DNA from: Shinella granuli
GTDB lineage: Bacteria; Pseudomonadota; Alphaproteobacteria; Rhizobiales; Rhizobiaceae
Direction: 5' to 3'
NCBI RefSeq assembly: GCF_004341885.1
Contig: NZ_SLVX01000004.1
Location: 62,001-126,000 of the forward strand
Length of the DNA: 64,000 nt
The notes under the pieces are model-generated. The model had not been told where the DNA came from. It was given only the letters and a program-made list of their open reading frames with translations, and ran no database searches. Positions within the stretch are counted from its first letter, which is position 1, and every line of letters starts with the position of its first letter. The translations under genes and the position numbers were made by a program. Below are positions 1 to 64,000 of this stretch, one piece after another.

Positions 1-320
1 CGCCGACGGCGGAAAACCTGCTCGGTTTCCTCTATCTCGGCCTGATCGGCGCGGCGCTCACCTATATCGTCTGGTTCCGCGGCCTGGCGCGGCTCGACCC
101 GGCGACGATCGCGCCGCTCGGCTTCCTGAGCCCGCTCGTCGCCGTCGTGCTCGGCTGGGTGCTGCTCGGGCAGGATCTCGGCCTCCTGCAGGTCGCCGGC
201 ATGGTGGTGGTGCTTGGAAGCGTCTGGCTCAGCCAGCGGGCCCAGGCCGCCCGCCCGGCGCCGGCCGGGATCAGTCCGCGCCGTCCTGCGCCCGCCGGCG
301 CGCAGCCGTCAGCCCGCTGA
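1..320 (+). CDS. EamA/DMT-family transporter, C-terminal part (5' truncated)
   Basis: The reading frame is open from the window edge to TGA at 318-320 and encodes the last ~105 residues of a membrane protein. Visible are LLGFLYLGLIGAALTYIVWF, then a second hydrophobic stretch around PLGFLSPLVAVVLGWVLLGQ and a third around VAGMVVVLGSVWLSQR. This is the pattern of the last three helices of EamA (drug/metabolite transporter, DMT) permeases, inner-membrane exporters of metabolites. The substrate cannot be told. The Ala/Pro/Arg-rich tail overlaps the 3' end of the convergent reductase gene by about 50 nt. Confidence 0.8.
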   Translation, partial: PTAENLLGFLYLGLIGAALTYIVWFRGLARLDPATIAPLGFLSPLVAVVLGWVLLGQDLGLLQVAGMVVVLGSVWLSQRAQAARPAPAGISPRRPAPAGAQPSAR

Positions 321-1059
321 AGACGGCATGGGCGAGATCGGCGTCGATCATCGCGGAAAGGCCGGCCGCCGTGGTGCCATGGTACTCCATGAACAGTTCC
401 ACGATATCGGCCGGCGTGTCGCTGACGCTCGCCATCTGCGTGGCGGCGCCGAGGAAGAGCTGGCGCACCGCAAGGACCGCCGTCTCCGGGCCGATGCCCG
501 CTTCGATCGCATGGCGGATCATCGCATCCGCCATCAGCGCCGGAAAGGCCGCACCCGATCCTGTGAGCGCGGTGAAATAGTCGAGCTCCTGCTCGTCGGT
601 GATGAAATGCGGCCGGCCCGAGGCGGCAAAGAAGCGCCGCGCGAAGTCCATTTCCGCTTCGCGCACGTCGTCGGTCATGCACCAGGGCGTGAAGGAGAGG
701 CGCTGCTCGGCGCAGGCATTCGGCATCGCCCGCACGATGCGCCGGGCGCCGAACCGGTCGCCGATTTCCTCCACCGTCACCCCCGCCATGACGGAGATGA
801 CGAAGCGCCCGCGCAGGTCGACGTCGATCTCGTCGAGATCGCCGGGGCGCACGGACAGGACGACGGTGTCGCAGGCATCGACGAGGATCGCATTGTCCGT
901 CGTCATGTGCACGCCCGGCCAGGCCTCGAAGCCTGAAATATTGCCCGAGCGCGAGGACAGCACGAGGTCGGCCGGCATGACGAGGCGGTCGGCCAGCACC
1001 GGCCGGAGCAGGGCCCCGGCCAGCCATCCGCCGCCGCCGATCACGCCGAGATGGCTCAT
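271..1059 (-). CDS. Pyrroline-5-carboxylate reductase family protein
   Basis: The ATG at 1059 overlaps the stop of the upstream aminopeptidase gene (ATGA), which argues for translational coupling; a GTG two codons earlier (1065) is possible. The protein (~262 aa) begins MSHLGVIGGGGWLAG, a Rossmann NAD(P)-binding loop, and carries the ProC-like RAMPNAC segment and a late DYFTALTGSGAAFPALMADAM segment. The family reduces pyrroline-5-carboxylate to proline in the cytosol. Divergence in the N-terminal half and the lack of a proline-pathway neighbour mean it may be a ProC paralogue acting on another imine, so no symbol is given. Its 3' end runs into the transporter gene on the other strand. Confidence 0.75.
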   Translation of the reverse strand: MSHLGVIGGGGWLAGALLRPVLADRLVMPADLVLSSRSGNISGFEAWPGVHMTTDNAILVDACDTVVLSVRPGDLDEIDVDLRGRFVISVMAGVTVEEIGDRFGARRIVRAMPNACAEQRLSFTPWCMTDDVREAEMDFARRFFAASGRPHFITDEQELDYFTALTGSGAAFPALMADAMIRHAIEAGIGPETAVLAVRQLFLGAATQMASVSDTPADIVELFMEYHGTTAAGLSAMIDADLAHAVFSGLTAARRRAQDGAD

Positions 1060-2309
1060 GCCCACTCGCCGGCGCGCATGACGGGCGCGCGGCTGCCGTC
1101 GGCGCGCACGCCGTCGATGTCCACCTTGTCCGAGCCGATCATCCAGTCGATATGGATGAGGCTTTCATTGCCGCCCTGCGCGCGGATCTGATCCGGCGTC
1201 AGGCTCGCGCCGTTAAGGAAGCATTTCGAATAGCACTGGCCGAGCGCGATATGGCAGGAGGCGTTCTCGTCGAACAGCGTGTTGTAGAAGAGGATGCCGC
1301 TCGCCGAGATCGGCGAGGAATGCGGCACGAGGGCCACCTCGCCGAGCCGGCGCGCGCCCTCGTCGGTGTCCAGCACCTTGTTCAGCACCGCCTCGCCCTT
1401 CGATGCCTTCGCCTCGACGATCCGGCCGCCCTCGAACCGCACCTGGATGTCGTCGATCAGCGTGCCCTGGTGGGAGAGCGGCTTGGTGGAGGAGACATGG
1501 CCCTCGACGCGCAGGGCATGCGGCGTGGTGAAGACCTCTTCCGTCGGGATGTTCGGATTGCAGGTGATGCCGTTCTTGGCCGTCGAGGCGCCGCCGTGCC
1601 ATTCGTGGCCGTCCGCCAGCCCCACGGTGAGGTCCGTGCCCGGCCCCTTGAAGTGCAGCGCGGAAAAACGCTCGCCGTTCAGCCAGGCCGAGCGCCTGGC
1701 AAGGCCGGCATTGTGCGCCGCCCAGGCGGCGACGGGATCGGCGACATCGACGCGCGAGGCGGCGAAGATGGCATTGGCGAGCTTTTCGACCGCCACGTCT
1801 TCCGGGTCGTTCGGGAACACCTGCCGCGCCCAGGACGGGTTCGGATAGGAGACGATGTTCCAGTTGATGTCGAAATTGGCGATCTTCTCCAGCGCCGGCT
1901 TGTAGGCCGTGGAATTCGCCTTGTTGGCGCGGGCGACCTTGGCCGGGTCCTCGCCGGAGAGCAGCATCGGGTTGTCGCCGGCAATGGCAAGGCGCGCGGC
2001 GCCGTTGGCATAGGCCTTGGCCATGCCCTCGTAGAGCCAGTCGCTGGCCCGGTCGAAGCTTTCGTCCGGCGCGTGGTGGTAGCGGGCGAGCGTCGCCTCC
2101 TCGTCGGCATAGAAGGTGCTGACGAGGCCGGCGCCGGCCTTGTAGGCGTGCTTGGTGATGAGGCGGGCGAGCGGCAGGGCGGCGATGGGCGCCGTCATCA
2201 CGAGATCCTGCCCCTTCTGGAGCTGAAGGCCGACGCGCACGGCGACTTCGGCGAGCTTGTCGAGCTTTTGCGGATCGACGGCGGGGGCGGAATTGGCGGG
2301 ATAGGTCAT
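1056..2309 (-). CDS. Aminopeptidase, peptidase family M29
   Basis: The protein has 417 aa, the usual M29 length (thermophilic aminopeptidase T/AmpS group), and is a cytosolic metalloaminopeptidase that removes N-terminal residues from peptides. Candidate metal ligands are the Glu in RVEGHVSSTKPLSHQG (~residue 268), the Glu in EVALVPHSSPIS (~340), the His in NASCHIALGQCY (~366) and the His/Asp pair in ESLIHIDWMIGS (~395). It is followed by the ProC-like gene with a 4-nt overlap, so the two form an operon. No signal peptide is visible. Confidence 0.9.
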   Translation of the reverse strand: MTYPANSAPAVDPQKLDKLAEVAVRVGLQLQKGQDLVMTAPIAALPLARLITKHAYKAGAGLVSTFYADEEATLARYHHAPDESFDRASDWLYEGMAKAYANGAARLAIAGDNPMLLSGEDPAKVARANKANSTAYKPALEKIANFDINWNIVSYPNPSWARQVFPNDPEDVAVEKLANAIFAASRVDVADPVAAWAAHNAGLARRSAWLNGERFSALHFKGPGTDLTVGLADGHEWHGGASTAKNGITCNPNIPTEEVFTTPHALRVEGHVSSTKPLSHQGTLIDDIQVRFEGGRIVEAKASKGEAVLNKVLDTDEGARRLGEVALVPHSSPISASGILFYNTLFDENASCHIALGQCYSKCFLNGASLTPDQIRAQGGNESLIHIDWMIGSDKVDIDGVRADGSRAPVMRAGEWA

Positions 2310-2377
2310 GGCATGCCTGTCTGTTCTCTTCGGATGAAGGGAACTTAGTGTGCCCGGCGCCGAAAGAGAAGGCGCAA

Positions 2378-2851
2378 TCAGGCGATGACGGCTGCGGCGA
2401 TCGCCTTCAGCGCCGCCAGCGCGTCGCGCGGGGCAAGGCGCACCTGCAGGCCGCGCTGCCCGCCGTTCATGTAGACCTGGTCATGGACCAGCGCCGCCTC
2501 CTCGATCGCGGCCGGCACCGGCTTCTTCTGGCCGAACGGGCTGATGCCGCCGACGACGAAGCCCGTCAGCCGTTCGGCATCCGCCGGCTTCATCATGTTG
2601 GCCGACTTGCCCTTGAAGGCGCTCGCCAGCTTCTTCATGCTGACCTCGCGGTCCGACGGCACGACGACGCAGACCGGCCTGCCGTCCACCTCCGCCATCA
2701 GCGTCTTCAGCACCCGGCCCGGATCCTCCCCCAGCGCCTCGGCCGCCTGGATGCCGACGCGGTCGGCATCGGGGTCGTAGTCGTAGGTATGGACGGTGAA
2801 GGAAACGCCGGCCCTGGCGAGGGCCTGGGTGGCGCGGGTGGTCTTGGACAT
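2378..2851 (-). CDS. ybaK: YbaK/EbsC-family Cys-tRNA(Pro)/aminoacyl-tRNA deacylase
   Basis: The start is set at the ATG at 2851 (MSKTTRATQALARAG); the frame is open further upstream but without family-like sequence. The protein (157 aa) matches the YbaK/EbsC fold in length and motifs: TYDYDPDADRVGIQAAEALG, the Lys in RVLKTLMAEVDG, and VGGISPFGQKKPVPAAIEE near residue 105. YbaK hydrolyses Cys-tRNA(Pro) made in error by prolyl-tRNA synthetase. It stands alone, 68 nt downstream of the M29 start on the same strand. Substrate specificity (Cys-tRNA versus other mischarged tRNA) cannot be set from sequence alone. Confidence 0.85.
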   Translation of the reverse strand: MSKTTRATQALARAGVSFTVHTYDYDPDADRVGIQAAEALGEDPGRVLKTLMAEVDGRPVCVVVPSDREVSMKKLASAFKGKSANMMKPADAERLTGFVVGGISPFGQKKPVPAAIEEAALVHDQVYMNGGQRGLQVRLAPRDALAALKAIAAAVIA

Positions 2852-2994
2852 GGCGGACCCGTCATCGATGCGAAAAATACGGTCCGCATGGGTGCAGGAG
2901 CGCGGGGGTGCTGTCAATGTTCGATTGTCGTGGGGAAGGCGCTTCGTCAGTGGCCATGGGCCGAGACTCTGTCGAGACGCTGTTTCCTGGCGCA

Positions 2995-3126
2995 GCCCCT
3001 CATCCGGCACCCCCTTCTCCCCGTGAGCGGGGAGAAGGGGGTGCCGCGACGGTTTCCCGGCTGTCTTTCGTTGCGTGGGGCACGTTCCCTCTCCCCGCTT
3101 GCGGGGAGAGGGCTACGGTGAGGGGC
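2995..3126. repeat. Rhizobial palindromic intergenic repeat, family A, copy 1
   Basis: The element is bounded by GCCCCTCAT at the left and GTGAGGGGC at the right and contains two strong hairpins, CTTCTCCCCGTGAGCGGGGAG and CTCTCCCCGCTTGCGGGGAG. Closely similar copies lie at 28794-28933 and 62658-62770. It sits between the 3' end of pcaF and the upstream region of ybaK. It is non-coding, and its hairpins could help end transcription of pcaF. Confidence 0.8.
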
Positions 3127-3129
3127 AGC

Positions 3130-4335
3130 TCACGCCCTTTCGAGCGCGACGGCGATGCCCTGTCCGACGCCGATGCACATGGTGGAGAGCGAGCGCGTCT
3201 TGCCGGTCAGTTGCAGTTCGAGCGCGGCCGTACCGGTGATGCGCGCGCCGGACATGCCGAGGGGGTGGCCGAGGGCGATGGCGCCGCCGTTCGGGTTGAC
3301 GTGCTCCGCGTCCTCGGCGATGCCGAGAGCGCGGAGCGTCGCCAGGCCCTGGGAGGCGAAGGCTTCGTTAAGCTCGATCACGTCGAAGTCGGCGGGCGTG
3401 AGGCCGAGCCGGGCGCACAGGCGCTCGGTGGCCGCGACCGGGCCGATGCCCATGATGCGTGGCGGAACGCCGGCCATGGCGCCGCCGAGGATGCGGGCGA
3501 TGGGGGTGAGGCCGTATTTCCTGGCCGCCGCTTCCGAGGCGATGACGAGCGCGGCCGCGCCGTCATTGACGCCGGAGGCATTGCCCGCCGTCACCGTGCC
3601 GCCTTCCTTGCGGAAGGGAGTCCCCAGCTTGGCGAGGGCTTCGATGGTGGTTGCGCGCGGATGCTCGTCCCTCTCCACCACGACCGGATCGCCCTTCCGC
3701 TGCGGAATGGTGACGGGCGTGATCTCCTTCGCCAGCCGTCCGTTCGCCTGCGCCGCGGCGGCTTTCGCCTGCGAGCGCACCGCGAAGGCGTCCTGGTCCT
3801 CGCGGGAGACCTTGAAGTCTTCGGCGACGTTCTCGCCGGTCTCCGGCATGGAATCGACGCCGTACTGTTTCTTCATCAGCGGATTGACGAAGCGCCAGCC
3901 GATCGTGGTGTCGTAGATTTCCGCGTTGCGCGAAAAGGCGGTTTCGGCCTTGGGCAGCACGAAGGGTGCGCGGCTCATGCTTTCCACGCCGCCGGCGACG
4001 ATCAGTTCCGCCTCGCCGGCCTTGATCGCGCGGGCGGCGGCGATGACGGCGTCCATGCCGGAGCCGCAGAGGCGGTTGATCGTCGTGCCGGAGACGGAAA
4101 CGGGAAGGCCGGCCAGCAGGGACGACATGCGCGCGACATTGCGGTTGTCCTCGCCCGCCTGGTTGGCGCAGCCGAAGATGACGTCGTCGACCGCTTCCCA
4201 GTCGATGCCGGCATTGCGCGCCATCAACGCCTTCAGCGGAACGGCGCCGAGATCGTCGGCACGCACGGAGGAGAGCGAACCGCCGAAACGGCCGATGGGC
4301 GTGCGGATATAGTCGCAGATATAGGCGTCAGACAT
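3130..4335 (-). CDS. pcaF: Beta-ketoadipyl-CoA thiolase
   Basis: The protein (401 aa) is a thiolase that cleaves 3-oxoadipyl-CoA with CoA into succinyl-CoA and acetyl-CoA, the last step of the beta-ketoadipate pathway. The start is ATG 4335 (MSDAYICDYIRTPIG). The nucleophile Cys90 is in NRLCGSGMD; NEAFA (~347), GHPLGMSG (~370) and the C-terminal CIGVGQG supply the other thiolase catalytic blocks. The N-terminal ICDYIRTPIGRFGG is characteristic of PcaF rather than of fatty-acid thiolases. It is the last gene of pcaI-pcaJ-pcaF, separated from pcaJ by a short palindromic repeat, and is probably under PcaR control from 5840-5882. Confidence 0.95.
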   Translation of the reverse strand: MSDAYICDYIRTPIGRFGGSLSSVRADDLGAVPLKALMARNAGIDWEAVDDVIFGCANQAGEDNRNVARMSSLLAGLPVSVSGTTINRLCGSGMDAVIAAARAIKAGEAELIVAGGVESMSRAPFVLPKAETAFSRNAEIYDTTIGWRFVNPLMKKQYGVDSMPETGENVAEDFKVSREDQDAFAVRSQAKAAAAQANGRLAKEITPVTIPQRKGDPVVVERDEHPRATTIEALAKLGTPFRKEGGTVTAGNASGVNDGAAALVIASEAAARKYGLTPIARILGGAMAGVPPRIMGIGPVAATERLCARLGLTPADFDVIELNEAFASQGLATLRALGIAEDAEHVNPNGGAIALGHPLGMSGARITGTAALELQLTGKTRSLSTMCIGVGQGIAVALERA

Positions 4336-4348
4336 GGTCTTCCTCTCA

Positions 4349-4386
4349 AGCAATTCCAGCAAAGTTGCGGTCCGGAATTGCGCAAT
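4349..4386. repeat. Short palindromic repeat between pcaF and pcaJ (family C)
   Basis: AGCAATTCCAGCAAA is followed by GTTGCGGTCCGGAATTG, giving CAATTCC/GGAATTG arms. The same sequence type recurs at 10661-10708, 20440-20488 and 31290-31391. It fills the pcaJ-pcaF gap inside the operon, so it is tolerated in a transcribed region and may affect processing or mRNA stability. Confidence 0.65.
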
Positions 4387-4389
4387 GTT

Positions 4390-5079
4390 TCAGAGTTCCG
4401 GCACGACGAGATCGGCAACATCGCCGTCGACATGCAGCTTGGCGCCGGTCATCGCCTGCAGCTCCTCGAACGTCATGCCCGGCAGCTTCTCGCGCAGCAC
4501 GAAGCGTCCGCCCTCGACGTCGACGACGGCATGGCTCGTATAGATGCGGGTGATGCAGCCGACGCCCGTCAGCGGAAAGGTGCAGCGCTCGACCAGCTTC
4601 GGCTCGCCGTTCCTGGTGACGTGCTCGGTGATGACCACCACCTGTTTCGCGCCGTGCACGAGGTCCATCGCCCCGCCGACGGCGGGCACGCCCTTGGAGC
4701 CGACGCGCCAGTTGGCAAGGTCGCCGTTCTCCGCCACCTGGTAGGCGCCGAGGATGGCGACGTCGAGATGGCCGCCGCGCACCATGGCGAAGCTGTCGGC
4801 ATGGTGGAAGAAGGCCGAGCCCGGCTTCAGCGTCACGGCCTTCTTGCCGGCATTGATCAGGTCCCAGTCCTCCTGGCCTTCGGGCGGCGCCTCGCCGAAA
4901 TCGAGGATGCCGTTCTCCGTGTGGAAGATCGCCGCGCGGCCTTCCGGCTGGTAGCGGGCGACCATTTCGGGAAAGCCGATGCCGAGGTTCACATAGGCGC
5001 CGTCGAAGATGTCCTGCGCGGCGCGCCAGGCGATCTGGGCGTTGGAGAGTTTTATGTCTTCGCGGGTGTCGATAGTCAT
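4390..5079 (-). CDS. pcaJ: 3-oxoadipate CoA-transferase, beta subunit
   Basis: The protein (229 aa) is the beta subunit of the succinyl-CoA:3-oxoadipate CoA-transferase, which activates beta-ketoadipate to its CoA ester. The predicted catalytic Glu55 lies in IFHTENGILDFG, the family active-site block; GIGFPE (~33) and GGAMDLVHGAKQVVVITEH are also typical. The ATG at 5079 overlaps the pcaI stop by 4 nt, fitting coupled synthesis of the two subunits in equal amounts. It is co-transcribed with pcaI and pcaF. Confidence 0.95.
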   Translation of the reverse strand: MTIDTREDIKLSNAQIAWRAAQDIFDGAYVNLGIGFPEMVARYQPEGRAAIFHTENGILDFGEAPPEGQEDWDLINAGKKAVTLKPGSAFFHHADSFAMVRGGHLDVAILGAYQVAENGDLANWRVGSKGVPAVGGAMDLVHGAKQVVVITEHVTRNGEPKLVERCTFPLTGVGCITRIYTSHAVVDVEGGRFVLREKLPGMTFEELQAMTGAKLHVDGDVADLVVPEL

Positions 5080-5783
5080 GCGTAGGCCACTCCTGCGCGG
5101 ATGAGGTCTTCTTCCTGCTTGGGATCTGCGACTTCGACGAGGCCGTCGACGAAGATGCCGGGGGTGACGACCTGTTCCGGGTCGATGCCGCCGGGTTCCA
5201 CCAGCCGGCTCACCTGCACGATGGTCCTGGCCGCCGCCATGCACATCAGCGGGCTGAAATTGCGGGCGGCCTTGTTGTAGGTGAGGTTGCCGTTGATATC
5301 GCCGACATGCGCCTTGATGAGCGCGAAGTCCGCCTTCAGCCAGCGCTCCTGCACATACATGCGGCCGTCGAACTCGGCAACCGGCTTGCCCTTGGCGAGC
5401 TCCGTGCCAAAACTCGTCGGCGTGTAGAAGGCGGGGATGCCCGCCCCGCCGGCGCGGATGCGCTCGGCGAGCGTGCCCTGCGGCACCAGCTCCAGCTCGA
5501 TCTCGCCCGCCAGATAGCGGTCCGTGAAGGCGCGCGGATCGGTGGAGCGCGGGAAGGAGCAGATCATCTTCCTGACCATGCCCGCGTCGATCATCGCGGC
5601 GATGCCGATGCGGCCGTTGCCGGCATTGTTGTTGATGACGGTGAGGTTCTTCGGCCCCCTGTCGATCAGGGCGTGGATCAGCTCGATCGGCGCGCCCGAG
5701 CCGCCGAAACCGCCGATCATGACAGTGGCGCCATCGCCGATGCCCGATACGGCCTCCGCCAGACTGTTGAGGGTCTTGTCCAT
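5076..5783 (-). CDS. pcaI: 3-oxoadipate CoA-transferase, alpha subunit
   Basis: The protein (235 aa) is the alpha subunit of the CoA-transferase. The start is ATG 5783 (MDKTLNSLAEAVSGIGDGAT), directly followed by the CoA-binding glycine-rich GGFGGSGAPIELIHAL. VINNNAGNGRIG (~57) and CMAAARTIVQV (~175) are typical of subunit A. It is the first gene of pcaIJF; the divergent pcaR lies across a 247-nt gap holding a large palindrome that probably controls both promoters. Confidence 0.95.
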   Translation of the reverse strand: MDKTLNSLAEAVSGIGDGATVMIGGFGGSGAPIELIHALIDRGPKNLTVINNNAGNGRIGIAAMIDAGMVRKMICSFPRSTDPRAFTDRYLAGEIELELVPQGTLAERIRAGGAGIPAFYTPTSFGTELAKGKPVAEFDGRMYVQERWLKADFALIKAHVGDINGNLTYNKAARNFSPLMCMAAARTIVQVSRLVEPGGIDPEQVVTPGIFVDGLVEVADPKQEEDLIRAGVAYA

Positions 5784-5839
5784 GCAAAATCTCCCGTTGT
5801 CGGCAGCAGAGGTAAATCCAAACGGGAAAACCGGCAATC

Positions 5840-5882
5840 ATTTTGTGCGATATTTGACTTTTGTTCAAATATCGCACAAAAT
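5840..5882. promoter_or_regulatory. Perfect 18-bp inverted repeat between pcaI and pcaR (candidate PcaR operator)
   Basis: ATTTTGTGCGATATTTGA (5840-5857) and its exact reverse complement TCAAATATCGCACAAAAT (5865-5882) flank a 7-nt spacer. Each arm holds a TTCAAATATCGCACAA-like sequence. This resembles the GTTCGATAATCGCAC-type site I recall for PcaR of Pseudomonas (from memory). The position, 57 nt upstream of pcaI and 149 nt upstream of pcaR, suits control of both genes. Confidence 0.75.
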
Positions 5883-6030
5883 GGGCAGGGAAGTTACGGA
5901 TGCGGTCCGTCGCTCACCCCACGCTCCTCGGCCTTGAGCGGAGGAAAGGGCGGAGGCAGAACGGCGGCGGCATCGCGGCATCGCGGCATGCGCAAGCCGG
6001 GCCGGCCGGCCGGACGATGAGGAGACAGCA

Positions 6031-6786
6031 ATGCGGGAAACGGATTTCGTCGGCGGGTTCGCCAAGGGGCTGGCGGTCATCGAGGCCTTCGGGGAGGCGA
6101 AGCCCCGCCTCACCATCACGGATGTCTCCAAGGAGACCGGCCTCGACCGGGCGACGGCGCGGCGCTGCCTGCTGACGCTGGCCGAGCTCGGTTATGCCGC
6201 CTATGACGGCAAGTTCTTCGAGCTGACGCCGAAGATCCTGCGTCTTGGCCATGCCTATCTCTCGGCGACGCCCCTGCCGCGGCTGGTGCAGCCCTATCTC
6301 GACCAGCTCTCGGAGAAAGTCGGCCAGAGCGCCTCCGTTTCCGTGCTGGACGGGGTGGAGATCGTCTATGTGGCGCGGGCGGCGCAGAAGCGGGTCATGT
6401 CGATCAACCTGACGCCGGGCTCGCGCCTGCCGGCCTATTGCGCCTCGATGGGCCGCGTGCTCCTGGCGGCGCTCCCGGAAGCCGAGGCGCGGGCGATCGT
6501 GGAGGCCTCCGACCGCAAGGCGAACACCCCCTACACGAAGACGGAGCCGGAGGCGCTGATGGAGGAGTTCGCCCGGGTACGGCAGAGCGGCTATGCCCTG
6601 ATCGACCAGGAGCTGGAGATCGGGCTGCGCTCCATCGCCGTGCCGCTGGAAAATGCCCGTGGCCGCGTCGTCGCCGCGCTCAATATTGGCGCCCCGGCGG
6701 CCCATGCCTCGGCGGAGGACATGGTGACGCGCTACCTGCCGGCAATGCGCGAGGTGCAGGCGGCGCTGCGGCCGGTGCTCGCCTAA
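6031..6786 (+). CDS. pcaR: IclR-family regulator of the beta-ketoadipate pathway
   Basis: The protein (251 aa) has an N-terminal winged helix (LTITDVSKETGLDRATARRC, ~30-50) and a C-terminal IclR effector domain (GSRLPAYCASMGRVLLAALP ~130; GLRSIAVPLENARGRVVAALNIG ~198). The PcaR/PobR subfamily senses beta-ketoadipate or related acids. A good AGGAGA ribosome site precedes the ATG at 6031. Divergent placement from pcaIJF with a large palindrome between them supports PcaR, activator of pcaIJF in Rhizobiaceae. Residue-level specificity cannot be proved here. Confidence 0.9.
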   Translation: MRETDFVGGFAKGLAVIEAFGEAKPRLTITDVSKETGLDRATARRCLLTLAELGYAAYDGKFFELTPKILRLGHAYLSATPLPRLVQPYLDQLSEKVGQSASVSVLDGVEIVYVARAAQKRVMSINLTPGSRLPAYCASMGRVLLAALPEAEARAIVEASDRKANTPYTKTEPEALMEEFARVRQSGYALIDQELEIGLRSIAVPLENARGRVVAALNIGAPAAHASAEDMVTRYLPAMREVQAALRPVLA

Positions 6787-6787
6787 C

Positions 6788-6831
6788 GCATTTCCAGCCG
6801 AAGCGATGCCGCTTCGGCGTCGGATAATGCG
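6788..6831. repeat. Nested hairpin after pcaR (possible terminator)
   Basis: Inner arms GCCGAAGCG (6797-6805) and CGCTTCGGC (6810-6818) are enclosed by CGCATT/AATGCG outer arms. It lies directly behind the pcaR stop. There is no U tract, so intrinsic termination is uncertain; it resembles a degenerate rhizobial intergenic repeat. Confidence 0.5.
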
Positions 6832-6981
6832 GTAAAAGCCAGAAGCTGGAGCAATGCCGGCAAACGTGCGCAGCGTTTCGGGTCTGCCCTTGCGCGGATG
6901 TGCCAACCGGGCTTGCCGGGTGCCGATCTTGACAGACGCAAGGGCGCGGCCCCACCTTTTGCACTGCAGCAGGAGGCCGCC

Positions 6982-7616
6982 ATGCGCGACGATGACAGCA
7001 AGCTCACCCGCACGAAACGCCGCTGGGCGGACGAGGGCAGGTTCCTCACGGGGCGTGTTTCCCGGCCCGGGACCGACCGCCTGCCACCGGGCCAGCATCT
7101 CGTGACGAACTGGCCGGTGCTCGATCTCGGCCAGCAGCCGGTGATCCGCCCGGAAAGCTGGCGCCTCGATGTGAAGGGCGGCGCGGAAAACCCGCAATCC
7201 TTCGGCTGGGCGGAGTTCCTGGCGCTGCCGCAGAGCCAAAGGCTTTCCGATATCCATTGCGTGACCACCTGGTCGCGCTACGACAACCGCTGGGAGGGCG
7301 TCGCCACCCGCGACCTGCTCGACCGCGTCATGCCGCGGCCGGAGGCGAATTTCGTCATGCTGACGAGCTATGACGGCTATACGACAAACCTGCCGCTCGC
7401 CGATTTCGCCGTCGAAGACGCCATCCTCGCCACCCATTGGGAGGGCCGGCCACTTTCCGTCGAGCATGGCGGGCCGATGCGCCTCGTCGTGCCGCATCTC
7501 TACTTCTGGAAGAGCGCCAAGTGGCTGACCCGCATCGATTTCCTGCCCGGTGACCAGGCGGGTTTCTGGGAGCGCAACGGCTATCACATGCGGGGCGACC
7601 CCTGGGCCGAGGAGCG

Positions 7617-7632
<16 letters not shown>
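6982..7632 (+). CDS. Sulfite oxidase-like molybdopterin oxidoreductase
   Basis: The protein (216 aa) is a short, cytosolic oxidoreductase of the sulfite-oxidase/nitrate-reductase molybdopterin fold (YuiH-like). The start is ATG 6982 with AGGAGG 8 nt upstream. The candidate molybdenum-binding Cys is in SDIHCVTTWSRYDNRWEG (~residue 90), and PHLYFWKSAKWLTRIDFL (~175) is a family block. No heme domain, dimerisation domain or Tat signal is visible. It lies between pcaR and pobR and overlaps pobR tail-to-tail by 16 nt. Its substrate is unknown, and a link to aromatic metabolism is only positional. Confidence 0.8.
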
Positions 7633-10649
<3,017 letters not shown>

Positions 10650-10660
10650 GCACCCTTCCT

Positions 10661-10708
10661 AGAGCAATTCCAGCGAAAGCGCGAAGCGGCTTTGCACTCG
10701 CGATTGTG
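10661..10708. repeat. Family C palindromic repeat (diverged copy)
   Basis: AGAGCAATTCCAGCGAAAG followed by CGCGAAGCGGCTTTGCACTC matches the layout of the copies at 20440 and 31290, with more substitutions. It separates the phosphotransferase start from the pcaQ stop. Confidence 0.5.
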
Positions 10709-10737
10709 GCGAACCCTCTGGCCGAGGGGCGAAGGGC

Positions 10738-11670
10738 TCAAGCCGCGGGCGATACCTTGCCCGCCACCTCGCGGATGGTCTGGATGAGGATCGACAGCGG
10801 CATGGACGGCACGGCGTCGGTGCGCATGGTGAGGCCGACGGGGCCTTTCGTGCCGCTCGTGTCGATCGGCAGGGCCGCGAGCGCGCCATCGGCGATATCC
10901 GCCGCCACGACCCCTTCGGAGATGATCCAGATCGCATCGCTCTCGCGCACGAAGGCGCGGCCGAAGGCGTCGGACACGGTCTCGATCTGGTTCGGAAGGC
11001 CCGCGATGCCGTTTGCGATCAGGAAGCTTTCGACGAAGGGCCGGATGATCGAGGCGCGCGTCGGCATCAGCACGGGATAGGCGTCGAGCCCGGCAAAGGC
11101 CGAGCCGCCGGCAAGCAGCGGATGGCCGGCGCGCACGCAGAACACCACCTTTTCCGAATAGAGATGTTCGAAGGAGAAGCCGGCCATCTTCTCCGGCGCG
11201 GCAAGGCGCCCGACGACGAGGTCGAGGTCCCCGACGCGCAGTTGTTCCAGGAGAACCGCATTCTCGCCCGTGACGATCTTGATGCGCGCGCCCGTCTCCT
11301 CCGCGAGGAACAGTGCCATCGCCTTCGGCATGATGCGCGTGGAGACGGTCGGCAGGGCGCCGATGCGGATCGGCGGGGCATCGCCGGAAAGCGCCTGCGA
11401 GACCGAATCGAAGCCCTGCCGGAGCGCCGCCAGCACCGCGCCGGCATGCTTGAGGAAGACCTCGCCATGCCGGGTGATCTTGATGCCGCGCCCCTCGCGC
11501 TCGAAGACGGCGACGCCGAGAACCTCCTCCAGCTCGCGGATCGTCTTCGTCACGGCGGGCTGGCTGACATGCAGGATCTCCGCCGCCTTCATCACGCTTC
11601 TCTGGCGGGCCACCTCGACAAAGGTCTGCAGATGGCGGAACTTGACGCGGCTGTCGATCACGGCTCTCAT
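10738..11670 (-). CDS. pcaQ: LysR-family activator of the pca genes
   Basis: The protein (~310 aa) has an N-terminal winged helix (KFRHLQTFVEVARQRSVMKAAEILHVSQPAVTKTIRELE split over residues ~12-48) and a LysR effector domain (PIRIGALPTVSTRIMPKAM ~98). PcaQ of Agrobacterium and Sinorhizobium activates pcaDCHGB and the pcaMNVWX importer in response to the pathway intermediate carboxymuconolactone. The ATG at 11670 is chosen because GAGGG precedes it; a GTG at 11661 is an alternative. The PcaQ-type box covers this ribosome site and start codon, which could allow autorepression. Confidence 0.92.
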   Translation of the reverse strand: MRAVIDSRVKFRHLQTFVEVARQRSVMKAAEILHVSQPAVTKTIRELEEVLGVAVFEREGRGIKITRHGEVFLKHAGAVLAALRQGFDSVSQALSGDAPPIRIGALPTVSTRIMPKAMALFLAEETGARIKIVTGENAVLLEQLRVGDLDLVVGRLAAPEKMAGFSFEHLYSEKVVFCVRAGHPLLAGGSAFAGLDAYPVLMPTRASIIRPFVESFLIANGIAGLPNQIETVSDAFGRAFVRESDAIWIISEGVVAADIADGALAALPIDTSGTKGPVGLTMRTDAVPSMPLSILIQTIREVAGKVSPAA

Positions 11671-11710
11671 AACCCTCAAGTTAACGAAACGGCATGAAAT
11701 ATCATTTTAC
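11669..11710 (+). promoter_or_regulatory. PcaQ box and promoter region of pcaDCHGB
   Basis: ATAACC-CTCA-AGTTAA (11669-11684) fits the published PcaQ consensus ATAACC-N4-GGTTAA at 11 of 12 fixed positions. After 18 nt comes CATTTTAC (11703-11710). The same box, spacing and CATTTTAC recur upstream of pcaM and of the ThDP gene. CATTTTAC would fall about where a -35 element or activation site is expected. Confidence 0.85.
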
Positions 11711-11756
11711 CTAACCAGATCAAGGGGCCAATCTGCAGAAACGGGAGGAGACAGAA

Positions 11757-12569
11757 GTGCAGTTCGCAACCGTCAACGACGTCATCTTGCACCATCAGCT
11801 GATCGGCGGGCCGGCGGGCCGGCCGGTGATCGTCTTTGCCAATTCGCTCGGCACCGACTTCCGCATCTGGCGCGATGTCGTCGTGCGCCTTGCCGGCGAT
11901 TTTCCCATTGTCACCTATGACAAGCGCGGCCATGGCCTGTCCGATCTCGGCCAGGTGCCCTATTCGATCGACGACCACGTCCTCGATCTCGCCGCGCTGC
12001 TCGACCGGCTCGACGTGAAGGACGCCGTCATCTGCGGCCTCTCCGTCGGCGGCATGATCGCGCAGGGGCTTGCGGCGAAGCGGCCGGACCTCGTCCGGGC
12101 GCTGGTGCTCTGCGACACCGCGCACAAGATCGGCACGGCCGAGATGTGGAACGCGCGCATCGAAAGCGTCGAGGCGAAGGGCATCGAAAGCCTCGCCGAC
12201 GCCGTCATGGAGCGCTGGTTCACGCCGGCCTTCCGCCGCCCGGAAAACGCCGCCTATCACGGCTACCGCAACATGCTCACCCGCCAGTCCGCGGTCGGCT
12301 ATGCCGCCACCTGCGCGGCGCTGCGCGATGCCGACCTCACCCATTCGACGGAACGCCTCACCGTGCCGACGCTCTGCGTCGTCGGCGACCAGGATGGCTC
12401 GACGCCGCCGGATGTCGTGCTGTCCATGGCTAAGCTGATTGCCGGCGCCCGCTACGAGGTCATCAAGGATGCCGGGCACATTCCCTGCGTCGAGCAGCCG
12501 GAAATGCTGACGGAGATGATCCGCGCCTTCATCGCCACCCTACCTGCCGGAGACGAGCCACATGGCTGA
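11757..12569 (+). CDS. pcaD: 3-Oxoadipate enol-lactonase
   Basis: The protein (270 aa) is an alpha/beta hydrolase that opens beta-ketoadipate enol-lactone to beta-ketoadipate. The nucleophile Ser96 is in CGLSVGGM; the acid is in VVGDQDGSTPP (~212) and the base in KDAGHIPCVE (~241). The start is GTG 11757, preceded by GGGAGGAGAC. It is the first gene of pcaDCHGB, with an 8-nt overlap into pcaC and a PcaQ box 73 nt upstream. Confidence 0.95.
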   Translation: MQFATVNDVILHHQLIGGPAGRPVIVFANSLGTDFRIWRDVVVRLAGDFPIVTYDKRGHGLSDLGQVPYSIDDHVLDLAALLDRLDVKDAVICGLSVGGMIAQGLAAKRPDLVRALVLCDTAHKIGTAEMWNARIESVEAKGIESLADAVMERWFTPAFRRPENAAYHGYRNMLTRQSAVGYAATCAALRDADLTHSTERLTVPTLCVVGDQDGSTPPDVVLSMAKLIAGARYEVIKDAGHIPCVEQPEMLTEMIRAFIATLPAGDEPHG

Positions 12570-12966
12570 TGCGCATACCTTTTCCGACCGCTACCGCCAG
12601 GGCATGGTGACCCGGCGCGCGGTGCTCGGCGACAGCCATGTCGACCGCGCCTCCTCCGGCGCCACCGCCTTCGACCAGCCCTTCCAAGAGCTGATCACGG
12701 AAGCGGCCTGGGGCACGGTCTGGTCGCGGCCCGGCTGGACGATGCGCGAGCGCTCCATCGTGACGATCGCGCTGCTTGCCGCGCTCGGCCACGACGAGGA
12801 GGTGGCGATGCATGTGCGCGCCACCGTCAATACCGGCGCCAGCCGTGAGGATATCGCCGAGGCGCTGCTGCATGTGGCGATCTATGCCGGCGTGCCGGCG
12901 GCCAACCGGGCGATCAGGATCGCCAAGCACGTCTTCGAGGACATGGACGCCGAAAAGGCGGCCTGA
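12562..12966 (+). CDS. pcaC: 4-Carboxymuconolactone decarboxylase
   Basis: The protein (134 aa, normal PcaC length) decarboxylates gamma-carboxymuconolactone to beta-ketoadipate enol-lactone. Family blocks include [23 protein letters not shown] near the N-terminus, [31 protein letters not shown] (~44-75) and the His of [16 protein letters not shown] (~108). It overlaps pcaD by 8 nt and ends 7 nt before pcaH. It stands as a separate gene and is not fused to pcaD. Confidence 0.96.
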
Positions 12967-12973
12967 GGGAACC

Positions 12974-13723
12974 ATGACGGACCTTTCCAATCGCAAGCCC
13001 GAAACGGGCGCCTTCTTCTCCCGCGATCGCCTCTGGCATCCGCCGGGCCTGACGCCGGGCTACAAGACCTCGGTGCTGCGCTCGCCGCAGAAGGCCTTGC
13101 TCTCGCTCGACGGCACGGTCTCGGAGATCACCGGCCCGGTCTTCGGCCATTCCATTCTGGGCGAGCTCGACAACGACCTGATCCACAATTTCGCAAAACC
13201 CGGCGAAAGCGCCATCGGCGAGCGCATCATCGTGCACGGCCGGGTGCTCGACGAGCGGGCGCGGCCTGTGGCGCGCGCGCTGCTCGAATTCTGGCAGGCC
13301 AATGCCGGCGGGCGCTACCGCCACAAGAAGGAGAGCTACCTCGCCCCGCTCGATCCGAATTTCGGCGGCTGCGGGCGCACCATCACCGATGCGGACGGCC
13401 ACTATGCCTTCCGAACCGTCAAGCCCGGGCCCTATCCCTGGCCGAACGGCGTCAACGACTGGCGCCCGGCGCATATCCATTTCTCCGTCTTCGGCCACGG
13501 TTTCGCCCAGCGGCTGATCACGCAGATGTATTTCGAGGGCGACCCGATGATCTGGAAATGTCCCATCGTGCAGACGATCCCGGACAGGGCGGCCATCGAA
13601 CAACTGGTCGCCGCGCTCGACTGGGGCAACACGATCCCCATGGATGCACGCGCCTACAAGTTCGACATCGTGCTGCGTGGCCGCCGCTCGACGCTTTTCG
13701 AGAACCGGATGGAGGGCAACTGA
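12974..13723 (+). CDS. pcaH: Protocatechuate 3,4-dioxygenase, beta subunit
   Basis: The protein (249 aa) carries the catalytic non-heme iron(III) of the enzyme that opens the protocatechuate ring between the two hydroxyls, giving 3-carboxymuconate. The likely iron ligands are Tyr115 (GGRYRHK), Tyr154 (GPYPW), His167 and His169 (RPAHIHF). The N-terminal [22 protein letters not shown] is typical of PcaH. Its stop overlaps the start of pcaG (TGATG). Confidence 0.97.
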
Positions 13724-14337
13724 TGGTGCAGCCGCTCGGCTATCTCAAGGAAAGCGCCTCGCAGACGGCGGGCCCCTATGTCCATATCGGCCTCACGCCG
13801 AATTTTTGCGGCATCACCGGCGTCTACGAGAGCGATCTCGGCGCGACCATGGTGAACGACAGGACGCTCGGGCGGCGCATCACCATCACCGGCCGGGTGC
13901 TCGACGGCACCGGCACGCCGCTGAAGGACGCGCTGATCGAGATCTGGCAGGCGGATGCGGCGGGCCTCTACAACAGCCCCTCGGAGCTGCGAGGCAGCGC
14001 CGATCCCAATTTTTCCGGCTGGGGCCGTGCGGCCACCGACGGAGAGACCGGCGAATACCGCTTCGAGACCATCAAGCCCGGCCGCGTGCCCTTCAGGGAC
14101 GGCCGCCTGATGGCGCCGCACATCTCGTTGTGGATCGTCGCCCGCGGCATCAATCTCGGCCTCAACACGCGCCTCTATTTCGGCGATGAGGCGGCAGCCA
14201 ATGCCGAGGACCCGGTGCTCGCCCGCATCGAGCACCGCGTGCGCGTGCCGACGCTGATCGCGGCGGCGGACGGCGACGGCTACCGCTTCGACATCCACCT
14301 GCAGGGGGAGAAGGAAACGGTGTTCTTCGATATCTGA
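13723..14337 (+). CDS. pcaG: Protocatechuate 3,4-dioxygenase, alpha subunit
   Basis: The protein (204 aa) is the non-catalytic subunit that completes the active-site pocket of protocatechuate 3,4-dioxygenase. ETASQTAGPYVHIG-like sequence at the start (KESASQTAGPYVHIGLTPNF), LIEIWQADAAGLYNSP (~67) and APHISLWIVARGINLGLNTRLYF (~128) are typical; the His-x-His iron motif of PcaH is replaced by APHIS. The ATG shares an A with the pcaH stop, supporting coupled 1:1 synthesis. Confidence 0.96.
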   Translation: MVQPLGYLKESASQTAGPYVHIGLTPNFCGITGVYESDLGATMVNDRTLGRRITITGRVLDGTGTPLKDALIEIWQADAAGLYNSPSELRGSADPNFSGWGRAATDGETGEYRFETIKPGRVPFRDGRLMAPHISLWIVARGINLGLNTRLYFGDEAAANAEDPVLARIEHRVRVPTLIAAADGDGYRFDIHLQGEKETVFFDI

Positions 14338-14362
14338 GGTGGCGTATAGTGAACCTTCCGCC

Positions 14363-14506
14363 GCGTGGATCCTCGGGTCGAGCCCGAGGATGACGGAGGG
14401 GAGGAGAGGTCACGGACCTCATGAACGATGCGGCATGCGATGCCGTTGGTTTGACGCCAAGCCTCTCTTCTTTCGTCATCCTCGGGCTTGACCCGAGGAT
14501 CCACGC
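14363..14506. repeat. ~145-bp MITE-like element with inverted palindromic ends (family B), inside the pca operon
   Basis: The left end GTGGATCCTCGGGTCGAGCC and the right end ATCCTCGGGCTTGACCCGAG are inverted copies of one palindromic unit, with a ~75-nt middle. A second copy of the same size lies at 16917-17062 between pcaM and pcaN, also sharing the GGGGAGGAGAGGTC motif inside the left end. Here it separates pcaG from pcaB. There is no coding capacity. It probably forms a long hairpin in the mRNA. Confidence 0.8.
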
Positions 14507-14531
14507 GCTTCCCATCGCAAAAGAACGCCCC

Positions 14532-15587
14532 ATGACCGTTTCGCCCTTCGACCACCCCTATCTCTCCGGCCTCCTCGGCGACGAGGCGGTGGCGGCGCTG
14601 TTTTCCGTCGCGGCGGAACTCGAGGCCATGCTGGCCTTCGAGGTGGCGCTGGCCAAGGCCGAGGCGGAGGCGGGCGTCATCCCGGCGGACGCGGCCGGGG
14701 CGATCGAGGCGGCCGCGCACCGCTTCTCGCCCGATGTCGCGAGTCTCAGGGCCGCCACCGCCCGTGACGGCGTGGTGGTGCCCGATTTCGTTCGCCAGCT
14801 CCGCGCCGCCGTCGGCGAGCCGCATGGCCGGCATGTGCATGTCGGCGCGACCAGCCAGGATGTCATCGACAGCGGGCTGATGCTGCGCCTCTCCCGCGTC
14901 TTGCCCGTTCTTGAGAAACGGCTGGGGGGGCTGGCCGGCGTGCTCGATGGCCTCGCCGCGTCCTTCGGCGACCGGGAGATGATGGGGCGCACCCGCATGC
15001 AGGCCGCCATCCCCATCACCGTGGCGGACCGCGTCGGCGCCTGGCGCACGCCGCTGGAGCGCCATCGCACGCGCTTGACGGGCCTGATGGAGGAGGGGCT
15101 TGCCGTACAGTTCGGCGGCGCGGCGGGCACGCTGGAGAAACTGGACGGAAGAGCACCGGCCGTGCGCGCCGCGCTTGCCCGCAAGCTCGGCCTTGCCGAT
15201 GTCCCGCAATGGCATAGCCAGCGGGACCGCATCCTGGATCTGGCCGCCCTCCTTTCCGGCATCACCGGCAGCCTCGGCAAGATCGGGCAGGACGTCGCCC
15301 TGATGGCCGACCGGGGCGACGAGATCGTGCTCGCCGGCGGCGGCGGTTCCTCCGCCATGCCGCACAAGCAGAACCCGGTCGCCGCCGAAGTTCTGGTCAC
15401 GCTCGCCCGCTTCAACGCGGCGCAGCTCGGCGGGCTGGCACAGGCGATGGTGCACGAGCAGGAGCGTTCCGGCGCGGCCTGGACGCTCGAATGGCTGATC
15501 CTGCCGCAGATGGTCGTCGCCGCCGGCGCTGCCCTCCGCCTTGCCGACACGCTGCTGTCGTCGCTTCGCCGGCTGGGTGTGACTTGA
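14532..15587 (+). CDS. pcaB: 3-Carboxy-cis,cis-muconate cycloisomerase
   Basis: The protein (351 aa) belongs to the fumarase/aspartase superfamily and cyclises 3-carboxymuconate to gamma-carboxymuconolactone. The superfamily signature is GGGGSSAMPHKQNPV (~272); HVHVGATSQDVIDSG (~100) and VQFGGAAGTL (~193) are further blocks. Length is at the short end for PcaB (many are 350-450 aa), with the C-terminal domain reduced. The start is ATG 14532. It is the last gene of pcaDCHGB and lies behind the family B repeat. Confidence 0.95.
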   Translation: MTVSPFDHPYLSGLLGDEAVAALFSVAAELEAMLAFEVALAKAEAEAGVIPADAAGAIEAAAHRFSPDVASLRAATARDGVVVPDFVRQLRAAVGEPHGRHVHVGATSQDVIDSGLMLRLSRVLPVLEKRLGGLAGVLDGLAASFGDREMMGRTRMQAAIPITVADRVGAWRTPLERHRTRLTGLMEEGLAVQFGGAAGTLEKLDGRAPAVRAALARKLGLADVPQWHSQRDRILDLAALLSGITGSLGKIGQDVALMADRGDEIVLAGGGGSSAMPHKQNPVAAEVLVTLARFNAAQLGGLAQAMVHEQERSGAAWTLEWLILPQMVVAAGAALRLADTLLSSLRRLGVT

Positions 15588-15596
15588 GGTATTTTA

Positions 15597-15657
15597 ATAA
15601 CTCCTAAGTTATGAAATGGCCATACTTTTTCATTTTACATTACCGTTTCATCTGTCA
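15597..15657 (+). promoter_or_regulatory. PcaQ box and promoter region of pcaMNVWX
   Basis: ATAACT-CCTA-AGTTAT (15597-15612) is a perfect 6-bp inverted repeat with 4-nt spacer, a PcaQ-type site. It is followed after 18 nt by CATTTTACATTACCGT (15631-15646) and CTGTCA (15652-15657). Spacing matches the pcaD promoter exactly. It starts 9 nt after the pcaB stop and lies 115 nt upstream of pcaM. Confidence 0.85.
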
Positions 15658-15726
15658 ATCTGACAAAAATCCAGTTTTGGACAGGATCGGGCACCGGCGG
15701 GAGACCGGCCTTTCAGGGAGGAAAAC

Positions 15727-16899
15727 ATGAAACATGTCGCGATCGCCGCGCTGGCGGCTGTGCTGATGGGCGGCGTCGCCCATGCCGATACGATCAAGGT
15801 CGGCGTCGTCGGGCCGTTCTCCGGCCCCTTCGCGCTGCAGGGCAAGAACTTCAAGGCGGGCATCGACGCCTATATGGCGCTGAACGGCAACACGGTCGGC
15901 GACGATACGATCGAGGTGATCTACCGCGACATCCCGAGCGCCGATCCGGCCCAGTCCAAGGCGCTGTCGCAGGAGCTCGTCGTCAAGGAAGGCGTGCAGT
16001 ACCTGGCCGGATTCTACTTCACGCCGGATGCCATGGCCGCGACCCCGCTGCTCGAACAGGCGAACGTGCCCATGGTGGTGATGAACGCGGCGACCTCCGC
16101 CATCGTCACCAAGAGCCCCTATGTGGTGCGCACCTCCTTCACCACCTGGCAGACCTCGACACCGATCGCCAAGGTCGCCTTCGACGGCGGTACCAGGAAG
16201 GTCATTTCCGTCGTCAGCGACTACGGCCCGGGCGTCGACGCGGAAGCCGCCTTCAAGGCGGGATTCGAGGCGGCGGGCGGCGAGATCGTCGAGGCGATCC
16301 GCATGCCGCTCCAGACCAACGATTTCTCGCCGATCATGCAGCGCATCAAGGATTCGGGCGCCGAGGGCGTCTTCGCCTTCCTGCCCTCGGGCCCGACGAC
16401 GCTCGGCTTCGTCAAGGCCTTCAACGAGAACGGTCTCAAGGCCGGCGGCGTCAAGTTCTTCGCCCCCGGCGACCTGACGCAGGAATCCGACCTGCCGGCG
16501 CTCGGCGAGGCGGCGCTGGGTCTCACGACCACCTTCCACTATGCCGTCTCGCACGATTCGGCGGAGAACAAGAGCTTCGTCGAGGCCGCCGGCAAGGCGA
16601 TCGGCGATCCGGCGGAGCTCTCCTTCCCGGCGGTCGGCGCCTATGACGGCATGCATGTCATCTACAAGATGATCGAGGCGACGGGCGGCGAACCGGATGC
16701 GGCCAAGGCGGTCGAAGCCGTCAAGGGCCTTTCCTGGGAAAGCCCGCGCGGGCCGGTGACGATCGATGCGGAAAGCCGCCACATCACGCAGAACATCTAC
16801 CTGCGCGAAGTGGCCAAGGCCGATGACGGGACCTATTACAACAAGGAGGTCCAGACCTTCGAGAAGCAGGGCGACCCGGGCCTTGCGGCGGCGAAGTAA
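15727..16899 (+). CDS. pcaM: Protocatechuate ABC importer, periplasmic binding protein
   Basis: The protein (390 aa) has a Sec signal peptide (MKHVAIAALAAVLMGGVAHA, cleaved before DTIKVG) and a mature domain of the branched-chain amino-acid (HAAT/LivK, type I) binding-protein family (KVGVVGPFSGPFALQGKNFKAG split over ~24-45). In Sinorhizobium meliloti the orthologous system pcaMNVWX imports protocatechuate and is PcaQ-regulated. Here it directly follows pcaDCHGB, is preceded by a PcaQ box and leads five transporter genes in the order M-N-V-W-X. The substrate is inferred from this context. Confidence 0.88.
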   Translation: MKHVAIAALAAVLMGGVAHADTIKVGVVGPFSGPFALQGKNFKAGIDAYMALNGNTVGDDTIEVIYRDIPSADPAQSKALSQELVVKEGVQYLAGFYFTPDAMAATPLLEQANVPMVVMNAATSAIVTKSPYVVRTSFTTWQTSTPIAKVAFDGGTRKVISVVSDYGPGVDAEAAFKAGFEAAGGEIVEAIRMPLQTNDFSPIMQRIKDSGAEGVFAFLPSGPTTLGFVKAFNENGLKAGGVKFFAPGDLTQESDLPALGEAALGLTTTFHYAVSHDSAENKSFVEAAGKAIGDPAELSFPAVGAYDGMHVIYKMIEATGGEPDAAKAVEAVKGLSWESPRGPVTIDAESRHITQNIYLREVAKADDGTYYNKEVQTFEKQGDPGLAAAK

Positions 16900-16916
16900 C
16901 GTGTTTTGCGCCGGGC

Positions 16917-17062
16917 GGGTGGATCCTCGGGTCAAGCCCGAGGATGACGGCGGGGAGGAGAGGTCGCGAACCCCGTCCGACGTTGTGGCAAGCGGAACCG
17001 TCGCATTGATCCACCGCCTTCTCTTCTTGCGTCATCCTCGGGCTTGACCCGAGGATCCACCC
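16917..17062. repeat. ~145-bp MITE-like element, family B, second copy
   Basis: GTGGATCCTCGGGTCAAGCC at the left and ATCCTCGGGCTTGACCCGAG at the right mirror each other and match 14363-14506. It lies between pcaM and pcaN. In other binding-protein-dependent systems a hairpin behind the binding-protein gene raises its relative expression; this element could act the same way. Confidence 0.8.
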
Positions 17063-17110
17063 GCATATCCGGACAAACGGCCGCAAGCCCGGCCACAGCA
17101 GGATAGTTTG

Positions 17111-17974
17111 ATGCAAACGGTCTTCAGCATCGGCGTCGATGCGCTCGCCTACGGCATGGTGCTCTTCGTCATCTCGATCGGCCTCTCGGTGACGATGGGG
17201 CTGATGCGGGTCGTCAACCTGGCGCATGGCGCCTTCGCGATGATCGGCGGCTACATCGCCTCCTATGCCGCGCGCGACCTCGGCCTTGCCTATGCGTTCG
17301 CCGTCCTCCTCGCCGTCTTCGGCACCATCCTCATCGCCATTCCGGTCGAGCGCCTGCTCTACCGCCGCATCTACGGCCAGCCGGAGCTGACGCAGGTGCT
17401 GATGACCATCGGCATCACCTTCTGCGTCATCGGCATCGCCAACTATGTCTTCGGCCCGACGCTCAAGACCATCCCGACGCCGGAAAGCCTGCGCGCGCCG
17501 GTCAGCCTCGGCTTCCGCACGGTCTCGGCGCACCGTCTCTTCGTCATCGCCTGCGGCGCCGCGGTCGCGCTCGGCCTCTGGTACTTCATCGAGCGCACCG
17601 CCTTCGGCGTGAAGCTGCGCGCGAGCGTCGACAATGCGGCCATGGCCGCCGCCCTCGGGGTGAAGACCGAAGTGGTCTATGCCGTCAGCTTCGCCGTCGC
17701 GGTCGGCCTTGCCGCCTTCGGCGGCGTCGTCGGCGCCGAGCTGCTGCCGATCGAACCCTATTATGCGCTGCGCTACATGGTGACCTTCCTCGTCGTCGTC
17801 TCGGTCGGCGGGGCGGGGTCCATTCCGGGTGCGCTCGCCGCCTGCCTGCTGCTCGGCGCCATCGACACGACGGGGCGCTACCTGATGCCGGAATTCGGCG
17901 AATTCTTCTTCTATCTCGCGGTCATCGCCATCGTCTGGATTTTCCCGCGCGGCCTTGCCGGAAGGGCGAAGTGA
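17111..17974 (+). CDS. pcaN: Protocatechuate ABC importer, permease (LivH type)
   Basis: The protein (287 aa) is an inner-membrane permease with about eight hydrophobic segments and the LivH signature GLSVTMGLMRVVNLAHGAFAM split near residues 25-45, plus the cytoplasmic-loop block GGAGSIPGALAACLLLGAIDT (~236). The ATG at 17111 is preferred over the adjacent TTG at 17108. It overlaps pcaV by TGATG and pairs with PcaV to form the membrane channel. Confidence 0.88.
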   Translation: MQTVFSIGVDALAYGMVLFVISIGLSVTMGLMRVVNLAHGAFAMIGGYIASYAARDLGLAYAFAVLLAVFGTILIAIPVERLLYRRIYGQPELTQVLMTIGITFCVIGIANYVFGPTLKTIPTPESLRAPVSLGFRTVSAHRLFVIACGAAVALGLWYFIERTAFGVKLRASVDNAAMAAALGVKTEVVYAVSFAVAVGLAAFGGVVGAELLPIEPYYALRYMVTFLVVVSVGGAGSIPGALAACLLLGAIDTTGRYLMPEFGEFFFYLAVIAIVWIFPRGLAGRAK

Positions 17975-18981
17975 TGGCGCTGACCATGAACACCGAAACC
18001 CTCTCCACCGCCCGGGACCGCCGCGCCCGCCTGACGCGCGACGCGGTCGGCGTCCTCGTCATCCTCGCGGTCGCCGTCCTCGGCTATCTCCTCTTCCCCA
18101 ACAATCTCGCGCTGCTGACGCGCATCACGGCGATCGCGCTGCTGGTCCTCTCGCTCGACCTCGTCACCGGCTATTGCGGCGTGGCGACGCTCGGCCATGC
18201 CGCGCTCTTCGGAGCGGGGGCCTATGGGGCGGGCATCGCGGCGGCCCATTTCGGCATCACCGATCCGATCGCCATGCTGGCCGTCGGCGTGGTCGCGGGC
18301 GCGCTCGCCGGCCTCGTCTCCGGCGCCGTCGTGCTTCGGGCACACGGCCTGCCGCAGCTCGTGCTCTCCATCGCCATCATTCACCTCGCCCATGAGGCGG
18401 CGAACAAGGCATCCGGCTGGACCGGCGGCAGCGACGGCCTTGCCGGCATCATGCCGGATGCCGTCTTCGGCCTCTATCCGTTCGACCTGTGGGGCCGCAC
18501 GGCCTATGTCTTCGGCATCGTGCTGCTCATTGCCGCCTTCGTCATCCTGCGCCAGATCGTGCGCTCGCCCTTCGGCATGCTCTGCCGCGGCATCAAGCAG
18601 GATCCGCTGCGCGTGCGCGCCATGGGCGCCTCGGTGCACGGCACGCTGATCCGGATGTATGCCATATCGGGCGCCGTCGCCGGGGCGGGCGGGGCGCTCA
18701 ACGCCCTCTCGACCCAGGTCGTCGGCCTCGACAGCCTGTCCTTCACGCTCTCGGCCGAAGCCCTCGTCATGCTGGTGCTCGGCGGCACCGGCTCGCTCTA
18801 CGGCGCATTGATCGGCACGCTTTCCTTCCTGTGGTTCGAGGATGTCGTCTCGGCGGCCAACCCGTTCCACTGGCTCACCATCGTCGGCGCGCTGCTGATC
18901 GCCGTGGTGCTCTTCGCGCCGAAGGGGCTCTACGGCTCGCTCGCCGCCCTTCTCGAACGCCGCGGGAGGACGGACCGATGA
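17974..18981 (+). CDS. pcaV: Protocatechuate ABC importer, permease (LivM type)
   Basis: The protein (335 aa) is the LivM-type permease: LDLVTGYCGVATLGHAALFGAGAYG (~53-77) is the family signature and VLGGTGSLYGALIGTLSF (~268) the coupling-loop block. About ten hydrophobic segments are visible. The ATG shares bases with the pcaN stop and its own stop overlaps the pcaW start (ATGA), so N-V-W are tightly coupled. Confidence 0.88.
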   Translation: MALTMNTETLSTARDRRARLTRDAVGVLVILAVAVLGYLLFPNNLALLTRITAIALLVLSLDLVTGYCGVATLGHAALFGAGAYGAGIAAAHFGITDPIAMLAVGVVAGALAGLVSGAVVLRAHGLPQLVLSIAIIHLAHEAANKASGWTGGSDGLAGIMPDAVFGLYPFDLWGRTAYVFGIVLLIAAFVILRQIVRSPFGMLCRGIKQDPLRVRAMGASVHGTLIRMYAISGAVAGAGGALNALSTQVVGLDSLSFTLSAEALVMLVLGGTGSLYGALIGTLSFLWFEDVVSAANPFHWLTIVGALLIAVVLFAPKGLYGSLAALLERRGRTDR

Positions 18982-19742
18982 ACGCGATCTTCGATGTCCG
19001 CAACCTGAAGCGGACCTTCGGCGGCCTCGCCGTCACCAACGACGTCTCCCTGTCGATGGCGCCGGGCGACCGGGTCGCGCTGATCGGCCCGAACGGTGCC
19101 GGCAAGACGACCTTCGTCAACCTCGTCACCGGCAACCTCCTGCCCAATTCCGGCTCCGTCGCGCTCGGCGGCGAGGATGTCACCCGCCTCGGGCCGACGG
19201 AGCGCGTGCGCCGCGGCCTCGTGCGGTCCTTCCAGGTGACGCGGCTCTTCTCCGAGATGACGCCGGAGGAGCATGTCGCGCTCGCCATCCTGCAGCGCGA
19301 GGGCCGGACCGGCCGCATGTTCGCCAGCCACCGCGCCATGCCTGACGTGATGGACGAGGTGCATGCGCTTCTTGCCCGGCTCGGCATCGCCCATCTTGCC
19401 CGCCACCGCGTCAGCGAGATCGCCTATGGCCAGCAGCGGCTCCTGGAGCTTGCGCTTGCCCTTGCGCTCAAGCCCCGGGTCCTGCTGCTCGACGAGCCCG
19501 CCGCCGGCGTGCCGCAGAGCGATACGGCGCGCATCGAGCAGGCGATCGCCGACCTGCCGGCGGATCTCGCCGTGCTGATGATCGAGCACGACATGGACCT
19601 CGTCTTCCGCTTCGCCAGGCGCGTCGTCGTGCTGGCGGCGGGCGAGATCATCTTCGACGGATCGCCCGACGCGGTGACGAAGGATGCCCGCGTCCGCCAG
19701 GCCTATCTCGGGAGTTATGCCTATGCCCGCAGCGTCGCTTGA
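18978..19742 (+). CDS. pcaW: Protocatechuate ABC importer, ATPase (LivG type)
   Basis: The protein (254 aa) has Walker A GPNGAGKTT (~38), Walker B RVLLLDEPAAGVP (~170) and switch His in MIEHDMDLVF (~202). The signature motif is degenerate, SEIAYGQQRLLELA in place of LSGGQ, as usual in LivG proteins. The C-terminal VRQAYLGSY is typical of the HAAT ATPases. It starts within the pcaV stop codon and its end overlaps pcaX. Confidence 0.88.
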   Translation: MNAIFDVRNLKRTFGGLAVTNDVSLSMAPGDRVALIGPNGAGKTTFVNLVTGNLLPNSGSVALGGEDVTRLGPTERVRRGLVRSFQVTRLFSEMTPEEHVALAILQREGRTGRMFASHRAMPDVMDEVHALLARLGIAHLARHRVSEIAYGQQRLLELALALALKPRVLLLDEPAAGVPQSDTARIEQAIADLPADLAVLMIEHDMDLVFRFARRVVVLAAGEIIFDGSPDAVTKDARVRQAYLGSYAYARSVA

Positions 19743-20439
19743 AATATCCGGCCTTTCCGCCGGCTACGGCCCGACGCGGGTGCTGGAAGGCATCTCCTTT
19801 GCCGCCGATGCCGGCCGCAGGCTCGCTGTGCTCGGCCGTAACGGCATGGGGAAGTCCACGCTCTTCGCCACGCTCGCCGGCCAGACGAAGCGCTATGGCG
19901 GCGAAATCCGCCTCGGCGGCGAGGCGATCGAGGGCATGGGCAGCTCCGCCCGCGCCCTGAAGGGCCTCGGCTATGTGCCGCAGTCGCGCGACGTCTTCCC
20001 GACGCTGACGGTGGAGGAGAACCTCTTCGTCGGGCTGAAGGGCCGTCCGCGTGCGGCCATCGAGGAGGCCTACCAGATGTTCCCGCGGCTCAAGGAGCGG
20101 CGCCGGAACCTCGGCTCGCAGCTTTCCGGCGGCGAACAGCAGATGCTGACGACGGCGCGCACCATTCTCGGCCAACCCTCCGTGCTTCTGCTCGACGAGC
20201 CGCTGGAGGGCCTTGCCCCGGTCATCTGCGAGGAGCTGATGGCGGCATTCGGCACGCTCGCGGCCTCCGGCGAAATGACCATCCTCCTCGTCGAGCAGCG
20301 CATCCAGAGTGCACTCGATTTCGCCGACGACGTGATCATCCTGGAACGCGGCCGCATCGCCTGGACAGGCACCCCGGCGGCGCTCTCCGCCGACCGGCAC
20401 ACGGTCGAAACCCTGCTCGGCGTCGGCGGGCTGCACTAG
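19723..20439 (+). CDS. pcaX: Protocatechuate ABC importer, ATPase (LivF type)
   Basis: The protein (~238 aa) has Walker A GRNGMGKST (~38), signature QLSGGEQQMLTTARTIL (~138) and Walker B VLLLDEPLEGLAP (~158). Two in-frame ATGs lie inside the end of pcaW (19717 and 19723); the second is chosen because GGAG (19711-19714) is then 8 nt upstream. It is the second nucleotide-binding subunit, pairs with PcaW, and is the last gene of the importer operon. A family C repeat follows its stop at once. Confidence 0.87.
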   Translation: MPAASLEISGLSAGYGPTRVLEGISFAADAGRRLAVLGRNGMGKSTLFATLAGQTKRYGGEIRLGGEAIEGMGSSARALKGLGYVPQSRDVFPTLTVEENLFVGLKGRPRAAIEEAYQMFPRLKERRRNLGSQLSGGEQQMLTTARTILGQPSVLLLDEPLEGLAPVICEELMAAFGTLAASGEMTILLVEQRIQSALDFADDVIILERGRIAWTGTPAALSADRHTVETLLGVGGLH

Positions 20440-20488
20440 AGGAATTCCAGCAAAAGTGCGCAGCGGTTTTGCGGCCGGAATTCCGTAA
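20440..20488. repeat. Family C palindromic repeat behind pcaX
   Basis: GGAATTCCAGCAAAAGTGCG then CAGCGGTTTTGCGGCCGGAA and TTCC. GGAATTCCAGCAAAA pairs with TTTTGCGGCCGGAATTCC. It is nearly identical to the copy at 31290. It marks the end of the importer operon and may act as terminator. Confidence 0.7.
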
Positions 20489-20503
20489 TTCCAAGCGCCA
20501 TTC

Positions 20504-20564
20504 ATACGGTTTTCGTTATGCATCGCGGTCGGCATTTCATTTTACATCACCGTCCCGCCTGTCA
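20504..20564 (+). promoter_or_regulatory. Third PcaQ-type promoter region, upstream of the ThDP enzyme gene
   Basis: ATACGG-TTTT-CGTTAT (20504-20519) is an imperfect PcaQ-like dyad: the right half GTTAT fits, the left half ATA-C-- is weaker. After exactly 18 nt comes CATTTTACATCACCGT (20538-20553) and CTGTCA (20559-20564). The 27-nt block from CATTTTAC to CTGTCA agrees with the pcaM promoter at 22 positions. The shared spacing supports PcaQ or a close relative; the weak half-site leaves some doubt. Confidence 0.65.
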
Positions 20565-20645
20565 GAGTGCGGTCTGAGGCCTGTACCGTCCGGTTCGAGG
20601 AGACCGGCGGCCGCGGGCAGGCTGCCGGACGACGGGGAGGTTCCG

Positions 20646-22367
20646 ATGGGCGAAGACGATCTTGCCGGGGCACCGGCGATGACGGCGGGCGGTGCGCTGC
20701 TCGCCCGGCTGAAGGCGGTCGGCATCGACTATATCTTCGCCAATTCCGGCACGGATTTCCCGCCGATCATCGAGGGCCTGGCCGAGGCGGAGGCGAAGGG
20801 CATCGCCCTGCCGCAGGCGCTCGTCATGCCACACGAATCGGCGGCGATGGGCATGGCGCACGGTTATTATCTGGCGACGGGCCGCGCGCAGGCCGTGATG
20901 GCGCATACCAATGTCGGCCTTGCCAATTGCGCCATCGGCGCGATCAACGCCGCGATGGAGCATGTCCCGGTCCTGCTCTTCTCCGGCCGCACGCCGGTCA
21001 CCGAGCGCGGACGGAAGGGGTCGCGCACCGTGCCGATCGGCTGGGGGCAGGAGATGCGCGACCAGGCGGCGCTGGTGCGCGAGGCCTGCAAGTGGGACGA
21101 CGAGCTGCGCTTTCCCGAGCACATCCCGCAGATGGTCGACCGGGCGCATGCCATCGCCTGTTCCACCCCGCGCGGACCGGTCTATATGAGCCTGCCGCGC
21201 GAGGTGCTCTGCCAGCCCTGCCCGACCGAGGGCCTGGAAGCGCCCGCAACGATGATGCCGGCCGTCGCCGCGCCGCCGGCCGAAGCGGTGGCGGAGGCCG
21301 CGCGCCTGCTTGCGGCGGCGGAGAACCCGGTGGTCTTCGCGCAGCGCGGCGCCGGCTCGGCCGAGGGTTTTGCCGCCCTCGCGGCGCTCACCGGCGAATG
21401 GGGCATTCCCGTCTGCCAGTACTGGGCGGTGCAGCTTGCCATGGCGACGGACCATCCGATGGCCGCGCAGGCCGACCCTGGGCCGCTGCTGGAGGCGGCG
21501 GATGTGGTGCTGGTCCTCGATGCGCTGGCGCCCTGGTCGCCGGACGTCCATGCGCTGCGGCCCGGCTGCAAGGTCATCCAGCTCGCCCAGGACCCGCTCT
21601 ACCAGCGCCAGCCGGTGCGCTACTTCCGCTCCGACGTGACGCTTGCCGGCGATGTCGATGCCGGCCTCCTTGCCCTGAAGGCGGCGATGGACCCGCTGCT
21701 GCCCGCCCATCGCGCCAGGGCGGAACGCCGCGCCATGGCGTTGGCGGAACGCAACCGGAAAGCCCGCGCCGCCGTGCTCGATGCGGCCCGGCGCGGCGGC
21801 GGCACGCCGATGACCAAGGACTTCGTCAGCCTGACGCTTTCCGAGGCGCTGGCGGGCCGGGATGCCACCGTGCTCTCCGAACTCGGCTGCCCGCTTTCGC
21901 CGATGACGCTCTCCCATCACCAGGCCTGGTATCAGGAGCCGCATTCCGGCGGGCTCGGCTGGTGCTTTCCGGCGGCGCTCGGCATGCAACTGGCGCGGCG
22001 CGAGCGGCTCGTCGTCGCCACCATGGGCGACGGCTCCTACATGTTCGCCAATCCCGTCGCCTGCCACCAGATCGCCGAGGCGCTGGATCTGCCGATCCTC
22101 GTCCTCATCGTCAACAATGCCGAATGGGGGGCGGTGCGCCAGTCTGTGCTCGGCCTCTATCCGGACGGGTATGCGGCCAGGACCAACCGCATGCCGCTGA
22201 CCGCGCTTTCGCCGGTGCCGGATTTTGTGAAGGTCGCCGAGGCGAGCCGGGCCCATGCCCGGCGCGTCACCGACGGCGCGGCGCTCGCCGGCGCGCTTGC
22301 CGAGGCGATCGACCATATCGAGACGAAGCGGACGCTCGCGCTGCTCGACATCGCGGTCCGCGCCTGA
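20646..22367 (+). CDS. Thiamine-diphosphate-dependent enzyme (acetolactate synthase/benzoylformate decarboxylase-like)
   Basis: The protein (573 aa) has the three-domain layout of ThDP decarboxylases and carboligases: an N-terminal pyrimidine-binding domain with a candidate catalytic Glu in MPHESAAMGMAHGYYLATG (~61), a central domain, and a C-terminal pyrophosphate domain with GDGSYMFANPVACHQ ending in VNN (GDG-x-NN, ~460-490). The start ATG 20646 follows GGGGAGG. It lies behind a PcaQ-type promoter and 24 nt upstream of an aromatic-ring side-chain cupin. An inferred role is decarboxylation or cleavage of an aryl-oxo acid or hydroxyketone, giving an aryl aldehyde. The true substrate is unknown. 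Confidence 0.8.
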   Translation: MGEDDLAGAPAMTAGGALLARLKAVGIDYIFANSGTDFPPIIEGLAEAEAKGIALPQALVMPHESAAMGMAHGYYLATGRAQAVMAHTNVGLANCAIGAINAAMEHVPVLLFSGRTPVTERGRKGSRTVPIGWGQEMRDQAALVREACKWDDELRFPEHIPQMVDRAHAIACSTPRGPVYMSLPREVLCQPCPTEGLEAPATMMPAVAAPPAEAVAEAARLLAAAENPVVFAQRGAGSAEGFAALAALTGEWGIPVCQYWAVQLAMATDHPMAAQADPGPLLEAADVVLVLDALAPWSPDVHALRPGCKVIQLAQDPLYQRQPVRYFRSDVTLAGDVDAGLLALKAAMDPLLPAHRARAERRAMALAERNRKARAAVLDAARRGGGTPMTKDFVSLTLSEALAGRDATVLSELGCPLSPMTLSHHQAWYQEPHSGGLGWCFPAALGMQLARRERLVVATMGDGSYMFANPVACHQIAEALDLPILVLIVNNAEWGAVRQSVLGLYPDGYAARTNRMPLTALSPVPDFVKVAEASRAHARRVTDGAALAGALAEAIDHIETKRTLALLDIAVRA

Positions 22368-22391
22368 ACCATCACACGAGGAGGAAAATCC

Positions 22392-22925
22392 ATGCCCGAG
22401 CTTGCCACGAACGAATTCTGGAAGGACCTGAAGCCGATCGACAAGGTGTTCCAGCCGGATGCCCTGCCGGAAGTCTATCTTCGGAATGCGCCGACCGACG
22501 ACGAGCGCTACTACGTGCCCTTCACCGAGACCGTCTCCTCCCGCCCGCTGTGGATCTCGCCGACGCAGAACAAGTGGTGCGATATCCTGATGGCGAAGAA
22601 GGCAGGCCTGGTGAACCGGCACTACCACCCGCACGAGGTCTTCGCCTACACGATCTCCGGCAAGTGGGGCTATCTGGAGCACGACTGGACGGCGACGGCC
22701 GGCGATTTCGTCTACGAGACGCCCGGCGAGGGCCACACGCTCGTCGCCTACGAGCACGAGCAGCCGATGAAGGTGTTCTTCCAGGTCAAGGGCCCGCTCA
22801 TCTGGCTCGACGACAGGGGCGAACCGGACGGCTTCTTCGACGTGCACAACTACATTGCGCTGTGTCGCGACCACTACGAGAAGGTCGGGCTCGGGCGGGA
22901 TTATGTGGAGCGGCTTTTCCGCTAG
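22392..22925 (+). CDS. Cupin dioxygenase, 2,4'-dihydroxyacetophenone dioxygenase-like
   Basis: The protein (177 aa) is a single-domain cupin. The metal-binding motif is VNRHYHPHEVFAYTISGKW (His, His and Glu ~70-76) with the second motif GDFVYETPGEGHTLVAYE (~105-120, His ligand). The length and sequence plan match the 2,4'-dihydroxyacetophenone dioxygenase family, which cleaves the side chain to 4-hydroxybenzoate and formate using Fe(II). 4-Hydroxybenzoate is the substrate of PobA, encoded 13 kb away. It shares an operon with the ThDP gene. The assignment is to family; substrate is inferred. Confidence 0.72.
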   Translation: MPELATNEFWKDLKPIDKVFQPDALPEVYLRNAPTDDERYYVPFTETVSSRPLWISPTQNKWCDILMAKKAGLVNRHYHPHEVFAYTISGKWGYLEHDWTATAGDFVYETPGEGHTLVAYEHEQPMKVFFQVKGPLIWLDDRGEPDGFFDVHNYIALCRDHYEKVGLGRDYVERLFR

Positions 22926-23029
22926 TTCTTGCTTGTTTCCTGCGGAACAGCGCGGGGCGGGGCGATGTGAGACCTTCTGATCACCGGATGAGAGAGGCTC
23001 ATCCCCAACAAGAGATCTGGAGAGACCCC

Positions 23030-23206
23030 ATGCGCAAGATCATCGTTTCCGCCACCGTCGCCCTCATTGCCGCCGTCTCCTTCGCCGCCCCCTCGCAGGC
23101 CGGCTACTACAGCTACGGCTACAAGCCGCACTGCTTCATCAAGAAGGTCAAGGCCTACGACTACTACGGCAATGTCATCTTCAAGACGGTCAAGGTCTGC
23201 AAGTAA
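23030..23206 (+). CDS. Small secreted Tyr-rich protein of unknown function
   Basis: The protein has 58 aa. MRKIIVSATVALIAAVSFAA with PSQA looks like a Sec signal peptide cleaved before GYYSYG. The mature ~34 residues are rich in Tyr and Lys and carry two cysteines (positions ~34 and 57) that could form a disulfide. The start has GGAGAG upstream and a clear terminator follows at 23234-23263, so it is a single-gene unit. I do not recognise the family. It separates the ThDP-cupin pair from the dehydrogenases on the other strand. Confidence 0.7.
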   Translation: MRKIIVSATVALIAAVSFAAPSQAGYYSYGYKPHCFIKKVKAYDYYGNVIFKTVKVCK

Positions 23207-23233
23207 GCGCTTTTCCCGCTGACCTCCCCGAAG

Positions 23234-23263
23234 GCCCGGATGTCCCCTGCATCCGGGTCTTTG
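23234..23263 (+). terminator. Intrinsic terminator of the small secreted protein gene
   Basis: CCCGGATG (23235-23242) pairs with CATCCGGG (23250-23257) across a 7-nt loop, followed by TCTTT. It lies 28 nt behind the stop codon. Confidence 0.75.
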
Positions 23264-23275
23264 CCGTTTCTGCCG

Positions 23276-24034
23276 TCAGATGCTCATGCCGCCGTCCACC
23301 ATCAGCATCGTCCCGGTGACGAAGCTCGACTGGTCCGAGGCGAGATAGAGCACCGCGCGGGCGATCTCCCCGGGGCTGGCATGGCGGCCCATGGGAATGA
23401 GCGCGTTGAAGAAAGCCGTGCCGTCCATGCCGGTCGCGGCGCCGAGACCCTGTTCCACGGCAAGCTGGAAACCGTTGTCGACGGGGCCGGGATTGACCGT
23501 GTTGACGCGGATGCCGCGCGGGGCGAGTTCCTTGGCAAGGCAGCGCATCAGGCCGGTCTGGGCGTGCTTGGCGGTGATATAGGCATAAACGCCGGGATCG
23601 CCGCGCGTCGCCGCCACGCTGGAGGTGATGACGATGCTGCCGCCGCTGCGCATGTGCGGCACGGCATGCTTGGCCGCAAGGAAGGCGCCGCGCACATGGA
23701 CCGCCTGCACCATGTCGAAGATGTCCAGCGGATAGTCGGCGATGGGGGCGACGGTGCCGAAGACGCCGGCATTGGAGAACAGGATGTCGATGCCGCCGAA
23801 GCGCTCGACGGCGAGCTTGACATAGGCCTTCGTCGAAAGGCTGTCGGTGACATCCGCCGCCGCGAGCGCCACGCGCTCCCGCGGCAGGCCGGCGGCGGCC
23901 CGTTCGAGCCCCGCGCGGTCGCGGTCGACAAGGACGAGATTGGCGCCCTCGTCGAGGAAAAGCCGGGCGGTGGCAAGGCCGATGCTGCCGGCTCCACCCG
24001 TCACGATGGCGGTCTTTCCGTCGAGAAGCACCAT
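23276..24034 (-). CDS. Short-chain dehydrogenase/reductase (SDR)
   Basis: The protein (252 aa) is a classical SDR: cofactor loop TGGAGSIG (~12), NAG at LFSNAGVFG (~88), catalytic Ser in VITSSVAA (~137), YAYITAKHA with Tyr/Lys (~150-154). The acid after beta-2 (LVLVDRDRAG) suggests NAD+ preference. It is the last gene of the aldehyde dehydrogenase-importer operon (3-nt gap behind the ALDH gene). A role in oxidising an aryl alcohol or hydroxyketone is plausible from context only. Confidence 0.85.
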   Translation of the reverse strand: MVLLDGKTAIVTGGAGSIGLATARLFLDEGANLVLVDRDRAGLERAAAGLPRERVALAAADVTDSLSTKAYVKLAVERFGGIDILFSNAGVFGTVAPIADYPLDIFDMVQAVHVRGAFLAAKHAVPHMRSGGSIVITSSVAATRGDPGVYAYITAKHAQTGLMRCLAKELAPRGIRVNTVNPGPVDNGFQLAVEQGLGAATGMDGTAFFNALIPMGRHASPGEIARAVLYLASDQSSFVTGTMLMVDGGMSI

Positions 24035-24037
24035 GGG

Positions 24038-25489
24038 TCAGATCGGATAATGGATGGCGCCGTCCTGCACGGTGATCCAGCGCAGTTCGGTGAATTCGGC
24101 GATGCCGGCCTTGCCGCCGAAACGTCCGTAGCCGGATTCCTTGACGCCACCGAAGGGCATCTGCGCCTCGTCGTGCACGGTCGGGCCGTTGATGTGGCAG
24201 ATGCCGGATTCGATGCGGCGGGCGACCTGCATGGCGCGGTTGACGTCCCGGCCGAAGACGGCGGCGGAAAGGCCGTATTCCGTGTCGTTGGCAACCCGCA
24301 CCGCCTCGTCGATCGAGCCGACGCGGATGACGCTGACGACCGGGCCGAAGCTCTCCTCGCTGTAGATGCGCATGGCGGGCGTCACCCGGTCGAGCAGGGT
24401 GGCATCGACGATCGTGCCCTGCACGCTGCCGCCGGCCGCAAGCACCGCGCCCTTGCCCACGGCATCGCGGATGAGCTGTTCCAGCCTCTGGGCCGCATGG
24501 GCATCGACGACGGAGCCGAGCGGCGTGTTGCCCTCGCGCGGATCGCCGGCAACGAGGGTTGCCGCCTTCTCGGCGAGCGCCGCGACGAAGCGGTCGGCGA
24601 CCGTCTCGTCGACGACGATGCGTTCGGTCGACATGCAGATCTGGCCCTGGTTCATGTAGGCGCCGAAGGCCGCGGCGGCGACGGCCGCGTCGATATCGGC
24701 ATCGTCGAGCACCACGAAGGGCGCCTTGCCGCCGAGTTCCAGCAGCGCCGGCTTCAGGTAGCGCCCGGCGGTCTCGGCGATGATGCGGCCGACGCGGGTG
24801 GAGCCGGTGAAGTTGACGCGGCGCACGGCGGGATGGGCGATCATCGCCTCGACGATGGCGGCGGCATCCTCCGGCGCATTGGAGACGGCGTTGAGCACGC
24901 CTTCCGGCAGGCCGGCCTCGTGCAGCGCATCGACGATCAGCCGGTGGGTGCGCGGGCAGATTTCCGAGGTCTTCATGACGACCGTGTTGCCGCAGGCAAG
25001 CGGGGTGGCGAGCGAGCGCACGCCGAGGATGACCGGCGCGTTCCACGGCGCCATGGAGAGGACCACGCCGGCCGGCTGGCGCACGCCCATGGCGAGCGAT
25101 CCGGGGCGGTTGGAGGGGATGATCTCGCCGGTGATCTGCGTCGTCAGCGATGCGGCCTCGCGCAGCATGTCGGCGGCAAGGCCGACATTGAACATCGCCC
25201 AGCCGGCCGTCGCGCCCGTCTCGGCGGCCATGGCGGCGACGAAATCGGCGGTTCTCGCCTGCAGCTTGTCGGCGGCGGCAAGAAGCAGCTTGCGGCGCTG
25301 GCCGGGGCCGGTCGCCGCCCAGGCGGGAAAGGCCTTCGCCGCGGCATTGACGGCCTGGCGCGCATCCTCCAGCGAGGCGGCGGCGACCTCCGAGGCGACC
25401 TCGCCGGAAATCGGGTTGATGCGGGTGAAGGTGCGCCCGTCGGAGGCGGCCTGGTCGAGGTTGTTGATCTTCAGTCCAAGGACGGACAT
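24038..25489 (-). CDS. Aldehyde dehydrogenase, aryl-aldehyde (vanillin/salicylaldehyde) type
   Basis: The protein (483 aa) is an NAD(P)+-dependent aldehyde dehydrogenase with the oxyanion Asn in MAPWNAPVILG (~150), cofactor loop FTGSTRVGRIIAE (~228), general base Glu in LLELGGKAPFVVLDDADID (~251) and nucleophile Cys in NQGQICMSTERIVVDE (~285). QICMSTERI is the variant seen in vanillin and salicylaldehyde dehydrogenases. The start ATG 25489 is preferred to the upstream codons. It would convert an aryl aldehyde, such as 4-hydroxybenzaldehyde, to the acid that feeds pobA or pcaHG. Confidence 0.87.
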   Translation of the reverse strand: MSVLGLKINNLDQAASDGRTFTRINPISGEVASEVAAASLEDARQAVNAAAKAFPAWAATGPGQRRKLLLAAADKLQARTADFVAAMAAETGATAGWAMFNVGLAADMLREAASLTTQITGEIIPSNRPGSLAMGVRQPAGVVLSMAPWNAPVILGVRSLATPLACGNTVVMKTSEICPRTHRLIVDALHEAGLPEGVLNAVSNAPEDAAAIVEAMIAHPAVRRVNFTGSTRVGRIIAETAGRYLKPALLELGGKAPFVVLDDADIDAAVAAAAFGAYMNQGQICMSTERIVVDETVADRFVAALAEKAATLVAGDPREGNTPLGSVVDAHAAQRLEQLIRDAVGKGAVLAAGGSVQGTIVDATLLDRVTPAMRIYSEESFGPVVSVIRVGSIDEAVRVANDTEYGLSAAVFGRDVNRAMQVARRIESGICHINGPTVHDEAQMPFGGVKESGYGRFGGKAGIAEFTELRWITVQDGAIHYPI

Positions 25490-25510
25490 GGTTTGCTCCC
25501 TGCTTGACAT

Positions 25511-26224
25511 TCAGACGGTTGCGCCGAGGAACGCGCGCTTCACCGCGTCGTCGTTCATCAGTCCTGCTGCGGTATCCTCGCCGACGATGCGGCCTGCCTC
25601 CAGGAGGTAGCCGCGGTCGGCGATCGAAAGGCTCATCTTGACGTTCTGCTCGACGATCAGGAGCGCCAGCCCGCTCTCGCGCACCCGGCCGAGCGCGGCG
25701 AAGAGCTCGCCGACGACGACGGGGGCAAGGCCGAGGCTCGGCTCGTCGAGCATCAGGAGGTCGGGCTTTGACATCAGCGCGCGGCCGATCGCCACCATCT
25801 GCTGCTCGCCGCCCGACATGGTGTTGACGAACTGCCGCCGCCGGTCGGCGAGTTTCGGGAAGAGGCCGTAGACCAGCTCGCGGCTCGCCCTGCCATGGGC
25901 GCGGGCGCGCCTGGCATAGGCGCCGAGGGCAAGGTTCTCCTCCACCGTCAGGTCGCCGAAGACGCCGCGGCCCTCCGGCACCAGCGCGATGCCGGCCTCG
26001 AGCACGAGATGGGCGGGGCGGCCGGCAATGTCCGCGCCGGCAAAGCGGATATCGGCGCCGGGATCGGGCCGGACGAGGCCGGCGGCGGCCTTCAGCAGCG
26101 ACGACTTGCCCGCACCGTTGGCGCCGAGCATGACGACGGTCTCGCCCCTGCCGACGGCGACGGAGATGCGGTCGAGGGCAAGGTGCGGGCCGTAATGGAG
26201 GGAGAGGTCGCGGATCTCAAGCAT
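25511..26224 (-). CDS. Second HAAT-type ABC importer, ATPase (LivF type)
   Basis: The protein (237 aa) has Walker A GANGAGKSS (~36), signature TMSGGEQQMVAIGRAL (~135) and Walker B LLMLDEPSLGLAP (~155). It is a cytoplasmic ATPase subunit of a branched-chain-type importer separate from pcaMNVWX. It overlaps the LivG-type gene by 8 nt. The solute is probably an aromatic related to the downstream ALDH and SDR, inferred from operon context. Confidence 0.87.
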   Translation of the reverse strand: MLEIRDLSLHYGPHLALDRISVAVGRGETVVMLGANGAGKSSLLKAAAGLVRPDPGADIRFAGADIAGRPAHLVLEAGIALVPEGRGVFGDLTVEENLALGAYARRARAHGRASRELVYGLFPKLADRRRQFVNTMSGGEQQMVAIGRALMSKPDLLMLDEPSLGLAPVVVGELFAALGRVRESGLALLIVEQNVKMSLSIADRGYLLEAGRIVGEDTAAGLMNDDAVKRAFLGATV

Positions 26225-26945
26225 GGCCGTCTCCGAGATAGGCGCGCACGACCTCCGGGTCCCGCAGCGTCTCGGCGGTCGGGCCGTCGGCGATCTTGCG
26301 GCCGGCATTCATGACGATGGCGCGCCCGCAGAGCGCCCGGATCGCATCCATGACATGCTCGACGAGGAGCACGGTGATGCCGCGCTCCTTGAGCGACAGG
26401 ATGAGGTCGATGCCGATGCGAAGCTCCGTCGGGTTGAGCCCGGCGAGCCATTCGTCGAGCAGAAGCAGCTCCGGCTCGGCGGCGAGCGCCCGGGCAAGCT
26501 CCATGCGCTTCTGGTCGATATAGGTGAGGGCGCCGGCCGGCTGGTCGGCGCGTCCGGCAAGGCCGACGGCGGCAAGATGGGCGTGGGCGGCCTCGTGGGC
26601 CGCCTTGCCCCAGAGCGTCCGGCGGCCGAAGGCAAGCGCGGTGACGACGTTTTCGGCGACCGTCAGCGAGGGAAGGGCGCGCACGAGCTGGAAGGTGCGG
26701 GCGACGCCTTTCCTGGCGATGCGGTTCGGGCGAAGGCCGGAAATCGCCTCGCCGTTGAGGGCGATCCGCCCGCCGGTCGGCGGCAGGAAGCCGGAGATCA
26801 TGTTGAGCACCGTCGTCTTGCCGGAACCGTTCGGGCCGAGCAGGCCGACGACCTCGCCGCGCTCCAGCGAGAAGGAGACCGCATTGACGGCGGTGAGCCC
26901 CCCGAAGCGCTTGGTGAGGCCGTCGAGCGCAAGAAGCTCGCTCAT
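26217..26945 (-). CDS. Second HAAT-type ABC importer, ATPase (LivG type)
   Basis: The protein (242 aa) starts MSELLALDGLTKRFGGLTAV and has Walker A GPNGSGKTT (~38), a degenerate signature ALTYIDQKRMELARALA (~140), Walker B LLLLDEWLAGLNP (~161; Trp replaces the usual Pro after DE) and switch His in LLVEHVMDAI (~190). It overlaps the LivM-type permease gene by 4 nt. Confidence 0.87.
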   Translation of the reverse strand: MSELLALDGLTKRFGGLTAVNAVSFSLERGEVVGLLGPNGSGKTTVLNMISGFLPPTGGRIALNGEAISGLRPNRIARKGVARTFQLVRALPSLTVAENVVTALAFGRRTLWGKAAHEAAHAHLAAVGLAGRADQPAGALTYIDQKRMELARALAAEPELLLLDEWLAGLNPTELRIGIDLILSLKERGITVLLVEHVMDAIRALCGRAIVMNAGRKIADGPTAETLRDPEVVRAYLGDGHA

Positions 26946-27865
26946 CGCGCACCGCCTTTCCTTAGCCGGCTTTCGACGGCCGCCAGCACGCCCTTCGGCA
27001 GAAGGAAGACGATGGCGATGAAGACGAGGCCGAGGATGATCGGATAGTGGTTCGGGAAGTTGGCGGAAAGCCACTCGAAGAGCAGGAAGAGCGGAATGGC
27101 GCCGAGCAGCGGGCCCCAAAGCCGGTCCGCCCCGCCGAGCAGCGCCATGATCAGCGTCAGGAAGGAGATGGTCGGGTTGAAGGCGATGCTCGGCTCGATA
27201 TAGGTCCAGCGCGGCGCCTGGATGGCCCCGACGAGCGTGATGATCACGGCGCTGACGGCAAAGAGCGCGAGCTTGAGCCGGGTGATGTCGATGCCGCAAT
27301 GGCTCGCCACCACCTCGTCGTCGCCAATGACCTTCAGCGCGAGGCCCCAGCGCGTGCGGCCGATGCCCCAGGAGAAGAGGAAGGTGGCGGCGGCGAGCGC
27401 GAGTAGCTGCCAGTAGATGCCCTCCGGCGTCACGGGCAGGAAGATGTAGCGGCCGAGCGTGCCGGTCACGTTGACCTCGTACCAGGTGACGAGCTGGCGG
27501 ATGAGCTCCGCAAGACCGAAGGTGAAGATCACGAAATAGACGCCGGCAAGCCGAAGCGTCGAGAGCCCGACGACCAGCGCCACGGCAAGGCCGATCAGTG
27601 CCGCGACGAGGAGGACGAGCGGATAGGGCAGCGTCTCGCTGAAGACGCCGACCGTATAGGCGCCGATGCCGAAGAAGGCGACGGTGGCGAGCGAGACATA
27701 GCGCGTCGGGCCGGAGAACAGGCCCCAGGCGGTGGCGAGCACCACATAGCCGGTCATGCCGATCATCAGCGTCACCGCATAGGGCCCGGCGAAGAGGGGC
27801 AGGGCGGCGAGCGCGGCGAGAACGAGGCCGGCGACGAGGAGGCCGAGAAGCGTGCGTGCCGTCAT
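26942..27865 (-). CDS. Second HAAT-type ABC importer, permease (LivM type)
   Basis: The protein (307 aa) has about nine hydrophobic segments; TAWGLFSGPTRYVSLATVAFFGIGAYTVGV split over ~44-73 is the LivM signature, and LIMALLGGADRLWGPLLGAI (~250) the ATPase-contact loop. ATG 27865 overlaps the LivH-type stop. It is an inner-membrane subunit. Confidence 0.87.
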   Translation of the reverse strand: MTARTLLGLLVAGLVLAALAALPLFAGPYAVTLMIGMTGYVVLATAWGLFSGPTRYVSLATVAFFGIGAYTVGVFSETLPYPLVLLVAALIGLAVALVVGLSTLRLAGVYFVIFTFGLAELIRQLVTWYEVNVTGTLGRYIFLPVTPEGIYWQLLALAAATFLFSWGIGRTRWGLALKVIGDDEVVASHCGIDITRLKLALFAVSAVIITLVGAIQAPRWTYIEPSIAFNPTISFLTLIMALLGGADRLWGPLLGAIPLFLLFEWLSANFPNHYPIILGLVFIAIVFLLPKGVLAAVESRLRKGGAR

Positions 27866-28734
27866 CGCGCGCTCCTCCCGAAGAGGCCGGCGGGGCGCCA
27901 GAGCAGGATGGCGAGGAAGATGAGGTAGGTGGCGGCGAGCGTCAGGCCGGGGTCGACATAGGTCGCCACGAAGGTCTCGACAAGGCCGAGCAGCAGGCCG
28001 GAGAAGAGCGCGCCGAGAATGTTGCCGACGCCGCCCATGATGACGACGATCAGCGCCTTCATGGTGAAGACGACGCCGGCCGTGGCGGTGAAGGTCTGGT
28101 ACATGGAGATGACCACGCCGCCGGCGGCCGCCAGCGCCCCGCCGATGGCGAAGGCCGTGCGGGCCGCGCGCTCGACATCGATGCCGACGAGCGGCGCGGA
28201 GGTCGGCGAGACGGCGACGGCGCGCAGCGCCGTGCCCCAGAGCGTGCGGGTGAGGAGCAGGTAGAGCCCGCCGCCGAGGACGATGGCGAGCGCGAAGGCG
28301 AGGAGGCGGTTGGCCGCGATCGTGGTGCCGAGCACGCTGACGCCGATATTGAGATAGCTGTAGCTCGTATAGTTGCTGCCGAAGAAGACGAGCATGACGC
28401 CCTGGATGACGAAGAGCAGGCCGAAGGTGGCGAGGATGGAGTCGATCTCCAGCGTCTCCCGGCTCTTCGCGCGGCGCACCAGCGGGCGCATCATCAGGCC
28501 GTAGACGAGATAGCCGAAGACGAAGCCGAGCGGCACGGCGATCAGAAGGCCGAGCACCGGATTGATGCCGAGGCCGTTGAACAGCACATAGGCGAGGAAG
28601 GCCGCCGCGATGATCGTCTCGCCATAGGCAAGGTTCATGATGCGCGCGATGCCGTACTGGAGCGTCAGCCCCATCGCGACCAGCGCATAGGTTCCGCCGA
28701 GCACGAGCCCGGACAACAAGGCCGTGACGAGCAT
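27862..28734 (-). CDS. Second HAAT-type ABC importer, permease (LivH type)
   Basis: The protein (290 aa) carries LVAMGLTLQYGIARIMNLAYGE (~17-38, LivH signature) and VIMGGVGNILGALFSGLLLG (~226, coupling loop), with about eight hydrophobic segments. A family A palindromic repeat separates it from the upstream binding-protein gene, as is common in this transporter type. Confidence 0.87.
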   Translation of the reverse strand: MLVTALLSGLVLGGTYALVAMGLTLQYGIARIMNLAYGETIIAAAFLAYVLFNGLGINPVLGLLIAVPLGFVFGYLVYGLMMRPLVRRAKSRETLEIDSILATFGLLFVIQGVMLVFFGSNYTSYSYLNIGVSVLGTTIAANRLLAFALAIVLGGGLYLLLTRTLWGTALRAVAVSPTSAPLVGIDVERAARTAFAIGGALAAAGGVVISMYQTFTATAGVVFTMKALIVVIMGGVGNILGALFSGLLLGLVETFVATYVDPGLTLAATYLIFLAILLWRPAGLFGRSAR

Positions 28735-28793
28735 GGCCGCTCCTTACATTTGGGCCAACCGAAAGGGCGAGCCTCTTCATTCAATGACAGAAT

Positions 28794-28933
28794 GCCCCTC
28801 ATCCGGCCTGCCGGCCACCTTCTCCCCGTGAACGGGGAGAAGGAGATATGCCGCGTCGGTTTCCCCAAGCAGTTCCCGCTCGTGGGGCACGTCCCCTCTC
28901 CCCGCTTGCGGGGAGAGGGTTAGGGTGAGGGGC
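28794..28933. repeat. Family A palindromic repeat, copy 2
   Basis: GCCCCTCATCCGGCCTGCCG at the left and GGGTTAGGGTGAGGGGC at the right enclose hairpins CTTCTCCCCGTGAACGGGGAG and CTCTCCCCGCTTGCGGGGAG. It lies between the binding-protein gene and the LivH-type permease gene inside the operon. Confidence 0.85.
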
Positions 28934-28982
28934 ACATTTTGGTCCGCCAGAGCGCCCTTCGATCCCCTCGCGCGGCGTGCGG

Positions 28983-30209
28983 CTACTTCTTCCACGCCTG
29001 CCGCGGCAGGATCGGCTGGCTGGCGCCGGCGCGGTCCGCGGGCGCGATGCCGACGAACTGGCCGTTCTGCCACTGGCCGGTCCACCAGAGCGTGCGAAGC
29101 TGGTTGTCTTCCATCTTCGTCTCGCCGAGCACGGTCTGGAACGTGCCGGCCGAAAGTTCCGCCGAGACGGCCTCGCGGTCGAGGCCCTTGCGCTTGATCG
29201 CCTCCTGCAGCATCTGCAGCGAGGCATAGGTGATGACGCTGCCCCAATAGTCGGGACCCTGGCCGGTCACCTCCTCGTGGCGCTTGCGATAGGCCGCGTT
29301 CGCCTCGTTCGCCGGGTCGATGCCGCCGAGGCTCATGATGCCGGTGGCGTTGTCGCCATTGTTCTTGCCGTAGACCGGAAAGCCCGTGCCGACGCCGAGA
29401 TAGAGCAGCTTCGGATTGAAATCGGCGACCTGCGACTGCTGGGTCAGCGCGAAGGTATCCGGCGGATAGGAGAAGGCGACGAAGCTGTCGGCGCCGCTCG
29501 CCTTCGCCTCGTTGATCATCGGCGTGAAGTCCGACGTGCCGACCGGGTAGGTCTTGTCGTAGACGAGCTCGATGCCGGCTTCCGCGAAGGCGGGCCGCGC
29601 GGCCGTCACGAGGTCGATGCCGAAGCCGTCGGCGACCGAGATCATGGCGACCTTGGTGTTGAGCGTGCCGTCGGCCGCCGCCTTTTTGATGAGGCCCGCG
29701 AGCGCGCCGGCATAGTCGTGGCCGCCGCCGAGCATCCAGAAGCTCCTCTTCCAGCGCTTGACGAAATCCGGCGCCTTGTCGGTGACGGAGGAGACGGCGA
29801 GCTGCGGGTAGCCATAGCGGTCGAAGAGCGGCGCGGCCGCAAGGTTGAAGCCCGTGCCCCAGGGCGCGAGGATGAAGTCCGCCTCGTCCTGCGTCGCCAG
29901 GCGCTCGACGGCGCGCACCAGTTCCTCGGAAGCGGAACGGTCGTCATATTCGATCACCTCGATCGGCAGCTTCCTGCCGTCGGGCAGTTCCAGCCCGCCG
30001 GCATCGTTCACGTCCTTCACCCAGAGCTGGTAGTTCGGCAGCGTCGTGATGCCGGCGCCGCCGGCATTGGGGCCGGTCTTGGAAATGGCGTAGCCGATCT
30101 TCACCGAGGTGCGGTCCTGGGCGAGCGCGCCCGGTGCGATGCCCGTCGCCAAGAGGGCCGAGGCAGCCGCCATCACGCGCAGGACGTGCCTGCGTTGCAG
30201 AGATTTCAT
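28983..30209 (-). CDS. Second HAAT-type ABC importer, periplasmic binding protein
   Basis: The protein (408 aa) starts MKSLQRRHVLRVMAAASALL, a signal with a twin-Arg-like RRHVLRV, cleaved near GALAQD. The mature part is a type I binding protein (VKIGYAISKTGPNAGGAG ~36; FILAPWGTGFNLAAAPLFDRYGYPQ split over ~113-137). LLVASSV-type sequence and aromatic-rich loops fit the LivK-like family that includes aromatic-acid binders. It is first in the operon, divergent from an AraC gene. The ligand is unknown. Confidence 0.85.
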   Translation of the reverse strand: MKSLQRRHVLRVMAAASALLATGIAPGALAQDRTSVKIGYAISKTGPNAGGAGITTLPNYQLWVKDVNDAGGLELPDGRKLPIEVIEYDDRSASEELVRAVERLATQDEADFILAPWGTGFNLAAAPLFDRYGYPQLAVSSVTDKAPDFVKRWKRSFWMLGGGHDYAGALAGLIKKAAADGTLNTKVAMISVADGFGIDLVTAARPAFAEAGIELVYDKTYPVGTSDFTPMINEAKASGADSFVAFSYPPDTFALTQQSQVADFNPKLLYLGVGTGFPVYGKNNGDNATGIMSLGGIDPANEANAAYRKRHEEVTGQGPDYWGSVITYASLQMLQEAIKRKGLDREAVSAELSAGTFQTVLGETKMEDNQLRTLWWTGQWQNGQFVGIAPADRAGASQPILPRQAWKK

Positions 30210-30348
30210 CGTCGATTCCTCCCAAAAGGCCTGCTCTTCGGCAGGCGTCGCGCCAAGGCGGGCAGCGGCCACGTTCTCCTCCGGGCCTTCTGTCGCTGCT
30301 TGACGGATGAAAGGTTAGCCGCAGGCGGGGCAGGGCGGAATAGACTTT

Positions 30349-30366
30349 TACAAGAGATACTTGTAC
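30349..30366. promoter_or_regulatory. TACAAG-N5-CTTGTA inverted repeat upstream of the importer operon and araC-type gene
   Basis: TACAAG (30349-30354) and CTTGTA (30360-30365) are perfect arms around AGATA, followed by C at 30366. The site lies 25 nt upstream of the AraC-type start and 140 nt upstream of the binding-protein gene. Its ACTTGTAC matches the palindrome between pobR and pobA. Confidence 0.5.
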
Positions 30367-30390
30367 TTTTCACGGCAAGGAGATCCCGCC

Positions 30391-31290
30391 ATGCCCTTCC
30401 AGGACGCTCTCGCGCCGCAACATCGTGCCGCGGCCACGACGCCGCCGCTGCCGACGGAGGCGCGACTCTTCCGCGGGGCGCTGTCGCAATCCGGCTGGAC
30501 CTTCCGCGGCGGGCGCAACCGCGTCTTCCTGCTCCTGTCCGGCAGCGGGCGGGTGTCGCTCGGCCCGGCGGATCTCGGGCTTTCCGGCCCCTCCATCGTC
30601 TGGGCGCCGGCTGGCGAGCGCGGCACGGTGCTCTTCGATGCCGGCGCGGAGGGGGCGGCGCTGGCGATCCCGGAGCTGGCGCTCGGCCCCGCCATGCCGA
30701 CGGGCGCGATCTTCGCCGACGTGCGCGATGCCATCGCCCGGCCGATCCTCGGTGCCAAGCTGGCGCTGGCGGATGCGCGCAAGATGCTCCAGACGGTGGA
30801 GACGATCGAGGCGGAACTGCGCGAGAACGCGGCGGGCATGCAGGAGGTGGTGCGCCATCACCTCGCCCTCCTGCTGATCGCCATCTGGCGCCGCGCCAAT
30901 CCGGCGACGGAGAAGCCGAAGCCCTCGCCGCGCGCCACCGTGCGCAGCTTCCTGCATCTCGTGGAGCTGCACATGCGCGAGCAATGGCCGCTCGCCCACT
31001 ATGCCGCCGTGCTGGGCGTGACGCCGGACCGGCTGAACACGGCGGTGCGGCGCGCCACGGGACGTTCGCCGATGGAGCTGATCCATGCCCGGCTGATGAT
31101 GGAGGCGGAAATGCTGCTCGACGGGTCGAGCCTGCAGATCGCCGAGGTCGCCGAAGCGCTCGGCTTTCGCGACGCGGCCTATTTCAGCCGATTCTTCAAG
31201 CGGCTGGCCGGCGTCTCGCCGCGCGCCCGGCGGGCGGGGCTCGCCAGCCGGCAGGTGCGCGCGGAAACCTCCTATGCCGCCTGGCCGTAG
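30391..31290 (+). CDS. AraC-family transcriptional regulator of the second aromatic importer operon
   Basis: The protein (299 aa) has an N-terminal sensing region (VFLLLSGSGRVSLGPADLG ~45) and a C-terminal double helix-turn-helix (WPLAHYAAVLGVTPDRLNTAVRRATG split ~206-231; QIAEVAEALGFRDAAYFSRF ~249-268 and FKRLAGVSPRARR). The ATG at 30391 follows AAGGAGA; a TTG at 30361 would fall inside the palindrome and is rejected. It is divergent from the importer-ALDH-SDR operon, which it probably activates on binding an aromatic inducer. Confidence 0.85.
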   Translation: MPFQDALAPQHRAAATTPPLPTEARLFRGALSQSGWTFRGGRNRVFLLLSGSGRVSLGPADLGLSGPSIVWAPAGERGTVLFDAGAEGAALAIPELALGPAMPTGAIFADVRDAIARPILGAKLALADARKMLQTVETIEAELRENAAGMQEVVRHHLALLLIAIWRRANPATEKPKPSPRATVRSFLHLVELHMREQWPLAHYAAVLGVTPDRLNTAVRRATGRSPMELIHARLMMEAEMLLDGSSLQIAEVAEALGFRDAAYFSRFFKRLAGVSPRARRAGLASRQVRAETSYAAWP

Positions 31291-31391
31291 AGCAATTCCA
31301 GCAAAAGTGCGCAGCGGTTTTGCGTCCGGAATTTCGTAAAAACAAAGAGATAGAGCATTTTCGCGATTCAAGGAAAAGTGGAAACGCTCTA
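31290..31391. repeat. Family C repeat followed by a second palindromic unit
   Basis: GAGCAATTCCAGCAAAAGTG then CGCAGCGGTTTTGCGTCCGG and AATT form the family C unit. It is followed by AGAGCATTTTCGCGATTC and GTGGAAACGCTCTAA, whose ends AGAGCATTTTC and GAAACGCTCT are inverted. It lies between the convergent AraC and ArsC-like genes and may serve both as terminator. Confidence 0.75.
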
Positions 31392-31394
31392 AGC

Positions 31395-31739
31395 TCAGAA
31401 AAGCGTTTCGTAGATCTCCGGCTTGAAGCCCGCCGTCAGGGCGCCGTCACGGTCGAGGATCGGGCGCTTGATCATCGAGGGCTGGGCGAGCATCAGCGCG
31501 ATCGCCTTTCCGGCATCGAGATCCTGCTTGTCGGCATCCGGCAGGGCGCGGAAGGTGGTGCCGGCGCGGTTCAGCACGGTCTCCCAGCCGAGCGCGTCGA
31601 CGAAGCGCGTCAGGCTCGCCGCATCGATGCCTTCGGCCTTGTAGTCGTGGAAGCGGTAGGCGACGCCCTTGGCGTCGAGCCAGGTCCGGGCCTTCTTCAT
31701 CGTGTCGCAGTTCTTGATGCCGTAGATCGTGACGGTCAC
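31395..31739 (-). CDS. ArsC/Spx-family reductase-like protein (YffB type)
   Basis: The protein (114 aa) has the thioredoxin-like ArsC fold: MTVTIYGIKNCDTMKKARTW with Cys11 (CDT instead of CxxC), the basic segment KRPILDRDGALTAGF (~93) and a Pro-rich QPSMIKRP loop. The YffB group binds glutathione but has no settled role. A single conserved Cys and absence of an ars operon argue against an arsenate reductase function. Confidence 0.82.
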   Translation of the reverse strand: MTVTIYGIKNCDTMKKARTWLDAKGVAYRFHDYKAEGIDAASLTRFVDALGWETVLNRAGTTFRALPDADKQDLDAGKAIALMLAQPSMIKRPILDRDGALTAGFKPEIYETLF

Positions 31740-31790
31740 GCGTCTCTCCTCGATTTGCCTTGTGCGCCGTGTCTTAGAGTGTTGCCGGCG

Positions 31791-32411
31791 TCACGTCACC
31801 CCGAGATAGCGGCCCGGGCGGTGGTTGATGGCGAGCGTCATGTTGACGACGACGGCGCCGAGCACGGAGAGCGCGAGGCGGTCGAGCGGAATGACGAAGA
31901 CGGCGGCGGCAAGGATGGCAAGGTCCACGGCGAGCTGGAAATAGCCGGCCCGGATGCCGAAGCGGTCCTGCAGGTATATGGCCAGCACGTTGATGCCGCC
32001 GAGCCCGGTGCGGTGGCGGAAGAGGATGAGCAGGCCCGTGCCGGACAGCGCCCCGCCCATGACGGCCGCATAGAGCGGGTCGAGATGGGAGAAGGAGACG
32101 AGGTCAGAGGTTAGCCGGGTAAAGATCGAGACGAGCGTGACGGCCGCGAAGGTGCGCAGGGTGAAGGCCCAGCCGAGCTTTCTGACCGCAAGGACGTAGA
32201 AGGGCAGATTGATGGCGAAGAACAGCCACCAGAAGCCGATGCCGCTGGCATATTGCAAGAGCAGGGCAAGGCCCGCCGTGCTGCCGGCGAGCAGCACGGC
32301 CTTGGTGTAGATCACCACGCCGAGCGCCATGAACATCGTGCCGACGACGATGGCGATGGCATCCTCGTAGGCGGAATGGCGCTCGGGCCGGGTTGCTGTT
32401 TCGACAGACAT
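31791..32411 (-). CDS. YitT-family membrane protein
   Basis: The protein (206 aa) has five or six hydrophobic segments (AIAIVVGTMFMALGVVIYTKA near 20-40; LLQYASGIGFWWLFFAINLPFY near 50-71; LYAAVMGGALSGTGLLILF ~110). GGINVLAIYLQDRFGI matches the YitT core. The start is ATG 32411, 7 nt behind the aminotransferase stop, so it is probably its operon partner. Transport of an amino acid or keto acid is a guess from position only. Confidence 0.75.
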   Translation of the reverse strand: MSVETATRPERHSAYEDAIAIVVGTMFMALGVVIYTKAVLLAGSTAGLALLLQYASGIGFWWLFFAINLPFYVLAVRKLGWAFTLRTFAAVTLVSIFTRLTSDLVSFSHLDPLYAAVMGGALSGTGLLILFRHRTGLGGINVLAIYLQDRFGIRAGYFQLAVDLAILAAAVFVIPLDRLALSVLGAVVVNMTLAINHRPGRYLGVT

Positions 32412-32418
32412 CGTGTCC

Positions 32419-33588
32419 TCAGAGGCTCCGAAACTTCTCGATGACGGCATCGACCTCGGCCGATTTGAGGCCGGCAATGTTGATGCGGCCGGAGGTCGGC
32501 ATGTAGATCGCGTGCTCGGCGCGCAGCTTCAGCACGTCCGCCTCCTCCAGCGGCAGCAGGGAGAACATGCCCTCCTGCTCGCGGATGGCCGTCAGCACCT
32601 GCCAGCGGCCGGAAAGGCCGGCGGCGAGGCGCTCGCGGATCGCGGTGATGCGCAGCCGCATGGTCTCGATCTCCGCCATCCAGTCCGCCTTCAAGGCCTC
32701 GTCGCCGAGGATCGTCGCCACGATGGCCGCGCCGTGGTCCGGCGGCATGGAATAGCTGGTGCGGGCAAGGGCGGCGAGGTTGCTGCGCACGGACAGCGCC
32801 GTCTCGGCGCTGCCGCAGGCCGCATAGATCGCCCCGGTGCGCTCGCGGTAAAGGCCGAAGGACTTCGAGCAGGAGACGGCGACCAGCGCTTCCGGGACAG
32901 TGGCAAGCAGTGTGCGCAGCCCGGCGGCATCCTCGTCGAGGCCGCGGCCGTAGCCCTGATAGGCGATGTCGACGAGCGGCAGCAGGCCGCGCGCGGCGAC
33001 GAGATCGGAGACGGCACGCCACTGCTCTGCCGAAAGGCCGGCACCCGTCGGGTTGTGGCAGCTCGCATGCAGCAGCACGGCATCGCCCGGCGCGGCGCCC
33101 GAAAGCGCATCCATCATGCGGTCGAAGAGCACGGTCTGCGAGGGGACGTCGAAGAAGGGATAGGTGACGACCTCCAGGCCGGCCGCCTTGAAGATGCTGG
33201 CATGGTTCGGCCAGCTCGGCAGGCCGAGCCAGATGCCCTTCGTGCCCATGCACGCCATAAGGTCGGCGGCAAGGCGCAACGCGCCGGAGCCGCCCGGCGT
33301 CTGCAGCGCGGCGGTGGCGCGGCCGCGGCCGGCGTCCCCCGTCGTCAGCGCCCAGAGGCGCTCCAGGAAGACCGGGTCGCCCTCCGGCCCGACATAGGCC
33401 TTGGTCGGCTGCGTCTCGACGAGGCGCCGTTCGGCCGCCTTCACCGCGCGGAAGATCGGCGTCGCGCCCGTTTCGTCGCGATAGACGCCGACGCCGAGAT
33501 CCACCTTGCCGGCGCGCTCGTCCGCCCGGAAGAGGCCGATCAGGGCAAGCAACGGGTCGTCGGGCTGGCGGGTGAGGGCGTCGAACAT
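32419..33588 (-). CDS. tyrB: Aromatic amino-acid aminotransferase
   Basis: The protein (389 aa) is a class I PLP aminotransferase of the AspC/TyrB branch: FDALTRQPDDPLLALIG at the N-terminus, HASCHNPTGAGLS (~175), PLVDIAYQGYGRG (~208) and the PLP Lys in SCSKSFGLYRERTGA (~244). It moves amino groups between aromatic amino acids or aspartate and 2-oxoglutarate. It is divergent from an Lrp-type regulator that probably controls it. TyrB versus AspC activity cannot be split with certainty. Confidence 0.88.
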   Translation of the reverse strand: MFDALTRQPDDPLLALIGLFRADERAGKVDLGVGVYRDETGATPIFRAVKAAERRLVETQPTKAYVGPEGDPVFLERLWALTTGDAGRGRATAALQTPGGSGALRLAADLMACMGTKGIWLGLPSWPNHASIFKAAGLEVVTYPFFDVPSQTVLFDRMMDALSGAAPGDAVLLHASCHNPTGAGLSAEQWRAVSDLVAARGLLPLVDIAYQGYGRGLDEDAAGLRTLLATVPEALVAVSCSKSFGLYRERTGAIYAACGSAETALSVRSNLAALARTSYSMPPDHGAAIVATILGDEALKADWMAEIETMRLRITAIRERLAAGLSGRWQVLTAIREQEGMFSLLPLEEADVLKLRAEHAIYMPTSGRINIAGLKSAEVDAVIEKFRSL

Positions 33589-33737
33589 GGCCGGGTTCCT
33601 TGTGCGGTGTGTCTCCCAAGCGGTTTAGGCCAAAGCCGTCGCAAAATCGACCATGATATTGCGGAGAAGGCGCAAGAAGCTTTTGCCTTCTTGCTTGCCG
33701 CTGCTAGATTGATGCAGGTTTTTGCGTGGGGCGGGAC

Positions 33738-34217
33738 ATGGACAGGAAGCCGGGCGACGAGGTGGCGCTGGACCAGACGGATCGGCGCATCATCCGCCTG
33801 CTCGTCGAGGATGCCGGGCTCTCCAACAACCGGCTTGCCGAGAAGGTCGGCCTCTCGCCGGCGCCCTTGTCGCGCCGGCTGGCGCGGCTGGAAGCGGGCG
33901 GCGTCATCCGCCACACGGTGATCGTCGATCCGCGTGCGGCCGGCATCGGTTTCCAGGCCTTCCTGGAGGTGACGCTGGAGCGCACGGCCCCGCGCGTCGG
34001 CGAGCGCTTCATCGATCTCGTGCGGCGCATGCCTGAAGTGGTGGAGTGCCACACGGTCGCCGGCGATTTCGATTTCCTCCTGAAGATCGCCGTGAAGGAC
34101 GTCGCCGATTATCGCCGGCTGCTGTGGAGCGAGTTCGAGCGGATCGGCGAGATCAAGACGCTGCGTTCGACCATCCTGCTCGACAGCCCGAAAATGCAGG
34201 TGAGCGTTCTTCCCTAG
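33738..34217 (+). CDS. Lrp/AsnC-family transcriptional regulator
   Basis: The protein (159 aa) has an N-terminal helix-turn-helix (LDQTDRRIIRLLVEDAGLSN ~11-30; RLAEKVGLSPAPLSRRL) and a C-terminal RAM/AsnC effector domain (FQAFLEVTLERTAP; PEVVECHTVAGDFDFLLKI ~100). ATG 33738 is preferred to a GTG at 33726. Its divergent placement from tyrB suggests control of aromatic amino-acid transamination. Confidence 0.88.
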   Translation: MDRKPGDEVALDQTDRRIIRLLVEDAGLSNNRLAEKVGLSPAPLSRRLARLEAGGVIRHTVIVDPRAAGIGFQAFLEVTLERTAPRVGERFIDLVRRMPEVVECHTVAGDFDFLLKIAVKDVADYRRLLWSEFERIGEIKTLRSTILLDSPKMQVSVLP

Positions 34218-34303
34218 CCATTTTCGCGGAACCTTCTTGGTCGTGAAAGGTTGCCGACGCGGGCAAAGCGCCCATATGATGGAGGCGCCACAAGGAAGGA
34301 CAC

Positions 34304-35152
34304 GTGGACAGGAAGCCGAACGACAAGATGATGTCCGCCGCATTGCTGACGGCCATCCGCAACCGCCGCGGCCATCGGCCGCCGGAAAACAATCGCCCCG
34401 GCGATACCGTGATCGCGTCCTACAACGTGCACAAATGCGTGGGCGTCGACCGGCGCTTCGATCCGGAGCGCACGGCGAGCGTGATCGCCGAGATCGACGC
34501 CGACATCATCGCCATCCAGGAGGCGGACAAGCGCTTCGGCGAGCGCTCGGGCCTGCTCAACCTCGATATCCTCGAACGGGACTGCGGCCTCGTCCCGGTG
34601 CCGATCACCGCGCTCTCCTCGACCGGCCATGGCTGGCACGGCAACATGATCATGATCCGCAAGGGCGCCGTCGGCGGCGTGCGGCAATTGAAGCTGCCGG
34701 GCGTCGAGCCGCGCGGCGCGCTGGTCGTGACGCTCGACCTGCCGGACGGCAAGCTGCGGCTGGTCGCGGCCCATTTCGGCCTCCTGAAGCGCTCGCGCGA
34801 GCAGCAGGCCATGGCGATCCTCGCCTCCGTCGCGGAAGAAGAGGAGATGCCGACCCTGCTCGTCGGCGATCTCAACGAATGGCGCGTCGGCCGCCGGTCC
34901 TCGCTCTCGCGCCTGCAGCCGACCTTCGATCCCGCCTCCGGCGCGGTGCCGAGCTTTCCCTCCCGCTTTCCGGTCCTCGCGCTCGACCGCGCGCTCGGCC
35001 ATCCGCACGATCTCGTCACCTCCGTCGAGGTGCACGACACGCCGCTCGCCCGCGTCGCGTCCGATCACCTGCCGATCAAGGCGCATATCGACCTCAAGGT
35101 CGTCTGGGAGCGCTCGTTCGGGCCTACAGATAGGGTGAGCCGAGCCATGTGA
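34304..35152 (+). CDS. Endonuclease/exonuclease/phosphatase (EEP) family hydrolase
   Basis: The protein (282 aa) has the EEP metal-binding plan: VIASYNVHKCVGVDRR (~37, Asn), DIIAIQEADKRF (~71, Glu), LVGDLNEWRVG (~188, Asp and Asn) and RVASDHLPIKAHIDL (~252, Asp-His). The start is GTG 34304 with AAGGAAGGA upstream. It overlaps the 3' end of the convergent phospholipase D-like gene by 29 nt, an arrangement often kept in rhizobia and suggestive of a link to phospholipid metabolism. Substrate unknown. Confidence 0.82.
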   Translation: MDRKPNDKMMSAALLTAIRNRRGHRPPENNRPGDTVIASYNVHKCVGVDRRFDPERTASVIAEIDADIIAIQEADKRFGERSGLLNLDILERDCGLVPVPITALSSTGHGWHGNMIMIRKGAVGGVRQLKLPGVEPRGALVVTLDLPDGKLRLVAAHFGLLKRSREQQAMAILASVAEEEEMPTLLVGDLNEWRVGRRSSLSRLQPTFDPASGAVPSFPSRFPVLALDRALGHPHDLVTSVEVHDTPLARVASDHLPIKAHIDLKVVWERSFGPTDRVSRAM

Positions 35153-36584
35153 TGCGCTCGACGAGGCGCTGGACGAAGGGACGTGCCCTGAGGTCCTCGA
35201 GCGTGACCTCCTCGGCCTCGGACAACGCGGTGGCGATGCGCTGGTCGATGAGATCGGCGAAGCCGGCGTCGATCACCTCGATATCCACCTCGAAATTCAG
35301 CCGCAGCGAGCGCGGATCGATGTTCGACGAGCCGATATAGGACCAGGCGCCGTCGATGACCGTGAGCTTGGAATGGTTGAAGGCACCGGAGGCCCGCCAG
35401 ATGCGGCAGCCGTGTTTCAGCATCTGGTCGAACTGCGCCGTCATGGCGAGGTCGACGAGCTTCAGGTTGTTGGAGGAGGGAACGACGATGTCGATCTCCA
35501 CGCCGCGGCGCGCCGCCGTGACGATCGCGCTGATCAGCTCGCGGTCCGGCAGGAAATAGGGCGACATGATGCGGATGTGCCGCTTGGCGACGGAGACCGC
35601 CCCCATCAGCATGCGGTGGTTGGTCTCAAGGCTCTTGTCCGGGCCCGACGGCACGACGCGGGCAAGCATGCCGCTTTCCGGCGCATCCGGCGGCGCGGCG
35701 ATCTGCCAGGCCTCGCCCGAAAGCTCGTCGCCGCCGGAAAAGCGCCAGTCCTCGTAGGCGATGCGGAAGAGGTCGCTGACCACGGGGCCGGTCAGGCGGA
35801 AATGCGTGTCGAGCGCCGCCGCCTCGCCGGAAAACTCCGCGCAGAAGCCGGCGCGGATGTTCAGCCCGCCGGTGAAGGCGACGCTGCCGTCGACGACGAG
35901 GATCTTCCGGTGGGTGCGCAGGTTCGCATAGGGCAGGCGCAGGCCCATGACGATATTGCCGTTGAAGACGTCCGCCGGCACGTTCGCCCGCTCCAGGTCG
36001 GAGACGATCGAGGGGATCGAGTAGCGCGCGCCGACCGCGTCGATCAGCACGCGCACCTGTACGCCGCGCGCCACCGCGTCCGACAGCGCCGCAACGAAGC
36101 GCTCGCCGGCGGCATCGCGGTCGAAGATGTAGGTTTCGAGCAGGACGGAGCGTTCCGCGGCCGCGATGGCGGCCAGCATGGCCGCATAGGCCTCGTCGCC
36201 GGTCGACAGCACGCTGATGCGGTTGCCGGAGGTCAGCTTGCAGCGGCCGACCGTATCGCCGAGGCGCTGCATGGCGGCAAGCGCCCCGCCATAGGCCACC
36301 TGCATATATGCATTCGAGACGTCGTATTCCGCCATGTGGTGCCAGCCGGCGGCGAGCAGCCCCTCGCGGCTGAGGTTCAGCGTCTTGCGGCGGATGCGGT
36401 TCACCCCGCCGATGGCATAGATGAGCGGCCCGACGACCGGCGACAGCATGATGACGCCGACCCAGCCGATCGCCGCGCGCACCTCTTCCTTGGTCATCGT
36501 GGCATGGATGGCGGCCGGCACGCCGAGGAGGATCGACAGGGCGACGAGGATATGCGGCCAGTAGGCGGAGAGCGTCTCAAACAT
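35124..36584 (-). CDS. cls: Cardiolipin synthase-like phospholipase D protein
   Basis: The protein (486 aa) has two N-terminal membrane helices (ILVALSILLGVPAAI; AIGWVGVIMLSPVVGPLIYAI) followed by two HKD domains: LRTHRKILVVDGSVAFTGG (~225) and AFNHSKLTVIDGAWSYIGSS (~405). This is the layout of bacterial ClsA-type cardiolipin synthase, which joins two phosphatidylglycerols at the inner membrane. Both catalytic motifs are intact. The final residues ITWLGSPYL are also typical. Confidence 0.9.
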   Translation of the reverse strand: MFETLSAYWPHILVALSILLGVPAAIHATMTKEEVRAAIGWVGVIMLSPVVGPLIYAIGGVNRIRRKTLNLSREGLLAAGWHHMAEYDVSNAYMQVAYGGALAAMQRLGDTVGRCKLTSGNRISVLSTGDEAYAAMLAAIAAAERSVLLETYIFDRDAAGERFVAALSDAVARGVQVRVLIDAVGARYSIPSIVSDLERANVPADVFNGNIVMGLRLPYANLRTHRKILVVDGSVAFTGGLNIRAGFCAEFSGEAAALDTHFRLTGPVVSDLFRIAYEDWRFSGGDELSGEAWQIAAPPDAPESGMLARVVPSGPDKSLETNHRMLMGAVSVAKRHIRIMSPYFLPDRELISAIVTAARRGVEIDIVVPSSNNLKLVDLAMTAQFDQMLKHGCRIWRASGAFNHSKLTVIDGAWSYIGSSNIDPRSLRLNFEVDIEVIDAGFADLIDQRIATALSEAEEVTLEDLRARPFVQRLVERITWLGSPYL

Positions 36585-36754
36585 GATGCGTGCGGATCAT
36601 CCCAAGGCGGCCTCGTCTTTGCGCGTGCCGCTTTTGCACGCCGCCTGAGGCGGCCCGCGCGTCACGCCGGTCTCGCACCTATATATTGCTTCGGGCAAGG
36701 CGATTGCGAGGGGCGGAGCCCGCCCCGCGCAGGTTTCTTTCCGCGCGGAGCGGC

Positions 36755-37813
36755 TCAGTCCTCCAGCGTGCCGGGCTTGCGGTTCCTGCCCGTCGCCTCG
36801 TGGCAGGCGATCTTCATCAGGTCGTCGCCGCGCCGGGCGTAACGGGCCGAGCTGCGGGTGGCGATCAGCCCGTCATGGCCGGCCGTCACGGCCAGCGTGC
36901 CGTCCGGCGCGCCGGGCCGGGTGATCAGCGTCGCGAGCAGATCGCCGGCCTTCACCGTCTCGCCGATATCGCGGTGGAAGAGCACGGTGCCGGGCTCGGG
37001 CGCCCGCACCATCTCGATATTGTCGAGCGGCACGGCGGGGCCGGCATAAGTCTCTGCCGCATGGGCAGGATCGGCGACGACGCCGCGGCCGGCGAGGAAC
37101 CGCCAGAGGCCCGCCGCATCCCTCTTCGCCATGTCGGGATAGACGTCGCGCTTGCCGCGCAGTTCGACGGTCACCGAAAGGCGGCCGGGGACGGTGGAAA
37201 GCGTCTCCCCGCCCTTTCGCTTGAAGGCGTGGCCGACGGCCTCCTCGAAGGCGGTGCTTTCGCCGTCGGAAAGGAACACGGCCTCCATGTCGAGCGCCGC
37301 CGCAAGATCGGCCGCCTCCGGCCAGAAGGCCGTGTCGATATAGGCATATTGTAGGGATTCGTCGTCGCAGTGCAGATCCAGCACGAGGTCGGCGCCGAGC
37401 GCGGTGTGCAGCAATGTGCGCTTCAGCCGGTCGACGGCGCTGCGGCGGTCGATATCCTCCAGCAGCGTTTCGCGCTCGCCGAGCGCCACGAGCGGAAAGT
37501 CGCGGTTGAAGTTGGTCCGCGTGTTGAGATCGAACCGGCCCTCCATCTCGCCAAAATGCGCTTGCGCAAGGCCGATCGGATTGGCCTGCGGGATGATGGT
37601 GATGTCGCCGCGGATCGCGCCGTCGTCCTCCGCCTTGCGCAGCCGCTCCAGGAGGAAATGCAGGAGCGCGGTGCCCGGCAGTTCGTTGGCATGCAGCGCG
37701 GCCTGGATATGGACGGAGGGCGCCGTGGCGTCGTTCCCCTTGAAGCGGAACACGGGAATGCGCCATTCGATGCCTGCCGTATCGCCGCCGATGATGATCT
37801 GCGAATGTTCCAC
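36755..37813 (-). CDS. Succinylglutamate desuccinylase/aspartoacylase (AstE/AspA)-like deacylase
   Basis: The protein (352 aa) is a zinc carboxypeptidase-like deacylase: HANELPGTALLHFLLERL (~42, His and Glu ligands), NTRTNFNRDFP (~101) and DLVLDLHCDDES (~145, His ligand). The C-terminal RAPEPGTVLFHRDIGETVKAGD resembles a lipoyl-like beta domain. The start is GTG 37813 preceded by GAGGAGA; no good ATG lies near. No arginine-degradation genes are nearby, so an N-acyl amino acid other than succinylglutamate is possible. Confidence 0.82.
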   Translation of the reverse strand: MEHSQIIIGGDTAGIEWRIPVFRFKGNDATAPSVHIQAALHANELPGTALLHFLLERLRKAEDDGAIRGDITIIPQANPIGLAQAHFGEMEGRFDLNTRTNFNRDFPLVALGERETLLEDIDRRSAVDRLKRTLLHTALGADLVLDLHCDDESLQYAYIDTAFWPEAADLAAALDMEAVFLSDGESTAFEEAVGHAFKRKGGETLSTVPGRLSVTVELRGKRDVYPDMAKRDAAGLWRFLAGRGVVADPAHAAETYAGPAVPLDNIEMVRAPEPGTVLFHRDIGETVKAGDLLATLITRPGAPDGTLAVTAGHDGLIATRSSARYARRGDDLMKIACHEATGRNRKPGTLED

Positions 37814-37951
37814 GTCGTCTCCTCGCTGCTTCGCTTTTTTGGGGACGGTTATGCGAATTGGCGCCGCCTGGCGCAAGACCCGGCAGGAAACGGGTTGAAA
37901 GCGGCCGGGCAAAGCCCGATCTTGTGACAAAACGGGAGCAGGAGCGATCCC

Positions 37952-38512
37952 ATGACCGGAAAGGCCCACTATCTGATCTTCGACACCGCGAGCGGACCCT
38001 GCGGCATCGCCTGGACGGCGGCGGGTGTCGTGCGCTTCCAGCTTCCGGGCGAGGATGCCGGCACCACGCGCCGCCTGCTGCTGCGCCACCTGCCCGAAGC
38101 GGAAGCCGCCGAGCCGCCGCCGGCCGTCGCCTTAGCGGTTGCCGCCGCGCAGCGCTACTTTGCCGGCGAGGCGGCGGATTTCACCGACGTGCCGCTCGAC
38201 CTTGCGGGCCAGAGCGATTTCTTCCGGGCGGTCTACGATGCCGCCCGCCGGGTGCACTGGGGCGAGACGACGACCTATGGCACGCTCGCCCGCGAACTCG
38301 GCGCCGGCCCGGAGGCCGCGCGCGAGGTCGGCCAGGCCATGGCGAAGAACCCGGTGGCGCTCATCATTCCCTGCCACCGTGTGCTCGCCGCCGGCGGCAA
38401 GGTCGGCGGCTTCTCCGCCCCGGGCGGCGCCTCGTCGAAACTGAAGATGCTGGCACTCGAAGGCGTCTCCTTCGCCCCGCCGGAGCCGGCGCAGCAGTCC
38501 TTCGGGTTCTGA
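37952..38512 (+). CDS. ogt: Methylated-DNA-[protein]-cysteine S-methyltransferase
   Basis: The protein (186 aa) repairs O6-methylguanine by suicidal methyl transfer. The acceptor is Cys141 in IIPCHRVLAAGGKVGGF; WGETTTYGTLARELG (~103) is the DNA-binding helix-turn-helix region with the arginine finger replaced or shifted (GAGPEAAREVGQAM). There is no Ada AraC domain, so it is the Ogt/YedF-type single-domain form. It ends 4 nt before the convergent sigma-factor stop. Confidence 0.92.
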   Translation: MTGKAHYLIFDTASGPCGIAWTAAGVVRFQLPGEDAGTTRRLLLRHLPEAEAAEPPPAVALAVAAAQRYFAGEAADFTDVPLDLAGQSDFFRAVYDAARRVHWGETTTYGTLARELGAGPEAAREVGQAMAKNPVALIIPCHRVLAAGGKVGGFSAPGGASSKLKMLALEGVSFAPPEPAQQSFGF

Positions 38513-38516
38513 ACCG

Positions 38517-39377
38517 TCAGGCGCCGGTCAGCTTGGCCAGCTTTTCCGGGTTGCGCGTGATGTAGATCGCCGTGATGCGTCCGCCGGAAATGTCCAGCGC
38601 CGAGGTCTGCAGGTGGCCGTCGACCCGGCTGAGAAATCCCGGCAGCCCGTCGATCATAAGATGGCCGAGGAATTCCATGCGCCCGCCGAGCTTGCGCGAA
38701 AGCCCGAGATAGAGGCGCACCAGGCGATCCATCCCGTGGATCGCATTGGGAAAGGCCATGACCTTCCCGCCCCCGTCCGAGCGGAGCGTCACCTCCTCCG
38801 CCAGCATGGAGCCGAGCGCCGTCGCATCCCCCAGACGGCAAGCCTCGAAGAAGGCCTCCACGATCGCCCGGCTGTCTTCCCGCGCGATCTCGTAGCGCGG
38901 CTGGTCGACCCGCACATGGGCCCGTGCCCGCGCCGCAAGCTGCCGGGTCGCCGCGGGGCTGCGCTGCAGCGTTGCCGCCACCTCGTCCATCGGCTGGTTG
39001 AAGACGTCGTGCAGGAGGAAGGCCGCGCGCTCCAGCGGCGAGAGGCGCTCCAGCGCCACCATCAGCGTCAGCGTGATGTTGTCCGCGCGCATCTCCTCGT
39101 CGGCCGGCTCGATCAGCGGCTCGGGCAGCCAGGTGCCGGGATAGGTCTCGCGGCGGAAGCGGGCGGATTTCATCGCGTCGAGGCAAAGGCGCGAGACGAT
39201 GCGGGTCAGCCAGGCGGCCGGCTCGGCCACGCGGTCGCGGTCGCTGCGGTGCCAGCGCAGCCAGGCCTCCTGCACGACGTCCTCGGCCTCCGCATGTGCG
39301 CCGAGCATCCGGTAGGCAAGGCGCAGCAGCCGGGGCCGCTGCGTCTCGAAGATCTCGGTGGACGGATCAGGCGGCAT
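38517..39377 (-). CDS. ECF41-type RNA polymerase sigma factor with C-terminal SnoaL-like domain
   Basis: The protein (286 aa) has sigma region 2 (LRLAYRMLGAHAEAEDVVQE ~17-36), region 4 (LERLSPLERAAFLLHDVFNQ ~109 then MDEVAATLQRSPAATRQLAARAR) and a C-terminal NTF2/SnoaL extension of ~110 residues with DGGGK (~201) and NPEKL (~278). Those two motifs mark ECF41, in which the C-terminal extension, not an anti-sigma factor, controls activity. It overlaps the AhpD-like partner gene by 11 nt, and that gene has an ECF41-type promoter, so the pair is likely self-regulated. Confidence 0.92.
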   Translation of the reverse strand: MPPDPSTEIFETQRPRLLRLAYRMLGAHAEAEDVVQEAWLRWHRSDRDRVAEPAAWLTRIVSRLCLDAMKSARFRRETYPGTWLPEPLIEPADEEMRADNITLTLMVALERLSPLERAAFLLHDVFNQPMDEVAATLQRSPAATRQLAARARAHVRVDQPRYEIAREDSRAIVEAFFEACRLGDATALGSMLAEEVTLRSDGGGKVMAFPNAIHGMDRLVRLYLGLSRKLGGRMEFLGHLMIDGLPGFLSRVDGHLQTSALDISGGRITAIYITRNPEKLAKLTGA

Positions 39378-39828
39378 GGAGCTGCGTCGCCGGGTGCTCG
39401 GCGCGAAAGCCCACCTGCACGCGGTTCCAGATGTTGATCGCGCCGATGGCGATGGTCAGCCAGGCCTGTTCGTCGGGCGTGAAGGCGGCTTCGACGGCGG
39501 CCCAGTCCTCGTCGGGTGCGTGGGTCTCAGCCACCAGCGTCAGCGCTTCGGTCCAGGCAAGCGCTGCCCGCTCGCGCGGCGAATAGAGCGACGAATCGCG
39601 CCATCCGGCAAGAAGGTGGAGGCGCGTCGGATCCTCGCCGTCCTTCAGCGCCTCTCCGACATGCATGTGGATGCAATAGGCGCAGCCATTGATCTGCGAG
39701 GCGCGTACCTTCACCAGATGCACGAGCAGCGCGTCGAGAGGGCTCGCCGTCAGTGCCGCCTCCAGGGAGAACATCGCCTTGAAGGCCGGCTCGGCACGCT
39801 TGAAATAATCGGTCATGCGGGGTGACAT
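39367..39828 (-). CDS. Carboxymuconolactone decarboxylase/AhpD-family protein, ECF41 partner
   Basis: The protein (153 aa) is an AhpD-like alkylhydroperoxidase: QINGCAYCIHMHVGEALK carries the CxxC pair (Cys49, Cys52) and His56. ATG 39828 is chosen because AAGGAG lies 8 nt upstream. Genes of this family are the conserved neighbours and targets of ECF41 sigma factors. It is not PcaC, which is encoded at 12562. The physiological substrate is unknown, probably a peroxide or other oxidant. Confidence 0.9.
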   Translation of the reverse strand: MSPRMTDYFKRAEPAFKAMFSLEAALTASPLDALLVHLVKVRASQINGCAYCIHMHVGEALKDGEDPTRLHLLAGWRDSSLYSPRERAALAWTEALTLVAETHAPDEDWAAVEAAFTPDEQAWLTIAIGAINIWNRVQVGFRAEHPATQLHAA

Positions 39829-39859
39829 TCCAGTCTCCTTTTCGTTCACACGCCGCTAT

Positions 39860-39886
39860 GACGAGGGGACATCGCCGTTTGTGACA
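39860..39886 (-). promoter_or_regulatory. ECF41-type promoter of the AhpD-sigma operon
   Basis: On the minus strand TGTCACA (complement of 39880-39886) is followed after exactly 16 nt by CGTC (complement of 39860-39863). This is the published ECF41 -35/-10 pair and spacing. It lies 32 nt upstream of the AhpD-like start, suiting autoregulation. Confidence 0.85.
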
Positions 39887-39961
39887 TCGCCGTCCGGTTT
39901 TTTGGGAAAGGGACGGAAATCGAGCCATGCTGGCTGCGGCAGGCCGGGAAGTCAAACGGCA

Positions 39962-39990
39962 ACAGCCCCGACGCGGGGCGCCGGGGCTGT
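39962..39990 (-). terminator. Probable terminator hairpin behind guaA
   Basis: ACAGCCCCG (39962-39970) pairs with CGGGGCTGT (39982-39990), with an inner GCG-rich loop. It sits 52 nt behind the guaA stop. The following minus-strand sequence TTGCCGTTTGAC has only a weak U tract. Confidence 0.6.
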
Positions 39991-40041
39991 GTTCAATCTC
40001 GTTCTGCGGGCCGCAGGCTCAGCGCCGCGGGCGGCGATCCC

Positions 40042-41604
<1,563 letters not shown>

Positions 41605-41657
41605 GGCGAGCCTTTAATGAAAATCCTGCCGCCGCGCAACGGGGAAATGCCGGATCT

Positions 41658-42302
41658 TCAGCCCTTCAGTACGACGGTCCCGTCGGCGATGGCCGCTTCC
41701 AGCCGGTCGACGGCCTCGGCGAGCTTTTCGTCGATGACATGGAGGTACTCCGTCCAGTCGCCGATATGGCTGAGTTCGGCCTTGCCGTCGGAAATGCCGC
41801 GCAGGCCGACGAGCTTGACGCCGAAGGCCTGGCAGGCGCGCAGTTCCGCGAAGGTCTCCATCTCAACCATGTCCGCGTCGATCCTCGCATAGGCCGCGCC
41901 GGAGACGATGTCGGCGCCCGTCGAAAGGCGCGCCTCGGGTATGCCGGGAATGCGCAGGGGAAGCGGCACCTCCACCGGCAGGTCGAGGAAGGGCGTCGCG
42001 CCGCGGGTGAAGCCCAGCGGCGAGGCGTCCATGTCGCGATAGGAGACGGAGGTCGCCTGGTAGACGCCGGTCTGCTCCAATGTCGCCGAGCCGGCCGAGC
42101 CGAGCGAGACGACGAGATTGGGCAGGTTGCCCTCGGCTTCCAGGTGGCAGAGCGCGAGAGTCAGCTGCACGGCCGCCTCCACCGGGCCGACGCCTGTCAT
42201 GAAGGGCGCGATGCGGGCTTTCAGGTGGGGGCCGTATTCGGCATCGACGGCCATGACGTAGAGGATGCGGTGCGGGCCGACGGCCTTGAGGGAAACGCTC
42301 AT
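41658..42302 (-). CDS. 5'-Methylthioadenosine/S-adenosylhomocysteine nucleosidase-like protein
   Basis: The protein (214 aa) is a PNP/UDP phosphorylase-family nucleosidase: YVMAVDAEYGPHLKARI near the N-terminus, MTGVGPVEAAVQLTLAL (~35), LVVSLGSAGS (~64) and the catalytic ADMVEMETFAEL (~144; Glu-Met-Glu) with GLRGISDGKAEL (Asp). It would cleave the glycosidic bond of MTA or SAH and help remove SAM by-products. Its ATG overlaps the thioesterase stop by 4 nt. Confidence 0.85.
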   Translation of the reverse strand: MSVSLKAVGPHRILYVMAVDAEYGPHLKARIAPFMTGVGPVEAAVQLTLALCHLEAEGNLPNLVVSLGSAGSATLEQTGVYQATSVSYRDMDASPLGFTRGATPFLDLPVEVPLPLRIPGIPEARLSTGADIVSGAAYARIDADMVEMETFAELRACQAFGVKLVGLRGISDGKAELSHIGDWTEYLHVIDEKLAEAVDRLEAAIADGTVVLKG

Positions 42303-42748
42303 CCGGCGATATCCTCGCGCCCGCGCACCACCATCATCGTGCCCGTCATCGAGGCGATGAGCTTTGCCGGGCCGTCCGAGATGGCATAACCGCGCCCGTC
42401 GGCGACGATGATGTTGGAGCCCGGCTTGGTGACCTCGCCGCGAAAGAGGAATCGCTCGCCGCGCCCCGGCGACATCAGGTTGACCTTGAACTCGATGGTG
42501 AGGATCGCGGCATCCGCGTCGATCACCGAATAGGCGGCATAGCCGCAGGCCGTGTCGAGCACGGCGGAGATGACGCCGGCATGGAGGAAGCCGTGCTGCT
42601 GCGTCAGCTTCTCGTCGAAGGGCAGCTCGATCTCCACCGTGCCGTGCTCGATGCGGGTCAGTTCGGCGCCGATGAGCCGCATCGCCGCCTGCCGGGCGAA
42701 GCTTCGGGTGATGCGGTCGGCGAAATCGGCCGGTGGAAAATCGGTCAT
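42299..42748 (-). CDS. PaaI-family hotdog-fold thioesterase
   Basis: The protein (149 aa) has the hotdog thioesterase plan: LTQQHGFLHAGVISAVLDTACGYAA (~49-73, catalytic HGG-like HAG with Asp) and LTIEFKVNLMSPGRGERF (~83). It probably hydrolyses a medium-chain or aryl acyl-CoA. No phenylacetate genes are visible here, so the PaaI function itself is not implied. It is upstream of, and coupled to, the nucleosidase. Confidence 0.85.
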   Translation of the reverse strand: MTDFPPADFADRITRSFARQAAMRLIGAELTRIEHGTVEIELPFDEKLTQQHGFLHAGVISAVLDTACGYAAYSVIDADAAILTIEFKVNLMSPGRGERFLFRGEVTKPGSNIIVADGRGYAISDGPAKLIASMTGTMMVVRGREDIAG

Positions 42749-42834
42749 GGTGCAACCAGGTCTGCCGGCGCGCCGCCGGGGAAAGCCAAGATGGCCGAAC
42801 GTTTGCACGGCGCATGCTGCACTGCAAGCGCCTT

Positions 42835-43290
42835 TCAGTTCAGGAGGAGGATTGCGGCGTTCAGCGCCGCCGCGAAGGCCACCCAGGCAAGATAGGGCAC
42901 AAAGAGGAGTGCCGCCGTGCGATCCTGCCGCCAGGAGACGGCGATGAAGGCGGCGACGGAGACGAGGAGGCCGAGGATGATGATCATCGCGGATGCCGGG
43001 TCGCGCAGACCGAAGAAGGCGGGCGACCAGGCGAAGTTGAAGACGAGCTGGGCGAACCAGAGGCGCATCGCCATCGAGCGGCGCAGCGTCAGCCAGGTCC
43101 GGGCGCCGACCAGGCCGATGATGGCGTAGAGAAGGCTCCAGACCGGCGCGAAGACCCAGTCGGGCGGGTTGAAGGCCGGCTTGGCGAGCGAGCGGTACCA
43201 TTCGTCGGGAATGTTGCTGGCCCCGATGAGGAGGCCGGCGCCGAGAACGAGGATGATGAAGGCGAGATAGACGAGGGGCTTGTTTTTCAT
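42835..43290 (-). CDS. tspO: TspO/MBR-family tryptophan-rich membrane protein
   Basis: The protein (151 aa) has five hydrophobic segments, the TspO fold. Family blocks are LAKPAFNPPDWVFAPVWSLL (~35-54), LWFAQLVFNFAWSPAFFG (~77) and the C-terminal PYLAWVAFAAALNAAI (~131). TspO binds porphyrins and in alphaproteobacteria tunes tetrapyrrole and stress responses. It is a single gene upstream of the thioesterase. Confidence 0.92.
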   Translation of the reverse strand: MKNKPLVYLAFIILVLGAGLLIGASNIPDEWYRSLAKPAFNPPDWVFAPVWSLLYAIIGLVGARTWLTLRRSMAMRLWFAQLVFNFAWSPAFFGLRDPASAMIIILGLLVSVAAFIAVSWRQDRTAALLFVPYLAWVAFAAALNAAILLLN

Positions 43291-43334
43291 GCCGGGGAGG
43301 TAGCGCGGCGCGTGCGGCCGTCCAGGGGCGGGAA

Positions 43335-44438
43335 TCAGCGGCGCGGCATCAGGCCGGCGATGTGCTGGTCCCAGGCGACGGCGTCCCGGCTGCCGGCAAA
43401 GCGGCCGTCATAGGAGGAGACGGCGAAGCCCCGCGGCGCCGCGGCGATGCCGGCGGCGTCGGCGATGGCCTCCTCCCGCAGCACCCGGCCGCTTGCCGCC
43501 TCGAGCACGACGAAACGCCCGCCGTTGGGCGAGGTGAGGCCGACAAGGCCCTCGCGCCGGTTGACCGCAATGGCGCCGACATAGTTGGCAAGGCCGATCG
43601 TGGTCTCCTCCGGCAGGGAGAGGAAGGTCAGGTCCTCGCCCCTGCCGAAATGGCCGACGAGCGGCGGCAGGTCGTTGCGCGGCCCCTCGTACTGGCAGGC
43701 GAACCAGATGCGCCCCCTGTCGTCGAGGTCGATATGGCGGGTGGAAAGCTGGCGCAGCGTCTCCGGCAGCGCATGGCGCTCGACGAGCGCACCGGACGCG
43801 GCGTCGATCAGGGCGAGCGAGGGCTCCATGTGGTCGAGATTGAGCTTGGTGCGGCCGAAATCCGGATGGGTCTCGATACCGCCATTCGCGGCGATCAGCA
43901 CGTGGCCGCCGTCGCTGACGGAGAGATCGTGCGTGCCGATGCCGTAGGTCGAATATTCGCCGATGCGGCGGTAGCCGTCGTGGGCGTCATAAAGGCCGAT
44001 GACGCCGCGCCCGGCGTCAAAATCGTTCTCGCTGGCATAGAGGATCTTTCCATCCGGCGAAAAGCAGCCGTGGCCGAAGAAATGCCGGTCCTCGGCGCTC
44101 GCGATGGTCACGGGCGCGGCCCTGCCGCCGCGGTCGATGATCAGCGCGAAGGTGCCGGGGCGCCGCGCGAAGGCGACGAGATGGCCGGTCGCGGGCGAAA
44201 AGGCCATGCCGTGGCTGCGGGCCGGCAGCGGCGTCTTCTCTATGAGTGTGCCGCCCTCGGCCAGCACCGCGATGCCGAAGCTCCCGTCGTGCTCCATGTA
44301 GCCGGACGCGAAGACGGCGTCGGTCTGCGACAGCGCGAAGGACGGACGGGTCCCGAGCGCCGCGACCCAGGCGGCGCCCGCCATGCGCAGGAAGGCGCGG
44401 CGGTCGACAAGCGCGCTCCGGGTGCCCGCGGCCCGCAT
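43335..44438 (-). CDS. DUF1513 periplasmic beta-propeller-like protein of the imelysin operon
   Basis: The protein (367 aa) has a Tat signal (VDRRAFLRMAGAAWVAALG ~11-29), then repeated blade-like segments such as HGMAFSPATGHLVAFARRPG and FSPDGKILYASENDFDAGRG. DUF1513 proteins are the standard last member of the imelysin-DUF1111-imelysin operon in rhizobia and are thought to act in periplasmic iron handling. Its start codon abuts the stop of the second imelysin gene, so the two are coupled. Confidence 0.88.
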   Translation of the reverse strand: MRAAGTRSALVDRRAFLRMAGAAWVAALGTRPSFALSQTDAVFASGYMEHDGSFGIAVLAEGGTLIEKTPLPARSHGMAFSPATGHLVAFARRPGTFALIIDRGGRAAPVTIASAEDRHFFGHGCFSPDGKILYASENDFDAGRGVIGLYDAHDGYRRIGEYSTYGIGTHDLSVSDGGHVLIAANGGIETHPDFGRTKLNLDHMEPSLALIDAASGALVERHALPETLRQLSTRHIDLDDRGRIWFACQYEGPRNDLPPLVGHFGRGEDLTFLSLPEETTIGLANYVGAIAVNRREGLVGLTSPNGGRFVVLEAASGRVLREEAIADAAGIAAAPRGFAVSSYDGRFAGSRDAVAWDQHIAGLMPRR

Positions 44439-45781
44439 CAGTCGCCGTCCGCGAAGGAGAAGCCGGCGCCTAGCCCGATCGCCCCGCCATATTCGGTGTT
44501 GAGGCGCAGGATGAGGTCGCGCGTGTTGACGAGGAGGAAGGCGATCTTCTGCTGTTCATCCGGCGCCGAGACGGCCTTTTCGATATCGGGATCGATGGTC
44601 GGCGCGACGCGGCGCAGGGCTTTCAGCACGAAATCGACATTGCCGGCGATGGAGACGAAGTTCGGATCGATGAGATCAGCCATGCCCGATGCGTCGAACA
44701 GCGTCTGCAGGCCCTCGATATTGGCGTTGATCGAGGTCCAGGTGTTGCCGGAACGCCAGAAGACCGCCGATTTCGGCCGTGCCGTGCCGCCGTTGCGGTA
44801 GAAGGTCTCGATGCGCTGGTCGCGCACCGCCTCCGCCCCGTGCACGAGGATGCCGAGGAGCGCGGTGATCGCCTCCTTGCCGGTGCGGAAGACCGGGTTC
44901 TGCGGGCCGGGATGTTTCCAGTCCCGCTGAACGCCGTCGGGCGCGTCCCAGGCGGCGGCGAGCTGGCCGGCCGTCGTCTCGATATGGCGGGCGACGGCGG
45001 CGGCATAGCGGCAGCGGAAGCTGTCCGGCGTCGCCAGCAGCGTTTCCGCGCCGGTGCCGTAGAGCGCGAATTCGAGCGCGCCAAATCCCTGGATCGCGAC
45101 GCTCTTGCCGGCCATGGCCGCGGCGTCCGTATCCGCCTCGTCGGCCTTCTGCAGCAGTGCCTGCACCTGCTTCAGGCCGGTGCTCTTGCGGTCGGGGTAG
45201 AAGAGGATGCGCTCGAAGCGGTTGTCGTCGATGACCGGGCCGATGCGCACGATCTCGATGCGCCCCCAGTCGGCAACCGCCTGCCGGAAGGCATCGTCGA
45301 CGGTCTTGCGGCCGCCCTCGGAGGGCGCCTTGCAGAAAGCGGCGGTCGCTTCGGCGAGCGTGCCGGCGGAGGTCTGGAAGTGGCGGTAGCCGGGGCGGAT
45401 GACCTCGTCGACCGCGCGCGTCATGATGCCGACCACGTTCTCGTCCGTCAGTGCGGGCGGCACGGGCGCTTCGCCCTCCTGCGCCAGCGCCGGCAGGGCG
45501 GCGGAGAGCATCAGGCCGGCGGCGAGAAGCAGGGTCGGCAGCCGCCGCCGCCCCCCCTCTGCCCTGCCGGGCATCTCCCCCTCAGGGGGGGAGATCGGCA
45601 AGAAGCAAGAACCTTGCTCAAACCGCACCGCTAGAGAGAGGCGAGGCAGCGCTCCATCCGACCTCTCCCCTTGAGGGGGAGATGCCCGGCAGGGCAGAGG
45701 GGGCTGAGCCTCCCCAAAAGTGGGCGCATTGCTTTCGAAAAGCGCGGCGAAACGACGGAAAGAGGGGCGCCGGGTGGGCAT
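44438..45781 (-). CDS. Imelysin-family protein (second copy), with a repeat inserted near its 5' end
   Basis: The imelysin domain is downstream of a Sec signal (RRRLPTLLLAAGLMLSAALPALA, before QEGEAP). The motif is GFGALEFALYG, with Gly at the place of the His in GxHxxE. The likely ancestral ATG is 45781, joined TGATG to the DUF1111 stop, giving 447 aa. Between it and the signal peptide a palindromic repeat is read in frame, leaving MPTRRPSFRRF far from the signal. A second ATG at 45574, inside the repeat and behind GAGGGGGAG, would give a normal 378-aa precursor. Periplasmic iron-associated role is inferred from family. Confidence 0.82.
   Translation of the reverse strand: MPTRRPSFRRFAALFESNAPTFGEAQPPLPCRASPPQGERSDGALPRLSLAVRFEQGSCFLPISPPEGEMPGRAEGGRRRLPTLLLAAGLMLSAALPALAQEGEAPVPPALTDENVVGIMTRAVDEVIRPGYRHFQTSAGTLAEATAAFCKAPSEGGRKTVDDAFRQAVADWGRIEIVRIGPVIDDNRFERILFYPDRKSTGLKQVQALLQKADEADTDAAAMAGKSVAIQGFGALEFALYGTGAETLLATPDSFRCRYAAAVARHIETTAGQLAAAWDAPDGVQRDWKHPGPQNPVFRTGKEAITALLGILVHGAEAVRDQRIETFYRNGGTARPKSAVFWRSGNTWTSINANIEGLQTLFDASGMADLIDPNFVSIAGNVDFVLKALRRVAPTIDPDIEKAVSAPDEQQKIAFLLVNTRDLILRLNTEYGGAIGLGAGFSFADGD
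45551..45704. repeat. Palindromic repeat lying inside the 5' end of the second imelysin gene
   Basis: The left arm CCCCTCTGCCCTGCCGGGCA plus TCTCCCCCTCAGGGGGGGA and the right arm GGGGGAGATGCCCGGCAGGG plus CAGAGGGGG are inverted copies around a ~75-nt centre. It has the form of the intergenic palindromes of rhizobia, but here the reading frame from ATG 45781 stays open through it. Confidence 0.8.
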
Positions 45782-47316
45782 CAGAGGCTCTCCAAAAAAG
45801 TCAGAAGGGCGTCGCGGTCGTGTTTTTCCAGCGCGGCGAAGCGGTCGCGCGCCGCCTGGGCCTCCCCGCCGTGCCAGAGGATGGCCTCGGTGAGGTTGCG
45901 GGCGCGCCCGTCATGCAGGAAGAGCGTATGGCCGTTGACGGTTTTTGTAAGGCCGATGCCCCAGAGCGGCGGCGTGCGCCATTCCCGCCCGGTCGCCACG
46001 CCGACCGCCTGCCCGTCGGCAAGGCCCTCGCCCATGTCGTGCAGCAGGAAATCGGAATAGGGCCAGATGAGCTGGAAGGCATGGGCCTTGTTGCCGGCAT
46101 CGCGCCGGGTGACGAATTTCGGCTGGTGGCAGCGTGTACAGCCCGTCTCGTAGAACACGCGCTTGCCGTTCAGCGTTTCGGCGAAACTCGCCTTGCGCCG
46201 TGCCGGCACGGCAAGGTTCTCCGCATAGAAGGTGACGAGGTCCATTACCGGCGGCGGGGCTTCGGCATCGCCGAGCCGCTTCTGCACGCCGTCCGGCCGG
46301 TCGAGGCAGGCTTTCTGTGCGGGCGTGCAGTCGCCCTGGTGCAGCGGCACCTCCGGCGTCGAAAGGCCGATGTCGAAGGCGAAGGCGTCGGCGCTCTGCT
46401 GGCGCACGGTGGCCGACTGCGCCTTCCAGCCAAAGCGGCCGAGCGCCTCCTTGCCCGTCTTCGGATCGATGGCGATGGCTGCCTTGCCGCTGATGCCGTC
46501 GCCATCCGCGTCGTCGGGGTCGGCAAGGGCGAGGATATCCGCCTCGTGGATGGCCTGGACGAGGCCGAGGCCGAGCATCGGCTGGGTGACGCGCGGCGAG
46601 AGCGTCGTCGTCGCATCGAGGTCGCCATAGGCGAGATCGGCGACGGAGTATGTCGGCCGGCGCAGCGTGACGACCTCGCCGCCGGCAAGCGTCACCGGCT
46701 CCTCGGTATAGTCGATCACCATGCGGCCCTCGGCCTTGAGGCCGGGTATGGCGAGATCCTGAAGCTGGCGGCCGTAGATCGGATCCGGCAGGCTCATCTC
46801 GCGAAAACTCTTCAGCGCCGCCTCGTCCTCCGGCGTCCTGGCCGCGCGGGCGAGGCGCAGGAACATCGACGTCGCCTCGGCGGCGCCCTCCGGCGGATGG
46901 CCGCGGCCGTCCTTGATGTGGCAGGTCTGGCAGGAGCGCGCATTGTAGAGCGGCCCGAGTCCGTCGGAGGCCTGGGTGGAGGAGGGCGAGGAGACCCAGA
47001 GTTTCTGGAAGAGCGCGTTGCCGAGCTTGAACGTCTCTTCTTCCGCGAAGGTGATGTTCTCGGAGAAGTGGGAGAAGCTGTTGACGTTGACGGATGCAAG
47101 CGACGTCGTCGCCCCGCCGGACATCGCCTCATAGGCTTCGGCCTTGGAAAAATCCGTCGCTGGCGCCGTCACCGCGGCGACGCGCTTGCGGTCCTTTTCG
47201 GAGAGATCATCGCGCCCGCGGCCGGTGGAATGGGCAGGTCCCAGAACGAAAACGCCCGCCACGACGGACACCGCGGCAAGAGCCGCGAGCAGAGGGCGGG
47301 CGGGGCGTTCTGTCAT
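45781..47316 (-). CDS. Di-heme cytochrome c-type oxidoreductase (DUF1111)
   Basis: The protein (511 aa) starts MTERPARPLLAALAAVSVVA, a signal or anchor. It has two heme c sites, CQTCHIKDGRG (~125) and CTRCHQPKF (~395), plus ALFGLG-type and ATG-type MauG-like segments (LWGIGLTKTVNGHTLFLHDG ~440). DUF1111 proteins resemble di-heme peroxidases and act in the periplasm. It is the second gene of the iron operon and its stop overlaps the next imelysin start. Confidence 0.88.
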   Translation of the reverse strand: MTERPARPLLAALAAVSVVAGVFVLGPAHSTGRGRDDLSEKDRKRVAAVTAPATDFSKAEAYEAMSGGATTSLASVNVNSFSHFSENITFAEEETFKLGNALFQKLWVSSPSSTQASDGLGPLYNARSCQTCHIKDGRGHPPEGAAEATSMFLRLARAARTPEDEAALKSFREMSLPDPIYGRQLQDLAIPGLKAEGRMVIDYTEEPVTLAGGEVVTLRRPTYSVADLAYGDLDATTTLSPRVTQPMLGLGLVQAIHEADILALADPDDADGDGISGKAAIAIDPKTGKEALGRFGWKAQSATVRQQSADAFAFDIGLSTPEVPLHQGDCTPAQKACLDRPDGVQKRLGDAEAPPPVMDLVTFYAENLAVPARRKASFAETLNGKRVFYETGCTRCHQPKFVTRRDAGNKAHAFQLIWPYSDFLLHDMGEGLADGQAVGVATGREWRTPPLWGIGLTKTVNGHTLFLHDGRARNLTEAILWHGGEAQAARDRFAALEKHDRDALLTFLESL

Positions 47317-47359
47317 GTATGGATCGGGCCGCCACCCGGGGGAGGCGGCCCGCCTTCTA

Positions 47360-48637
47360 TCATTGGAAGACAGCGTTAGGATTATCCAGGCTGTCGGAGC
47401 CTTCAAGCTCGATCGTGCCGAGGTCGAGCGAGGCGATGACGCGTTCGATCGTCCTGGTCTGGTCGATCAGGCTGTCGACGGCGGCCTGGACGACCTTGTT
47501 GCCCTCCTCGTTGCCCTCGCCGATCATCTGGTCATAGGCTTCGCCGCCTTCCGCGCGGTCCACCAGCGCCTTGAAGGCGGCATGGCTGGCGTCGAGCTTG
47601 GCCTTCATCTCCGTGTCGAGCGCGGCGTCCTTTTCCGCGACCAGCTCGGAGAGCGAGGGGCCGGCGAGCTTCGAGCCGTCCGGACGGGTATATTCACCCG
47701 TATAGACGGTCTCGATGCCGACGACGTCGTAGTAGTGCGAGTTGTGCGTGTTGTCGGAGAAGCAATCGTGCTCTTCTTCCGGATCGTGCAGCAGGAGGCC
47801 GAGCTTCATGCGCTCGCCGGCAAGTTCGCCATAGGAGAGCGAGCCCATGCCGGTCAGCATGGCGGTGATGCCGGCCTTCGGATCGGCGGTGACGTTCTTG
47901 GCGGCGTCGCCATCGGGCGCCCAGGCGTTCACCATCTCTTCGAGGTCGGTGACGAGCAGCGAGGATGCGGCCTTCAGGTAGGCGGCGCGCCGGTCGCAAT
48001 TGCCGTTGGTGCAATTGGCCGCGTCATAGTCGCTCGCCTGGCGGTTGCCCGCGCCCTTGCCGGTGCCGTTGAGGTCTTGGCCCCACAGCAGGAATTCGAT
48101 GGCGTGGTAGCCGGTCGCGACGTTCGCTTCCACTTCGCCCGCCTCGTGCAGTTCCTGCAGCACCGCCGGCGTAATGGTGGTGGCGTCGATCGTCTTGCCG
48201 CCGATCTCCAGCGTCGGATTGGCGATGACATTGCCGACGAAGAGGGCGTTCTCGTCGCTCTCCGTGCCGTAGCTGGCATCGACATAGTCGATCAGGCCCT
48301 CGTCGAGCGGCCAGGCGTTGACCTTGCCTTCCCAGTCGTCGACCAGCGGATTGCCGAAGCGATAGGCTTCCGTCTGCTGGTAGGGCACGCGGGACTTCAG
48401 CCAGGCTTCGCGCGCGGCCTTCAGCGTTTCGTCGCTCGGCGTGGCGATGAGCGCGTCGACCGCTGCGTCGAGCGCCTTTGCGGCGTCGAGCGAGTCGGAG
48501 AATTTGGCATGCGCGATCTCGGCATAGTGCTTGACGATCGCGGCCGGATCGGCGGCCGCATGGGCCGAACCGATGGCAAGGCTTGACGCCGCGGCAGCAA
48601 GCGCAAAGGCGGCCGCGCGAAGAAGGGAAGTGGTCAT
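47360..48637 (-). CDS. Imelysin-family periplasmic protein (first copy, IrpA type)
   Basis: The protein (425 aa) has a Sec signal (MTTSLLRAAAFALAAAASSLAIGSAHA) and a complete imelysin domain with GxHxxE as ATGYHAIEFLLWGQDL (~172) and the partner segment HDPEEEHDCFSDNTHNSHYYD (~290). Two cysteine pairs (NCTNGNC ~205) may form a disulfide. Imelysin proteins are iron-regulated. It is the first gene of the operon and is preceded by a candidate Irr box 162 nt upstream. Confidence 0.9.
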   Translation of the reverse strand: MTTSLLRAAAFALAAAASSLAIGSAHAAADPAAIVKHYAEIAHAKFSDSLDAAKALDAAVDALIATPSDETLKAAREAWLKSRVPYQQTEAYRFGNPLVDDWEGKVNAWPLDEGLIDYVDASYGTESDENALFVGNVIANPTLEIGGKTIDATTITPAVLQELHEAGEVEANVATGYHAIEFLLWGQDLNGTGKGAGNRQASDYDAANCTNGNCDRRAAYLKAASSLLVTDLEEMVNAWAPDGDAAKNVTADPKAGITAMLTGMGSLSYGELAGERMKLGLLLHDPEEEHDCFSDNTHNSHYYDVVGIETVYTGEYTRPDGSKLAGPSLSELVAEKDAALDTEMKAKLDASHAAFKALVDRAEGGEAYDQMIGEGNEEGNKVVQAAVDSLIDQTRTIERVIASLDLGTIELEGSDSLDNPNAVFQ

Positions 48638-48798
48638 GACGTCTCCTGGTGTCCTGTTCGATGTGTCCCCCGACACCGGACGTCACGGCTTGCCTCCCTT
48701 GGCCGCCGCCGCCCGGATGGTCCGGCATCCCGCCGGGCCCGGGATTATTCAGGCGTTACTGTCATGGACCAAATAAAAACTGGTGTCAAAGTGTATAG

Positions 48799-48815
48799 TT
48801 TAGAACGATTTCAAG
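48799..48815 (-). promoter_or_regulatory. Candidate iron-control element (Irr/ICE box) upstream of the imelysin operon
   Basis: TTTAGAACGATTTCAAG on the plus strand (CTTGAAATCGTTCTAAA on the minus strand) matches the recalled ICE consensus TTTAGAA-N3-TTCTAAA at all but three positions. It lies in the AT-richer gap between rsmB/F and the first imelysin gene. Confidence 0.55.
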
Positions 48816-48848
48816 CTGTTCCGGTACACTTGACAGAGCGCAACCGCC

Positions 48849-50138
48849 TCAGGCCTTGCGGCCCATCGCGCAGAAGAAGAAGCCGTCCGTATCGGTCGAG
48901 GCCGGCGTCAGGGTGACGGTCTTGCCGTCGCGCGACCAGGGCTGCGGCTTGTCCGCGCCGAACAGCTTCTTCCAGGTGTCGGTGGCGGGGAGAATCTCGA
49001 ACTCCGGATTGGCCGCGCAGAAGCCATGCACCTGTTCCTCGTTCTCCTGCGGCAGGATCGAACAGGTGACATAGAGCAGGAAGCCGCCCGGACGCACGAA
49101 GGCGCTGGCATTGGCAAGCGCCTCCTGCTGCTGGGTGAGGCGTTCCTCGAGGTTCTTTTCGGTGAGGCGCCATTTGGTGTCCGGCCGGCGGCGCCAGGTG
49201 CCGGTGCCCGTGCAGGGGGCGTCGACCAGCACGCGGTCGAAGCGGCCGTTCAGCGGGGCAAGGCTGGCAATGGTCTCGTGCACCTGGACATTGCGCGTGC
49301 CGGCACGCTTCAGCCGCTCGATGATCGGGGCGAGGCGCTTGCGGTCGGTGTCGTAGGCGTGCACCTGGCCCTTGTTGTGCATGGCGGCCGCCATGGCGAG
49401 CGTCTTGCCGCCGCCGCCGGCGCAGAAGTCGAGCACCTGCTCGCCCTCCTGGGGCACGACGAGATCGGCGACGATCTGCGAGCCTTCGTCCTGCACCTCG
49501 AACCAGCCCTTCTGGAAGGCGAGGTCTGCGGTGACGTTCGGCAGGCGCGAGGGGCCTTCGCCGGCGGGAATGCGGATGCCCTCGCGGGCGATGGCCGAGG
49601 CGACGGCGGCGTTGCGCTCCAGCGCCTTCAGCACCTTGTCGCGGCCGGCCTTCAGCGTGTTGGCGCGCAGGTCCAGCGTCGGCCGGCCGGCAAGCGCCTT
49701 GGCCTCCGTCAGCCAGGCCTCGCCGAAATTGGCCTCGAAGGCGGGCTGGATCCATTCGGGAATGTCGCCCTGCACATGCGGCGCGGCGTCCTCGAGATCG
49801 CGGGCGCGGAAGGCGGCAAGCTTTTCGTCGGAAATGGGCTCCGGGGCAAAACGGTCGCCGTCGAACTCGGCGGCAAGCGCCTCGGGGGCGAGGCCCCACT
49901 GGCGCAGGAGCACGGCATGGCCGAGGGCGGCGGGGCTGTCGTCGTCCATCAGGTAGGCGTGCGACAGTTTCATGCGCAGCGCGTCATAGACGATATTGCC
50001 GATCGCGGCGCGATCGCCGGAACCGGCGAACCGATGGGAGAGGCCCCAGTCCTTGAGCGCATCGGCGACGGGGCGCCGCCGCGTCTCGATATCCGTCAGA
50101 ACCTCGATGGCTCCCGAGAGCCGCCCACCCAATCGCAT
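48849..50138 (-). CDS. 16S rRNA (cytosine-C5) methyltransferase, RsmB/RsmF family
   Basis: The protein (429 aa) is a SAM-dependent RNA m5C methyltransferase. The SAM motif is VLDFCAGGGGKTLAMAAAMHN (~238-258); the two catalytic Cys are in DRVLVDAPCTGTGTWRR (~310) and LLYVTCSILPQENE (~370). The N-terminal segment resembles a NusB-like extension. It starts at ATG 50138. RsmB versus RsmF site preference is not decided. Confidence 0.92.
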   Translation of the reverse strand: MRLGGRLSGAIEVLTDIETRRRPVADALKDWGLSHRFAGSGDRAAIGNIVYDALRMKLSHAYLMDDDSPAALGHAVLLRQWGLAPEALAAEFDGDRFAPEPISDEKLAAFRARDLEDAAPHVQGDIPEWIQPAFEANFGEAWLTEAKALAGRPTLDLRANTLKAGRDKVLKALERNAAVASAIAREGIRIPAGEGPSRLPNVTADLAFQKGWFEVQDEGSQIVADLVVPQEGEQVLDFCAGGGGKTLAMAAAMHNKGQVHAYDTDRKRLAPIIERLKRAGTRNVQVHETIASLAPLNGRFDRVLVDAPCTGTGTWRRRPDTKWRLTEKNLEERLTQQQEALANASAFVRPGGFLLYVTCSILPQENEEQVHGFCAANPEFEILPATDTWKKLFGADKPQPWSRDGKTVTLTPASTDTDGFFFCAMGRKA

Positions 50139-50213
50139 CCGTCTACTCCGTTTTGCGTCGTGGTAGCGGCGGAATGCGCGAAGGGCAAGCCGGGAGCCGC
50201 ACAATAGCGCTCG

Positions 50214-50576
50214 TCAGCCGATGACTTCGTAACAGATCTTGGCGTGGCCGGAGCGGATCATGCCGATGTTGGAGGCGGCGGCCTTGGAGAGGTCGAGCAC
50301 CCGGCCGCGGATGAACGGGCCGCGGTCGTTGATGCGCACCACGACGCTCTTGCCGTTGTTCGCGTTGGTGACCTTCACCTTGGTGCCGAAGCGCAGGCTC
50401 CGGTGGGCAGCCGTCAGGAGGTTCGGGTTCATGCGCTCGCCGGAGGCGGTGCGCGAGTGCAGCGCATACCAGGAGGCACGACCGCAACCGGCGGCCTCAG
50501 CATCGGAGAATGTAACGAAGGTGGAGGCGGCTGTGACGAGCGAGGCGAGCGCGAGGCTGGAGAGCTTGAGCATCAT
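50214..50576 (-). CDS. rlpA: Septal ring lytic transglycosylase-like RlpA protein
   Basis: The protein (120 aa) has a signal peptide ([20 protein letters not shown] to SDAEA) and one double-psi beta-barrel domain: [20 protein letters not shown] (~32-51), [18 protein letters not shown] and [11 protein letters not shown] (~84), with Asp in the conserved INDRGPF. It lacks the lipobox and SPOR domain of longer RlpA, so it is a short secreted form. It acts on cell-wall glycan. Confidence 0.88.
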
Positions 50577-50937
50577 GTATCGGATGACCTTCCGGAAAAG
50601 TTGTGAACTTCCGCTGTGATGATCGCCCTATGAAGAAGCAAAAATGGCGAAAACGTGCCTCAACCCGCCGCAATTGCTGTGGGGAGGCCGCAGGATATAC
50701 AGTCCATCGCCGGCGATGGATTTTTCACCTGCATCCGTGTGACGAAAAAGAATCTTCTGAATCAGTGACTAAACTGATTTGACTTGAAAGTTGGAATGTC
50801 CATCCGACAATCGTGCAAATTCTCGGAAAAAACTTTAAATATTAGCGATTGCTGCGCAGGAATTCGGCGGCAAAAATGAGGCAGATAAATTAAAGGTTGT
50901 ATTAAATCGCAAAAACCGGTCCTGCCGGCCTCGCCCT
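50577..50937. other. 361-nt gene-free, AT-rich intergenic region
   Basis: This is the longest gap in the window and is visibly richer in A and T than its surroundings, especially 50740-50910. It contains the inverted repeat AATCAG (50760-50765)/CTGATT. It holds the rlpA promoter (rlpA reads leftward) and the end of the SDR-like gene. No ORF, tRNA or known repeat is visible. Confidence 0.6.
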
Positions 50938-51809
50938 TCAACCTCGCCAGCGGCCGGACGCATGGAGCTCGGCGAGCGACTGGCGGTAGTCGGGAAAGCG
51001 GAATTCGAAGCCGGCAGCACGCAGCTTGGCGTTCGAGACGCGCTTGTTCTCCCCGTAGAAAGACCGGGCCATGGGGGAAAGTTCCGCCGTCTCGAACGGA
51101 ATATCGGGCGGCACCGGCAGGCCCATCAGCCAGGCAGCTTCGGCCACCACGTCCTGCGGCGGACCGGGCTCGTTGTCGGTGATGTTCCAGAGGCCGCCGA
51201 GGGACTTCTGTGCAAGGAAGAGGGCCGCGCCGCCGATGTCCTCGACGCGGATGCGGTTGAACACCTGGTCCTTCTTGACGAGGCGGCGGGCGGTGCCCTC
51301 TTCCATGTTGCGCAGCGCATTGCGGCCCGGCCCGTAGATGCCGGCAAGGCGCAGCACGGCAACGGGCAGGCCCGAGGCCCTGCCGAAGTCGAGCCAGTGG
51401 TTCTCCGCCTCCACCCGTTCGATGGAGCGGGCGGAAACCGGGTTCAGCACCGTGTCCTCGTCCACCCAGCCACCCTTGTGGTCGCCGTAGACGCCGACGG
51501 TGGAGAGGTAGCCGGCCCAGGCGAGTTTCGGCATCAGGGCGGAGATCGACGGCGTGCCGGGGCGGAACAGCGGGTCGCCCTCCTTGCCGGGCGCGATGGA
51601 CTGCACGACATGGGTGGCGCGCGCCATGTCGGCCGCAAGGGCCTCGGGGATCGGACCGCCGTCGTAGAGGATCGGCGCGATGCCGAGGGCGTGAAGGCCC
51701 TCCGCCTTCTCCGTCGAGCGCGTCGTGCCGGAGACGGAAAAACCGGCCGCCCTGAAGGTCTGGCCGATGGCCCTGCCGGAGAAGCCGGCGCCGAGGATCA
51801 GGAGATGCG

Positions 51810-51813
<4 letters not shown>
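50938..51813 (-). CDS. NAD-dependent epimerase/SDR-like protein (YeeZ type)
   Basis: The protein (291 aa) is an extended/atypical SDR: cofactor loop [20 protein letters not shown] (~5-24), [17 protein letters not shown] (~103) and [15 protein letters not shown] (~158). It overlaps the queG stop by 4 nt, so the two are one operon. In rhizobia this gene usually stands next to queG and gst. Function is unknown; YeeZ has been tied only loosely to DNA repair or cell-wall phenotype. Confidence 0.82.
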
Positions 51814-52955
<1,142 letters not shown>

Positions 52956-52965
52956 CGTCCCGTCC

Positions 52966-53658
52966 TCAGAAGTCGAGGTCCGCGTAATGCGAGACCGGGG
53001 TGACGCCGCGCACGCGCTCGGCCAGCAGCGGGCGGAAGGAGGGGCGGGACTTCAGCCGCTGGTACCAGTCCTTGGCCTGCGGCGCGTCCGCCCAGTTGAT
53101 CTCGCCCATATAGTCGAGCACCGAAAGACAGGCCGCGGCGGCAAGGTCGGCATAGGAGAGGCGATCGCCGGCGAGATAGGTGCGCGAACCGGCGAGCCAG
53201 GAAAGATACTTCATGTGCTGGCGGATATTGGCGCGTGAATTGCGCAGGATCTTGCTGTCCGGCGGGCCGCCGCCCTGGTCCGGCGTCATCTGCAGCTTGA
53301 AGATGCGCTCGCGCACCAGCGGGCGCGTCACGTCCTGCTCCATCTTCTGCAGGAACCATTCCGTCAGGCGGCGGATTTCCGCGCGCTGGAAGGGGTCTTC
53401 GGCGAGCAGCCGGCGGTCGCGTTTCAGGACGCCGTGCGTTTCGTCGAGATATTCGGAGATGATGCTCGCGCCGCAGAGCGCCCGCATGCTGTCGTCGACA
53501 TAGACGGGCAGCGTGCCGGCCGGGTTGAGGGCGAGGAAATCGCGGCGGTTTTCCCAGGGCTGTTCTTCGGCAAGCTCCGTCTGGAACCCGTATTCCGCCA
53601 GGATGAGGCGGACGAAGCGGGAGGCGGCGGACATCGGGTGATGGTAGAGTGTGGGCAT
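52966..53658 (-). CDS. gst: Glutathione S-transferase family protein
   Basis: The protein (230 aa) has a thioredoxin-like N-terminal domain ([21 protein letters not shown] ~3-23, glutathione-site Ser; [12 protein letters not shown] ~51) and an all-alpha C-terminal domain ([20 protein letters not shown] ~164). It lies 10 nt behind the queG start, same strand. Its substrate is unknown. Confidence 0.88.
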
Positions 53659-53844
53659 CAGGCTGCTTTGCTGGTCTTGCGGAAGGGGCTGTGGCCGGGT
53701 CGAGCGCGCATGCGGGCTGATTTGACCATGGCTGATTTGACGAACCTATAGAAATTTGGTGGTACAAACACAAGCGAATCGGGCTTTTTGCCGTATGTCC
53801 GCTTCATTTCGTGGCTTTCCTCCCCTTTTCCCCAAGGAACCTCC

Positions 53845-54651
53845 ATGGCAGACCAGTCCATCGTCAGCGCCCTCATTCTCGGTTTGATCGAGGGCCTGAC
53901 CGAATTCATCCCCGTGTCCTCCACCGCCCATATCCTGCTCGCCGGGCATTTCCTCGGCTTCAAGTCGCCGGGCAACACCTTCGCCGTGCTCATCCAGCTC
54001 GGCGCGATCCTCGCGATCCTCTCCGTCTATGCGGCGAAGCTGCTGAGGATCGCGTTTGCGCTGCCGTCGAGCCCGGAGGCGCGGCGCTTCGTCGTCAGCG
54101 TGCTCATCGCCTTCCTGCCGGCCGCCGTCATCGGCGCGCTGGCGCATGATTTCATCAAGACGGTGCTCTTCGAAACCCCGATGCTGATCTGCATCGTGCT
54201 GATCGTCGGCGGCGTCATCCTCTATGTGATCGACCGCCTGCCGCTGCAGCCGCGCTATACGGATGCGATGAAGTACCCGCCGTCGCTCGCCTTCAAGATC
54301 GGCCTTTTCCAGTGCCTGGCCATGATCCCCGGCACCTCGCGCTCGGGCGCGACGATCGCCGGCGCCCTGCTGATGGGCACGGACAAGCGCTCGGCGGCGG
54401 AGTTTTCCTTCTTCCTCGCCATGCCGACCATGGTCGGCGCCTTCACGCTCGATCTCTACAAGAACCGCGACGCGCTTTCGTCCGACGACCTTCTCGTCAT
54501 CGGCGTCGGCTTCGTCGCAGCCTTCGTGGCAGGTCTCTTCGTCGTGCGCTCGCTGCTCGACTTCGTCTCGCGCCGCGGCTTCACGCTGTTCGCCATCTGG
54601 CGGATCGTCGTGGGAACGCTGGGCCTGATCGGCCTTCTGATCTTCGGGTGA
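53845..54651 (+). CDS. uppP: Undecaprenyl-diphosphatase
   Basis: The protein (268 aa) dephosphorylates undecaprenyl diphosphate to recycle the cell-wall lipid carrier. [20 protein letters not shown] (~16-35) and [18 protein letters not shown] (~164) are the two UppP catalytic motifs, with about seven or eight membrane helices. ATG 53845 has AAGGAAC 8 nt upstream. It is divergent from gst. Confidence 0.95.
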
Positions 54652-54684
54652 AGATTGTTGCGGCCGGCTCTGGCCGGCCGGCCC

Positions 54685-54834
54685 TTACTTGACCGAGGCG
54701 GTCGTGCAGGGATCGACGCCGTAGGCCGGCGAACAGCCGTGCTTGCCGGCCGAGACCGTCGACGGCGCGGCAAAGGATCCGGCCACGATGATCAGAGCCG
54801 AAAATCCGAAGAAGATTGCAATTGCCTTGCCCAT
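54685..54834 (-). CDS. Small membrane or secreted protein, unknown
   Basis: The protein has 49 aa and is convergent with uppP. MGKAIAIFFGFSALIIVAGS is a single hydrophobic segment, followed by FAAPSTVSAGKHGCSPAYGV and a tail with two Cys. The gap between the hydrophobic stretch and the tail suggests a signal peptide cleaved after VSA. A ribosome site is not strong. I do not recognise it. It is the shortest gene reported and the least certain. Confidence 0.5.
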   Translation of the reverse strand: MGKAIAIFFGFSALIIVAGSFAAPSTVSAGKHGCSPAYGVDPCTTASVK

Positions 54835-55020
54835 TGCGCCGGAAGCCTCTCAAAGTCCTGAAAATACGCCGCAGAACTGTCATCAGTACGACGCGACGGG
54901 GGCGGTGTTTATTCGCTGGTCCGAAGACAATCAATATCGCGACATGCTGAATCGCGCGTAAATGCCGCAGTGATTTTTTTAACCGCTGCATAAGTGCAAC
55001 AGCCCGCCCAAAGCGCTTCG

Positions 55021-55065
55021 AAAAAAACGGACCGGCCGGCGCGGGATTGCCCCGTGCCGGCCGGT
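55021..55065 (-). terminator. Intrinsic terminator of the NDUFA9-like gene
   Basis: On the plus strand ACCGGCCGGCGCGGG (55031-55045) and CCCGTGCCGGCCGGT (55051-55065) form a 15-bp stem with one mismatch. The A tract at 55021-55027 gives a run of U on the minus-strand transcript, directly behind the hairpin. Confidence 0.85.
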
Positions 55066-55084
55066 TCTTCGGGATGGAAATCGG

Positions 55085-56065
55085 TCAAGCGGTGCGGTCG
55101 ATCCGCGTGAACTGGCCCTGCGGGCGGTAGCGCACGAGGTAGCTCGGCAGGATCGCTTCGGCGAGCGCCGGCTCGATGCCGATGCCTTCGAGCGTGCGGC
55201 CTTCGCTGCGGGCGGCGTCGGAGACCACATTGTCGACACGCAGCAGCGTGACCTGGTCGGCCGTCAGCGGCGGCTTGATAAGGGGCACGAGCGAGGCGAT
55301 GGAGCCGATCAGCGAGGCGATGCCGAAGGGCAGCGAGACGAGCGGGTTCTTGCGGTCGACGATGCGCAGCATCAACTCGAGACACTGGCGGAAGGTCAGC
55401 ACTTCCGGGCCGCCGAGCTCGTAGATGCGGCCGCGCTCGATCGTGCCGTCCACCGAGCGGGCGACGGCTTCGGCGACGTCGGCGACGTAGACCGGTTGGA
55501 ACCTGGTGTGGCCGCCGCCGATCAGCGGCAGGGCCGGCGCATAGCGGGCCATGGTGGCGAACTTGTTGAAGAAGCCGTCCTCCGGGCCGAAGACGATGGA
55601 GGGGCGCAGGATGACGGCATCGGGAACCGTGCGCAGCACCGCCGTTTCGCCGCGCCCCTTGGTGCGGGCGTAGGAGGACGCGGAGTTCTCATCGGCGCCG
55701 ATGGCGGAGATGTGGGTGAGCTTCGCACCGGCGGCGCGGGCGGCTTCCGCCACCGCGCGGGCGCCGAAATCCTGCACGGCGTCGAAATTGTTGCGGCCGC
55801 TCTCGAAGAGGATGCCGACGCAGTTGATGACGTGGTCGGCACCTTCCACGGCGCGGTCGACGGACTGGCGGTAGCGCAGGTTCGCCTGCACGAAGGAGAT
55901 CTGGCCGACGCCGCCGATCGGCTGCAGGAAGCCGGCAAGGTCCGGCCGGCGGACGGCGACGCGGATGCGGTAGCCGCGGCGCGCCAGCGCGCGCACCACA
56001 TGACGCCCGACGAAGCCCGAGCCGCCGAAGACTGTGACGAGCGGCGGAAGGTTGGACAAGGTCAT
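55085..56065 (-). CDS. Complex I NDUFA9-like NAD(P)-binding protein
   Basis: The protein (326 aa) is an atypical SDR: VTVFGGSGFVGRHVVRALAR (~10-29), VINCVGILFESGRNNF (~81) and HISAIGADENSASSYARTKG (~117, degenerate Tyr-Lys). It is of the NDUFA9/YfcH-type group found next to uppP and pyrF in rhizobia. It may assist respiratory complex I or act alone; no other nuo genes are in the window. Confidence 0.85.
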   Translation of the reverse strand: MTLSNLPPLVTVFGGSGFVGRHVVRALARRGYRIRVAVRRPDLAGFLQPIGGVGQISFVQANLRYRQSVDRAVEGADHVINCVGILFESGRNNFDAVQDFGARAVAEAARAAGAKLTHISAIGADENSASSYARTKGRGETAVLRTVPDAVILRPSIVFGPEDGFFNKFATMARYAPALPLIGGGHTRFQPVYVADVAEAVARSVDGTIERGRIYELGGPEVLTFRQCLELMLRIVDRKNPLVSLPFGIASLIGSIASLVPLIKPPLTADQVTLLRVDNVVSDAARSEGRTLEGIGIEPALAEAILPSYLVRYRPQGQFTRIDRTA

Positions 56066-56185
56066 GAGGCTGCTCCTGAAGAACATTGTAGGTCGGTAGC
56101 GCCTACATAGCCCAAAGCGTTCGCAAGGTGAAGCGCGGCGAAGCGTCTCTTGTGCCGGGTTTTTCCGGGAGCCGGGATGGCCGGC

Positions 56186-56473
56186 TCAGAGGCCCTCGAC
56201 GACCACCATTTCCGCGTCCGCCACTTCCTGGCGGATGGCGGCGGCGATCTGGTATTCCGGCGAATTGTAGCAGTCGACAGCGGCCTGCAGCGAGGGGAAC
56301 TCGATGATCACGTTGCGGGCGCGCACGCGGCCTTCCAGTTGCGCGAAGGCGCCGCCGCGGGCGATGAAGTTCGCGCCGTACTTCTCGAAGGCCGGCTTGG
56401 CGGCGGCGACGTAGTCCTTGTAGCGTTCGGTGTCGCGCACATCGACCTGTGCGATCCAGTAACCCTTGGGCAT
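56186..56473 (-). CDS. DUF1330 protein (ferredoxin-like dimeric alpha/beta fold)
   Basis: The protein (95 aa, usual DUF1330 length) begins MPKGYWIAQVDVRDTERYKD and carries IARGGAFAQLEGRVRARNVI (~37) and FPSLQAAVDCYNSPEYQ (~59), the family blocks. It is a small cytosolic protein of unknown function that forms a dimer in structural genomics work. It lies 16 nt downstream of pyrF, same strand. Confidence 0.9.
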   Translation of the reverse strand: MPKGYWIAQVDVRDTERYKDYVAAAKPAFEKYGANFIARGGAFAQLEGRVRARNVIIEFPSLQAAVDCYNSPEYQIAAAIRQEVADAEMVVVEGL

Positions 56474-56489
56474 GTCTCTCTCCCTTTTG

Positions 56490-57188
56490 TTATGCTGCGC
56501 GTGCGCCGTCCATTTCGGCGAGGATCGCCTTGGCCGCGGCAAGCGGATCGTCCGCCTTGACGATCGGGCGGGCGACGACGAGGTGGCTGGAGCCGGCCTT
56601 CAGCGCATCGGCCGGGGTCATGACGCGCTTCTGGTCGCCGAGATCGGCGCCGGCCGGGCGGATGCCGGGGGTCACGATCGCCATGTCGGGGCCGACGATC
56701 TTGCGCACGGCCCTGGCTTCCTCGGCGGAGCAGACGACGCCGCCCATGCCGGCGATGCGGGCCTGTTCGGCGCGGCGCAGCACCAGCGTGTGCGGATCGT
56801 ATTCGTAGCCGGCGTCGATGACGTCCTTGGCATCCATGGAGGTCAGCACCGTGACGCCGAGGAGGCAGAGATCGGAGCCCTTGGCGGCGGAAACGGCGGC
56901 GGCCATGGCCTTCGGATAGGCGTGCAGCGTCAGCATGGACATACCCATCTTGACGATGTTCTCGACGCCCTTGGCCACCGTGTTGTCGATGTCGAGCAGC
57001 TTCATGTCGAGGAAGACCTTCTTGCCGTCCCTGGCGAGGTCGCGGGCAAATTCCAGCCCGCCGGCAAAGACGAGCTGGTAGCCGATCTTGTAGAAGAGGG
57101 CGGTGTCGCCGAGCGTCCGGACCACCTTTTCCGCCTCCGCGATGGTCGGTACATCGAGGCCAACGATCAGGCGGTCGCGCGCGGACAT
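56490..57188 (-). CDS. pyrF: Orotidine 5'-phosphate decarboxylase
   Basis: The protein (232 aa) makes UMP from [17 protein letters not shown] (~10), the catalytic charge network Asp-Lys-Asp in [13 protein letters not shown] (~60) and [10 protein letters not shown] (~173) are family motifs. It is the bacterial type. It lies between DUF1330 and the histidine phosphatase gene in one run of minus-strand genes. Confidence 0.96.
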
Positions 57189-57190
57189 GG

Positions 57191-57772
57191 TCAAAACCCC
57201 TTGCAAGATTCCATTGGCGTCCAGTCGCATGTGACGATGCGGTCCGCAAGGCCGAAAGCGAAAAGATTGCCGCCGCCGCCCGGCTGGTCGCCGTCCCGGC
57301 GGATGGGCGTGCCCCTGAGATATCCTTTCAGCAGCGTGCCGACGCCGCCATGGCCGACGAAGGCGATGGGGATTTCCGGGTCATGCCCGGCCAGCACGCG
57401 CTCGACGGCGGCGACGATGCGCGCCTGCGCGTCCACCGCGCGCTCCCAGCCGCGAAAACTCCGCTCCGGATGGGCGAAAAATTTGTCGGCCGCGGCTTCG
57501 AAGGCATCGGGCGGCAGGTAGCCGGTGGCGGAACGGTCGTTCTCGCCCATGGCATGGTCGGTCTCGACGGCAAGGCGGCCGGCGGCAAGGATCTCCGCCG
57601 TCTCGATCGCCTTGCGCTCGGCGCTCGCCACGAAACGGCCGATCTGCCGCGCCCAGCCGGCCGAGGCGGCGAGCCGGGCCCGCTCGCGGCCGCGCTCGGA
57701 GAGCCCCCAGTCGGGCACCGGCACGGCCGGGTCGATGGCGACCTGCGGGTGGGTGATGTAGAGCGCGAACAT
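57191..57772 (-). CDS. Histidine phosphatase-superfamily protein lacking the RHG motif
   Basis: The protein (193 aa) has the phosphoglycerate-mutase-like fold: [20 protein letters not shown] at the N-terminus, [14 protein letters not shown] (~50), the Glu of [12 protein letters not shown] (~73) and [14 protein letters not shown] (~142, second His). The nucleophile His is in THP where most of the superfamily has RHG. It starts 8 nt behind the upstream pmtA-like stop. Substrate unknown. Confidence 0.82.
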
Positions 57773-57780
57773 CGCCGCCC

Positions 57781-58383
57781 TCAATGGGTGCGGCGGTAGG
57801 TCCAGAGCTGCGCCGGCGGGATGTTGCGCACGACGAAATCGAGATGGCTGATCTGGTAGCGGTCCGGCATGGCGACGACGGGGGAGAGCGGGCCATAGGA
57901 GATCTGCACGACCGGCCGGCCGGCGGGAACGCGCGAGAGCAGGTCCTCGATCAGCGACACGCGCCTGTGCATCGGGAAATTGAGCAGCGGCACGGCGGAG
58001 ATGACGCTGTCGAAGGTCGCGTCGCGAAGATCGCCGAGCGTCCTGTCGAGGTCGAAGGCATCGCCATTGATGAAGTTGACGCCGGAAAAGCGCGCGACGA
58101 GGTGGTTGTAGAAATCCGTGGAGAATTCGACCGAGGTCAGCTTTTCCGGCGCAAGGCCGGTGCCGAGGATCGCCTTGGTGATGACGCCGGTGCCCGGCCC
58201 GAGTTCGAGCACGGGAAGACCCGAGGCGGGATTGATGACGCTCGCCATGCGGCGCGCGGTGACCGAAGAGGTGGGGATGATCGAACCGACGGCTCGCGTA
58301 TTGCTCATCCAGCCCTTGAAGAAGCGGATCTCGTCGTCGAATTTCTTGCCGAGCCGTTCCTTGACCTTCACACGCAACGTCAT
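57781..58383 (-). CDS. pmtA: PmtA-type phospholipid N-methyltransferase
   Basis: The protein (200 aa) has the rhizobial PmtA start (KERLGKKFDDEIRFFKGWM ~8), SAM motif VLELGPGTGVITKAIL (~58) and DAFDLDRTL/SAVPLLNFP (~110-130, post-motifs). PmtA methylates phosphatidylethanolamine to phosphatidylcholine at the inner membrane. ATG 58383 is chosen by the start of known PmtA proteins; ATG 58398 is an alternative. Confidence 0.85.
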   Translation of the reverse strand: MTLRVKVKERLGKKFDDEIRFFKGWMSNTRAVGSIIPTSSVTARRMASVINPASGLPVLELGPGTGVITKAILGTGLAPEKLTSVEFSTDFYNHLVARFSGVNFINGDAFDLDRTLGDLRDATFDSVISAVPLLNFPMHRRVSLIEDLLSRVPAGRPVVQISYGPLSPVVAMPDRYQISHLDFVVRNIPPAQLWTYRRTH

Positions 58384-58540
58384 GCCATCCCCCTTCATGG
58401 TAGCACTCCAAACATGGCCGGTGAGGGGTTTCATGCCCGCTGCTTCGCCCGGCCCTTACCGAATATGTGACGCGGTTTGCGTCAAAAACAAGTCTGATTG
58501 CGCCGTCGCCTGCAAGTTTCTCAGGAGGCCGCCAGCGATG

Positions 58541-58572
58541 AAAAAAGAACCCGCCGGGTGACCGGCGGGTTC
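58541..58572 (-). terminator. Intrinsic terminator of dnaN
   Basis: GAACCCGCCGG (58547-58557) and CCGGCGGGTTC (58562-58572) form an 11-bp stem around a GTGA loop. The A6 at 58541-58546 gives the U tract on the minus strand. It lies 27 nt behind the dnaN stop. Confidence 0.92.
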
Positions 58573-58598
58573 CAGAATGCTTTGCGATATCGCTGCGC

Positions 58599-59717
58599 CT
58601 ATACGCGCATCGGCATGAGCACGTAGAGCGCGTCGTCGCCGGCAAGATCGCGCACCAGCGTCGGCGAACCGGGATCGGCCAGCATGAACACGGCTTCCGA
58701 GCCGCAGAGCTGGGAGGTGATGTCGAGCAGGTATTTCGCGTTGAAGCCGATTTCCAGCGGGTCGCTGTCGTAGCCGACCGGCAGTTCTTCCGTCGCGCTG
58801 CCCGAATCCGGGTTGTTGACGGTCAGCGTGAGCTGGCCGTCGCCGAGCGCCAGCTTCACGGCACGGCCGCGCTCGGAGGAAATGGTGGAGACGCGGTCGA
58901 CGGCCTGGGCGAAGGACTGGCAGTCGATCTTCAGTTCCTTGTCGTTGTTGGTCGGGATCACGCGCTGGTAATCCGGGAAGGTGCCGTCGATCAGCTTGGA
59001 GGTGAGCACGATCGAACCGATGGTGAAGCGGATCTTCGCGTCCGAGACCTCGACGGTGACGGTCAGGTCCGGATTGTCGACCAGCTTCTGCAGTTCGCCG
59101 ACCGTCTTGCGCGGGATGATGATGCCCGGCATGCCCTCGGAGCCAGAAGGGGCTTCCACGTCGGCGCGGGCCAGGCGATGGCCGTCGGTGGCGACGGCGC
59201 GCAGCTTGAGCTGGCCGTTGCTTTCGATCGTGTGGATGAAGATGCCGTTGAGGTAGTAGCGGGTCTCCTCCGTCGAGATCGCGAACTGGGTGCGATCGAT
59301 CAGCATCTTGAGGTCCGTCGCCTTGAGGCGGAACGTGTGCGAGAAGCTGCCGGCCGTGAGATCCGGGAAATCGGACTGCGGCAGGCATTGCAGCGAGAAT
59401 TTCGAGCGGCCCGAGGCGACCGTCATCGAGGCGCCGTCGGCGCTGGTGGCGAGCAGCACTTCCGAACCGTCCGAGAGCTTGCGCACGATGTCGTAGAGCA
59501 GGTGCGCCGGGACGGTCGTCGCGCCGGCCTGCTCGACCTGGGCGGGCGTCGCCTCGGTGATTTCGAGGTCGAGGTCGGTCGCCTTCATGTCGAGGCTGGC
59601 GCCGTCCGCGCGCAACAGCACGTTCGAGAGGATCGGGATCGTGTTGCGCCGTTCGACCACGCGATGGACGTGGTTCAGCGACTTCAGAAGATTGGACCGC
59701 TCGAGAGTAATGCGCAT
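58599..59717 (-). CDS. dnaN: DNA polymerase III beta subunit (sliding clamp)
   Basis: The protein (372 aa) has the three-domain beta clamp: MRITLERSNLLKSLNHVHRV at the start, RNTIPILSNVLL (~25) and the C-terminal LPMRV-like ending YVLMPMRV that contributes the peptide-binding pocket. It forms the ring that holds the replicase on DNA. It is not beside dnaA here, as usual in rhizobia. Confidence 0.97.
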   Translation of the reverse strand: MRITLERSNLLKSLNHVHRVVERRNTIPILSNVLLRADGASLDMKATDLDLEITEATPAQVEQAGATTVPAHLLYDIVRKLSDGSEVLLATSADGASMTVASGRSKFSLQCLPQSDFPDLTAGSFSHTFRLKATDLKMLIDRTQFAISTEETRYYLNGIFIHTIESNGQLKLRAVATDGHRLARADVEAPSGSEGMPGIIIPRKTVGELQKLVDNPDLTVTVEVSDAKIRFTIGSIVLTSKLIDGTFPDYQRVIPTNNDKELKIDCQSFAQAVDRVSTISSERGRAVKLALGDGQLTLTVNNPDSGSATEELPVGYDSDPLEIGFNAKYLLDITSQLCGSEAVFMLADPGSPTLVRDLAGDDALYVLMPMRV

Positions 59718-59951
59718 GAACTGTACCGCTTTCGACCGCTAGCACGCCGGAGGCCCGGCGCGGCATTGCCTTGAAATCCCGGCGGGCGCCGGAAGATGTG
59801 GACGGGCAAAATGGCAGAAACATGCGGAACTTTGCAAGTGCTAACGGCGTGGAACACAGGATAGTCAACCGCCGGACCTTGCGAGGGCCTGCCCGCTCGC
59901 CCATAAGGATGAAGACATGCGGCCGTCCAGCGGCTGGAAAGGTGACGGGCG

Positions 59952-60878
59952 ATGCGGGACGAGGGTGCGGCAAACGGCGGGGGCGAGGGCGCGAAGACTT
60001 TCCGCCTGCACAATGCCGTGATCCCCGCCCGGCCGCTGGAGCCGGCGCTCTATCTCGTCGCGACGCCGATCGGCAATCTCTCCGACATCACGCTGCGGGC
60101 GCTCGAAACGCTCGCCGGCGCCGACGTGCTCGCCTGCGAGGACACGCGCGTCACCCGCGTGCTGCTCGACCGCTACGGCATCGTCAACCGGCCCTATGCC
60201 TATCACGAGCACAATGCGGACGAGGCGGGCCCGCGCCTCATCGCCGCGCTGGACGGGGGCAGGTCCGTCGCCCTCGTCTCCGATGCCGGCACGCCGCTCG
60301 TTTCCGATCCCGGATACCGGCTGGCGCTGCTCGCGATTGCGGCGGGCCACCGCGTCGTGCCCATCCCCGGCGCCTCCGCCCCGCTTGCCGCGCTCGTCGG
60401 CTCCGGCCTGCCCAACGAGGCCTTCTTCTTTGCCGGCTTCCTGCCGTCCAGGGACAAGGCGCGGCGCGATCGCCTGGCCGAGCTTGCGGGCGTGCCGGCG
60501 ACGCTTTTGTTCTTCGAATCCCCGCATCGCATCGCCGCGACGGTCTCGGCGGCGGCCGAGGTGCTGGGGGAGGGGCGGGCGGCCTGCGTCTGCCGCGAGC
60601 TGACCAAGACCTTCGAGGAATTCCGCCGCGCAACGCTCGGGGAGCTGTCGGCGCATTATGGCGACGGCCACACCGTCAAGGGCGAGATCGTCTTCGTCAT
60701 CGGCCCGCCGGGCGCGGCGGCCGCGCCCGAGGCGGAGGATGTCGACCGGCTGCTTGCCGCGCTCGTCAGGGACATGCCGGCCGGCAAGGCGGCCACCGAG
60801 GCCGCGCGGCAGACCGGCCTGCCGCGGCGCGACCTCTACCAGCGCCTCATCGACCTGAAGGGCGGCGATGGGCAATAG
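59952..60878 (+). CDS. rsmI: 16S rRNA (cytidine-1402-2'-O)-methyltransferase
   Basis: The protein (308 aa) methylates C1402 of 16S rRNA with [23 protein letters not shown] (~32-51), [16 protein letters not shown] (~61) and [16 protein letters not shown] (~109) are family motifs. It is divergent from dnaN and overlaps yraN by 11 nt. The C-terminal helix-turn-helix-like segment is also present. Confidence 0.95.
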
Positions 60879-61236
60879 GCCGGCGGATCCGGGCCGGCTG
60901 AAGGCCTTTCGCCGCGGACACGTCTCCGAATACATCGCCGCGCTCTACCTTGCCGCCAAGGGCTTCCGCATCCGCGCGATCCGCTACCGCACGAAGCTCG
61001 GCGAGATCGACATCATCGCGCGGCGCGGCGACCTCGTCGTCTGCGTCGAGGTGAAGGCGCGCCGCGATGTCGGCAGCGCCGTCTTCGCCGTCACCGGAAC
61101 CGCGCAAGGGCGCATCCGCGCGGCCAGCGAAATCTGGCTGTCGCGCCAGCCCGACGGCCACCGCCTCTCCCTCCGGTACGACATTGTCGCCATCCGTCCC
61201 TGGCGGCTTCCCCGGCATCTGCCGGATGCGTTTTGA
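60868..61236 (+). CDS. yraN: YraN-family (UPF0102) endonuclease-like protein
   Basis: The protein (122 aa) has the restriction-endonuclease-like core: [20 protein letters not shown] (~17-36), [20 protein letters not shown] (~44-63; E, D, E-x-K). It is a predicted Holliday-junction or DNA-cleaving nuclease of unclear role and is typically found after rsmI. Its start lies inside rsmI. Confidence 0.92.
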
Positions 61237-61248
61237 TCAAAAGGAAAA

Positions 61249-61277
61249 TGTAACGAAACTGACATGAAACCGTAACG
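61249..61277 (+). promoter_or_regulatory. Candidate Pho box (three 7-mers, 11-nt pitch) upstream of ugpB
   Basis: TGTAACG (61249-61255), TGACATG (61260-61266) and CGTAACG (61271-61277) are separated by AAAC each time. The two AAAC spacers and the 11-nt pitch fit a PhoB-binding direct repeat. It lies 61 nt upstream of ugpB, whose family is PhoB-controlled. Confidence 0.65.
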
Positions 61278-61338
61278 CGCCCGTCACGGTCGCTCATTAG
61301 TGCACCCTCACACCAAATCCGGTGAAGAGGAGCAACCC

Positions 61339-62637
61339 ATGTTCAAGCCGCTTTCCCTCGCAGGTTTCGCACTCGCGTTTTCCGCCTCGGCCTCGATGGC
61401 CGCCACCAACATCACCTGGTGGCACGGCATGGCCGGCCGCAACGGCGAGGTCATCAACGAAGTCGCCCAGAAGTTCAACGCCGCCCAGTCGGCCTGCGCC
61501 CTGACGCCGGTCTCCAAGGGCACCTACGAGGAAGCGCTCGCCTCCGGCATCGCCGCCTTCCGCTCGGGCGAACAGCCGAACATCCTGCAGGTCTTCGACG
61601 CCGGCGCGGCGACGATCATCAACGCTCCGGGCGCCGTCATCCCGGCCGAAGACCTGATCACCGGCGCCGGCCACACGTTCGACCGCGAAGCCTTCATCGA
61701 AGGCGTGCGCTACTTCTACGCCGCGCCGGACGGCAAGTTCGTCGGCATGCCGTTCAACTCCTCCGCCCCGATCATGTACGTGAACACCGAGGCCCTCGAA
61801 AAGGCCGGAGTCGAAGCGCCGAAGACCTGGGAAGAGTTCGAGGCGATCGCGCCGAAGCTGAAGGAAGCCGGCTACCTGCCGCTCGTCCAGTCGCAGCTCA
61901 CCTGGCAGTTCACGGAAAACTTCTTCTCGCGCAACAACATCCAGTTCGCGACGAACAACAACGGCTACGATTCGGTCACCGACACGAAGATCAACATGAC
62001 GGACCCGAACCTCGTCATGATGTTCACCAAGCTGAAGGCCTGGGCCGACGAGGGTTACTTCGGCTATTTCGGCGCCGGCTGGAACGACAACCAGAAGCTC
62101 TTCGAGGACGGCAAGGCCGCCTTCTGGATCGGTTCGTCGGGTTCGTTCGGCGGCCTCCAGAAGACCGCGCAGAAGCCGTTCACCGCGGCCTTCCTGCCCT
62201 ATTGGCAGGGCATTGAAGGCGCCGGCACCAACTCGTTCATCGGCGGTGCCGCGCTGTTCGCCATGTCCGGCAAGTCGGACGAAGAGAACAAGTGCACGGC
62301 CGACTTCTTCCAGTTCCTGACCTCGCCGGAAATCCAGAAGTTCTATCACCAGGCCACCGGCTACGTCGCCATCACCAAGGCGGCCTACGAACTGACGAAG
62401 TCCGAGGGCTACTACGAGAAGACCCCGGTCGCCGAAGTCGGCATCCAGCAGCTCATGCTGCCCTCGGGCGACTGGTCGAAGGGCTACCGCCTCGGCTTCT
62501 ACCCGCAGATCCGCGAGATCATGGAGCGCGAATACGGCCGCATCTTCGCCGGCGAAACCTCGGTCGAAGACGCCATGAAGACGATCGAGACCGAAGCGAA
62601 CGACCTGCTCGCCCGCTTCGCCAAGACCGCCGGCTGA
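61339..62637 (+). CDS. ugpB: sn-Glycerol-3-phosphate ABC importer, periplasmic binding protein
   Basis: The protein (432 aa) has a Sec signal (MFKPLSLAGFALAFSASASMA) and a type II (MalE-like) binding domain: NITWWHGMAGRNGEVINEVA (~24-43), MPFNSSAPIMYVN (~138) and GTNSFIGGAALFAMSG (~296). The WWHGM and FNSSAP segments are typical of UgpB, which binds glycerol-3-phosphate or its diesters. ugpA and ugpE follow. Confidence 0.93.
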   Translation: MFKPLSLAGFALAFSASASMAATNITWWHGMAGRNGEVINEVAQKFNAAQSACALTPVSKGTYEEALASGIAAFRSGEQPNILQVFDAGAATIINAPGAVIPAEDLITGAGHTFDREAFIEGVRYFYAAPDGKFVGMPFNSSAPIMYVNTEALEKAGVEAPKTWEEFEAIAPKLKEAGYLPLVQSQLTWQFTENFFSRNNIQFATNNNGYDSVTDTKINMTDPNLVMMFTKLKAWADEGYFGYFGAGWNDNQKLFEDGKAAFWIGSSGSFGGLQKTAQKPFTAAFLPYWQGIEGAGTNSFIGGAALFAMSGKSDEENKCTADFFQFLTSPEIQKFYHQATGYVAITKAAYELTKSEGYYEKTPVAEVGIQQLMLPSGDWSKGYRLGFYPQIREIMEREYGRIFAGETSVEDAMKTIETEANDLLARFAKTAG

Positions 62638-62657
62638 CAGGGCTCCGGCTTCGGCAG

Positions 62658-62770
62658 GCCCCTCATCCGGCCTGCCGGCCACCTTCTCCCCGCAGGCGGG
62701 GAGAAGGACACGAGCCGCAACGGTTCCTCTCCCTCTCCCCGCTTGCGGGGAGAGGGTTGGGGTGAGGGGC
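62658..62770. repeat. Family A palindromic repeat, copy 3
   Basis: GCCCCTCATCCGGCCTGCCG at the left and TTGGGGTGAGGGGC at the right. The inner hairpins are CTTCTCCCCGCAGGCGGGGAG and CTCTCCCCGCTTGCGGGGAG. It separates ugpB from ugpA, behind a binding-protein gene as at 28794. Confidence 0.85.
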
Positions 62771-62807
62771 ACTCACCCGCTTCTCCCGCTCCTACAAAGG
62801 CCACGAC

Positions 62808-63689
62808 ATGAAGCGCGTGCAATTCTCCTCGCCCTATCTGCCCTATCTCTTCCTTGCGCCGCAGATGGCGATCATCTTCGTGTTCTTCTACTGGCCGTCC
62901 GTCCAGGCGATCCAGTCGTCCTTCTATCTCGAAGATCCCTTCGGCTTCGGCTCCACCTTCGTCGGCCTGTCGAACTATTCGGATGCGCTCGGCTCCGCGC
63001 AGTACCAGGCGATCGCCCGCTTCACCGTGGTCTTCACCGCGCTCGTCACCTTCCTGTCGCTCGGGATCGGCATGCTGCTCGCCGTCAAGGCGGATGCGGT
63101 GCTGAAGGGCAGCGCCGCCTACAAGACGCTGTTGATCTGGGTCTATGCCATCGCCCCGCCGGTCGCCGGCCTGATGGGCATGATGTTCTTCGACCAGCAT
63201 ATCGGCCCGCTGGTGAAATTCGCCGCCCTCTTCGGCTGGGACATGAAGGTCGGCCTCAACTACAACGACACCGCCATCGCCATGATCATCGTGTCGGTGT
63301 GGAAGCAGATCCCCTACAATTTCATCTTCATCCTCTCGGGCCTGCAGAGCATTCCGGCCTCCGTGCGGGAAGCTGCCGCCATCGACTGCCGTTCCGGCAC
63401 GCGGCGCTTCTGGACGATGACGCTGCCGCTGCTCGCGCCCACCGCCTTCTTCCTGCTCGTCATCAACATGACCTACGCCCTCTTCGACACGTTCGGCGTC
63501 ATCGACGTGATGGTGAAGGACAAGGCGGCCAACAACCCGATCACGCTGGTCTACAAGGTCTATATGGACGGCTTCCGCGGCAACGACCTCGGCGGCTCCT
63601 CGGCCCAGTCGGTCATCCTGATGATCGTCGTCTTCGTGCTCACTATCTTCCAGTTCCGCTTCATCGAGCGGCGCGTGCACTACAATTGA
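62808..63689 (+). CDS. ugpA: sn-Glycerol-3-phosphate ABC importer, permease UgpA
   Basis: The protein (293 aa) has six hydrophobic segments. The coupling EAA loop is VREAAAIDCRSGTRRFWTMT split at ~185-204 (EAAAIDCRSGTRRFWTMTLP). VVFTALVTFLSLGIGMLLAV (~77) is typical of MalF/UgpA permeases. It forms the membrane channel with UgpE. Confidence 0.93.
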   Translation: MKRVQFSSPYLPYLFLAPQMAIIFVFFYWPSVQAIQSSFYLEDPFGFGSTFVGLSNYSDALGSAQYQAIARFTVVFTALVTFLSLGIGMLLAVKADAVLKGSAAYKTLLIWVYAIAPPVAGLMGMMFFDQHIGPLVKFAALFGWDMKVGLNYNDTAIAMIIVSVWKQIPYNFIFILSGLQSIPASVREAAAIDCRSGTRRFWTMTLPLLAPTAFFLLVINMTYALFDTFGVIDVMVKDKAANNPITLVYKVYMDGFRGNDLGGSSAQSVILMIVVFVLTIFQFRFIERRVHYN

Positions 63690-63702
63690 GAGGGCGCCCG
63701 CC

Positions 63703-64000
63703 ATGAACCGCATCCGTCTCCTCGATCACCTCGTTCTCATGCTCGGCGTCTTCGTCATGGTCGCCCCCGTGGTGGTCGCCTTCATGACCTCCACCCACGA
63801 GGCGGCCGACATCCACCGCAACGGCCTCTCGCTAGCCTGGGGCGGCCACTTCACCGAGACCTACAACACCGTGCTGACGCGGGAAGGCGGCTTCACCGGC
63901 AAGATCACCGGCGCGCGCATGATCTGGAACTCGCTGATCCTCGGCATCGGTTTTGCCGCCGGCAAGATCGTGCTGTCGATGCTCGCCGCCTATGCCATCG
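63703..64000 (+). CDS. ugpE: sn-Glycerol-3-phosphate ABC importer, permease UgpE (3' truncated by window edge)
   Basis: The first ~99 residues are present: MNRIRLLDHLVLMLGVFVMV is the first membrane helix, followed by FMTSTHEAADIHRNGLSLAW and WNSLILGIGFAAGKIVLSML. This matches the start of MalG/UgpE permeases. The reading frame runs off the window. ATG 63703 lies 13 nt behind the ugpA stop. Confidence 0.88.
   Translation, partial: MNRIRLLDHLVLMLGVFVMVAPVVVAFMTSTHEAADIHRNGLSLAWGGHFTETYNTVLTREGGFTGKITGARMIWNSLILGIGFAAGKIVLSMLAAYAI

Follow-up and report, generated by a model that had tools for sequence, protein, structure and literature searches.

The operon formed by the ThDP-dependent enzyme and cupin genes in the window (the whole 64,000-nucleotide stretch of Shinella granuli DNA analyzed here) probably acts on lignin-like phenols by removing their short side chains. 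We give about even odds (a probability of roughly 0.5) to the reading that phenols with two-carbon side chains are fed into 4-hydroxybenzoate by a gene cluster whose exit step is this pair, with the following roles. A second ABC importer would bring the substrates in, and a short-chain dehydrogenase/reductase (SDR) would convert an aryl glycol to the ketol 4-hydroxyphenacyl alcohol. The cupin, which judged by its sequence is a 2,4'-dihydroxyacetophenone dioxygenase (DAD), would convert that ketol and O2 to 4-hydroxybenzoate and formate. The ThDP enzyme would turn 4-hydroxybenzoylformate into 4-hydroxybenzaldehyde, which an aldehyde dehydrogenase (ALDH) would take on to 4-hydroxybenzoate; PobA and then the Pca enzymes would finish the route. 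PcaQ, on a signal from the protocatechuate pathway, probably induces the ThDP-DAD operon along with pcaD and pcaM, and an AraC/HpaA-type regulator probably governs the importer-ALDH-SDR arm. The features are listed in Table 1.

A more specific form of this reading is offered tentatively. The cluster may be a two-exit aryl-C2 funnel, in which an O2-dependent exit through DAD, releasing formate, and an O2-independent exit through a ThDP subfamily whose active site has a distinct arrangement share one operon. The operon, acquired as a cassette that brought its own promoter, would have inserted between pcaX and the gene that follows and would thereby have been wired into the PcaQ regulon.

Table 1. 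Features of the locus, with positions in the window.
Feature	Position	Strand	Evidence
pobA, 4-hydroxybenzoate 3-monooxygenase	8617..9786, inside ORF 8506-9789	+	61% over 390 aa to annotated Sulfitobacter PobA; Pfam FAD_binding_3
pcaQ, LysR-type regulator	10738..11679	-	NCBIfam TIGR02424, 439 bits (cut-off 304)
PcaQ-type promoter of pcaD, predicted	11669..11710; box 11669-11684, module 11680-11710	+	motif searches
pcaD, pcaC, pcaH, pcaG, pcaB	11757..15587	+	PcaD TIGR02427 and PcaB TIGR02426 above cut-off; Pfam CMD (PcaC), PCDO_beta_N (PcaH), Dioxygenase_C (PcaG)
PcaQ-type promoter of pcaM, predicted	15597..15638; box 15597-15612, module 15608-15638	+	motif searches
pcaMNVWX-type ABC importer: binding protein, two permeases, two ATPases	15727..20439	+	binding protein 501 bits to solved 4f06; Pfam domains
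Third PcaQ-type promoter, predicted	20504..20545; box ATA-N10-TAT 20504-20519, module 20515-20545	+	motif searches
ThDP-dependent enzyme (PRK08327 family), probable 4-hydroxybenzoylformate decarboxylase	20646..22367	+	NF006203, 661 bits (cut-off 456); context, residues
2,4'-dihydroxyacetophenone dioxygenase (DAD), by sequence	22392..22925	+	333.9 bits to 4p9g; 134/173 identical
Short-chain dehydrogenase/reductase, probable aryl-glycol or ketol dehydrogenase	23276..24034	-	Pfam adh_short_C2; NF005559 216 vs 215 bits; meso-2,3-butanediol dehydrogenase model 201 vs 270
Aryl-aldehyde dehydrogenase	24038..25510	-	626 bits to salicylaldehyde dehydrogenase 6qhn, 622 to vanillin dehydrogenase 9ihb
Second branched-chain-type ABC importer: two ATPases, two permeases	25511..28734	-	Pfam ABC_tran, BPD_transp_2
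Substrate-binding protein of second importer	28983..30272	-	Pfam Peripla_BP_6
AraC-family regulator, HpaA-like	30361..31290	+	Pfam HTH_18; TIGR02297 94 bits, below 275 cut-off

The coordinates of the two open reading frames were confirmed, and 24 nt separate the ThDP stop codon from the cupin start. By Pfam, the first frame contains three TPP_enzyme domains and the second Cupin_7/Cupin_2. The pair lies 3' of the genes for the first ABC importer, with pcaDCHGB and the PcaQ gene upstream of both. The first-pass annotation had described such a pair behind the protocatechuate importer, and these coordinates, domains and importer genes bear it out. Its proposed side-chain route into 4-hydroxybenzoate is supported by PobA in the window and by the aryl-aldehyde dehydrogenase beside the pair. 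Taking the pair as the whole unit, however, proved too narrow: the SDR, the vanillin/salicylaldehyde-type ALDH, the second ABC importer and the AraC-type regulator adjoin it and recur with it, and the pair is part of this larger cluster.

Enzymes of the DAD family convert 4-hydroxyphenacyl alcohol and O2 to 4-hydroxybenzoate and formate. The DAD of Alcaligenes sp. 4HAP has solved structures (4p9g, 5bpx; PMC4219425; here and below, statements on papers cited by PMC number refer to the portions available to us). In addition to the identities given in Table 1, the cupin shares with that enzyme the three iron histidines (76, 78, and 114 there; H77, H79, and H115 here) and, with this triad included, 16 of the 17 active-site and pocket residues checked from the same paper. 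It differs in having Leu for M156 and in its operon with a ThDP enzyme. The kinship to DAD, first proposed without database searches, is supported by the identity to 4p9g and the active-site residues.

We surveyed the DAD loci of the best 80 of 271 DAD relatives, which are therefore the nearest ones; several end early at contig ends. A ThDP gene was present within the fetched flank in 25 of these 80 loci, and in 23 of the 25 it was the gene immediately upstream, co-oriented with DAD and less than 100 bp away. An ALDH gene was found in 24 of the 25 loci with the ThDP gene versus 15 of the 55 without it (Fisher p 3e-9, which overstates the link because the loci are related). The SDR occurred in 50 of the 80, and either it, a butanediol-type dehydrogenase, or a Pseudomonas-type SDR in 68. 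AraC-type regulators, of which two kinds were searched, accompanied 22 of the 25 ThDP-carrying loci (exceptions L010, L015, and L048). Conserved placement of the pair beside non-aromatic genes was looked for in these loci and not seen; the recurring pair mostly has the same ALDH/SDR/importer set. The DAD neighbors in loci L025, L060, and L063 were an AMP-binding enzyme, alpha/beta hydrolases, and acyl-CoA enzymes, and gave no clear lead.

The ThDP enzyme and DAD might have different substrates and be merely co-regulated peripheral enzymes that yield 4-hydroxybenzoate or its aldehyde, a reading that we regard as somewhat unlikely and that is compatible with the aryl-C2 funnel. Each gene is common alone: among 199 genomes of the family, drawn from a larger group, the thresholds used recovered the ThDP gene in 35, DAD in 14, and both in 10. 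Furthermore, in Rhizobium deserti (L031) a unit of ThDP and alpha-hydroxy-acid oxidase genes lies 9 kb from the DAD gene. However, the two genes are adjacent in eight of the ten genomes that have both, and the adjacent ThDP genes cluster together in the phylogeny. In this tree, a supported split (SH-like 0.969) sets all 28 of the 28 DAD-adjacent proteins, together with two others, apart from the rest. Hits shorter than 480 residues or below 44% identity were left out of the set, which removed the partial hits in L013 and L031, and 6 of the 55 remaining sequences were removed as duplicates.

Its residues and context suggest that the ThDP enzyme probably decarboxylates 4-hydroxybenzoylformate. 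We infer this substrate, since the protein passes NF006203 (PRK08327) but misses the cut-off of the benzoylformate decarboxylase (BFD) model NF005485 (143 vs 493 bits) and is without the BFD Glu28, for which the alignment gives F38 (F in 47 of 49 family members). The position of BFD His70 is occupied by H87, matching both solved decarboxylases shown and kept in 49 of 49 family members; the acetolactate synthases have Thr there, which weakens the argument from this residue. The cofactor-binding Glu47 corresponds to E64 (49/49), a match that does not discriminate, because the aligned acetolactate synthases have the equivalent residue too. At Ser26 there is a conservative change to T36 (49/49), and H302 (45/49) falls near the His281 position in a region where the alignment is unreliable.

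The changed Glu28 position would also suit a hydroxyketone lyase or carboligase, which would split or make an aryl alpha-hydroxyketone (the DAD substrate or a longer aryl ketol), the two enzymes drawing on a common pool, either in sequence or as alternatives. The tree split is consistent with this, as if the DAD-adjacent proteins were ketol-adapted, and the predicted fold (from 16 sequences; pLDDT 66, medium confidence) ties with carboligases. Its top structural matches are tied among other ThDP enzymes, the comparison could not tell a decarboxylase from a carboligase, and the absence of BFD among the 50 matches listed excludes nothing. Against a lyase or carboligase, which we consider unlikely, stand the His at the His70 position and some DAD-less relatives that adjoin mandelate-type enzymes and aldehyde dehydrogenases, a setting that fits arylglyoxylate decarboxylation. 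Ten ThDP loci lacking DAD (flanks of at least some 6 kb) contained a similar ALDH (5), an alpha-hydroxy-acid oxidase (2), a TRAP permease (5), pobA (1), and pcaB (1); one ALDH-bearing locus also had a mandelate-racemase-family gene.

To judge from its promoter, the ThDP-cupin operon appears to be under the same genetic switch as the neighboring pca genes. PcaQ is encoded in the window, and the pcaD, pcaM, and ThDP sites have the same promoter spacing. The module GTTA-N18-TCATTTTAC, derived from the three sites themselves, has three copies in the 6.59-Mb genome, exactly at these promoters (exact matches in the window at 11680, 15608, and 20515). Allowing up to one mismatch across the genome returned the same three sites, and the backwards control returned one. 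With a motif made from the pcaD and pcaM sites alone (32 fixed positions), the ThDP site scored 22, compared with 19 for the best other non-source site in the window and 17-20 for the best site per random 64-kb sequence (n=20). The ThDP box resembles a PcaQ box without being an ideal one; it reads ATA-N10-TAT, as does the Sinorhizobium meliloti pcaM site quoted in PMC5002191. In a survey of 21 genomes of the genus, all five that carry the ThDP gene had three module copies, one just 5' of that gene, and the 16 without it had 0-2; the third promoter is kept in three named Shinella loci. The layout likeness to pcaD and pcaM noted at the outset has therefore stood up, on the module, the motif made from the other two sites, and the co-occurrence within the genus. 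Because the cassette is present in some genomes of a single genus and absent from others, the regulatory claim can be tested directly.

The frequency of AraC-type regulators in the ThDP-carrying loci would fit control of the pair by the AraC/HpaA-type regulator, the third promoter then being no PcaQ target and its likeness to pcaM a shared promoter sequence without binding. A strict search for ATAACC-N4-GGTTAT with three mismatches also missed the ThDP site among its 8 matches (3.3 expected; 8 reached in 4 of 100 shuffles). We nevertheless find AraC control of the pair improbable, given the exact module and spacing at three of three genome sites and their retention in all five ThDP-carrying genomes found in the genus.

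The 4-hydroxybenzoylformate degradation cluster of Rhodococcus jostii RHA1 is an aryl-C2 pathway (PMC9811514, PMC10167727) that likewise reaches 4-hydroxybenzoate through a ThDP enzyme and an aryl-aldehyde dehydrogenase. Here the ThDP enzyme is of another family (PRK08327), and DAD, the SDR, and the ABC importer are added; the RHA1 cluster includes a glycolate (alpha-hydroxy-acid) oxidase, whereas no homologue of the oxidase from locus L005 was found in our window at 1e-10. The Pseudomonas bzf and mdl clusters for benzoylformate and mandelate share the logic of decarboxylase, aldehyde dehydrogenase, and transporter (PMC7760541). In contrast to the present cluster, uptake in bzf is by MFS and porin proteins and the regulator is of the LysR type, and the available portion of that paper mentions no DAD. 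The PcaQ regulon of S. meliloti and Rhizobium leguminosarum (PMC4495286, PMC5002191) has PcaQ, the pcaMNVWX importer, and the box form in common with ours; here a third operon, ThDP-DAD, stands behind a like promoter.

The pathway was initially put forward as a candidate new one. It is not wholly so, since DAD and 4-hydroxybenzoylformate decarboxylase have each been described, but no description of the ThDP-DAD pairing or of its placement behind a PcaQ-type promoter was found in the available portions of the DAD and PcaQ literature (including PMC4219425, PMC6307125, PMC6366072, PMC4495286, and PMC5002191). Nor was any paper found that links a thiamine pyrophosphate-requiring protein, or Shinella, with hydroxyacetophenone. 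A chloramphenicol side-chain route for the ThDP enzyme found no literature support and was set aside. 4-Hydroxyacetophenone was also considered as a possible entry compound. If true, the aryl-C2 reading would give a function to the PRK08327 ThDP proteins, which NCBIfam calls merely "thiamine pyrophosphate-requiring protein", and would show how Shinella-type soil bacteria extend the protocatechuate regulon so that it covers aryl-C2 fragments of the lignin type. The enzymes might be used in lignin funneling or for making or cleaving aryl ketols.

The picture of a direct tie between the pair and pca genes needed correction. In the DAD loci of the best 80 of 271 relatives, with flanks up to 10 kb, pca genes were directly linked in three, all from Shinella. 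Among 19 plasmid records that gave a ThDP match, we also examined 12, one of them without annotation; the pca link was also present on a Sulfitobacter plasmid.

Both genes that the first-pass annotation had claimed, one for a ThDP-dependent enzyme and one for a cupin, are present as open reading frames, and Pfam agrees for both. The best solved relative of the cupin is 4p9g, the 2,4'-dihydroxyacetophenone dioxygenase (DAD) of Alcaligenes sp. 4HAP (333.9 bits); 134 of 173 aligned residues are identical. The active-site residues listed for DAD in PMC4219425 are the same in the cupin at 16 of the 17 positions checked; among them are the three iron histidines as well as the Trp and Asp modelled there as phenol-binding. 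Assignment of the cupin to DAD is well supported by these sequence comparisons; its activity is a prediction. The ThDP protein matched NCBIfam NF006203 ("thiamine pyrophosphate-requiring protein") with 661 bits (cut-off 456); this family name carries no assigned reaction.

Features of the ThDP-DAD region and of the wider cluster in the window
Feature	Position	Strand	Remark
PcaF homologue	3139-4335	minus	80% to annotated PcaF
Second AraC-family regulator	7617-8501	minus	divergent from pobA; PobR-like by position
PobA	8617-9786
APH-family phosphotransferase ORF	9783-10649	minus	pobA on one side, pcaQ on the other
ThDP-dependent enzyme	20646-22367		Pfam; NCBIfam NF006203
Cupin, DAD	22392-22925		Pfam; best solved relative 4p9g
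Small ORF	23030-23206	plus	signal-peptide-like start, Tyr/Gly-rich stretch
SDR	23276-24034	opposite to pair	downstream of pair
ALDH	24038-25510	opposite to pair	downstream of pair; nearest solved relatives salicylaldehyde dehydrogenase (626 bits) and vanillin dehydrogenase (622 bits)
Repeat-like stretch	28783-28960		ctcatccggcctgccggccacc and similar; separates importer genes
Second ABC importer, of branched-chain type	up to 30272	opposite to pair
AraC-family regulator	30361-31290		beyond second importer

A scan of genome contigs returned 271 DAD relatives, and the best 80 of these were retained with their flanks. Among these best 80 loci, 25 carry a ThDP gene within the flank, in 23 cases directly 5' of DAD; the two exceptions are L013, with a partial ThDP match only, and L031, where the ThDP gene is 9 kb off and cut by the end of the stretch. 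The same 80 loci contain the SDR in 50 cases, the permease of the second importer in 49, and the ALDH in 39 (24 of the 25 loci with the ThDP gene versus 15 of the 55 without). An MFS transporter replaces the ABC permease in 17 of the 80, none of which has the latter. Plasmids of Ensifer and Sulfitobacter carry the same set of ABC importer, ALDH, SDR, ThDP enzyme, and DAD, which in Sulfitobacter adjoins pca genes, pobA, and pcaQ. In a survey of 199 genomes of the family, the ThDP protein was found in 35, DAD in 14, and both in 10, with the genes adjoining in 8 of these 10. In one further genome (G176), the DAD next to the ThDP gene is split between two frames (L107, 3222-3750), through either a frameshift or a fault in the assembly. 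A tree of 49 ThDP proteins contains a split, with SH-like support of 0.969, that places all 28 DAD-adjacent sequences (G176 included) on the same side, along with L105 and L113, neither of which is DAD-adjacent. The locus, family-genome, and tree counts thus show a real, conserved pair, yet each gene also occurs independently of the other. At L105 (genome G011, 1230-1510), the ThDP gene is 85% identical to that of the window and no DAD separates it from the SDR; no DAD was found in genome G011, and the gene has apparently been lost. By eye, text resembling the repeat-like stretch of the window sits between SDR and ThDP gene in L105, at the expected place of DAD.

In the relative G216, which does not have the pair, the DNA past the pcaX stop leads straight to the leader of the small ORF found 3' of DAD in the window; positions 20442-22933 (BLAST boundaries), promoter included, are missing. 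In Shinella-type loci this small ORF separates the pair from the SDR; in G216 it follows pcaX directly. All four ThDP-carrying relatives tested have the SDR, versus none of the five without the ThDP gene. Given this junction and distribution, the pair and its promoter behave as a presence/absence cassette. We prefer the reading that the cassette was gained by transfer over its loss in the relatives that do not have the pair.

The module GTTA-N18-TCATTTTAC is identical in all three PcaQ-type promoters (those of pcaD, pcaM, and the ThDP gene), and no fourth site was found in the whole genome at up to one mismatch. Of the 21 genomes compared within the genus, all five with the ThDP gene have 3 copies of the module, and the remaining 16 have between 0 and 2 (Fisher p 5e-5, kinship among genomes ignored). 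The genus is presumably Shinella, to which the nearest loci with a name belong. The third copy ends 101-108 bp 5' of the first aligned ThDP base in the five ThDP-carrying genomes. The box at the ThDP promoter has the form ATA-N10-TAT, likewise given for the S. meliloti pcaM box in PMC5002191. The predicted control of the pair's promoter by PcaQ is supported at the level of sequence. Outside Shinella, the module was absent at the pair in the 95 loci scanned for exact matches, which occurred only in three Shinella and two Devosia loci. The Devosia copies (L042, 1410, and L026, 1507, both minus strand) are some 7 kb away from the pair; the one in L042 is just 5' of a TRAP small-permease ORF, not of the pair.

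For ThDP relatives without DAD, gene context was taken from plasmid records (10 loci). The ThDP gene is accompanied by ALDH, a TRAP transporter, and an alpha-hydroxy-acid oxidase in Neorhizobium petrolearium, and by ALDH and such an oxidase in Paroceanicella. In Ponticoccus its neighbours are ALDH, a tricarboxylate-type transporter, and a gene of the mandelate-racemase family. Chelatococcus has pca genes, ALDH, and TRAP; Roseivivax has TRAP, pobA, and pcaHG; Neorhizobium EC2-8 has ALDH, MarR, and TRAP; and the unannotated Allorhizobium record contains homologues of MarR and TRAP. The contexts in Pseudosulfitobacter, Sagittula, and Klebsiella were uninformative. Of the 10 loci, 5 have a similar ALDH, 2 an alpha-hydroxy-acid oxidase, and 5 a TRAP permease. 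The informative contexts fit the logic of mandelate or aryl-C2 pathways, where decarboxylation of an aryl-glyoxylate yields an aldehyde. The active-site His70 of benzoylformate decarboxylase (BFD) is kept in the ThDP protein; three acetolactate synthases compared have Thr there. Ser26 of BFD is replaced by Thr and Glu28 by Phe, the protein scores far under the cut-off of the BFD profile, and a His70Thr change in BFD causes a loss of only about 8-fold according to PMC6028569. Because the kept His70 and the contexts stand against these two replacements, the low profile score, and the mild effect of His70Thr, we regard the enzyme, at about even odds, as a probable decarboxylase of 4-hydroxybenzoylformate that belongs to a family of its own.

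A 2,3-butanediol-type dehydrogenase lies near DAD in 13 of the best 80 of 271 loci, including those of Pseudomonas, Comamonas, and Marinobacterium type, and 12 of the same 80 have neither the SDR, nor this dehydrogenase, nor a Pseudomonas-type SDR. SDRs and 2,3-butanediol-type dehydrogenases often interconvert vicinal diols and hydroxyketones. Together with the dehydrogenases near DAD, this chemistry suggests that either enzyme may oxidise an aryl glycol to the ketol used by DAD.

DAD, 4-hydroxybenzoylformate decarboxylation, and the PcaQ regulon have each been described (PMC4219425, PMC9811514, PMC7760541, PMC4495286); no description of the three combined was found in the open-access literature searched. 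In a Pseudomonas aeruginosa plasmid (L004) and in PA7 (L078), stretches with no ThDP gene present, DAD occurs with an MFS transporter, a butanediol-type dehydrogenase, a porin, a GMC oxidoreductase, and hpaB; this arrangement is a second, different DAD cluster.
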